A DNA stretch of 33,944 nucleotides from a virus, in the IMG/VR virus record IMGVR_UViG_3300030012_003786, positions 1 through 33,944 of that record; one strand, given 5' to 3'. The notes under the pieces are model-generated. The model had not been told where the DNA came from. It saw only the letters and a program-made list of their open reading frames with translations, and searched no databases. Within the stretch, counting starts at the first letter, position 1. The number at the start of each line of letters is the position of its first letter. The translations under genes were made by a program, and so were the position numbers. Below are positions 1 through 33,944 of this stretch, piece by piece.

Positions 1-702
1 AGATATATAATTTTCACCTTGAGTAGTTATAGTATTATATACGTTTTCACCATACTTTTTTTCAAAATCAATAGATATTTCGTTTGATTTTTGATTTAAA
101 TAAAAATCTCTAGCACCTTCTAAAGTGTTTGTGTTTCTAAAATCATAATCTTCTAACAAAAATCCTTCAAGTTTTTTACCACCTCCAATTTTTTCGTCAG
201 GTAAAAAATATACTCTACCCCCAGTTCTTCCAGGATCAACAGGTTCGCTAAAAACATCTTTGCCATAAAAATTTGATACTACTTCATCAGGATTATCTGT
301 TTTGTATTTTAACCTAAAATCTAAAAATCTTTTTTGTTTGTCTTCTTCTACCCTACCTTTAAGTATTTTTACTTCATTAATAGAAGATATATTACCGTCT
401 TGACGTGAAACAATATTTTTTCTTAAATCAGACAAGCTAAATGTTTCTTCTTCAACTTCATCATCTGCTTCTAAATCTGTTGTTAACACAGAACTTGGAT
501 CAAAAGTTGTTTGTTGTGTTTGTTCAGGTAAAAATTCTTTTCTTAAAACGCCAACGCCAGCCATAGTCTTGTCGCCTCCTTTTTGCACGAGATTACCAGT
601 AGACAAAGAGTCATTTAAAAAGTCTTCGTAACTCATACCAAACTCTTCAGCTTTTTGCTTTAAATAATCTATAGATATTGGTTTACCATTTAATTCAAAC
701 AT
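1..702 (-). CDS. Partial virion-associated protein (N-terminal 234 residues)
   Basis: An open frame starts with ATG at 702 and runs to base 1 without a stop, so the C-terminal part lies outside the window. The visible product begins MFELNGKPISIDYLKQKAEE and continues with an acidic stretch (DLEADDEVEEE, around residues 77-87) and charged, mostly helical sequence. I recognise this style of opening (a short FELNG motif followed by a helix) from very large internal or ejection proteins of marine phages, but no enzymatic domain is visible in this fragment. It starts 8 bases after the stop of the 548-aa gene, so it is part of the same operon and of the distal virion block. A large internal virion or ejection protein is likely by position. 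The function is not established. Confidence 0.8.
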   Translation of the reverse strand, partial: MFELNGKPISIDYLKQKAEEFGMSYEDFLNDSLSTGNLVQKGGDKTMAGVGVLRKEFLPEQTQQTTFDPSSVLTTDLEADDEVEEETFSLSDLRKNIVSRQDGNISSINEVKILKGRVEEDKQKRFLDFRLKYKTDNPDEVVSNFYGKDVFSEPVDPGRTGGRVYFLPDEKIGGGKKLEGFLLEDYDFRNTNTLEGARDFYLNQKSNEISIDFEKKYGENVYNTITTQGENYIS

Positions 703-710
703 ATATTGTT

Positions 711-2357
711 TTATTTAATTATTGATTTTCTATCGATGTCTAAAGTACCTGTATATTCCCACAGTAATTTTTCTAGCTTCTTTTTATTTGATAACTCTGC
801 TGAGCCTATTGGTGCTACTCTTACACCGTCTTGATATACTCTTGTTTGAACCAACTGTACTGATTTTCCATCTTCCGACAATTCAAGCGCTAAATCAGAA
901 GAAGCTCCTCTTAACATAAACTGTATATCATCAAAAGTAATTTGTTCTTTTCTTATTATATTTGATATGTTTTTAGAAGCAGCTTTAGAGTTTCTTTCTA
1001 CCGCTGTAGGTGTAAATTCAGGACCACCTTTGTTTGGGTCTATGTAGTTAGGACTATCTGGATTAGTAGTCGCAAACTTATAACCTTCTTGATGCGAGTT
1101 TTTAGCATATTGTGCATATTTTCCCTTCATCCAATCAACATATCTCGCATCGTCTACATCTATTTTTATTTTTAATTCTTCCATAAGACCAACTTTTAGT
1201 TTTTCAATCTCAATTAAATCTTCACTTGTAAAGTCTTCTACTTTTTTATTTGGAAATTTTGCTTCAATTAATTGTCTTATTCCCGTGTAGTTTACATCTG
1301 GTGTTGTATCATCACCATCAATATCTATCTTAACAGCATAAGGAGGATTATCCATAAAATCATGTATAGGTACTCTTGCTGGATTGTTTTGATAGCCAAC
1401 AGTAGCTTGACCATTAAAAAGCCAAGACTCTTTGTCATTTCTACTCATGTTTGGATAGCCATCTTTGTCAACCCCAGCAACGTAGTTGTATGCTTCAGCT
1501 TCATACGCTTTACCATGAAGATCTTCTATATATAATGTATTTGCATTTTGTATGCCTCTGCTACTTAACTGATTAGCAAAAGTATTACCTACAATACTAC
1601 TATCATACTTAGGCGTAGGCCATTTTTCTATTGGTATTAATGTTGCTTCTTTCCAGTTATCTTTTTTTGCATTTTCACTAGTATTTTTTAAAAAATCAAC
1701 ATATCCATCAATAACCTTATCAGGATTGTCTATTACAAATTTAGGTAAATAATATTTACCATCTTCACCTATTCTTATAAAATCATTTAATTTATCATTT
1801 GCGAAAGCTTGAACAAAAGTATTGTGGTCTACTAGTGTATGGTTGCCAATATTAGTTGCTATTAGTTGACCTTTATCAGTTTTTAACGATTTTTCAATTA
1901 TAACACTCCTATACTCGTTATACATGTTTGTATATAGTTCAGAGTCTTTTTTAAGATTACCTATGCTAATCTGTACATTAGATATATTTTTATTAGCTTC
2001 ATTTGTTATTTCTTTTCCTTTTTTTGTAAGTCTACCACCAAAAATATTACTTTGCTTTCCTCTAGCATCAAATAATTTTTGTCCTGACTCATCTAAAAAA
2101 TTTTCTACGCCAGTAACATTTTGTAAAGCCCAAGGTAAATCAGCTTTAGTTTTTTCAATATTAAGTCTATCTTTTGCTCTTATCTGTTTTGTTTGTTGAA
2201 GATTTTTTGCAAATAAATTTATAGCAAGATTACCAGCAAAACTTAAAAATTTATCTAAACTTTTATTAGGCGGCGGAGGTCTATCTACTTGTGATCTACC
2301 TATTCTACCTAAAGCAGCTACATCTACTATTCTACCTGTTGTTGTTTTTTTAGCCAT
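711..2357 (-). CDS. Hypothetical virion protein, 548 aa
   Basis: An intact frame of 548 codons starts ATG at 2357, 11 bases after the stop of the Gln-rich gene. The N-terminus is basic (MAKKTTTGRIVDVAALGRIG) with a PPPP run near residue 27. The rest is lysine- and asparagine-rich and probably alpha-helical, without a signal peptide or membrane segment. I see no catalytic motif and do not recognise the family. Position between a coiled-coil virion protein and another large virion-type gene, downstream of the tail genes, suggests an internal or ejected virion protein, as in podoviruses that place these genes after the tail genes. That role is inference from order alone. Confidence 0.8.
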   Translation of the reverse strand: MAKKTTTGRIVDVAALGRIGRSQVDRPPPPNKSLDKFLSFAGNLAINLFAKNLQQTKQIRAKDRLNIEKTKADLPWALQNVTGVENFLDESGQKLFDARGKQSNIFGGRLTKKGKEITNEANKNISNVQISIGNLKKDSELYTNMYNEYRSVIIEKSLKTDKGQLIATNIGNHTLVDHNTFVQAFANDKLNDFIRIGEDGKYYLPKFVIDNPDKVIDGYVDFLKNTSENAKKDNWKEATLIPIEKWPTPKYDSSIVGNTFANQLSSRGIQNANTLYIEDLHGKAYEAEAYNYVAGVDKDGYPNMSRNDKESWLFNGQATVGYQNNPARVPIHDFMDNPPYAVKIDIDGDDTTPDVNYTGIRQLIEAKFPNKKVEDFTSEDLIEIEKLKVGLMEELKIKIDVDDARYVDWMKGKYAQYAKNSHQEGYKFATTNPDSPNYIDPNKGGPEFTPTAVERNSKAASKNISNIIRKEQITFDDIQFMLRGASSDLALELSEDGKSVQLVQTRVYQDGVRVAPIGSAELSNKKKLEKLLWEYTGTLDIDRKSIIK

Positions 2358-2368
2358 GTTTTTTAATT

Positions 2369-2992
2369 TTATCCAAACGTTCTTTGAAACCAGTTTCTAC
2401 TATTTATTTTAGCAGCTCTTAATCCTTCTAACATACCGCCTTCTAAAGCCATTACACCTTGTTGTTTCTGATATTCTAAATTTCTAGCATCAACAGCGCC
2501 TTGTAATCTCATCTGTTGTGCAGTAAACTCACCTTTTGCTTTTTGTAGCTCTGCTTGAAACTCCATTTGTTGAACTTGAGATGCACCTTGTGCAGCCATC
2601 ATTTGAGCTCGTGTAGTTTGTTCTGATAATTCCTTAGTAACTTGTTGTTGTTGTTTTAGTTGAGCATTTGCTATTTGCTGTGCATTAACCATACCCATTT
2701 TTTGCATTTCTTCTAATACGTTAGCTTGCTGTTGGTTAAAGGCTTCTGTAGCTTGATCAGTAGCAGTTGTATCAACACCAACCATATCTTCATATACATT
2801 TTCAAAATCAGTCTGTATATTAGCGTATGGATTTTTTGCATCAGCAAATAAATTAGAAGTATCTAAATCTTTAAAATCACTAATAAGACCTTTCATTCTA
2901 CCTTCTGCTTCTCTTATTTTAACTCTATACCTTGCTGATCTTGGGCCTTTAAAAGGAGATCTTCTTAACGCTATTGATTTTTTATTATTCAT
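2369..2992 (-). CDS. Gln-rich coiled-coil virion protein, 207 aa
   Basis: The frame starts ATG at 2992 and encodes a basic N-terminus (MNNKKSIALRRSPFKGPRSA). A long Gln/Ala/Met-rich segment follows at about residues 85-175, containing runs such as NAQLKQQQQVTKELSEQ and QQMEFQAELQKAKGEF. This composition is typical of an extended alpha-helical coiled coil. The C-terminus returns to a basic, aromatic tail (NSRNWFQRTFG). No enzymatic motif is seen. Small coiled-coil proteins next to tail and ejection genes are commonly minor virion or ejection components, and I propose that by context. It could instead be an assembly chaperone for its large neighbours. Confidence 0.8.
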   Translation of the reverse strand: MNNKKSIALRRSPFKGPRSARYRVKIREAEGRMKGLISDFKDLDTSNLFADAKNPYANIQTDFENVYEDMVGVDTTATDQATEAFNQQQANVLEEMQKMGMVNAQQIANAQLKQQQQVTKELSEQTTRAQMMAAQGASQVQQMEFQAELQKAKGEFTAQQMRLQGAVDARNLEYQKQQGVMALEGGMLEGLRAAKINSRNWFQRTFG

Positions 2993-3027
2993 AATAGTTT
3001 TTTTATTATAGTTACACTTTTTATGTT

Positions 3028-3381
3028 TTATTTACTATTTAGCTGTGTAATCGAGCCTACGCTAAACATTTCAGCTTTTTTACTTGAATTATTTACAAAC
3101 TGAACCTCTGCATGATAACCTAATACGCTAGCTAAATTTACAGTGTTGTCTTTAGAAAACATAAAAAAACTGTTATTAGGTGGTTGAGATTGAGTACTAT
3201 CTACTCTTATTGTAAAATTATTAAAATTACTTACGAGTATTTCTGTAATTGGCCCTAGCTCTACAGCAGAACTAGTATTACTTATGTTAAAGCTAGCAGT
3301 TGTTGTTACAGGTAAATAATAAACTATATCACCAACTTGCATCGAAGTATTTAATTGTCCTATAAAATCTAATTCTATCAT
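3028..3381 (-). CDS. Small beta-rich virion protein, 117 aa
   Basis: The ATG at 3381 follows directly on the TAA of the 1312-aa gene, with no spacer. The protein is short, beta-strand-like and Asn/Ser/Thr-rich. It contains MQVGDIVYYLP near residue 15 and ends with NLASVLGYHAEVQFVNNSSK and a short tail. I have an impression that a similar ending occurs at the C-termini of larger phage tail-surface proteins, so this may be a detached terminal domain of the upstream protein or a small cap. There is no membrane segment. The zero-base junction suggests translational coupling and a fixed ratio with the 1312-aa protein. The function is not known. Confidence 0.8.
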   Translation of the reverse strand: MIELDFIGQLNTSMQVGDIVYYLPVTTTASFNISNTSSAVELGPITEILVSNFNNFTIRVDSTQSQPPNNSFFMFSKDNTVNLASVLGYHAEVQFVNNSSKKAEMFSVGSITQLNSK

Positions 3382-6300
3382 TTATGATATTTTTAATATG
3401 TTATCTATTTTTAAATTAGCTGTAATATTGTTTTCACCCATTGATTTTACAGCTATATTTGCTGTTATTGTAGCAGAGTTACTACTACCAATAAAAGTAA
3501 GAGTTTCACCTTGTCTAATATTTTGATTACTACTTAATATTACGTTAGAACCCTCTATTCTTTCAACGTAAGGTTTATTGTTAGAATCTATGGATTTTGC
3601 ATCTACAAAAGTATTTGCAAAAGTTAGTTTACTACCAACTCTAAGCGTTTGAGGTGAAGAAAGAACAACAGCATTATCAGATTCTAATAATCTTACAATA
3701 GTAGGTGCTCCATTTATAGATTGACCAGCTAAATTTTTACCTTCAACTAGAGTTTGCCCAACTGCTAAATCATCAATATTGTCATTAAAAGCTATTTTTG
3801 TAGTTGACACAAAACTATTATTAAGAGTTTTTTCTAATGCTTTAGGTTTTATACCAGATATACTACTTACGGGAATAATAGCGCTATCAGAAACATTAGA
3901 AGTAGTTGTTGTTGTTAAAGTATTTAAAGTTGCTTTTAAGTTTCTTAACTCAAAATTAGTATTGTAAAAATTACTTGCCGCCCTTGCTCCAACACCTGTA
4001 AATGTTAATGTTATACCATCTGAAAAGTTTTGTCCTACGCTAATTGTAATTTTTTTATCAGTAGAATCTATAGCAGTAATAGCGGGTGATCCAATTATAC
4101 CACCAGAACTAACAGCGGTAATAGTATTACCTACAGATAGATTTTCAACATTGTTTAATGTAACTATTCTTCCACCAGTTGCATCACTAGCATCAACAAC
4201 GCCGTCAACAGTTTTTGTAATTGTAGATTCAAAATCTTCTATCAAAGGCTGTCTTTTTATAACAATTCTTTTATCGTTACTAACTGTATAAGTCCAAGAA
4301 AGTGTTTTTTCTACCTCGCCAATAGGAACACTACTAGTTAAAACATCGTCTATAGTAACAAGAGAAGGAGATACATCTACTTCTACGTCTGTTGGGAAAG
4401 TAAGAACAGAAGTACTTGTTTCAGAAGAACTAGTAAAAGTAATTTTCTTTTTAGTATATTGATATATTTTCTTTGTTTGACTTATTTTAGATAAAACACC
4501 ACTTAATTGTAATTCTGTATCAAAATGAGGTTCTGCTTGTAATCTTACGCTATAAACAACATTACTAGCTGATATTGGAAACGTTATAGCTTGTTGATAT
4601 ATACCTCTGCTATTTAATTTTTCAAAAGAAAGCTTATTATATGTTGTGCTAAATTTATTAGATGAAAAATTATAATACTTAACAGTAGCATCGTCTGTAG
4701 TAATAGTTAATGAAAAAGTAGCAAAAGGATCACCAACAATACTTAATTGTTTAACGCCGCCAGACTCGGATATATGCTCTTCGTTTATATTAAACTCAGT
4801 TATTACATATTCACCGTTGTCACCTCTACCACCTGGATCTGATTCTGTACCGCTATCAGTAGAATTAGTACCACTCCAAGTTAAATGTCTACACTCCATT
4901 GTTGCTGGATTTGAACGTGTAGCTTGATTATCAAAAACAAAATCATGTACGCTGTTGTACCATGTAACATTTGTCCATGTTGAGCTACCGCCAGGTACAC
5001 TATTATCACCTGGTCTAAACTGTGCAAACCAAGGATGAAAATTTATACTACTAAATGATTGATGAAAACAAGGGTTTGTTGGATCTTGATCAATACACCC
5101 AACAGGATAATTATTATTAGCAGGTAAAACATAAGGAAAAGGACCAGTAGTGTTTGTGCCATGGGCGGTATGATTCAAAGCTCTATTACCAATCATACCA
5201 TGATTTCTACAATTATTTGTTACTCTTTTTATTTTACCGCCTGTAACATAAGGTAAAGAAGAAGGCATGTTAGGTAGGTTTATTGTTCCTGAACTCCAAG
5301 CGTATGATTGACCGCATTTAGAGTTATGTTTTGGTATTTCATTTAAAAACGATCCACACCATTCGCCATGAGTTTCGTCGCAAATTATATTCATGTGAAA
5401 CTCATCTGTATTAGGTCCATTCATGTGAGCATAACCTTGCGGTGAATTATCAAAATAATCACATTTTATTAGTATATACGCGTAAGAATTTGTTAAAAAA
5501 TTTGGGTTAAATGATCCACTAGCACTAAAAGGTACTGCATAGTCTTCGTTTATATGACCAAAAGAAGGAATCCAAAGTCCTGTTGAAACATAATTAGTTA
5601 AACCTAGTGTACTAGCGTTATTAATTCCAGAAGTAGTTAAAGTAATAGGAAGCGAAGGAGTACCTATTGAATACATCGGACCACCTTGAGAACTAAGATG
5701 AATATTTGACGTGTGGTGAGAGCCGTAATTTAAATCTGCAGGTAAATAGCTATTTCTTTCTGAATAACCATATTGAATTATTTTATAATTCATTCCATAA
5801 AAATGATGGCCATCTATCATTTGAGGAAGCTTACCACCATTTACTGTAAAAAGTACCCTAAGTTTTTTAGAACTACATAATTCAGGAAAACTATTACATT
5901 GATCGTCTATATCGTTTCTAATTGCACCAGGATTTTGACCTTGAAACGCTTCTTGCCTATATTTAGCAGTTTCAGCTATAACTTGACAATTATCATACAA
6001 CCAAGAACCTAAAAGCCTTTTCTTTTTGTCCCATATTTTTATTAAATAACCACTTCCATTTTGCGCTTTAAATTGATTAATATCTATTTCGTTGCCAACT
6101 GCATCAACTTTAGAAAAATTTAAAGTAAACCAAGGTAAACCTATAACAGAATCCCAATTTTGATTTTCATTTATTTCGTTACTAACATTTAAAAACTTCT
6201 CAAGCCATTGTCTTGTTGTAAAAGAAGTTGTAACTTGTTGATTAAATTGATTTACATAATCAGTTGATATTCGATAACTATTACCTTTGTTATCATCTGG

Positions 6301-7320
6301 AGCAATAATGCTTTGAGCACCTGAACCACTTAAACCAGGCGTGTATATAGGCGTAAGCCTTGGTGTGTATTGCATATTAACACCACCAATACCATCTCTA
6401 TAATTATAGCAATCAGCTTCATTAGGTATACAAGGATCTGGCCCACCACCACAATCACCGTTTTGCAAAGCCGTATTACAATCTTGTAATGTTTGAAAAG
6501 CATTTAAAGGTGGTAAAGTAGAACCAAGAGGAACATCTATACATTGTGTACCACCAGTAGCGCCAGGACAACGATATTCTCTTTCTATTTCTTCAAGCAA
6601 AAACATTCTAACCGGTCTAACGCTGTACACATGACATCTTGTAGCATTTGTAGTTATACCTGTTAACGAATCTACTATCTTAGCTTTAATAGATCCACCT
6701 GTATGATCGGCTGTTGATGTCCAATATTTATTAGTATGTGGATATGTAATACCATTAGAAACAATACCTGGTCCTAAAAGTTTTACAGCTTGATTATATT
6801 GTGTATTCGGACCAATATTTGTCATCATTAATCTAGCCTCTCTAGCAGAAGGTAAAAACCAGTCTTTATAATCTATAGGACCATCACCGCTAACTGGATC
6901 AACACCTACAGTAGAATAATTATCACATAACTCAGCAGCTGATTGATAAAAAATAGCCTGTACGTTTGGTGGAGGGTTTAATAAATTTACGGTATTATTT
7001 TTACCGTCACCAACATCAGCGCCTGTTGCTGTTGATACAGAGGGTATAGTTACAATCGTAGGTATAACAGCTTTCATCCAACCAAACTCAGCGGCTCCAC
7101 TAATTTGAGGCAAACCAGGGCCAATATTTTGTGGATCTGGTAATGGCTGCCAAGTATTACCAGTAGAGCAAACATAACCATAACCACCAGGTGGCATTTG
7201 CGAAACAGCAAGATCGTGAGGTCCTGCCTCAAAATAAAAACCAGTATTGTTACCAGGCGTTTGCGGTGTTGCAAATATAAAACCACCAGCAGGGCCTGGG
7301 TCACCTATATTATATGACAT
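3382..7320 (-). CDS. Large tail/receptor-contact protein with N-terminal Lcl_C (DUF1566-like) domain, 1312 aa
   Basis: Residues 1-240 resemble the Lcl C-terminal/DUF1566 family, a C-type-lectin-like fold. They begin YNIGDPGPAGGFIF, then show DWFLPSAREARLM (153-165), KYWTSTADH (198-206) and SVRPVRMF (233-240), which match the family's W.LP..E, YW.S and R.VR.F landmarks. A cysteine-rich linker with GGGPDPCIPNEADC follows. The middle is a long Gly/Asn/Ser-rich beta region with many aromatic and His residues. The last ~260 residues contain a recurring beta motif of the form VxL...L.VG..LTF. The ATG at 7320 lies 18 bases after the giant tail gene. The domain type and tail position suggest an adhesin, fibre or baseplate-like protein. 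Receptor binding is inferred, not shown. Confidence 0.85.
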   Translation of the reverse strand: MSYNIGDPGPAGGFIFATPQTPGNNTGFYFEAGPHDLAVSQMPPGGYGYVCSTGNTWQPLPDPQNIGPGLPQISGAAEFGWMKAVIPTIVTIPSVSTATGADVGDGKNNTVNLLNPPPNVQAIFYQSAAELCDNYSTVGVDPVSGDGPIDYKDWFLPSAREARLMMTNIGPNTQYNQAVKLLGPGIVSNGITYPHTNKYWTSTADHTGGSIKAKIVDSLTGITTNATRCHVYSVRPVRMFLLEEIEREYRCPGATGGTQCIDVPLGSTLPPLNAFQTLQDCNTALQNGDCGGGPDPCIPNEADCYNYRDGIGGVNMQYTPRLTPIYTPGLSGSGAQSIIAPDDNKGNSYRISTDYVNQFNQQVTTSFTTRQWLEKFLNVSNEINENQNWDSVIGLPWFTLNFSKVDAVGNEIDINQFKAQNGSGYLIKIWDKKKRLLGSWLYDNCQVIAETAKYRQEAFQGQNPGAIRNDIDDQCNSFPELCSSKKLRVLFTVNGGKLPQMIDGHHFYGMNYKIIQYGYSERNSYLPADLNYGSHHTSNIHLSSQGGPMYSIGTPSLPITLTTSGINNASTLGLTNYVSTGLWIPSFGHINEDYAVPFSASGSFNPNFLTNSYAYILIKCDYFDNSPQGYAHMNGPNTDEFHMNIICDETHGEWCGSFLNEIPKHNSKCGQSYAWSSGTINLPNMPSSLPYVTGGKIKRVTNNCRNHGMIGNRALNHTAHGTNTTGPFPYVLPANNNYPVGCIDQDPTNPCFHQSFSSINFHPWFAQFRPGDNSVPGGSSTWTNVTWYNSVHDFVFDNQATRSNPATMECRHLTWSGTNSTDSGTESDPGGRGDNGEYVITEFNINEEHISESGGVKQLSIVGDPFATFSLTITTDDATVKYYNFSSNKFSTTYNKLSFEKLNSRGIYQQAITFPISASNVVYSVRLQAEPHFDTELQLSGVLSKISQTKKIYQYTKKKITFTSSSETSTSVLTFPTDVEVDVSPSLVTIDDVLTSSVPIGEVEKTLSWTYTVSNDKRIVIKRQPLIEDFESTITKTVDGVVDASDATGGRIVTLNNVENLSVGNTITAVSSGGIIGSPAITAIDSTDKKITISVGQNFSDGITLTFTGVGARAASNFYNTNFELRNLKATLNTLTTTTTSNVSDSAIIPVSSISGIKPKALEKTLNNSFVSTTKIAFNDNIDDLAVGQTLVEGKNLAGQSINGAPTIVRLLESDNAVVLSSPQTLRVGSKLTFANTFVDAKSIDSNNKPYVERIEGSNVILSSNQNIRQGETLTFIGSSNSATITANIAVKSMGENNITANLKIDNILKIS
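3480..4175 (-). repeat. C-terminal beta-motif repeats in the 1312-aa protein
   Basis: By eye I see about five degenerate copies of a ~20-residue motif: RIVTLNNVENLSVGNTITAV, KITISVGQNFSDGITLTFTG, KIAFNDNIDDLAVGQTLVEG, AVVLSSPQTLRVGSKLTFAN and NVILSSNQNIRQGETLTFIG. Spacing is irregular, roughly 35-130 residues. The repetition is in the protein, not in exact DNA copies, so the units are old. It probably forms a repeated beta shaft or stacked small beta domains. Confidence 0.6.
6601..7320 (-). other. Lcl_C/DUF1566-type domain segment
   Basis: This segment encodes residues 1-240 of the 1312-aa protein. The motifs GPAGGFIF, WFLPSAREA, YWTST and RPVRMF occur in the order expected for the Lcl_C/DUF1566 domain. 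The same fold type is used in adhesins and in variable proteins of diversity-generating retroelements. Here it is N-terminal and no reverse transcriptase gene or template repeat is seen in the window. Confidence 0.65.
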
Positions 7321-7338
7321 ATTTATTTATTTATATTA

Positions 7339-10300
7339 TTAATTACAAGCTGTTGGATTTTCATTACAACATTGGTTGTAATCACTATATATGCTACCAG
7401 GAACTGGAGCTCCACAACCCGGGCCTTCACCACAATTATTATTACCGTTAGGGTTGTTTGAAGCGTAATAAAACGGCGCAGTAGCAGTGTAACAATCATT
7501 TAGCGGATTAATAGTACCATCACTATCATCTTGACAAACTAAAGGATTATAAGAAGAACTACCATCTGAATTTTTTCCATCAATATTCAAGTAATAATTA
7601 CAAGCGTCTGGATCTGTACACCCAGCATGATAACAACAACAGCTTAAATCAGCGTTAAGTAGAACTTGATTTACAGAAAGATAAGCTCCAGGCGTTGGAG
7701 TACCTGCTGTAGAAGCACCAGTATTAGGATCTACAAAGAAAAGTTCTGCTTTTTGACCAGCACAATCAGCACAAGTTCTATGAAAACGTGTTGCACCAGT
7801 AAATTCATCGTAATCATTACTACAATCAACACAAGTGCTTGGACTTAACTCTCCTTTAACCCAATGATTAATTCTTTTTCTCTCAATTCCTGTAAAACTA
7901 CCATCTGGATTATTGTTTCCATTACGCCATTTTTCTCTTCCTTCTTCTTGTTGAGGATGATCGTCTAATCCAAAACCGTTATATTCAAAATTATAAGCAC
8001 CTGGATCAAGACATCCAGCTTGATAACAACAAGCTGTTTCGTTACCGTTACCAGCGCAAGCAGCTGGATCGTTTGCACAAGTAGAATCTAGTTGAGAATA
8101 AACACCAACACTATTTACAATATTAGTAGCATCATAACCAATAACAGGTACGTCTGCTTCCCAAAGACCAGATTGTAAAGTGGTTGCAGTTGAATCATAA
8201 TTAAAAGCACCAGCGTTATTAATTTTGTAACTATCATCTATTATATATCCTTTTTCGCTACCAAGGTGATAGTTTAAATCATAACCAAAACCATCTGAAA
8301 CATTTCTAACGTTATTTGTTGTAAGACTTACTGCTGTATGTATAAACTGATGCGCAATATTATCTGTACAGCCACTAATAGTACTAACACAACAACTTTG
8401 ACTATTAGTATTAACATCTGTCCAAGGATCACCATCACCTACAACGCCAGGTATACCCCAACCAAAGTTACCGCTAGTACAGGCAGTATTAGTATTTGAC
8501 GCGCTTGTATCTTGACAACCAAGTATTACAGGGTAACAGCTACCATCGTCTGAGCTAGCAAGTGGATTATAATTAAATGCTGGTTGACCGGGCGTTAAAG
8601 AACCACTCACATATCCACTACCACCTCCACCATAACCTGAGTTTACAGCAGCTTGACTAGCTACATAAGTATTAGGCATATTACCATTATCTGTACAACC
8701 ACCACCTAAGTAATTACAATTAGGATATGGACCTGTAGTTGGTAAATTGTTTGTATTATGAGACGTCATACCCCAATATTCAACTAAATTAGCTGTTGGA
8801 TCATAATTTGTAGCGTTCCAACCATCTCTATTGTCGTTTCCATTGGCATCTAATGGATCTAGTGTGCTACCATCTTTAGAACAAACATCATAAGTTATTA
8901 GTGTTCCTGGATCTGTATATTGCCATAAGTTTGCTGTTTGTGGCCCGTTAGAATACGTTGTGCCTCTACAAACTTTTATCATAGTACCTAGGTTGTTCGG
9001 ATCTTCCATTTCGCCAGCATGAAAACCAAGAGCAGGATCAATACAACCAATACAACTTGTGTTTTCGCACATAGAAGACATACCGTTTTGACAATTGCTA
9101 GTACTACCGCTTGGATTACCGGGCGTTACAGCTCCTGGCGCTCCATAATTACAATAACCAGGACTTGTATCTGTACAACAATAACTAGTAAATTGACAAG
9201 GATTAGCAGGATCATCAGCAGTTGCCGCTGGATTATAGTTAACAGCTGTATTATCCATGCAACCAAAAACAGTTTCAATACAAGTACTTATATCATTACC
9301 TTGTAGTGCGTTTAAACTATCATAGCATAAATTATTTACTACAATTGAACTTGGACTAATCTGTATACCATTAGGATTAGCTTGAGCACAATCATAACAC
9401 AAGTGTGGGTCATAATTTATATGTAAATAACCGCAATCACCACCTCCAGCTCCACAACCGCTAACACCAGTACACTTATCACATCCAGTATAATCATTAT
9501 TACTTGGATCGCAAACACCAACTTGCGTACAACCTGTAAAAGAAGGTGGTCCTGTACAAGTTGAATTATTACAATATCCATATATATCAGGTTGCGTGCC
9601 TTGATAATTATCGCCTTGGCTACAACCTCCGTAACAACAAGAACCATCATCTATTACAGTAGTAACATTAGGGTCAAAAGTTGAGTTAAGATTACCATAA
9701 TAATTACCAGCGTTTGGATCAGCGCATCCACTAACAGTTGCCCCTGCAAAATCACAACAACAGTTACTACCAGATTGCCCGTTTATACAGTTAGATTGAC
9801 CAGCAGGATCGTTAACACTACCGCAATCTGCGTTTGCGTTTGGATCGTAGTTTGTTGCATTTGAGTCCGTACAACCCCAAACTGAATAGTAACAACAACT
9901 ATTATCGCCAGGTGTATAAACACCATTAACATCACAACCTGTAAATCCAGCATTATAATTAGCGGCTGATGGATCGCTACAACCTACACAAGTATAATCA
10001 CAAGTTCCAATATCTATATCAGCATTTGGATCGTAATTACAAGCGCCTTGATCTGTACATCCAAGAACAGGATAAACACAACAGTTATCTGAAGAGCTTC
10101 CAGCTAAAGCGCCACCATCAAAAGCTGTTTGGGTATAATTATTACCAGCGTTAAAATCATTAGGATTACTATTACACCAAGAGTTAGAGCCTCCACCTAT
10201 TCCTCCACTATAGTTTGTTGCAAATGAATCTAAACAACCATAAATATAAGGCAAGCATATGTTGTTAGGATTACTAGTAGCGTTTGGATCGTAATTAAAC

Positions 10301-13300
10301 GCACCTGCATTTGTACAACCATAAAACTCACATGATCCATCGTCACAAGTAGCGCTTGAATTATAAGTGTTAGCTGAAGGATCCGTACAACCATAAATAC
10401 AAACAACACATGAGCCATCATCTACTGTAGCGTTTTGATTGTAATTAATTGCGTTTGGATCTGTACAACCGTAAACTGTTGTTGGTATTGATATTGCGTT
10501 TGGCAAACCAATACCTTGTAAACTCATTTCTGATGGATCTATATTATTTATATTAGTGGTATCACCTTTAATATAGTTAAACCATTTACCTTCTTTTTCA
10601 ATAAACTCATTAACCATACCATGCTGCTCTGTAGATTTACCTCTATCAGTAACTATTGAGTTTACATACCAACCATCTCTTGCAACAAGATTATAGTATT
10701 CATTATCGTTATATGTATTACCATTAACAACCGCGGTTGTTATTTCTTCTATTCTAGAATCACTACCTTCGTAATTTAAAGTGTTAAAAGATTTTACAAC
10801 TTCAGGTGTATCGTTTAAAACAACATTAACAGAAGAAGCAAGTTGGTAATTATAAAAATTATTATAAGTTTGATTATTGTGGCTTAACCAAAATTTACCT
10901 TCTCTAAAAGTATAATACATGTTATTTAAACTAATACCAGCAAAATCAACAGGATAATTTTGACTAGTATGTAATATAGACTCGTCATACTGTTTAATTC
11001 TTGAAGCCATAGATTTAAAACTTACCCAACCTTTAGCGTCTTCACTAAAAGATACAGTTAAATCTGAAAAAGTAACATTATAATGTTTTTTCTTAGTATC
11101 ATAACTACCAATAACATAATTTTTACTAAGACCTTCTTGCAGCATTATTTTTTCGTTTTGTATAAAATAATCAGCAAACCAATTACGCATACCAAACTCG
11201 TGTATTGGAGATAAACCATCTCTTGATAATCTTAATACAGCACCTTTTTTAGCGTCTGTAAAATACGCTCTATAAGAATCACTAGCAAATGATTCTGGAT
11301 TTTTAGATATACCGTATTCACCAACAAAAGGGATCGCTTGTCCTAACACGTTTGTAGATGAAGTTAAATTTAAATTACCATCAGCATTAAACAAAGCATC
11401 TTTACTTGCTAAAACTTTTAAAACTTTATTTTCACAAAGAGTTATTAAATCAGTATCTCTAGTATGTAGTTTTTGTATACTACCATAACTAGGGTTTAAT
11501 TCTTTAATATTACCTTCGCCTAATATAAATTGGTTTAAGTTATTTATACCAGACATTGAATTATATATACCTGAAAATATTAAACCATTTTTTCTTCTTT
11601 CTTCTTTGTATCTACCTTCAATTACAGTTGTAGATACTTTAGGTCCATTATCTATTGTAACAGCATTAAAATCATCACGTATCCTATCAGATTCAACACC
11701 TATATCATCGCCAAAAACATAGCAGTTAAACCAATCTAAAGAAACTAAATTACTATGAAAATCGCCTTCTATTCTAATTAAATTAGGATTAGTATTAGTA
11801 TAAGTGTTATCATCTACATCTTCTACAACAACTACTTCTATTTTAGTGCCTTTAAAAATCACATCTAATATAGTACCTTCTTCTAATCTTATTTCGTTAT
11901 CAACGTTAGCAGTATTACCTAAGTTAATATCTAAATTAAAATCTATACTTTGTACTATAGCGTCTTCTTCAAACTCTGTATTTAAATTATTTCTAGCAAG
12001 CCAAGTATCTCCATTACCATCTTCTACATTGCTGTAATAATCAGGGTTTGATTTTGATACCCTAACAATAGCACCAGCTCTTACTGGTTGAGTTGTTGAG
12101 TTAGCTATATTTACAGGATATGAGCCACTGGCTTCATAGTAAAGATCTATATCAGTATCTTGTTTAGGTTCTGTTTCCCATATAACAGGGCTGTCAGCTA
12201 TTACTTTTTCGCTATCACCTATTGAATATTGATCTTCTAAAATTTTTATAAAAGTACCACCTCCAACACTTTGAGCGCCTACATGATCTTTATCTGTTGA
12301 GTGTGCTGATGCGGTGTCAGACTCAGTAGCCCAAGGATATGTAGCACCACCTGTACATTCTTCGCTAGGACAAGGTTCTATAGTACCATTATCTCTTTCT
12401 ATTAAAACATCTTTTAAAGTGTATAAAGGATTATAACCTCGAGTATTATAAACTGGATTACCAAAATGCTCATCAAAAGTTATATTCCAACCTATCCGAA
12501 GCGCGAAAGGATCATTAGGTGTAGCTTGTGAACTTCCAATTATATCTTTTGCATGACCTACTATAGAAAACGGTCCTTCAACTTTTGTTATAGTACGTAT
12601 TTTAGGCCCGCCGTTTTCTCCTGTTTGATCGTCAGAAAATTTAACTTTAGTACCTACTCTTAATCTATCAATAAAATCTTTTTGCTCTGGATAATTATCA
12701 AGACTAAATTCACTTGCCGAAGGTATTGCCCCGTTATAACTATCTGCATCTATAACTTGTGTGAAAGCAATACTTATTTTTCTTGGCGTTGGATCTTCAT
12801 TAAGGCGCATACCTTTTCTTCTGGCTTGCTGAGCGCTGTTTCCAGACTTATAAAACCCGTTACCACTCAGACCAAATATATGCGACTCATCGTTTGGACC
12901 TCCAGGCGCAAAAGTACCTGTTGTAGTGTTAAAGTAAAAATAAGTTCTATCTATATACCAAAATCCACCTTCAACCTCAGGATAATTATTTGCTATAGGT
13001 GTGTAATTACCACCATCATACTCATGAGTACCAATATAATGCTTTAGTATATTCATTACCCTACCTGCGTTATCACTAGGTACTTGAAAATTACCAACAG
13101 GTAGCGGAGCAACATTGTCTTGATTACCACACTGAGGTATTAAAGCCTCTATAGGATCGCCATCAATACCATTTGCTTTGTAAACTTCGTTATTGCTTGC
13201 TCTTATTCTAGTTCCTGGAACAGAGTGATCAGCACCATAAAGTGCATAGCTACCATTAAAGTTATTTTCATCCCCAGTATAATCTTTTCCAGCATATCTG

Positions 13301-15984
13301 GTTGGGTTAATCGTGTCTATTGATTGTATTTGTCTACCTTCTCCAGAGTGTAGATAATACAAACGTTTTGAATCTACTTCAATCCAGTTAGTTTCAGGTG
13401 TAGTAATAACTTTGTTATCTACAATAGCATCTCTTTCTATTTTAACAAAAAATCTACCATCAAACCAAGACTTGTGTTCTTCTTTTTCTCTTCTAAACAC
13501 TATTTTTGTTTCGTCAAAAGTTTGAACAACACCACCAGCGCCTAACACGTAAGAAAATTCTATATCTTCTTCAAAAGGTTTTTCCATTGTAAATTCAAAA
13601 CCTAAACTATCATCACTATTAAATATTTTATCTATTCTATACCACTGTGATCTTCCATTATATTGAGTTTCACTTTCGTTTATTATTTTTAAACTAATTT
13701 GCACTTCTTCTTGGCCAATAGTTAAAGGATCACTGCTAGCAAGATCTTTTTCTGCTCTTTTTTGTTTAAATATAGCTATTAATTCTGTTAACTCGTTATG
13801 TCTATCTCCAGTTATTTCAAATATTTTAGAATCTTTAACAGGAATATTGGCATTAGCATTAAATAAACCAGTCTGACTAAACAAACTACCAGACACATCG
13901 TCGTAGGCTACTGTATCAAGAGCTGAAGCTTGTTGTTTTATAAAATCAGGAGCTTCGTTTTTAATAGATAATATTTTGTATCTAGCTTTTTCTTTTACAA
14001 AAGCACCGTGAGCATCTTTTTTAAGTATTAAATAAGTTTCTTCATCTACTTTAGCTCTATCTGACGAAGGAAAAGACAGCCAAACGTTACCATCTTCACC
14101 ATCAAAAACTCTATCCATAGCTAAGTTATAATACTCGCTAGAAGTTTCTTTTATAAAGTATTTAAAACTTGTAGCCCAATCAGGAGCATCGTTTAAAGGT
14201 CTAACTGTTAATCTATGTTGTTTTTTAGCAATATCTTTACTAGTTTTTATTACGCCGCTTTCACTTGTTAATACCGGCGTTTGTCTACCATAATCATCTT
14301 CGTATACAATACCAACTTGATAAGTTCTAAGAGATTTTATTGAAGGTAAAGAATCAAAATAATTTCCTCTTGGTAATTGAAAATCTTGTTTTTCATAATC
14401 TTCTATGTTTACTTCAAAGCTACCTTTATAAGGCGTGCTATTATCAGAACCAGAATACAAATCATAGTTTTGTAAATAATTACCATACACTAGTCTATTA
14501 GCAACTATTTCTTGACTAAGCGCTGCTCTTGGCACATTATCCCAATGCCTTTGTACTTGGCTTTCTGGTATTGCTTTAGATATAGTATCACTAGTTATTT
14601 TATAAGTACCTTTAAAACCTCCATCTTCGCGAACTTGAGAAGTTGTAGTGAAAGTATTATACTCGTATCTAGAGTTCCAATAATTATAAGCTTGACCTGG
14701 TATAAAAGGATCATTTTTTGATATTGTATCAACAACATATATAACAGGTGATCCTGCTTCTCTATATAATATATCAACAGAAACAACATCATCTGGTATA
14801 TCTTGAGCTATAAACTGCTCTATATGAGCAGCGTACAAAGTATTAACCATACCTAAGTTAAAACCTTTTGTAGGGTGATAACTAAAACTACCTGGTGAGA
14901 AAGCTATTTGTGAAAATGGAGAAAAGGGTGAGTATTCACCGTCAGAATATTTCCATCTAGTTGCAAAGCGTGGAAACTTTTTTTCAAATATTAAATCTGG
15001 ATCTGCTAAATTTGTAACAGTATAAGTAGGACTGTACAGATTACCTTTTTTAGTAATTACTTTACAATCAATTGGAGTACCATAAGGATCTATATTACTA
15101 GTATCACCTATGCCATTTTCTAGAATTAGAAGCTCTATATCATGATCAAACTTAAGACCTTTGCTCCACTTATCTTCTAAATCATGATCAGATCCTTCAG
15201 GTATTCTTTCTACGGCTTTTAAATATAAAGTATCACCTGGCTTATAATAGTCATGTAGTACGTTACCATAAAATTTACCTATTAAGTTTCTAACATTTAT
15301 TGTTACGGGATCACCAACTCCAATTGATGTCGAGTTAAAAGCATTAGGATATGGTTGTTCACAGTGAAGCTTTATAGAAGTAGAACCGCTACTTTCTAAT
15401 CTCAGCACAGGAGGTACTTTAGGTCCTTTTTTTATTACTGTTATATTTTCTTCTGCAATATTTATTCCTGACGCATAATTAATACCTCTTTCTGGAACTA
15501 TTAATCTAGTATTTGTAACACCACCTTGATCAGTTCCTTCTATAGATCTTGGTATGTTTATTCTTTTTGGTTCTGTAAAATTATCAGTCCAAAACAACAT
15601 ATCATCTACAATATTAATACCAGTTATTAGTCTTGTCTTATCATATTGTAAAACGCTTAAATTAACATCAACAAAAACAAGTGTTGCTGTTTCAGTTACA
15701 TTGTTGTAACTAAAAATCATATCTTTTTGATCAGAAGCTAATAATAAGTACAAAGTGTTGTTTTTATCATCTGTAATACTACCAACGCAAACAGCATCAC
15801 CAGGTATTGCGTTGCTTGATATTTGAGTATTACCTAATAAATTTTGTAGAGAACCTATATCAGATTCATCCGAGGTAGAAACCTGCACGTTCCAAGCGTC
15901 TCTGTATTGACCGTTTGGAACTAACCTTTCATCAAGGTCTTTGTTCATCTTACCACCGGTAAAATTATTTTTTAACTCTGGCAT
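7339..15984 (-). CDS. Giant muzzle/nozzle-like tail protein with Cys-rich extension, 2881 aa
   Basis: The N-terminus LKNNFTGGKMNKDLDERLVP followed by NGQYRDAWNV is a motif I recognise at the start of large tail proteins of crAss-like and other marine phages, where the family is linked to the tail muzzle/nozzle. Further landmarks are HWDNVPRAALSQEIVANRL near residue 481, YQVGIVYEDDYGRQTPVL near 558, and a block near 1480-1605 ending LRLSRDGLSPIHEFGMRNWF. Strand-rich repeats near the start (LYLLLASDQKDMIFSYN, LFWTDNFTEPKRINIP) look like beta-propeller blades. From about residue 1837 the protein changes to a cysteine-rich repeat region running to the end. The ATG at 15984 is 4 bases after the upstream stop. 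Role: distal tail tube or muzzle with a surface-exposed extension. The core assignment is by motif, and the extension's role is inferred. Confidence 0.85.
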   Translation of the reverse strand: MPELKNNFTGGKMNKDLDERLVPNGQYRDAWNVQVSTSDESDIGSLQNLLGNTQISSNAIPGDAVCVGSITDDKNNTLYLLLASDQKDMIFSYNNVTETATLVFVDVNLSVLQYDKTRLITGINIVDDMLFWTDNFTEPKRINIPRSIEGTDQGGVTNTRLIVPERGINYASGINIAEENITVIKKGPKVPPVLRLESSGSTSIKLHCEQPYPNAFNSTSIGVGDPVTINVRNLIGKFYGNVLHDYYKPGDTLYLKAVERIPEGSDHDLEDKWSKGLKFDHDIELLILENGIGDTSNIDPYGTPIDCKVITKKGNLYSPTYTVTNLADPDLIFEKKFPRFATRWKYSDGEYSPFSPFSQIAFSPGSFSYHPTKGFNLGMVNTLYAAHIEQFIAQDIPDDVVSVDILYREAGSPVIYVVDTISKNDPFIPGQAYNYWNSRYEYNTFTTTSQVREDGGFKGTYKITSDTISKAIPESQVQRHWDNVPRAALSQEIVANRLVYGNYLQNYDLYSGSDNSTPYKGSFEVNIEDYEKQDFQLPRGNYFDSLPSIKSLRTYQVGIVYEDDYGRQTPVLTSESGVIKTSKDIAKKQHRLTVRPLNDAPDWATSFKYFIKETSSEYYNLAMDRVFDGEDGNVWLSFPSSDRAKVDEETYLILKKDAHGAFVKEKARYKILSIKNEAPDFIKQQASALDTVAYDDVSGSLFSQTGLFNANANIPVKDSKIFEITGDRHNELTELIAIFKQKRAEKDLASSDPLTIGQEEVQISLKIINESETQYNGRSQWYRIDKIFNSDDSLGFEFTMEKPFEEDIEFSYVLGAGGVVQTFDETKIVFRREKEEHKSWFDGRFFVKIERDAIVDNKVITTPETNWIEVDSKRLYYLHSGEGRQIQSIDTINPTRYAGKDYTGDENNFNGSYALYGADHSVPGTRIRASNNEVYKANGIDGDPIEALIPQCGNQDNVAPLPVGNFQVPSDNAGRVMNILKHYIGTHEYDGGNYTPIANNYPEVEGGFWYIDRTYFYFNTTTGTFAPGGPNDESHIFGLSGNGFYKSGNSAQQARRKGMRLNEDPTPRKISIAFTQVIDADSYNGAIPSASEFSLDNYPEQKDFIDRLRVGTKVKFSDDQTGENGGPKIRTITKVEGPFSIVGHAKDIIGSSQATPNDPFALRIGWNITFDEHFGNPVYNTRGYNPLYTLKDVLIERDNGTIEPCPSEECTGGATYPWATESDTASAHSTDKDHVGAQSVGGGTFIKILEDQYSIGDSEKVIADSPVIWETEPKQDTDIDLYYEASGSYPVNIANSTTQPVRAGAIVRVSKSNPDYYSNVEDGNGDTWLARNNLNTEFEEDAIVQSIDFNLDINLGNTANVDNEIRLEEGTILDVIFKGTKIEVVVVEDVDDNTYTNTNPNLIRIEGDFHSNLVSLDWFNCYVFGDDIGVESDRIRDDFNAVTIDNGPKVSTTVIEGRYKEERRKNGLIFSGIYNSMSGINNLNQFILGEGNIKELNPSYGSIQKLHTRDTDLITLCENKVLKVLASKDALFNADGNLNLTSSTNVLGQAIPFVGEYGISKNPESFASDSYRAYFTDAKKGAVLRLSRDGLSPIHEFGMRNWFADYFIQNEKIMLQEGLSKNYVIGSYDTKKKHYNVTFSDLTVSFSEDAKGWVSFKSMASRIKQYDESILHTSQNYPVDFAGISLNNMYYTFREGKFWLSHNNQTYNNFYNYQLASSVNVVLNDTPEVVKSFNTLNYEGSDSRIEEITTAVVNGNTYNDNEYYNLVARDGWYVNSIVTDRGKSTEQHGMVNEFIEKEGKWFNYIKGDTTNINNIDPSEMSLQGIGLPNAISIPTTVYGCTDPNAINYNQNATVDDGSCVVCIYGCTDPSANTYNSSATCDDGSCEFYGCTNAGAFNYDPNATSNPNNICLPYIYGCLDSFATNYSGGIGGGSNSWCNSNPNDFNAGNNYTQTAFDGGALAGSSSDNCCVYPVLGCTDQGACNYDPNADIDIGTCDYTCVGCSDPSAANYNAGFTGCDVNGVYTPGDNSCCYYSVWGCTDSNATNYDPNANADCGSVNDPAGQSNCINGQSGSNCCCDFAGATVSGCADPNAGNYYGNLNSTFDPNVTTVIDDGSCCYGGCSQGDNYQGTQPDIYGYCNNSTCTGPPSFTGCTQVGVCDPSNNDYTGCDKCTGVSGCGAGGGDCGYLHINYDPHLCYDCAQANPNGIQISPSSIVVNNLCYDSLNALQGNDISTCIETVFGCMDNTAVNYNPAATADDPANPCQFTSYCCTDTSPGYCNYGAPGAVTPGNPSGSTSNCQNGMSSMCENTSCIGCIDPALGFHAGEMEDPNNLGTMIKVCRGTTYSNGPQTANLWQYTDPGTLITYDVCSKDGSTLDPLDANGNDNRDGWNATNYDPTANLVEYWGMTSHNTNNLPTTGPYPNCNYLGGGCTDNGNMPNTYVASQAAVNSGYGGGGSGYVSGSLTPGQPAFNYNPLASSDDGSCYPVILGCQDTSASNTNTACTSGNFGWGIPGVVGDGDPWTDVNTNSQSCCVSTISGCTDNIAHQFIHTAVSLTTNNVRNVSDGFGYDLNYHLGSEKGYIIDDSYKINNAGAFNYDSTATTLQSGLWEADVPVIGYDATNIVNSVGVYSQLDSTCANDPAACAGNGNETACCYQAGCLDPGAYNFEYNGFGLDDHPQQEEGREKWRNGNNNPDGSFTGIERKRINHWVKGELSPSTCVDCSNDYDEFTGATRFHRTCADCAGQKAELFFVDPNTGASTAGTPTPGAYLSVNQVLLNADLSCCCYHAGCTDPDACNYYLNIDGKNSDGSSSYNPLVCQDDSDGTINPLNDCYTATAPFYYASNNPNGNNNCGEGPGCGAPVPGSIYSDYNQCCNENPTACN
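7342..10475 (-). repeat. Cys-rich GCTDPxAxNYxPxAxxDDGSC repeat region
   Basis: Residues ~1837-2881 of the giant tail protein contain about 16-17 units opened by GCTDP, GCLDP, GCADP or similar, followed by A.NY.P.A and often DDGSC. Clear units include YGCTDPNAINYNQNATVDDG and YGCTDPSANTYNSSATCDDG. The first units are compact, about 25 residues, and later ones carry long insertions of up to ~100 residues. I count roughly 80 cysteines here, against only about nine in the preceding ~1,836 residues. Repeats of this kind are known in secreted and surface proteins of marine Flavobacteriia. The Asp/Asn spacing suggests calcium binding, which is inference. Confidence 0.8.
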
Positions 15985-15988
15985 TTAA

Positions 15989-17413
15989 TTAATGTTTTAT
16001 TTGTTTTGATTTACCTCTAAATATTTGAGTTATTTCTTCTAATTTTATATTTGATAGTCTAAGTTTTGCTTTTCTAGTTTCTGCAAATCTTTCTTTTTTA
16101 TATCTTCTAATTACATATTCTGGAACACCAGGTTTTACCGATAATATTGCATATGCTATACACTTATACATAGCTTCTTCAGCAAACTTATGCACTTTCA
16201 TCTCTTCATCTGTACCAAGACTATCACTTATATAATCTAATATCACAGTTTTTCCTGATAAGTTAGAGCTAAAATAAATTTTTCCTGAATTACAGTCTAT
16301 ATAATAAGATCCATTTACTTGTGCGTGTTGTGGGTCTAAACCAAATCTTCTACCTTCGTTTGGCCAGTATATATCATTTTGATAATCTTGGTAATCATTA
16401 ATATTATTTTCAGAAGGCTTATGTGATTTATAGTTTTTCCAAGTATTAGATGTTTCTTCATCACCAACTCTAACTATAGATATATTATCTATAATAACAT
16501 TTAAACCGAGCACTGACGTGTTGTCAGTTGTACACTCAAGGTAAACAGAACTAGGTACATAACCAGTTGCATTATTAACAATGCTATAGTTTGCGTTCAA
16601 TCCATCTGCAGTAATTGTTTCTGTATAAGTACCATTAGCACTTCTTGTAGTTGTAAGTGTTGGAATACCATTTTCATCTACTATAACAAAATTATAACTT
16701 CCAGTAGCGTAACTACTTATAGTATACGTTATAGTGTATTGTTCTCCATGTATTATGTCAACCGAATCTTGTCTAAAAGCTTGAGATTGTGGCAGGGCAT
16801 ATCCTTTTATACTATTGTCTTCATAATACCAACCAGACAAATTAAGACCAGCTGCTGAAAGCGCAAGACCACTTCCTACAGGAGTTGGTGTTGATTGAGC
16901 TTGACCATCAAACCCTACGTTTAAATTCCAAGCGCCTGAACCGCCTTGAAAATTTCCGTTTTTTATTAAGTTCCCAGAAGGTAATAAGCTTTCAATGTTA
17001 TTACTATAATTAGTGTCTTTACCAAATAAAAAATCACCGTTAGCATCTGTTTGGTATTTTTTAGGATTTGAAGTTTTGCTTAAAGTAGGATATAGTATAT
17101 GTTTTATACCAGAGCTGTCTACAGAAGATATTTTAGTATAATTAACGTAATCCTGAGGTAATGGCATTGTTAAGCTTGGTTTTACTTCTGTTTCTATTGA
17201 CTTGCAAGATTTAAAAACATCAAAACTTAATTCTTGCAAAGCTCTCTGTGCATGATAAGCTACATCTATTCTTTTTATTTTAGATATTAATTTATCTTCA
17301 CCGACATAAGCAACTATAAATTGATTTACAATATCTTTTAATGAAGTAAATTGATAACCACCAAAATCTTCATTGTTATAGTAATCTTGTTGAGTTTGAT
17401 TTATTAATGCCAT
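15989..17413 (-). CDS. Neck/ring connector protein with inserted carbohydrate-binding-like domain, 474 aa
   Basis: The N-terminal ~125 residues (FTSLKDIVNQFIVAYVGED, DVAYHAQRALQELSFDVFKS, LTMPLPQDYVNYTKI) and the C-terminal ~125 residues (FGLDPQHAQVNGSYYID, SDSLGTDEEMKVHKFAEEA, KERFAETRKAKLRLSNIKL) form a family I recognise next to large tail proteins in marine phages and interpret as a head-tail connector or ring protein. Between them, about residues 147-317, sits NLIKNGNFQGGSGAWN through NVIIDNISIVRVG. These are the opening and closing signatures of a galactose-binding-like beta-sandwich of the CBM_4_9 type. The gene starts 3 bases after the 246-aa gene and ends 4 bases before the giant tail gene. 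The core role is moderately certain, and sugar binding by the insert is inferred. Confidence 0.8.
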   Translation of the reverse strand: MALINQTQQDYYNNEDFGGYQFTSLKDIVNQFIVAYVGEDKLISKIKRIDVAYHAQRALQELSFDVFKSCKSIETEVKPSLTMPLPQDYVNYTKISSVDSSGIKHILYPTLSKTSNPKKYQTDANGDFLFGKDTNYSNNIESLLPSGNLIKNGNFQGGSGAWNLNVGFDGQAQSTPTPVGSGLALSAAGLNLSGWYYEDNSIKGYALPQSQAFRQDSVDIIHGEQYTITYTISSYATGSYNFVIVDENGIPTLTTTRSANGTYTETITADGLNANYSIVNNATGYVPSSVYLECTTDNTSVLGLNVIIDNISIVRVGDEETSNTWKNYKSHKPSENNINDYQDYQNDIYWPNEGRRFGLDPQHAQVNGSYYIDCNSGKIYFSSNLSGKTVILDYISDSLGTDEEMKVHKFAEEAMYKCIAYAILSVKPGVPEYVIRRYKKERFAETRKAKLRLSNIKLEEITQIFRGKSKQIKH

Positions 17414-17416
17414 TTA

Positions 17417-18157
17417 TTATCTTTTTTGTTGTATAACTTTTTTTTGTTCTTCCGTTGTAGAAGCTTGATAAACATTTACGCCTGTATCAGCTAACGTTAT
17501 TCCTGCTAAAGTTAATATTCTATATACAAGATTAGACTCTTCTGAATCATGAAGCTCAAAGTCTACGCTGGCATTCATATTATACAAAGCTTTACCACTA
17601 ACAACAACATAAGCCCAATTAACAGTTTGAGGCCTTTGTACATAACTACACCTTATATTACTAGAATTTGCTATTAAATCGTTAAAAGGATATATATCTA
17701 TAGTTTTTGTAGGTAAACTATTTATAGTTCTTTTAACTGTTACGTACACAGGATTAGATAGTGTTGGAGAAGTTAAAGGCGAGCTACTCATATTAACGTA
17801 TTCGTTTTCATTAACTGGTTCTATTTCTGTAGAAACGTTATTTAACAAATGCGTTATAGTACCTATTTTATAAGCATCTTGTGGTATTACAAAAAAATTA
17901 CCATTACCCTGAGCTAAATTAACATTTGTAGTAAGCATATTTACTTTTTCATGGATAAACTCTAGCATATCACCATACTCAGTATCATTACCAGATACTC
18001 TACCAAATTGATTTGTATCGTAAAAGTATTGATTTAATATTTCTAGTTGAGCTTGATTAGCATATAAATTAAATTCTTGAGGCGTTATATAACCTCTTTG
18101 TTCTTTGTTAGCTAGCGCTAAAACTCTTTGATATACTGTGTTTATACTTATAGCCAT
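17417..18157 (-). CDS. Head-tail connector/ring protein, 246 aa
   Basis: The N-terminus INTVYQRVLALANKEQRGYI, followed by TPQEFNLYANQAQLEILNQYF, is characteristic of a structural family found immediately before the ring and tail genes of marine and crAss-like phages. The remainder has VIPQDAYKIGTITH and a mixed alpha/beta pattern with no membrane or catalytic features. It sits directly upstream of the 474-aa ring-like protein (3-base gap) and one base after the 56-aa mini-gene's end, which fits a neck component. The identification rests on recognised sequence style plus order. Which ring it forms cannot be told from sequence alone. Confidence 0.8.
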   Translation of the reverse strand: MAISINTVYQRVLALANKEQRGYITPQEFNLYANQAQLEILNQYFYDTNQFGRVSGNDTEYGDMLEFIHEKVNMLTTNVNLAQGNGNFFVIPQDAYKIGTITHLLNNVSTEIEPVNENEYVNMSSSPLTSPTLSNPVYVTVKRTINSLPTKTIDIYPFNDLIANSSNIRCSYVQRPQTVNWAYVVVSGKALYNMNASVDFELHDSEESNLVYRILTLAGITLADTGVNVYQASTTEEQKKVIQQKR

Positions 18158-18158
18158 A

Positions 18159-18329
18159 TTATTTATCGTAATTATAAGGGAATAATCTATTTAAAGTTTC
18201 TTTTCTTTTACCGCAGCCACAATCTTTACCTACAGCTTTACTAACCGTGTCTACAACTTTTTTAATCCCTGTTGCTTTTGTTATTTTTTCTATTGTGTCG
18301 CCTAAACCTTTTGATTTTTTATTTTCCAT
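18159..18329 (-). CDS. Conserved mini-protein with CGCGKRKE motif, 56 aa
   Basis: A 57-codon frame (ATG at 18329, TAA at 18159-18161) fills the gap between the 246-aa gene and the upstream hairpin. It reads MENKKSKGLGDTIEKITKAT, then a Lys-rich helix, then KDCGCGKRKETLNRLFPYN. I recall CGCGKRKE.LN.LFPY endings on small proteins in marine phage structural modules, so I treat it as a real gene. The paired cysteines could bind metal or form a disulphide, but two Cys alone do not make a classical zinc site. It abuts the next gene by one base, consistent with coupling. The function is unknown. Confidence 0.75.
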   Translation of the reverse strand: MENKKSKGLGDTIEKITKATGIKKVVDTVSKAVGKDCGCGKRKETLNRLFPYNYDK

Positions 18330-18349
18330 ATAATTTTGTTTTGTATTAC

Positions 18350-18369
18350 GATCGCCCCGCAGGGCGACC
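18350..18369 (-). terminator. Stable hairpin with UGCG tetraloop, no U-tract
   Basis: On the minus strand GGUCGCCC pairs with GGGCGAUC (8 bp including one G-U pair) around a UGCG loop, a member of the very stable UNCG class. It lies 15 bases after the 274-aa stop and about 20 bases before the mini-protein start. The following RNA is UAAUACAAAACAAAA, so the U-run of an intrinsic terminator is missing. It may act as a partial terminator, an RNA-processing site or a 3'-end protector. Confidence 0.55.
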
Positions 18370-18383
18370 GCTCTACAGTTTGA

Positions 18384-19208
18384 TTAGTTTAATCTTTTTT
18401 CTATATTTTGATATATTTCCATACCCTCATCAGTTTTAAACCAATGAGCTAATGCTGTATATGGATGCTCGTCAAATGGTACTGTCATTATAGGTCTATT
18501 ATTTGATCCCCATAAAAAGTTTCTTTGATCTTGAGACAACTTAATAATACCAAGCTCTACAGCTTTAATACCAAAGTTTCTAAGCTGAACATTATCATCA
18601 GCAGCTAATTCTAAGAATAAAGCAGGGTTGTTACGAGCAAATACTAGTAAATCTCTTTTAAGCTCTTTAGAACTCATCCTAGATACTTCAGAACCTTTTT
18701 CTACACGCATAATAGCTTCTGCTAAATCAATATCTATTTCTCTAGCTATAACTATTGCATCTGCTTCAAGTTCTAATATTTCTATATCATCTGCAGCTTC
18801 TTGTATCGGATTATACTCATAGTATATTTTATCTTTATGTGGATGTATACTAAGTAGTTTTTGCAATACTGTTTTTTCTTTTTCTACAAATAAAGTTCCA
18901 TTTCTAAATATAACATGCTCTAATCTTTGATCACCTTTCATTTCATCAACAAATGGTGTTTTTTGATTTTGACAATATTTAAGTTCTCTTTCATAACCTT
19001 TTTCTTCGTCAAAATAATATATGTTAGAACTTTTTAACATATAAGATAAAGGTTTTTTATTTCCTTTTAAATAATAAACTCTATCTTTTATTTCCCAATT
19101 ATTAACGTTTTTATTTTTAGGTTCAACTCTTTGAGTTTTTTTTGTTTCAACAACTGGTGTTTCAACAACAGGTATTTCTACCTTTTCAATTTTTTCTTTT
19201 TTTGCCAT
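18384..19208 (-). CDS. Conserved head/neck-region protein, 274 aa
   Basis: The gene starts ATG at 19208 just after the MCP terminator. The N-terminal ~40 residues are a charged, flexible lead (MAKKEKIEKVEIPVVETPVV and on). Next comes a compact domain with NNWEIKDRVYYLKGNKKPLS and a beta-type stretch ending FRNGTLFVEKEKTVLQKLLS. The second half is helical: EADAIVIAREIDIDLAEAIM and MSSKELKRDLLVFARNNPAL. I have an impression of similar proteins downstream of the MCP in marine phages, but no activity can be named. Between MCP and connector genes, a capsid accessory or head-completion role is the best guess. It is flanked by two hairpins, so its expression may be uncoupled from both neighbours. 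Confidence 0.75.
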   Translation of the reverse strand: MAKKEKIEKVEIPVVETPVVETKKTQRVEPKNKNVNNWEIKDRVYYLKGNKKPLSYMLKSSNIYYFDEEKGYERELKYCQNQKTPFVDEMKGDQRLEHVIFRNGTLFVEKEKTVLQKLLSIHPHKDKIYYEYNPIQEAADDIEILELEADAIVIAREIDIDLAEAIMRVEKGSEVSRMSSKELKRDLLVFARNNPALFLELAADDNVQLRNFGIKAVELGIIKLSQDQRNFLWGSNNRPIMTVPFDEHPYTALAHWFKTDEGMEIYQNIEKRLN

Positions 19209-19229
19209 AATATAATATATAATAAAATT

Positions 19230-19261
19230 AATAAAATAAAAGGCCGAGGCCGAAGCCCCGG
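19230..19261 (-). terminator. Rho-independent terminator after the MCP gene (UUCG tetraloop)
   Basis: On the minus strand CCGGGGC pairs with GCCUCGG (7 bp, one G-U pair) around a UUCG tetraloop at 19244-19261. CCUUUUAUUUUAU follows immediately. The hairpin begins 15 bases after the MCP stop codon. GC-rich stem, UUCG loop and U-rich tail make this the clearest transcription signal in the window. It should cut transcript levels after the capsid gene, leaving MCP more abundant than the neck and tail genes. Confidence 0.85.
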
Positions 19262-19276
19262 TCTTTTAAAAATAGT

Positions 19277-20812
19277 TTACTTCATTAACATAAAGTTGTT
19301 AGCACCTTGAGTGATTAAACATCTTTCAGTTAAGAAATGTAATTGCATTGCATCTAACGCAGACGTAGCAGCACCAACAGAACCAGTAACCCAAGTTTTC
19401 ATTCTTCGGTCATCAGTTTGTGAAGCTCTATATCTAACATGTAAGAAAGGTCTTTTCATGCTTGCTCCAACAGTTTGATCATAAACTGAAGAAGTACCAG
19501 CAGGAATTAAGACACCTCTAATAGCGTTAGCAGAACTAGCATCATTAATACCACCTCTTGTAGCTTTGTCATTTAAGTATCTAAAATCAGATTTATAAAA
19601 GTCATAAGAACCTCTTCTAAAACCAGAGAAACCTAAATTTAACGCCATGTCTTCAGAGTTGTTAAATACTCCGTAAGAAGTACCACCAGCTCCGTAAGAG
19701 TTCATTGAAGCTAACATATCATCAATAGCTAAGCTAGTTGATCTGTTAACAAACATCATGTACTCTTCGATAGCACCTTGCTTATCAAACTCAGCAAGTA
19801 TTGCATCAAACTCAGCTAAATCAGTAGCAGCATTAACACCAGTTACACCAGTAGTAATATTACCTCTTGATTCTATAGCCGCAAATAAACCTTCAGTACC
19901 TACGTTTCCAGCACCAGCTTCAGAACCTACAATAAGATTGTTACCATCTGCTAAAGAAGCCGCAGCGTTCAATTCACTTTCTAACATTGCCATTTCAATG
20001 TAGTCAGCAAAACGAGCTCTTGTATCAGCTTCAGCTTTTAGATACCATAAGTAACCTGATTGACCAGCTTCAGTAGAAACTTCAACCCAACCAATTCTAG
20101 ATGTATCAGATCCAGAAACTTCGTAGTAATCTTTCATAATAATAGGTTTATTAGTAAAAGATTTAAAATCAGGTTCATTAGCACGTCTACCATCTTCTTG
20201 AGTAGTAGCAGTACCTCCAGTCATGTAAGAAACTCCTTTACCAAACTCAGAACCATAAACTAATATAGTAGTACCTTTACTAGTATTGTTATCAGCTAAG
20301 TTAGCTTGTCCATAAGGAGAAACGTCTATCGTAGCTGAACCAGCAGCAGCTGTTACAACTAAACATTTGAAAATACCATCAGAGTTTGAAATAATAACAG
20401 TATCATTAACTCTAATACCGTGTTTAGTAGCTGTAAAACCTGCAGTTTCATCAATATCAGATTCAATAGTTACTCTAGTAGTAGCACCAGTACCAGCGTT
20501 AGCACCAGCAGGTCCAGAACCACCTGTACCATCATTAGTTGCTATTTTACCTTTGTACGAAAGATGTAATCTACCTTGTTCAGACCAAACAACCTGATCG
20601 GATGTCATAGCCTCTTCTGCACCAACTTGTGATAGGAAACCAGAAATTGTACGAGGTCCAAAAACCTCAGCTTCTTTTTCCATCAAGTCTGGCAGGTATT
20701 GTTGTGCCCAGTCGTTTGCACCACCGGTAAAGTCTAAGTAATTTGTTGAAAGTGTTTGTTGCTGTGGAGCAGGAACACTATTTAACAAACCACCAGGATT
20801 TGAAATTGCCAT
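19277..20812 (-). CDS. Major capsid protein, 511 aa
   Basis: The protein starts MAISNPGGLLNSVPAPQQQT. Its features are those of a large HK97-fold major capsid protein of crAss-like or marine phages: an N-terminal arm with DFTGGANDWAQQYLPDLMEK, VFGPRTISGFLSQVGAEEAM, a Gly/Ala/Thr-rich insertion near residues 90-195, the spine-type helix YLWYLKAEADTRARFADYIE, and a C-terminal beta region ending near HLTERCLITQGANNF. Composition is balanced and less lysine-rich than its neighbours, as usual for abundant capsid proteins. It follows the acidic scaffold-like gene and is followed by a strong terminator, both typical. No maturation protease cleavage site can be fixed from sequence. Confidence 0.85.
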   Translation of the reverse strand: MAISNPGGLLNSVPAPQQQTLSTNYLDFTGGANDWAQQYLPDLMEKEAEVFGPRTISGFLSQVGAEEAMTSDQVVWSEQGRLHLSYKGKIATNDGTGGSGPAGANAGTGATTRVTIESDIDETAGFTATKHGIRVNDTVIISNSDGIFKCLVVTAAAGSATIDVSPYGQANLADNNTSKGTTILVYGSEFGKGVSYMTGGTATTQEDGRRANEPDFKSFTNKPIIMKDYYEVSGSDTSRIGWVEVSTEAGQSGYLWYLKAEADTRARFADYIEMAMLESELNAAASLADGNNLIVGSEAGAGNVGTEGLFAAIESRGNITTGVTGVNAATDLAEFDAILAEFDKQGAIEEYMMFVNRSTSLAIDDMLASMNSYGAGGTSYGVFNNSEDMALNLGFSGFRRGSYDFYKSDFRYLNDKATRGGINDASSANAIRGVLIPAGTSSVYDQTVGASMKRPFLHVRYRASQTDDRRMKTWVTGSVGAATSALDAMQLHFLTERCLITQGANNFMLMK

Positions 20813-20831
20813 AATTTTTAATTTTTAAATG

Positions 20832-22010
20832 TTATTTATTGTTTTTAATTTTGAATTTAAAATCAGAAGAATTATCACCTAATACTTTTACTTTCATACC
20901 TCCAATATTAATCTCTCCGTGAGCTTGTCTTGGATTCATATCAATATTTTTAGCTTTAGCAACGCTTGCTTTCATAGCATCAGCTTTACCTTGTTCATAA
21001 AAGTGTTTTGCAATAGCATCAGCATTCATAGCTGTAAAAAGTGATTTATGATAACCTTTAGCATCTGATAATGTAGCGTTTTTATCTAAAAACTTTTTAG
21101 TAAAGTTGCTTATATCGCTTTGTGTTGTTTTAACTTCTTCAGCATTGTTTACGTTAAATCTAAATTTTTTATCACCGACGTTATATTCAAAACCTTTGAA
21201 CTTATCGTTAAAAACTTTATTAGTCTTTAATTTAAAAACTTCAGATCGTGTTTTTGCTATTTTTTTATTTTCTTCCGACTCTTTGTTGTATCTATTAAAA
21301 AAATCCCAAGCTTTTTGTTGTTCGGGCGTAAGCTTTGAACCAGCTTTGATTTCTTCATAGTATCTGGACTTTTGCCCGTCCAAGTGGCTTCTAGCGCTGG
21401 CAACTTGCTCTTTAAACGCTAGTTTTTTTCTTTTTATATTTTTTTCTTCTTCAATTTCTTCATCATAAGAAAAAGAATCTTCTATTAAGAAGTTTATTTC
21501 TTCGTTATTTAAATGAGGTTTTGTTTTTTTATAATATTCATATATAACCTCTGTATCACTTAATTTACTATAATCTTGATTAAGTTTTACATAGTCTTGT
21601 ATATCACCACCAGTTTCCTCCATAAAGTCAACTAACTTTTGTATATTTTCTGGTAATGGTTTTCCTGTAGCTTCTGCTTCAGCAACAGCTTCTTCAACTT
21701 TATCTTCTACTTCTGCTACTTCTTCTTCAGTTGAATCTTCTGTTATTTCTTCTAATACTGCTGTTTCTTCTTGTGCTTCAGCTTCCGGTTGTATTTCTTT
21801 TTGTTCTTGTGCGGGCTCGGCATTTTTAGGCTCTGCAACCACTCCGCTGTCGTCAGCGTTATCTTTTTTAGTTTCATTTTCTTCTGGTTTAATTGGTTTG
21901 TCTAAATTTACTTTTATAACGTTATCATCTTGTTTTGGTTCTTCAACTTTAACTTTTGTAACGTTATCTTGTGTAGTTTCTTCAACTACGTTTTCATTTT
22001 TTTCTTCCAT
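20832..22010 (-). CDS. Acidic scaffold-like protein, 392 aa
   Basis: The gene lies directly between portal and MCP, the usual place for a scaffolding protein. Residues ~1-125 are extremely acidic and disordered-looking (for example EEITEDSTEEEVAEVEDKVE). The middle is charged and helical (LAFKEQVASARSHLDGQKSR). The C-terminus has GEINIGGMKVKVLGDNSSDF and a short basic tail, KFKIKNNK. An acidic, helical body with a basic C-terminal end is a common scaffold architecture, where the tail contacts capsid protein. No protease motif is seen. Scaffold is inferred from composition and order. A head accessory protein is the alternative. Confidence 0.8.
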   Translation of the reverse strand: MEEKNENVVEETTQDNVTKVKVEEPKQDDNVIKVNLDKPIKPEENETKKDNADDSGVVAEPKNAEPAQEQKEIQPEAEAQEETAVLEEITEDSTEEEVAEVEDKVEEAVAEAEATGKPLPENIQKLVDFMEETGGDIQDYVKLNQDYSKLSDTEVIYEYYKKTKPHLNNEEINFLIEDSFSYDEEIEEEKNIKRKKLAFKEQVASARSHLDGQKSRYYEEIKAGSKLTPEQQKAWDFFNRYNKESEENKKIAKTRSEVFKLKTNKVFNDKFKGFEYNVGDKKFRFNVNNAEEVKTTQSDISNFTKKFLDKNATLSDAKGYHKSLFTAMNADAIAKHFYEQGKADAMKASVAKAKNIDMNPRQAHGEINIGGMKVKVLGDNSSDFKFKIKNNK

Positions 22011-22037
22011 AATATAATATAATAATAATTAATAATT

Positions 22038-24455
22038 TTAACTAGGTTCAAAAGCACCTAAATCAAAACCGCCACCTATCATATCATTACCTATAGACTC
22101 AAAGTTTTTAGGCGGTTTATTAGTATTTCTTTGCTCAATCATTTCACTTTGTTGAGAAGCTTGAATCCTTGTTCTTTCATCTTTACGATCTTCTTTTTCT
22201 TTTTCTGCAGATTTTTTTGCTTTAGTTTCCATATCTTTTAACTGCATATTGTATTGAAACTCTAACTCCATTAGCTCTTTTTTAAACTGCATTTCTTGTT
22301 GCATTTTTTGAGCTTCCATTTGTGCTCTTGCTTGCTCTAACGTTATTTCATTTTCAGAAATTATTTTGCTTTTTTGAACATCAAGTTGAGCTTTAGCTTG
22401 TGCAGCTTGTGTGTTAGACTGTGTTTGTGCTTGTATGTTTTCTAGCTGCATTCGTCTATCATTTTCTTGTTTTTTCTTTCTACGTATTTTTAGTATTTGA
22501 TTTGCTAGTTTTACATTTTTTATTTCTCTAACATCAATAGCGTCTTCTAATTCTATACTTTGTTTTTGTAAAGCTACTTGTATATTATTTTCAAGCATTG
22601 CTTTTTCTTCTTCATCTGGAGCTAATTCTATAAATATACCAAAATCATATAAATACAAACTAGATATTTCTTCTAAAGTAGCGGCGTTATGAACACCTAC
22701 AGCTTGAACAAAAGCGTCTGCTGTTGGAGAATATTCTAGTATATCAGAAACTCTAAGAGATAATTGTTCTGCTATTTCAGATGTTAAAAATAAACCAGCT
22801 TGTAATATGTGTCTTGTAGCTGTATTACTATTAGCCGCGGCTAGTTTTTGAACACCAACTAAAGCGTTTTTGTCTGGCATGCTACCATCTCTAGCTTCGT
22901 TAAGCCCTGTAGTATCTCTAATCATTTGTAGGTAGTAATTATAATTAGAAATAAGAGCTTGCATTTTATTACCACCACTACCGCTAGTTATTTCTTGTAT
23001 TGGTATTTTACCAGGATTCATATCACCATCTTGTGTAAATGATCTACCAATAACACTACCTGTTTGGAAAAACATGTTTAAAGCTTCTTGTGGATTATAA
23101 TTTGTACCATTACCTAAATCTATTTCAGCTAAACCATCAGCATCTAAATAAACACCATCCGGCACCATACGTGACATTACTTGCTGTAATTTTAAATGTG
23201 TAAGCTGTATCATATCAGCAAAACCCGTTACTCTACCAACTAAAGATTCTATTTTACCTTCGTACATACGCGGAGCTACTATACTGTAGTTCATTTTAAC
23301 TTTAGTATAATCACTTTTTGGACGAAGCATATTTCTTGCCATCTCCCATTTTAAAAGCTTATTAGTACCTAGTATTATAGCGCCTTCATATAAAACTTCT
23401 ATAGATCTTTGTAGTTTAGCATATTGACCTTCTTTATTTTCAGGTGGGTTAAATTGATCGTCTTTTTCAATTATTTTATCAGCGCCAGTACCAGTTTCTT
23501 TAACTTTATAAACTTCGTTCATATAAGTTTTATAATTAAAATATAAAACTTGTATTGTGTTCGTATCTTCTTTGTCTCTAGTATAATTATTATTATAATT
23601 AGATCTGTAAAAAGATTTATTTTTCATTATCTCGTCAAGATCTTCGTGCTCTAGAAAAGGAAACTCTTTTGCTAGTTCATTAACAGGTATATGTTTTACT
23701 TCACCAACATAATATATATCTTCAAAATAAGGTGAATCTGTATATGAATAAACAAGGTTTGCAGGATCTACATAATCAACAACAGCGCCTTCTGAAGTAT
23801 TAAAACTTGTTTTAACAGCACCAATACCTAAAACTGTTAAATCATAATAAAAACGTTTTTTAATTAACTCGTAGTTACTGCCTTCAAACAATTTATTGAT
23901 AGCTTGCTCTTGTGCTAGTTCTACAGATTGTTTATAAGTTAATTGCATGTGTAACGCTAACTCTTCTTCTGATTCTGGTAATTTTGAAGGATCATTTTCA
24001 TATAAATTATAACCAAAAGTTTGTTCAATATCATCATTAAAATCTTTATTATTCATATCTTTTAATAAAGACTTCATGTATTCAGTTCTGTTGTAAACAC
24101 CATATGGATCTTGAGAATATGCTTTTACATCATAAGTTCTTTCAGCTATACCGTTTACAACTATATCTACAAACTTAGGTATGATAGGAACAGGCGTCCA
24201 GTCTAAATTAAGATAAGACAAATCACCATTAATAGATAATTCATCTTTATATTTTTGTATTGACTGCTCACCTCTCGCGTATAATCTTAGTCTATGAAAG
24301 TCATTACGACTATTCATATATCTATTTAAGTTTCTATCATTATTAAACCACTCTGCTTCTATAGCTTTAGCGACTTTTAAACCATAGTCATAACTTAACT
24401 TTTCAGCATCACTTACAACTTGACTAGGAAAATAACTTTTATTAGAATATCCCAT
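22038..24455 (-). CDS. Portal protein, 805 aa
   Basis: The sequence opens MGYSNKSYFPSQVVSDAEKL and contains RLYARGEQSIQKYKDELSIN, LNLDWTPVPIIPKFVDIVVN and YDLTVLGIGAVKTSFNTSEG, which match the long portal family of crAss-like and related marine phages. RDTTGLNEARDGSMPDKNAL lies near residue 520. From about residue 640 the protein is a long charged Gln/Lys/Glu coiled coil (AQAKAQLDVQKSKII, EFQYNMQLKDMETKAKK), as expected for the barrel end of an elongated portal. It begins 2 bases after TerL ends, and TerL docks on the portal during DNA packaging. The length, ~800 aa, is at the large end for portals but normal for this lineage. Confidence 0.88.
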   Translation of the reverse strand: MGYSNKSYFPSQVVSDAEKLSYDYGLKVAKAIEAEWFNNDRNLNRYMNSRNDFHRLRLYARGEQSIQKYKDELSINGDLSYLNLDWTPVPIIPKFVDIVVNGIAERTYDVKAYSQDPYGVYNRTEYMKSLLKDMNNKDFNDDIEQTFGYNLYENDPSKLPESEEELALHMQLTYKQSVELAQEQAINKLFEGSNYELIKKRFYYDLTVLGIGAVKTSFNTSEGAVVDYVDPANLVYSYTDSPYFEDIYYVGEVKHIPVNELAKEFPFLEHEDLDEIMKNKSFYRSNYNNNYTRDKEDTNTIQVLYFNYKTYMNEVYKVKETGTGADKIIEKDDQFNPPENKEGQYAKLQRSIEVLYEGAIILGTNKLLKWEMARNMLRPKSDYTKVKMNYSIVAPRMYEGKIESLVGRVTGFADMIQLTHLKLQQVMSRMVPDGVYLDADGLAEIDLGNGTNYNPQEALNMFFQTGSVIGRSFTQDGDMNPGKIPIQEITSGSGGNKMQALISNYNYYLQMIRDTTGLNEARDGSMPDKNALVGVQKLAAANSNTATRHILQAGLFLTSEIAEQLSLRVSDILEYSPTADAFVQAVGVHNAATLEEISSLYLYDFGIFIELAPDEEEKAMLENNIQVALQKQSIELEDAIDVREIKNVKLANQILKIRRKKKQENDRRMQLENIQAQTQSNTQAAQAKAQLDVQKSKIISENEITLEQARAQMEAQKMQQEMQFKKELMELEFQYNMQLKDMETKAKKSAEKEKEDRKDERTRIQASQQSEMIEQRNTNKPPKNFESIGNDMIGGGFDLGAFEPS

Positions 24456-24457
24456 AT

Positions 24458-26674
24458 TTATTCTTTGATTATTTGAGACATATTTCCATTATTAGAATAC
24501 TTAGAAATATGTATATTTAATTTTGGTTTTTCAATTTTAACGTTTGGTGCATACAAATGTCTATTACAAGCCATTATAGCTAATCCACTACTTATCGTAG
24601 CATCAAACTTTGTTCTTTTATTTATGTCAAACTTAGCCCAATCATTTAACAATTTATTAAAATAAAGATCTCCATGGCTTCCATCTTGTTTCATACCTAC
24701 GTGATCTTGTATGTACATTTCAATAGCTGCTGCATGAGCTTGTTTTATGTCTTCGCTAGAGTTTGGTATACCACCTATTTCTTTTTCAGCAACAGATAAT
24801 TTATTCCAAACTTTATCTGGCCTGTTCATACTAAAACCTCTGTAACCTCTACGTCTTAAATAGTATAATAATCTAGGTTTATTATTCTCTGCAAGTATTG
24901 GCATACCATAAAATACTAATGCCATTAATACATCTTCAAAAAATATTTCAGCCGTAGGTGGTCTTGATAAGTATTCTAAAAAGAAGCTGTTAGCTGGAGC
25001 GTCCTCCATACTGAACTTAGTAAGTCCGTGAAGTGCCCCTTTTGAACCTTCACCATCTACGGTCCCAGATATATCATATGAGTCACAACCAAAAGCACCC
25101 ATATGTTCATTGCCAGGATATTTAATACCGTTTTTAATTACCACTCTATTTTGTAGTTGTTGTTTAGGTGTCCAGCTAACTTTAAATCTACCTTTTGGAT
25201 CTGGATAAAATATAACGCTAGTATCTTTAACACCATTAACCCAAGCAAAATTTCCTTGTGTTACACCTAAGCTATTACTTAGTTCTTCGTTGTAATCTAT
25301 TTGTTCGTATATTTTTACTAAGTTAAATATACTATTTTTTGTTTCATCTCTAAACGCGTGTTCTTCTGTGCGTGGAAACTGGCGATAAAATTCATTTAAA
25401 GCATCTTGATCATCTTTTAAACCATCAGCTTCGTTTTGCCAGTTATCAATTACACCTACATCTATTAGTTCACCGTCTGGGGCGAGGACATCTGTGTCAG
25501 GTGTAGTAAATACTGGAACTCCGTACTCATCAATAAATCCTTCGTAGTTCCATTCCATTGGGATAAACAAAGAGTATAAACCAGACTTTGTTTGGCCATT
25601 TCTATTTCTTTTAGTGACATCTGATGCGTTATATAGTTTTTTAAAATTGTCTCCACCTTTATCTAATGAGTTTGAGGTCGAGCCCATCATACATTTACCA
25701 ACTATTCTACTACCTAATCGTAAACATGTTTTAGTTACTCGCCAGTTATTTAATATGTTATCAGGTCTTTCCCACTTGCCACTTTCATCATGCACTAATA
25801 AGTTTAGCTTTTCACCATCATAACTATTATCACCTGTATTTTTCCAGTCAATAGTTGTATCTAAACCTTCTAAGTGTTCAACTTGTTCGTTAGCTGTTAT
25901 CTTTTTTCTTGTAAACTTACTAGCTGGTACTCTATACGCAAGCTCTGATTTTGGCCTGTCCATACCATCTTGTATTGGTTTAAAGAAAAATGGGTAGTTA
26001 ATACTAATTGGTACTACTTTATCTGTAAACATTTTTTTAGCATCAGCACCTGTTTTAGATAATATACCAAATCTACTATCACTCGCTAGTGTAGCTAAAT
26101 TAACTGTTTCAGCAGATGACATAAAACTAAAACCACTACGACGATTTTTAAGATAACACATACCATAACATCGTTTATCTGCTTTACAAGCTTCCCAGAA
26201 TATATAAAATAATCTATTAGCTTCTCTAAAGTCTGGTGCACCTACATCTATTTTACTCCATTGTAAATACATATAATGAGTACCTGTTATGTATGTTGGT
26301 TTGTTATTGTTTACAAACCAAAAGCCTTCTTCTCTACGTTTAAACTCTTCGTCTATATAATCAAACCATTTGTCTTTTTGTTCTTCTGGATATGCTCTCC
26401 AGTCAAATATATTTTTAAGCCTTGATAACTCTTTTGGTTGTTCTTGTTTTACCCACTTATTTAGCTTGTGTGCTTGCAGTTGCACTGGTCGTTTTGGCAA
26501 CGCAATACGCAGATTTTGTATCTCAAGTATTTCACCGATTCTACCAGTTTTTGATATAACGATAATATCGTGTTCTTTATTATATCCATATTTCCATTTT
26601 TTAGATTTATTAAGTCTATTAATTGTAGTTTTTTTTACAGGCTCTATAACCTTAACTAAACTTTGCTCGTACAT
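24458..26674 (-). CDS. Terminase large subunit (TerL), 738 aa
   Basis: This is the ATP-driven packaging motor and headful nuclease. The ATPase P-loop candidate is KNRRSGFS (residues 176-183), a non-canonical Walker A of the kind seen in crAss-like and T4-like terminases. Walker B is NLLVHDE (291-297) with the catalytic Glu at 297. The RNase H-type nuclease shows GCDSYD (D531), FFEDVLMAL (E580/D581) and KFDATISSGLAIMA (D691), an acidic set in correct order. The N-terminal ~115 residues are an extra basic lead before the ATPase. The start overlaps the upstream gene's stop as TAATG, and the portal follows after 2 bases. The identification is secure. The exact catalytic residues are assigned by eye. 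Confidence 0.92.
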   Translation of the reverse strand: MYEQSLVKVIEPVKKTTINRLNKSKKWKYGYNKEHDIIVISKTGRIGEILEIQNLRIALPKRPVQLQAHKLNKWVKQEQPKELSRLKNIFDWRAYPEEQKDKWFDYIDEEFKRREEGFWFVNNNKPTYITGTHYMYLQWSKIDVGAPDFREANRLFYIFWEACKADKRCYGMCYLKNRRSGFSFMSSAETVNLATLASDSRFGILSKTGADAKKMFTDKVVPISINYPFFFKPIQDGMDRPKSELAYRVPASKFTRKKITANEQVEHLEGLDTTIDWKNTGDNSYDGEKLNLLVHDESGKWERPDNILNNWRVTKTCLRLGSRIVGKCMMGSTSNSLDKGGDNFKKLYNASDVTKRNRNGQTKSGLYSLFIPMEWNYEGFIDEYGVPVFTTPDTDVLAPDGELIDVGVIDNWQNEADGLKDDQDALNEFYRQFPRTEEHAFRDETKNSIFNLVKIYEQIDYNEELSNSLGVTQGNFAWVNGVKDTSVIFYPDPKGRFKVSWTPKQQLQNRVVIKNGIKYPGNEHMGAFGCDSYDISGTVDGEGSKGALHGLTKFSMEDAPANSFFLEYLSRPPTAEIFFEDVLMALVFYGMPILAENNKPRLLYYLRRRGYRGFSMNRPDKVWNKLSVAEKEIGGIPNSSEDIKQAHAAAIEMYIQDHVGMKQDGSHGDLYFNKLLNDWAKFDINKRTKFDATISSGLAIMACNRHLYAPNVKIEKPKLNIHISKYSNNGNMSQIIKE

Positions 26675-26952
26675 TACTTAGATCTACCTTCTGCGAATCC
26701 TTTAAAGACTTTTTCCTTTCTCTCTTCAGGTGCTTTGCCCTCAAGCAAGTTTTCTTCTTCTTGTATTCTGTTAAGTATTTCAAACGCGTCAAATATAGCT
26801 AGTTTTTTAGTAGCTGCAGCATTTTTTAGTCTATCAGCAGAAACATCATCTTCTGTATTAGTAATAATCTTTTCTCTAGCTACATTGATAAGTTCTTCAA
26901 CTGCCTTGTGCCCAGCTTGGATTATAAGTTTCTTCGTTTCCTTGATATTCAT
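26674..26952 (-). CDS. Candidate terminase small subunit, 92 aa
   Basis: A short, strongly helical, charged protein: MNIKETKKLIIQAGHKAVEE, NTEDDVSADRLKNAAATKKL, then FDAFEILNRIQEEENLL. The stop overlaps the TerL start by one base (TAATG), implying translational coupling to TerL. Position and size match small terminases, which bind packaging-start DNA, but no clear helix-turn-helix can be picked out, so this is positional inference. The ATG lies 56 bases inside the end of the upstream 196-aa gene, a long overlap for this genome. An internal later start is possible but would lose the conserved-looking helix. Confidence 0.7.
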   Translation of the reverse strand: MNIKETKKLIIQAGHKAVEELINVAREKIITNTEDDVSADRLKNAAATKKLAIFDAFEILNRIQEEENLLEGKAPEERKEKVFKGFAEGRSK

Positions 26953-27487
26953 ATTTAATTGTAATAAATTTAGATAAAACTCTATATAATTTTTGTCCGT
27001 CTATTACGAACTCATATTCACTATTAGGTGTAAAACCAACTAGATCACCTTTGTTAAAACCTTTATCAGCATATTCTATAATACCCATTAACGGTTGTTC
27101 TTGATCAATATCAAGCTTGTTAAAGTTTTTTATAGGTTTTACCCAGCAAAAACCAGGTATTGTTTTCCACTGCCAAAATGTTTTGTATAAAAATATTTGA
27201 TCTTGTGATATTATATAAGTGTCTTCTTTAAAATAACTTCTACTATTTTTTTCTTCACCGTGCTGGTTATGCCACCTACGAAAAACATTGTGATGTACTA
27301 TAACGTCATCGCCTATTTCAATATTTGTATTACCAATAATAGGTGTAGATATAACTGTTGCTTGTCGATTAATATACTGATGATTAAATATTTCAGTATT
27401 AAGTATTAAATTTTTATCACCAACTTTTTTGCTATTATTATATCTATTACCTTTTGGTTTTACAACATAGTTGTAAACACTTCTCAT
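26897..27487 (-). CDS. GroES-like beta-barrel protein (putative co-chaperonin-like), 196 aa
   Basis: The first ~75 residues have the order of a GroES/gp31-like barrel. NYVVKPKGNRYNN is followed by VGDKNLILN, then RQATVISTPIIGNTNIEIGD and DVIVHHNVFRRW, comparable to the GroES pattern of a turn leading to V.VGD.V.F. The remaining ~120 residues are aromatic and beta-rich (QIFLYKTFWQWKTIPGFCWV; GDLVGFTPNSEYEFVIDGQK) and repeat a GD.VGF-like strand-turn. The GLIM-type mobile loop of true GroES is not obvious. It ends with TGA, one of few such stops here. A second, diverged co-chaperonin in the packaging operon is plausible. A purely structural beta-barrel protein is the alternative. Confidence 0.55.
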   Translation of the reverse strand: MRSVYNYVVKPKGNRYNNSKKVGDKNLILNTEIFNHQYINRQATVISTPIIGNTNIEIGDDVIVHHNVFRRWHNQHGEEKNSRSYFKEDTYIISQDQIFLYKTFWQWKTIPGFCWVKPIKNFNKLDIDQEQPLMGIIEYADKGFNKGDLVGFTPNSEYEFVIDGQKLYRVLSKFITIKYEYQGNEETYNPSWAQGS

Positions 27488-27708
27488 TAGTACTCTAGAT
27501 TATATTCTACAGATACAGCCATGTTTTTATTAAAGTCTTTCCAAGGTAATACATTTTTATTTTTTCTAATATAAATAGAATACTTATCTTCTTCTTCTAA
27601 TATATCACAAATAGTATGACCGCCGTAAACTTCTTGACCAACAGCATAGTGCATAGCGTCGTTTTTATAGTCTTTGCCTATACTAATCTTTCTTATCAGC
27701 TTCGCCAT
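27487..27708 (-). CDS. Small conserved phage protein, 73 aa
   Basis: The frame starts MAKLIRKISIGKDYKNDAMH and continues with VGQEVYGGHTICDILEEEDK and YIRKNKNVLPWKDFN, a compact mixed alpha/beta sequence. I recognise the opening KISIG.DYKN.AMHY..GQ from small proteins near terminase genes of marine phages, but these have no assigned role. It overlaps the upstream gene by 26 bases and the downstream one by a single base, so it is tightly coupled. No membrane or metal-binding motif is visible. The function is unknown, and a packaging or assembly accessory is a guess from position. Confidence 0.75.
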   Translation of the reverse strand: MAKLIRKISIGKDYKNDAMHYAVGQEVYGGHTICDILEEEDKYSIYIRKNKNVLPWKDFNKNMAVSVEYNLEY

Positions 27709-27979
27709 TTTCTGGATAGTTTATTGTTCCGTCTTCAATATTAATATCAAATGTACCATAATCTTTTTCAAACTCACTTTGTAATATAGTTATTTGATCG
27801 TTAATACCAGCTATATTATGAAGAGCATTATGTTTTCTTGATTCCATAATACCAACTTCCATTTGAAGCTTGTTTACGCTACTTATTAAACCTTGAACTT
27901 TTTTTAACTGCTCGTCAGTAATTTTTTCAGGTTTAATACCTTTTAATTCTTTAATTTTTTTACTTGTGTTTTTTGCCAT
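27683..27979 (-). CDS. Small coiled-coil protein, 98 aa
   Basis: The protein is Lys-rich and helical: MAKNTSKKIKELKGIKPEKI, then EQLKKVQGLISSVNKLQMEV and HNIAGINDQITILQSEFEKD, with heptad-like spacing of Leu, Ile and Val. It ends in a polar acidic segment (GTINYPENGEADKKD). It probably forms a short coiled-coil hairpin. It overlaps the start of the 73-aa gene by 26 bases. I recognise no family function. Small coiled-coil proteins before terminase may be assembly accessories, but nothing in the sequence proves that. Confidence 0.75.
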   Translation of the reverse strand: MAKNTSKKIKELKGIKPEKITDEQLKKVQGLISSVNKLQMEVGIMESRKHNALHNIAGINDQITILQSEFEKDYGTFDINIEDGTINYPENGEADKKD

Positions 27980-28003
27980 TTTATTTAATTTAATTATTAT
28001 TAT

Positions 28004-28795
28004 TTATTGTGATTCTACATAATCAAACAGTAACTCTCTTTGATCAGCTGTTACCGCTGTACCATCGTATATTATTACATCTTTTATAAATCCGTTAAAA
28101 TTTTTGTCATCATCAGCGGCTGATCCTATATTGTTAAAATCTATTTGACCTGTATTAGTACTGTTTTCAGCTGCATCCCAGTCCTTACCAGAAGCTGTAG
28201 TATAAGCACCACCTCTAACATAAACATTTACGTTACCAGTGCTACCGTTAGATCTAACTACTATAGCTGTATAATAAGTATCTGTTTCCATAGTTGCAGA
28301 TCCTTCTGCAAACGTACTATTACTACTACCTATTTTCAACCTAAAAGCTTTGTTTGTTTGAAGCCTAAAAAATTCATCTGTAGCAGAACCAAAAAAAGCT
28401 CTTTGCGTACTAAAGTCTACACATTTAAATCTCACTACAGCAGTAAAATCTGTATTAGCATCTATTTGTATATTGCTAGTTAAATCCATAAACTTAGTTT
28501 GACCAGCAAAATTTACTGCTCCAGGCTCGTCTGCTTCAAACAAAGGCATATCAACAGAATTTGATTGTGCCGCGTGATTGTTGTTTCCAGACTGATCGTT
28601 CCACTGGCTTATTTTTTCACCATCAGGATATGGACTTGTTTGTGAAGTAATGGTTTGACCTTCACCATCTCTACCTCTTACGTCTGTATTAAACCTTAGC
28701 CATAACGATAAGTTTTCTATTTGATCAGGTACAAACTCACCACCTGGATAATCATTACCTGCTAGCTTATAAAATCCTACGCCTAATCCTAACAT
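28004..28795 (-). CDS. LamG/concanavalin-like virion surface protein, 263 aa
   Basis: The sequence has the pattern of a laminin-G/ConA-like lectin domain filling most of the protein. IENLSLWLRFNTD is followed by ISQWNDQSGNNNHAAQ, AVNFAGQTKFMDLTSN, FTAVVRFKCVDF, YYTAIVVRSNGSTGNVNVYV and, near the C-terminus, FNGFIKDVIIYDGTAVTADQ. The W.DQSG.NNHA and G.I.DVIIYD.. segments are hallmarks of the LamG_3-type fold. There is a short hydrophobic Gly-rich start but no clear signal peptide, as expected for a virion protein. The start overlaps the upstream gene's stop by one base. A capsid or tail decoration that touches glycans is inferred. Confidence 0.78.
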   Translation of the reverse strand: MLGLGVGFYKLAGNDYPGGEFVPDQIENLSLWLRFNTDVRGRDGEGQTITSQTSPYPDGEKISQWNDQSGNNNHAAQSNSVDMPLFEADEPGAVNFAGQTKFMDLTSNIQIDANTDFTAVVRFKCVDFSTQRAFFGSATDEFFRLQTNKAFRLKIGSSNSTFAEGSATMETDTYYTAIVVRSNGSTGNVNVYVRGGAYTTASGKDWDAAENSTNTGQIDFNNIGSAADDDKNFNGFIKDVIIYDGTAVTADQRELLFDYVESQ

Positions 28796-29163
28796 TATAA
28801 ACCTATGTAAGCTATATATTCACCACTAGTAACTGTTGTTATTTTAGTGTATCGACCATATATAGTTAATCCTTTAGGAAAAGTTGTTGCTGTAACAACA
28901 GCTTTACCTCCTGTACCAGATTCTCCACGATCAGGAGTTAACACGGCATCATGAGCAGCTGTTCCAGTGCCAGCATATTCTAAACCGTTTGCAATATCAT
29001 TATCAGCTACTAGCCCATCAGTTGTATTTAACGTTGTATCAGTTAAAAACGTAATTGCTACAAACACTTTTCCTGTTGGTGGTGTAATAGCAGATACGGT
29101 ATTATTATACACAGACCCCATTTGCCCAAAGCCATATGCTACTTCTGTTGAATTTTGTCCCAT
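28795..29163 (-). CDS. Probable virion surface protein, 122 aa
   Basis: A Gly/Thr/Ala/Val-rich, lysine-poor sequence (GKVFVAITFLTDTTLNTTDG, FPKGLTIYGRYTKI, SGEYIAYIGL) that looks like a small beta sandwich. Composition is like capsid decoration or head-fibre proteins and unlike the Lys-rich cytoplasmic-type neighbours. Its stop overlaps the start of the LamG-like gene and its start overlaps the holin-like gene's stop, each by one base. The family is not recognised. Decoration or fibre base is inferred from composition and from pairing with the LamG-like protein. Confidence 0.7.
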   Translation of the reverse strand: MGQNSTEVAYGFGQMGSVYNNTVSAITPPTGKVFVAITFLTDTTLNTTDGLVADNDIANGLEYAGTGTAAHDAVLTPDRGESGTGGKAVVTATTFPKGLTIYGRYTKITTVTSGEYIAYIGL

Positions 29164-29549
29164 TATTTTTTTACTTTTTCTAGTGATCTACCGCCAAAAT
29201 AAGCACCGATCACTGTTATTAATACTAATTGTAATAAGTCTGTCCACTTGTCTTGCACTTGAAAAGAAATAACACCAGCATCGATAAATATTAATAATAC
29301 TGTTGCTACTACTAAAAATACTAAAACTAATGGTCTTATATTTTTACTTAACCATGAATCACTGTTCATGTCTAACTTCCATCTCTCTGTTACTTGCTTT
29401 TGCATCTCAGCTTCGTAACCCATAATCATATCTTTAATTTTTCTTTCAGCATTTAGTTTTTCTTCTGCAGATGTATGTAAGTTATCTATAACTCCACCTA
29501 CGTTTTTAACTAGCTCTGCTGTACCTTTTGATAATAAATTTCCTATCAT
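29163..29549 (-). CDS. Holin-like membrane protein (3TM/GTA holin type), 128 aa
   Basis: A charged helical N-terminus (residues ~20-65, AEEKLNAERKIKDMIMG) is followed by SDSWLSKNIRPLVLVFLVVA, a membrane segment at ~71-93. A short polar loop leads to a second membrane segment at ~102-120 (LLQLVLITVIGAYFGGRSLE). The W.SK.IRPLVLV and IGAYFGGRS.EK elements are those of the 3TM holin family, which forms membrane lesions at lysis. It is co-transcribed within the virion block and overlaps the next start by one base. No endolysin is adjacent. A membrane protein is certain and holin likely. Confidence 0.78.
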   Translation of the reverse strand: MIGNLLSKGTAELVKNVGGVIDNLHTSAEEKLNAERKIKDMIMGYEAEMQKQVTERWKLDMNSDSWLSKNIRPLVLVFLVVATVLLIFIDAGVISFQVQDKWTDLLQLVLITVIGAYFGGRSLEKVKK

Positions 29550-29559
29550 ATTTTAATTT

Positions 29560-29916
29560 TTAATATCCACCGCCTCCACCACCAGAAGGTGTTGAAGCTG
29601 GAGGTGTATATGTTGGTTGTTGTACTGGTTGTTGTATGGGTTGCGGCGTCTGTACAGGTTGAGCAACTGGTTGCGCAATAGGCTGTACTGGTTGTATTGG
29701 TTGTGCAGTTTGCATTGGTTGCATTGTTTGCACGTCATCTTTTCTAACTTTAAACACTTTTTGTAATTCAATATGATTTTCACCTGACATCCATCCTTTT
29801 CTTCCATTAAAAAAATGAACGTGCGTTCCTTTTAATTTAAACTTTTCACCCCAACGCAGAGCTTCCCACTCAGCGCTAAACAAAGGTATTCCATCGATTT
29901 TAGTTAGTATACCCAT
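29560..29916 (-). CDS. Protein with small N-terminal domain and Pro/Gln repeat tail, 118 aa
   Basis: Residues 1-60 form a compact domain (MGILTKIDGIPLFSAEWEAL, KGTHVHFFNGRKGWMSGENH). I recall a TKIDGIPLF..  ..ALRW opening with H.H.F.G..G.M.G..H from marine phage virion proteins. Residues ~65-106 are a repeat of PQ/PV dipeptides such as QPIQPVQPIAQPVAQPV. The C-terminus is SGGGGGGY. A short folded head, a flexible PQ spacer and a Gly-rich tip suggest a surface-displayed linker protein. The function is not known. An overlapping frame on the same strand lacks domain signs and is a shadow. Confidence 0.75.
   Translation of the reverse strand: MGILTKIDGIPLFSAEWEALRWGEKFKLKGTHVHFFNGRKGWMSGENHIELQKVFKVRKDDVQTMQPMQTAQPIQPVQPIAQPVAQPVQTPQPIQQPVQQPTYTPPASTPSGGGGGGY
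29599..29730 (-). repeat. Imperfect short tandem repeat encoding the PQ-rich tail
   Basis: On the plus strand the unit ggttgtactggttgtatt recurs with variation (for example ggttgtattggttgtgcagtttg), built from 6-base Gln-Pro/Gln-Val codon pairs. Such short in-frame repeats expand and contract easily, so tail length is likely to vary between related phages. Confidence 0.65.
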
Positions 29917-29926
29917 TTATTATTAT

Positions 29927-30355
29927 TTAAACATTTTCGTTACCACCATTTGCTTCTACTTCCCAAGGAAAATCATGATCACCTGCTTCTTTTGCAACAC
30001 CGTCTACTACAATCATATCTTTACCGTTTATTGTTACTCTTGGGTAGGTAATACCATTGTATTTAACAAAGTCATCACCGTATGCTAGTTTACCTATTTT
30101 CATATCAGTAGCATGGCGCATCTCATGATTTATAACTTGTTTTTCTTCTTCACTACCAGGAACTATATTTTGATTTATATATATACTACCATCCATGTTA
30201 GCTTCACCAGCAATACCTTCGCCTAAAGGTTTTCTAATAATAGGTGTACCAGGAACAGAAGCGTCACTATCGGCTTCTTGACCAAAACGCATTTTAGAAG
30301 TTATATTACCACCGTGCATATACGGAGTTCTGTTTTTACCTAGTTTAAATCCCAT
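29927..30355 (-). CDS. Putative zinc metallopeptidase (HExxH, minigluzincin-like), 142 aa
   Basis: The centre reads EEEKQVINHEMRHATDMKIG, containing HEMRH at residues 77-81, the HExxH zinc-binding motif preceded by a hydrophobic helix face. About 50 residues later FPWEVEAN (129-136) offers Glu132/Glu134, placed where gluzincins keep their third ligand (a W-E-x-E-A-type helix). The N-terminus MGFKLGKNRTPYMHGGNI lacks a signal peptide. The protein is small, single-domain and compatible with minimal phage metallopeptidases. Its target is unknown: capsid/tail maturation, ejection or lysis are options given the virion context. The catalytic site is supported by motif, and activity is inferred. Confidence 0.68.
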   Translation of the reverse strand: MGFKLGKNRTPYMHGGNITSKMRFGQEADSDASVPGTPIIRKPLGEGIAGEANMDGSIYINQNIVPGSEEEKQVINHEMRHATDMKIGKLAYGDDFVKYNGITYPRVTINGKDMIVVDGVAKEAGDHDFPWEVEANGGNENV

Positions 30356-30795
30356 TATCTATCTTTATCTTTTATCATATCATCTATAGCTTTGTTATAA
30401 ACTTTATCTGTATATGATTTGTTATTAAAAAATATACTACGTTCAGACGTAGGCATATCTTCTTCGCCTAAAAGTATTCTGTATATTCTACTTATCATTT
30501 GACTACATTTAAAAGATATTTTAAATACAGAGTATTTTATAGTTGTTCTATTTCTATGTCTCCATACTTCTATCCAACCATCTCTTCGTAGTCTTTCCCA
30601 ACGGTTTTTGTCCCATGAATATGTATAAGTACCGTCTAAAAACTCTTGTCGTGTAAATCTTTTTTTACAATCTAAATAAATTAATAATTCTAAATCTGCA
30701 TCTTTTAACCCGTAAGTTTTACAGACCCACTTTCTAGTGAGCCTGTAATACTTAAGGATATTCATTTCACGCAAATCTTGCGCGGTTAATCTCAT
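30355..30795 (-). CDS. Winged-helix-like DNA-binding protein, 146 aa
   Basis: The first ~95 residues read as a winged-helix domain. Helices YRLTRKWVCKTYGLKDADLE and LLIYLDCKKRFTRQEFLDG are followed by NRWERLRRDGWIEVWRHRNR, a recognition helix, and a beta wing (TTIKYSVFKISFKCSQMISR). It is strongly basic. The tail contains RIYRILLGEEDMPTSER and a Lys/Asp helix. This is MarR-like in layout but without clear dimerisation helices. It may regulate late genes or act on phage DNA. A one-base overlap links it to the metallopeptidase gene. DNA binding is inferred from fold pattern. Confidence 0.65.
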   Translation of the reverse strand: MRLTAQDLREMNILKYYRLTRKWVCKTYGLKDADLELLIYLDCKKRFTRQEFLDGTYTYSWDKNRWERLRRDGWIEVWRHRNRTTIKYSVFKISFKCSQMISRIYRILLGEEDMPTSERSIFFNNKSYTDKVYNKAIDDMIKDKDR

Positions 30796-30798
30796 TTA

Positions 30799-31128
30799 TT
30801 ACTGGTCAAAAGCTATTGCAGTACAAGCAGTAATGTTAGAAATTGAAGCAGCAGCAGTAGCACCAGCAACATCTAAGAAAGGTTGTTTCATAGAACCTTG
30901 AGCATAAAAATGATCAGCAAGTTCTTTTAGTGTTGCCAAGTAAGTACCAGAAGTAATATCACAAGTAACTAAAGTAGATTTAGCAGTACCATCACCTGTA
31001 GTACCACCTGTGAAACCAAATCTTATAGTGTCAGCATCTACTAAATCTATACTTGATAAGTTAGATAAAGGCAATGCAGCAGCATCTGTTGCGCTTACTG
31101 TAAAAATAAGTAATCTGTCGTTTAACAT
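30799..31128 (-). CDS. Small Ala/Thr-rich virion protein, 109 aa
   Basis: The sequence (MLNDRLLIFTVSATDAAALP, DADTIRFGFTGGTTGDGTAK, STLVTCDITSGTYLATLKEL, then FYAQGSMKQPFLDVAGATAA) is rich in Ala, Thr, Ser and Gly with very few Lys, like the MCP and unlike most neighbours. The gene has an unusually A-rich leader (AAAAAAAAGAAA just before ATG), the pattern associated with strong translation in Bacteroidota. Both points suggest an abundant virion protein such as a head decoration or tail-tube component. No family is recognised. It starts about 70 bases after the GroES stop, the largest gap in this half of the window. Confidence 0.7.
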   Translation of the reverse strand: MLNDRLLIFTVSATDAAALPLSNLSSIDLVDADTIRFGFTGGTTGDGTAKSTLVTCDITSGTYLATLKELADHFYAQGSMKQPFLDVAGATAAASISNITACTAIAFDQ

Positions 31129-31199
31129 TTTCTTTTTTTTTAATGATTAATAATTTGTTTTTGTTTTTAAGTTTAAAGTTTATGGATTATGGTTTAGGT
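31129..31199 (-). other. AT-rich intergenic leader with small tandem repeats
   Basis: About 70 bases without a gene. On the plus strand it holds two perfect copies of aagttta (31169-31182) and ggttta twice (31191-31202, overlapping the GroES stop). A long pyrimidine run at 31129-31140 becomes an A-rich leader before the 109-aa start. No hairpin terminator or Bacteroidota-type TTG...TAnnTTTG promoter is seen. Confidence 0.5.
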
Positions 31200-31457
31200 T
31201 TAATCTACTAGAACAACATCTCTGTCTTGAATAACTCTATAAAGTTTATCGTTAAATGAAATGTCGTGTCCAGCATGTTTATCGTAATATATCGTGTCAC
31301 CATCTTTTAGTACTTCAACTAAACTACCACACGATATTATTTTTGCTTTTATATAACGGTTGTCTTGATCAGTCTCATCTGTCATGATCAACCCAGCAAC
31401 CTTTTTAGGTTCTAGTTTTATTTTATCTACTATTATATATCTATTTACTGCCTTCAT
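31200..31457 (-). CDS. groES: Co-chaperonin GroES, 85 aa
   Basis: MKAVNRYIIVDKIKLEPKKV is followed by AGLIM, the counterpart of the GroES mobile-loop GIVL that docks on GroEL. Then come YIKAKIISCGSLVEVLKDGD, TIYYDKHAGHDISF and LYRVIQDRDVVLVD, matching GroES strands up to the final ILA-type strand. At 85 residues it is shorter than bacterial GroES (~97). The ENGE.KPLDVK roof hairpin is reduced, so the dome may be more open. The start lies 17 bases inside the groEL end, giving coupled translation with GroEL first. It caps the phage GroEL, or possibly the host's. Confidence 0.88.
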   Translation of the reverse strand: MKAVNRYIIVDKIKLEPKKVAGLIMTDETDQDNRYIKAKIISCGSLVEVLKDGDTIYYDKHAGHDISFNDKLYRVIQDRDVVLVD

Positions 31458-33006
31458 TGATACGTATGTTTGAAATTACACAATCGGCAGATACTATAGT
31501 AGTTACAACAGAAACCGCATTTTTAAGTGCTGACTTAGTAACAAGTACAGGATCTATGATACCAGACTTAATCATATCAACACTTTTACCAGTAACTACA
31601 TTAACACCTAAACCTTTTCTAGGACGTGGTGCCACTTGTTCTAAACCAGCATTTGCTAGTATAGTATCAAATGGTGCTTTAATAGCATTAAGTAGTATTT
31701 GTTCACCTACCGCGTCAGCGGTAATTTTTTGAGATGCATTTAATAGTGCTACACCACCACCTGGCACTATACCTTCTTGCAGTGCTGCTTTTGTAGCATA
31801 TATTGCGTCTTCTACTCTGTCTTTCTTTTCTTTCATCTCAACTTTAGAGTTAGCACCTACCATAACTACACCTACGCTACCTGATAGCATTGCTAATCTT
31901 TGTTGATGTTTTTTCTTTAAAAAAGGATTTTTATCTTCTTTATCAATTAACTTCTGTATAGACTTAATTCTTTCTTCTAGTTGTTCTTCTGGTGCGTCTA
32001 TAGTTAATACTGTATTTTTATCATTAGTTATAGCTGTATGTGCTTCACCTAAACAGTCTACGTCTATTAAATCAAGATCATCACCTAGTTCTTCGTTTAT
32101 TACTTTAGCACCAACTAAAAACGCAAAATCATCACATGTATCTAGTTTAGTAGGACCAAAGCCTGGTAGATCAATTATATTTACTTTAATATTACCTTTT
32201 ACTTTGTTCATAAGAAGCGCAGCTTTAACTTGCTGGTCAACCGGCGCAACAATCAGTAATGATCTTTTGTTTTTGATAACATGCTCTAGTATCTTCTGTA
32301 TTTTACGTATGTTAGGTATTTCCGATGTAACGATCAATACTAACGGATTATCAAGTTCGCAAACTTGTTTATCTTTATCGGTAATAAAGTGTGGTGATGT
32401 AAGTCCTGAGTCGATCTGCACGCCGTCAACTACTTCGACGTATGTCTCTTCAGTTGGAGACTCTTCCATTAATACCACACCATCTTTACCTACTTTAGTA
32501 TAAGCTTCTGCTATAATCTTTCCTAGTTCGCTGTCGTTATTACAACTAATCGAACTAACAGATTTCAGCATATCGCCCTCGATCTTGACAGAAGTCTTAT
32601 CTAGGTATTCATTTACTTTTTTAAGTCCAGAATTTATACCGTCTTTTATTTCTCTAACAGTTTTATTGCTGTTATTTACTTCTTTTAATAAAGATTCAGC
32701 AAGGACGGTAGCTGTAGTAGTACCGTCACCTGCTTCTCTTACTGTATTTCTAGCAGCTTCTTTAATAAGGGTTGCACCCATATTTTCAACCGGGTCAAAC
32801 AAGACAACAGATTCTGCTACTGTTACACCGTCTTTTGTTATTACCGGTAAACCACGCGCATCTTCGTAAATAACACACTTACCAGATGCTCCTAGGGTTG
32901 ATTTTACTGCTTTTGCTAGCTTTTCTACGCCAGCTATTACCTTATTTTTAGCGTTTTCGCCGAAATTTACATCCTTAACGAACTCGCTAGGCTGATTATA
33001 TTCCAT
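31441..33006 (-). CDS. groEL: Chaperonin GroEL (group I), 521 aa
   Basis: ATP-site motifs are present: TLGASGK (37-43, canonical TLGPKGR altered), ITKDG with D59, GDGTTTAT (93-100, D94), and VEDAIYATKAALQEG with D400 at the place of the hydrolysis Asp398. PGGGVALLNA (415-424) lies in the hinge region. The apical domain (VDGVQIDSGLTSPHF; PGFGPTKLD) is complete. Several residues at GroES/substrate-contact positions differ, for example L for Tyr199, H for Tyr203, Q for Leu234 and K for Leu259 by my alignment. The GGM-rich C-terminal tail is absent: the protein ends INEGSK. The stop is TAG. It probably folds large phage structural proteins in the host cytoplasm. Confidence 0.95.
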   Translation of the reverse strand: MEYNQPSEFVKDVNFGENAKNKVIAGVEKLAKAVKSTLGASGKCVIYEDARGLPVITKDGVTVAESVVLFDPVENMGATLIKEAARNTVREAGDGTTTATVLAESLLKEVNNSNKTVREIKDGINSGLKKVNEYLDKTSVKIEGDMLKSVSSISCNNDSELGKIIAEAYTKVGKDGVVLMEESPTEETYVEVVDGVQIDSGLTSPHFITDKDKQVCELDNPLVLIVTSEIPNIRKIQKILEHVIKNKRSLLIVAPVDQQVKAALLMNKVKGNIKVNIIDLPGFGPTKLDTCDDFAFLVGAKVINEELGDDLDLIDVDCLGEAHTAITNDKNTVLTIDAPEEQLEERIKSIQKLIDKEDKNPFLKKKHQQRLAMLSGSVGVVMVGANSKVEMKEKKDRVEDAIYATKAALQEGIVPGGGVALLNASQKITADAVGEQILLNAIKAPFDTILANAGLEQVAPRPRKGLGVNVVTGKSVDMIKSGIIDPVLVTKSALKNAVSVVTTIVSADCVISNIRINEGSK

Positions 33007-33035
33007 ATTTGATTAAATTTAATTAAATTGTACTT

Positions 33036-33329
33036 CTATTCGAATGTTTTTACCACTTTTGGGCCTTTTGTAGCCTCTAATTTTTTAGAGAAATGGTCGA
33101 TGCTGCCATCAATCGCGGCTTCTGCACCTTCTATGGTTTCTCTTCGTGTAACATCATGCCAATTTTTATCATTTTCTGGATCATTTACTTCAGTTTGATA
33201 AAAACCGTTAGGTAATTGTGTAATTCTCCAATTACTTTTGTCAGCTAGATGCTTCCACTGGTTAATAGTTTTCTCATTCGGTTTAATTGTTTGCGTCGTA
33301 CTCGACGTCTTGTAGTATAAATAAGTCAT
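33036..33329 (-). CDS. Small conserved phage protein upstream of groEL, 97 aa
   Basis: The sequence MTYLYYKTSSTTQTIKPNEK then WRITQLPNGFYQTEVND and DVTRRETIEGAEAAIDGSID, ending KKLEATKGPKVVKTFE, has strand-strand-helix character. I recognise this type (LPNG.YQTE, then a RRE..E.AE.AIDGS..H helix) from small proteins of marine phages, where it has no assigned function. It precedes groEL by 29 bases with no terminator between. There are no metal, membrane or catalytic signs. A DNA- or protein-binding accessory is possible but unproven. Confidence 0.78.
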   Translation of the reverse strand: MTYLYYKTSSTTQTIKPNEKTINQWKHLADKSNWRITQLPNGFYQTEVNDPENDKNWHDVTRRETIEGAEAAIDGSIDHFSKKLEATKGPKVVKTFE

Positions 33330-33361
33330 TTTGGTTTTATTTTTTGGTTAAACTTATTGGT

Positions 33362-33377
33362 ATAGGGTACTTCCCTA
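33362..33377 (-). other. Small hairpin at the stop codon of the basic-protein gene
   Basis: On the minus strand UAGGG pairs with CCCUA around AAGUA. The 5' arm includes the TAG stop of the 144-aa gene. The stem has only 5 bp and no U-tract follows, so at most it is a weak attenuator or stability element between the basic protein and the next gene. Confidence 0.35.
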
Positions 33378-33809
33378 CTTTTTTATATTTCTTTTCATTG
33401 CAAACGTTGATCTGTTTCCAAAATTTAATTTTGAAAAAGCGTCTACACCTGTTTTTTCCACTTGTTCAGGTGGTGTTGGGCTAAATACTTTACTTACTCC
33501 AGCTGATAACGCTTGTTTACCTACTATTTTACCAACTGTTGTGTCACCTACTTTTGTAGCTGCAACTTTACCAATTCCTTTTCCAACTTTTGTACTAGCT
33601 TTAACGATTCCTGCACCTATTTTTGTAGCCCCAAATTTTGCAAGTGCTTTTCCAGCTGCTGTTGCAGCAAGTTTTTTACCAACTACTGCGGCAGCTGCTT
33701 TAATAGCTGGTATAATAGCAGCAACAAACGCGGCTTTTGCTGGACTTGGCTTCATTGGCTTTACTTTAAACGGAGCTCGTTTCATTTTAAATGGTTTGTA
33801 CTCTTTCAT
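33375..33809 (-). CDS. Highly basic Ala/Lys/Gly-rich protein, 144 aa
   Basis: The N-terminus MKEYKPFKMKRAPFKVKPMK is strongly basic with spaced Pro and Phe. Residues ~27-110 are Ala/Gly/Val/Lys-rich helices with small-residue spacing (AIKAAAAVVGKKLAATAAGK, KASTKVGKGIGKVAATKVGD). The end is SVSK-type basic sequence, FAMKRNIKK. The body recalls histone-H1-like tails and also glycine-zipper, membrane-active helices. It may bind packaged DNA, or act as an ejected membrane-penetrating peptide. Both are inference. The start overlaps the upstream stop as TAATG. A plus-strand frame of similar length is a mirror of its Ala/Gly-rich codons. Confidence 0.75.
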   Translation of the reverse strand: MKEYKPFKMKRAPFKVKPMKPSPAKAAFVAAIIPAIKAAAAVVGKKLAATAAGKALAKFGATKIGAGIVKASTKVGKGIGKVAATKVGDTTVGKIVGKQALSAGVSKVFSPTPPEQVEKTGVDAFSKLNFGNRSTFAMKRNIKK

Positions 33810-33944
33810 TATTTTTCTTTTTTTGTGCCTTTACCGTCATTACCGCGGTTAGCTTTTACAGATTTAAACTTACGATCTTTGTGATCATAGTCCATACCTT
33901 TTATATTTTTTCCATGTTTTATAGCAGATCTACGCTTACGCTGG
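33809..33944 (-). CDS. Partial unidentified protein (C-terminal 44 residues)
   Basis: The frame enters from the right edge without a start in view and ends with TAA at 33809-33811, overlapping the next ATG. The visible end reads QRKRRSAIKHGKNIKGMDYD, then HKDRKFKSVKANRGNDGKGT and KKEK. It is extremely basic with a single DYDH motif that could belong to an HNH-like or nucleic-acid-binding protein. The fragment is too short to assign. Confidence 0.65.
   Translation of the reverse strand, partial: QRKRRSAIKHGKNIKGMDYDHKDRKFKSVKANRGNDGKGTKKEK

Follow-up and report, generated by a model that had tools for sequence, protein, structure and literature searches.

Gene content of the locus

The window analysed here is the whole of a virus record of 33,944 bases, and the genes and features considered are listed in Table 1. 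A holin gene, a gene for a small beta protein and a gene for a lectin-like protein follow one another on the minus strand. The last of these is termed the slot gene. The original prediction had paired the two proteins beside the holin and coupled them by one-base overlaps, and both observations hold.

Table 1. Genes and features of the holin to p98 interval of the window.
Feature	Position	Strand	Basis
Slot gene for a 263-aa protein of ConA/LamG fold, a proposed swappable adhesin	28004..28795	-	PF13385, AlphaFold2 model, structural match
Proposed docking tag, N-terminal 17 residues of the adhesin, MLGLG start	28745..28795	-	Low pLDDT and conservation
Laminin_G_3 match, residues 107-251 of the 263-aa protein	28043..28477	-	Pfam search
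Small beta protein, 122 aa, proposed cassette base/adaptor	28795..29163	-	Without named family
One-base overlap TAATG, small-gene stop / adhesin-gene ATG	28795..28795	-	ORF reading
One-base overlap TAATG, holin stop / small-gene ATG	29163..29163	-	ORF reading
Holin, 128 aa, upstream slot border	29163..29549	-	phrog_3427, E 1e-31; 98% in sister phage
p98, 98-aa protein, downstream slot border	27683..27979	-	99% in sister phage
Block unmatched by blastn in sister contig G012 except 28851-28884	28008..29121	.	Flanks 92.8% and 94.5%

The TerL and portal proteins of the window match those of Flavobacterium elemo phages, Cellulophaga and Tenacibaculum phages, one Maribacter phage and metagenomic MW202828, which gives the best TerL match (63%). 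A flavobacterial host is therefore most likely, and the phage is podovirus-like and probably of marine Flavobacteriia. Besides GroEL and GroES it encodes a large protein in which a crAss muzzle C-terminal domain was recognised. This protein of 2881 aa (7339-15984) far exceeds the domain in size, and its match to PF25729 (E 9.6e-7) covers residues 1706-1807. Phage GroES and GroEL genes, and a second protein near the terminase gene that matches a phage GroES PHROG (phrog_13932, E 9.5e-15), occupy 31200-33006 and 26897-27487.

The lectin-like protein and its small partner

The 263-aa protein matches Laminin_G_3 (PF13385) at E 2e-8, with 34.9 bits against a gathering cut-off of 27.6, and its AlphaFold2 model is a ConA-like beta-sandwich (mean pLDDT 88.1, pTM 0.87), which confirms its description as LamG-like. 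Laminin_G_3 was found at E up to 1e-3 in 22 of 34 slot relatives, the other 12 falling short. The first row of the second structural search (VIA) was chain p of PDB 9vyh, 'tailspike gp15' of podophage Pan3 (Z 18.2, rmsd 3.5, 213 residues aligned at 14% identity, residues 16-263 on 20-268). This Z score is tied with those of AbnA (18.0) and a GH54 arabinofuranosidase (17.9), and scores among the 50 matches listed, AbnA domain 4 included, are 15-18. Trans-sialidase lectin domains come next at Z 16.6 and are first in Foldseek's own order, where Pan3 gp15 is tenth by E-value. The protein may bind a glycan.

The model of the 122-aa protein consists almost only of strands (mean pLDDT 81.7, pTM 0.75), as expected for the predicted small beta partner. 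The protein belongs to no Pfam family, its best PHROG match has an E-value of 0.5 and no PDB profile match fell below E 0.38; the label 'capsid-composition-like' thus finds no significant Pfam, PHROG or PDB sequence family behind it. PHROG matches of single members of the small family were weak (best E 0.018) and were taken as chance. Foldseek's first match, a weak one, was a 114-aa turret chain of HFTV1 (E 0.17, TMq 0.34). The second structural search scored best, at Z 5.3, with a member of the thiamin pyrophosphokinase family, a value in the common range. Five BFVD matches reached E <= 1e-3, none of them shown with a functional name; the top one is a protein of an uncultured virus and has 57% identity. 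A tblastn search of both window proteins and one divergent small protein against the isolated-phage collection gave no match.

The original prediction also counted three separate glycan-contact folds in the block. Of the further two, the CBM-like stretch lies in a 474-aa protein (15989-17413), and a 1312-aa protein (3382-7320) has the Lcl_C-like motif at its N-terminus; both were seen by eye alone, Pfam searches to E 10 and PDB sequence searches for them were negative, and this count was not upheld. Both are kept as leads. A recognition role for the pair is probable.

The cassette in related loci

Relatives of the small protein are encoded on 188 stretches of uncultured virus contigs in IMG/VR, and the gene arrangement is therefore not due to chance. 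The best 80 of the 188 were examined, a choice that biases small-protein identities upward. Among these, 73 belong to the lineage of the window and have the gene order GroEL-GroES-...-holin-small-[slot]-p98-p73-p196-p92-TerL-portal, within the limits of coverage and detection. An ATG lies at the one-base overlap with the small-gene stop in 69 of these 73 loci from the best 80, and the slot is empty in three (L033, L036 and L044). Nine loci encode two proteins bearing the N-terminal tag described below (L003, L027, L032, L056, L057, L058, L064, L075 and L076). Several lineage loci have extra genes of 66-110 aa, and second slot genes are often preceded by other small genes. In L027 (1952-2281), L032, L076 and L018 a tagged lectin within the slot is preceded by a small gene that has a KYVIIP-like start; the products of these small genes are possibly an assembly helper or an alternative base, and the L027 copy has no PHROG match.

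Other lineages account for the remaining seven loci (L041, L043, L062 and L063, and L065-L067). The small gene of L041 and of L043 is followed by a 1664-aa ORF that starts MLGIGN and in L041 contains three Laminin_G_3 stretches and a CBM_4_9 match just under the cut-off. In L062 about 4 kb separate the small gene from a tagged LamG gene. The module therefore spans more than one lineage and the pairing is not strict.

One genome contig matched, L090, from a Maricaulis MAG (NZMJ01000030.1). It holds holin, small, p73, p196, p92 and TerL genes, and with these phage genes it has the look of a phage contig that binning placed in an alphaproteobacterial MAG.

A conserved N-terminal tag

Slot proteins show a conserved N-terminal part and a variable C-terminal part as a pattern of sequence. 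With starts fixed by the one-base overlap alone, the tag M-x(0,2)-[LI]G[LIV][GAS] was present in 63 of 69 slot ORFs and in 1 of 476 other ORFs of at least 100 aa from the same loci, from which the pattern had itself been derived. All nine distinct second or later slot ORFs have it, though other genes precede them. The third residue, G3, is the sole invariant column in an alignment of 34 slot proteins, and M1, L2 and L4 are nearly invariant. The glycine and leucine codons of the tag vary at synonymous third positions; 2 of the 68 ORFs in the set used for codon variation had been given a tag-like ATG as their start, whereas the 63 of 69 recount used the overlap alone. The tag is the best conserved segment of the slot proteins and is predicted to be disordered in the window protein, where pLDDT is below 50 at residues 1-3 and 5-17. 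Conserved and predicted disordered, it looks like a docking peptide.

Hypervariability and exchange of the two genes

Protein identities were compared among 75 loci (the 73 core loci with L082 and L083), reduced to 65 by removal of near-duplicates, with the shorter sequence as divisor. Median pairwise identity was 23% for the slot protein, 56% for the small protein, 76% for the holin, 45% for p98 (over 1830 pairs), 64% for p196, 85% for p73, 84% for p92 and 78% for the TerL N-terminus. Close relationship of the phages does not carry over to the slot, whose median identity was 31% (range 5-87) in the 17 pairs with TerL identity of at least 92%; among the 39 pairs at 90% or more, 31 had slot identity below 40%. 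Identities of the small protein were scarcely correlated with those of the slot protein (r 0.06), TerL (0.16) or the other genes (0.09-0.16). The slot protein gave r 0.30 with TerL and -0.03 to 0.30 with other genes, and the remaining gene pairs ranged from 0.17 (holin/p92) up to 0.73 (p73/TerL). The low correlation between small and slot proteins argues against a co-evolving interface, except via the constant tag, although the slot protein lies near the identity floor, which lowers its correlations too.

Comparison of close pairs suggests how this variation arises. Both genes are swapped between L005 and L077, in which TerL is 97% identical, holin 95%, p98 96%, small 48% and slot 24%. Their nucleotide identity is 76-100% across the holin gene and the start of the small gene and at most 70% across both genes, apart from one 80% island at TAATGTTAGGATTAGG inside the low-identity stretch, and 96% is regained at the p98 leader. 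The slot alone is swapped between L031 and L038, where identity is high over the small gene and about the first 15 slot codons, low over the rest of the slot gene, and high again from the slot stop. Replacement is confined to the small gene in L016/L042. In L027/L032 it affects the first slot gene, and the second shows partial divergence. Breakpoints of the swaps sit near gene edges. On these sequence comparisons the pair is a recombining cassette, exchanged either as a whole or by one of its genes, the lectin or the small one.

The sister contig G012 shows the same for the window, since the block that blastn leaves unmatched, save for 34 bases, lies between closely similar flanks (Table 1). 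Its products are nearly those of the window for p98 (99%), p73 (100%), holin (98.4%) and TerL (98.6%), whereas the small proteins share 44% and the lectins about 25%; the slot gene product of G012 is a 237-aa protein starting MLGLGNS.

Other genes also differ between the two phages. A 109-aa gene (30799-31128) is unmatched in the fetched part of G012, which has another ORF of 216 aa there, and this is another exchanged gene. The 548-aa protein at 711-2357 is 28% identical, other structural genes being mostly 68-95%; its gene, which lies at the far end of the block, is the second to vary strongly. The likely major capsid protein (MCP; 19277-20812) has 10-56% identity to that of G012 in 30-residue blocks across residues ~91-210; outside this insert it has 46% at residues 271-300 and otherwise 76-100%. 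The insert differs among 26 MCPs.

A diversity-generating retroelement, in which the protein would change by directed mutation rather than exchange, might be considered for a hypervariable lectin-like phage protein, but is extremely unlikely here: the change covers whole genes with sharp borders and the slot fold is ConA/LamG, not a C-type lectin. The reverse transcriptase family PF00078 was found in 0 of 13 virus records, which include the window and G012 and may be fragments; controls were positive in 3 of 14 genomes.

Other occupants of the slot

A survey based on TerL took the best 80 of at least 600 matches and yielded 79 new loci, 59 with p73; 17 of the 59 were too short upstream and 42 were classified. 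A small protein with a tagged protein was present in 14, and a short small-like protein with a tagged protein in two, that of L143 aligning to the small profile with Prob 30% and E 5e-4. Three had a small protein with a short MALGN/MSLGN protein, and two (L104 and L113) a small protein without a tagged partner, the L113 slot holding a LamG protein (E 1.6e-15) that lacks the tag. Ten had a single protein of 233-289 aa from another unnamed family, seven a protein of 819-1719 aa, and four none of these.

The 233-289 aa family, which replaces the small and lectin pair (L092, L097, L099, L102, L106, L112, L114, L125, L146 and L149), gave no match in Pfam (0 of 5 scanned members) or PHROG (0 of 4). 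Among the seven large proteins, four contain Peptidase_S74, a fifth (L118) matches a tail spike PHROG (E 2.9e-28), and one has two LamG stretches. Their genes precede p98, mostly with one to three smaller ORFs between, and the holin border is outside the sequenced stretch in all seven loci.

Homologues of p73 and p196 also precede TerL in MW202828 and the elemo phages, which at this position, behind a cell-wall peptidase gene, encode proteins sharing another N-terminus by eye (...L-I-G-T-D...). In phi38:1, which has the p196 homologue only, gp085 (S74) and gp087, a 'putative tail protein', are encoded there. In phi18:3 there is no large protein between the lysis gene and TerL, and the proteins detected by MS/MS (gp085-gp087) precede the lysis gene. 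A modular, swapped cassette, whose slot holds tail-fibre-like proteins in some related phages, is the main fact that the original prediction overlooked.

The tail-spike and S74 proteins at the slot position in some relatives count for a virion adhesin. They also speak against the reading that the protein is no part of the virion but a lysis-region product, set free when the cell lyses or active on the host envelope. Adjacency to the holin through a one-base overlap would suit that reading, but swapping of lectin-like heads fits surface recognition and no obvious signal peptide is seen by eye at the N-terminus of the 263-aa protein, so that we regard this alternative as improbable.

A proposed adhesin cassette

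We consider it likely, on balance, that the pair forms a two-gene adhesin cassette in which a tagged ConA/LamG head is docked, probably on a small beta base, and swaps change recognition. The 263-aa protein would be the variable binding head, its ConA/LamG domain lying behind a short flexible tag (MLGLG...), and the small beta protein most likely the base that docks the head, by analogy with what docking hubs and turret bases do in other tailed viruses. The tag may dock onto the small protein. Homologous recombination in the conserved 5' ends of both genes and in the following gene's leader would replace head, base or both while neighbouring genes stay constant, and could thereby alter surface or receptor recognition and affect host range.

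Gp15 of the cyanopodophage Pan3 (gene Pan3_15, 270 aa) provides a fold precedent that counts for the adhesin, and the tie of its Z score with carbohydrate-enzyme domains counts against. Like the slot protein it is a free-standing LamG/ConA fold of similar length, and its gene begins directly behind the tail spike gene Pan3_14. It has no detectable sequence relation to the slot protein (hhalign Prob 0.6%), starts MPSTLINRR without an MLGLG tag, and has a 745-aa tail spike as partner in place of a small beta protein. Several further observations weigh against the adhesin cassette: the layout of phi18:3 and the unseen holin border in the seven large-protein loci; the three empty slots among 73, L104 and L113 without a tagged partner, and L062; the 12 of 34 slot relatives that fall short of Laminin_G_3 and the second slot genes that follow other small genes; and a small protein without a significant solved relative, together with an MCP that is also variable.

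Alternatively, the pair could belong to the head, the small protein being a capsid turret or decoration and the lectin a head fibre that attaches reversibly to polysaccharide, rather than a tail receptor-binding protein. Turrets of HFTV1 consist, like the proposed pair, of a base (gp30) and a head (gp31) whose N-termini contact the base, and gp31 has a galactose-binding-like domain proposed to bind glycans (PMC12494034). HFTV1 is an archaeal virus, however, and its head is a deacetylase-like and galactose-binding-like protein, unlike the pair (PMC12494034). Foldseek's first match for the small protein, to one of the HFTV1 turret chains, would suit a head location but is not significant; the HFTV1 turret entry is absent among the 50 matches listed in the second structural search. 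The difference of the G012 MCP at residues 91-210 would also suit a head structure, but among the 26 MCPs, compared by eye, loci of different slot type are not set apart by the length of the insert. With tail-spike and S74 proteins in the slot of some relatives and a tailspike protein among the top folds of the lectin, we think a head location rather unlikely. The slot comparison and Pan3 lead us to favour the tail over the head as the probable place of the adhesin in the virion.

Docking through the N-terminus has a precedent in phiCrAss001, whose hub proteins THA and THB accept the N-terminal residues 1-26 of the trimeric tail fibre gp22 (PMC10172136). The window phage shares the crAss muzzle C-terminal domain, and the likeness drawn here concerns docking. 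More tentatively, MLGLG might be a portable docking tag, a pentapeptide at the head of the N-terminus. Many kinds of binding domain, such as LamG, PKD-like (by eye) and multi-LamG giants 894-1664 aa long, could then be fitted to one common socket of the virion, of which the small beta protein would form part, and recombination at the tag would trade adhesins among several marine phage lineages. The presence of the tag in just one of the control ORFs counts for this possibility, and the untagged LamG protein of L113 and the distant gene of L062 count against.

Among isolated phages, the elemovirus gene pair gp41 (88 aa, phrog_12296 'tail fiber') then gp40 (262 aa) is a relative with a similar layout that lies near GroEL, unlike the cassette slot before TerL. 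As homologues of the pair these were rejected, since profile comparison linked neither gp41 with the small family nor gp40 with the slot family.

Relation to known recognition islands

Metaviromic islands of marine phages are regions of host recognition that are hypervariable and contain genes of the tail fibre, carbohydrate-binding, C1q and lectin-like kinds (PMC3909814). We saw no description there of a separable base and tagged-head cassette, and the words 'laminin' and 'Bacteroidetes' do not occur in its main text; 'concanavalin', 'LamG' and 'glucanase' are likewise absent from the main text of the North Sea flavophage paper (PMC8776804). Hypervariable recognition islands are thus already known, and we do not claim that the base and tagged-head cassette, or the tag, is unpublished.

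In the islands known from marine metagenomes, it is seldom clear which unit is swapped and how it is attached. The cassette probably decides which sugar-coated surface the phage sticks to. Its unit is small and has sharp borders, with two genes, a short tag and breakpoints near gene edges, and sister phages provide natural swap experiments. These features make it possible to ask directly which proteins govern attachment to polysaccharide surfaces in uncultured flavobacterial phages, and whether a tag lets them be recognised from sequence.
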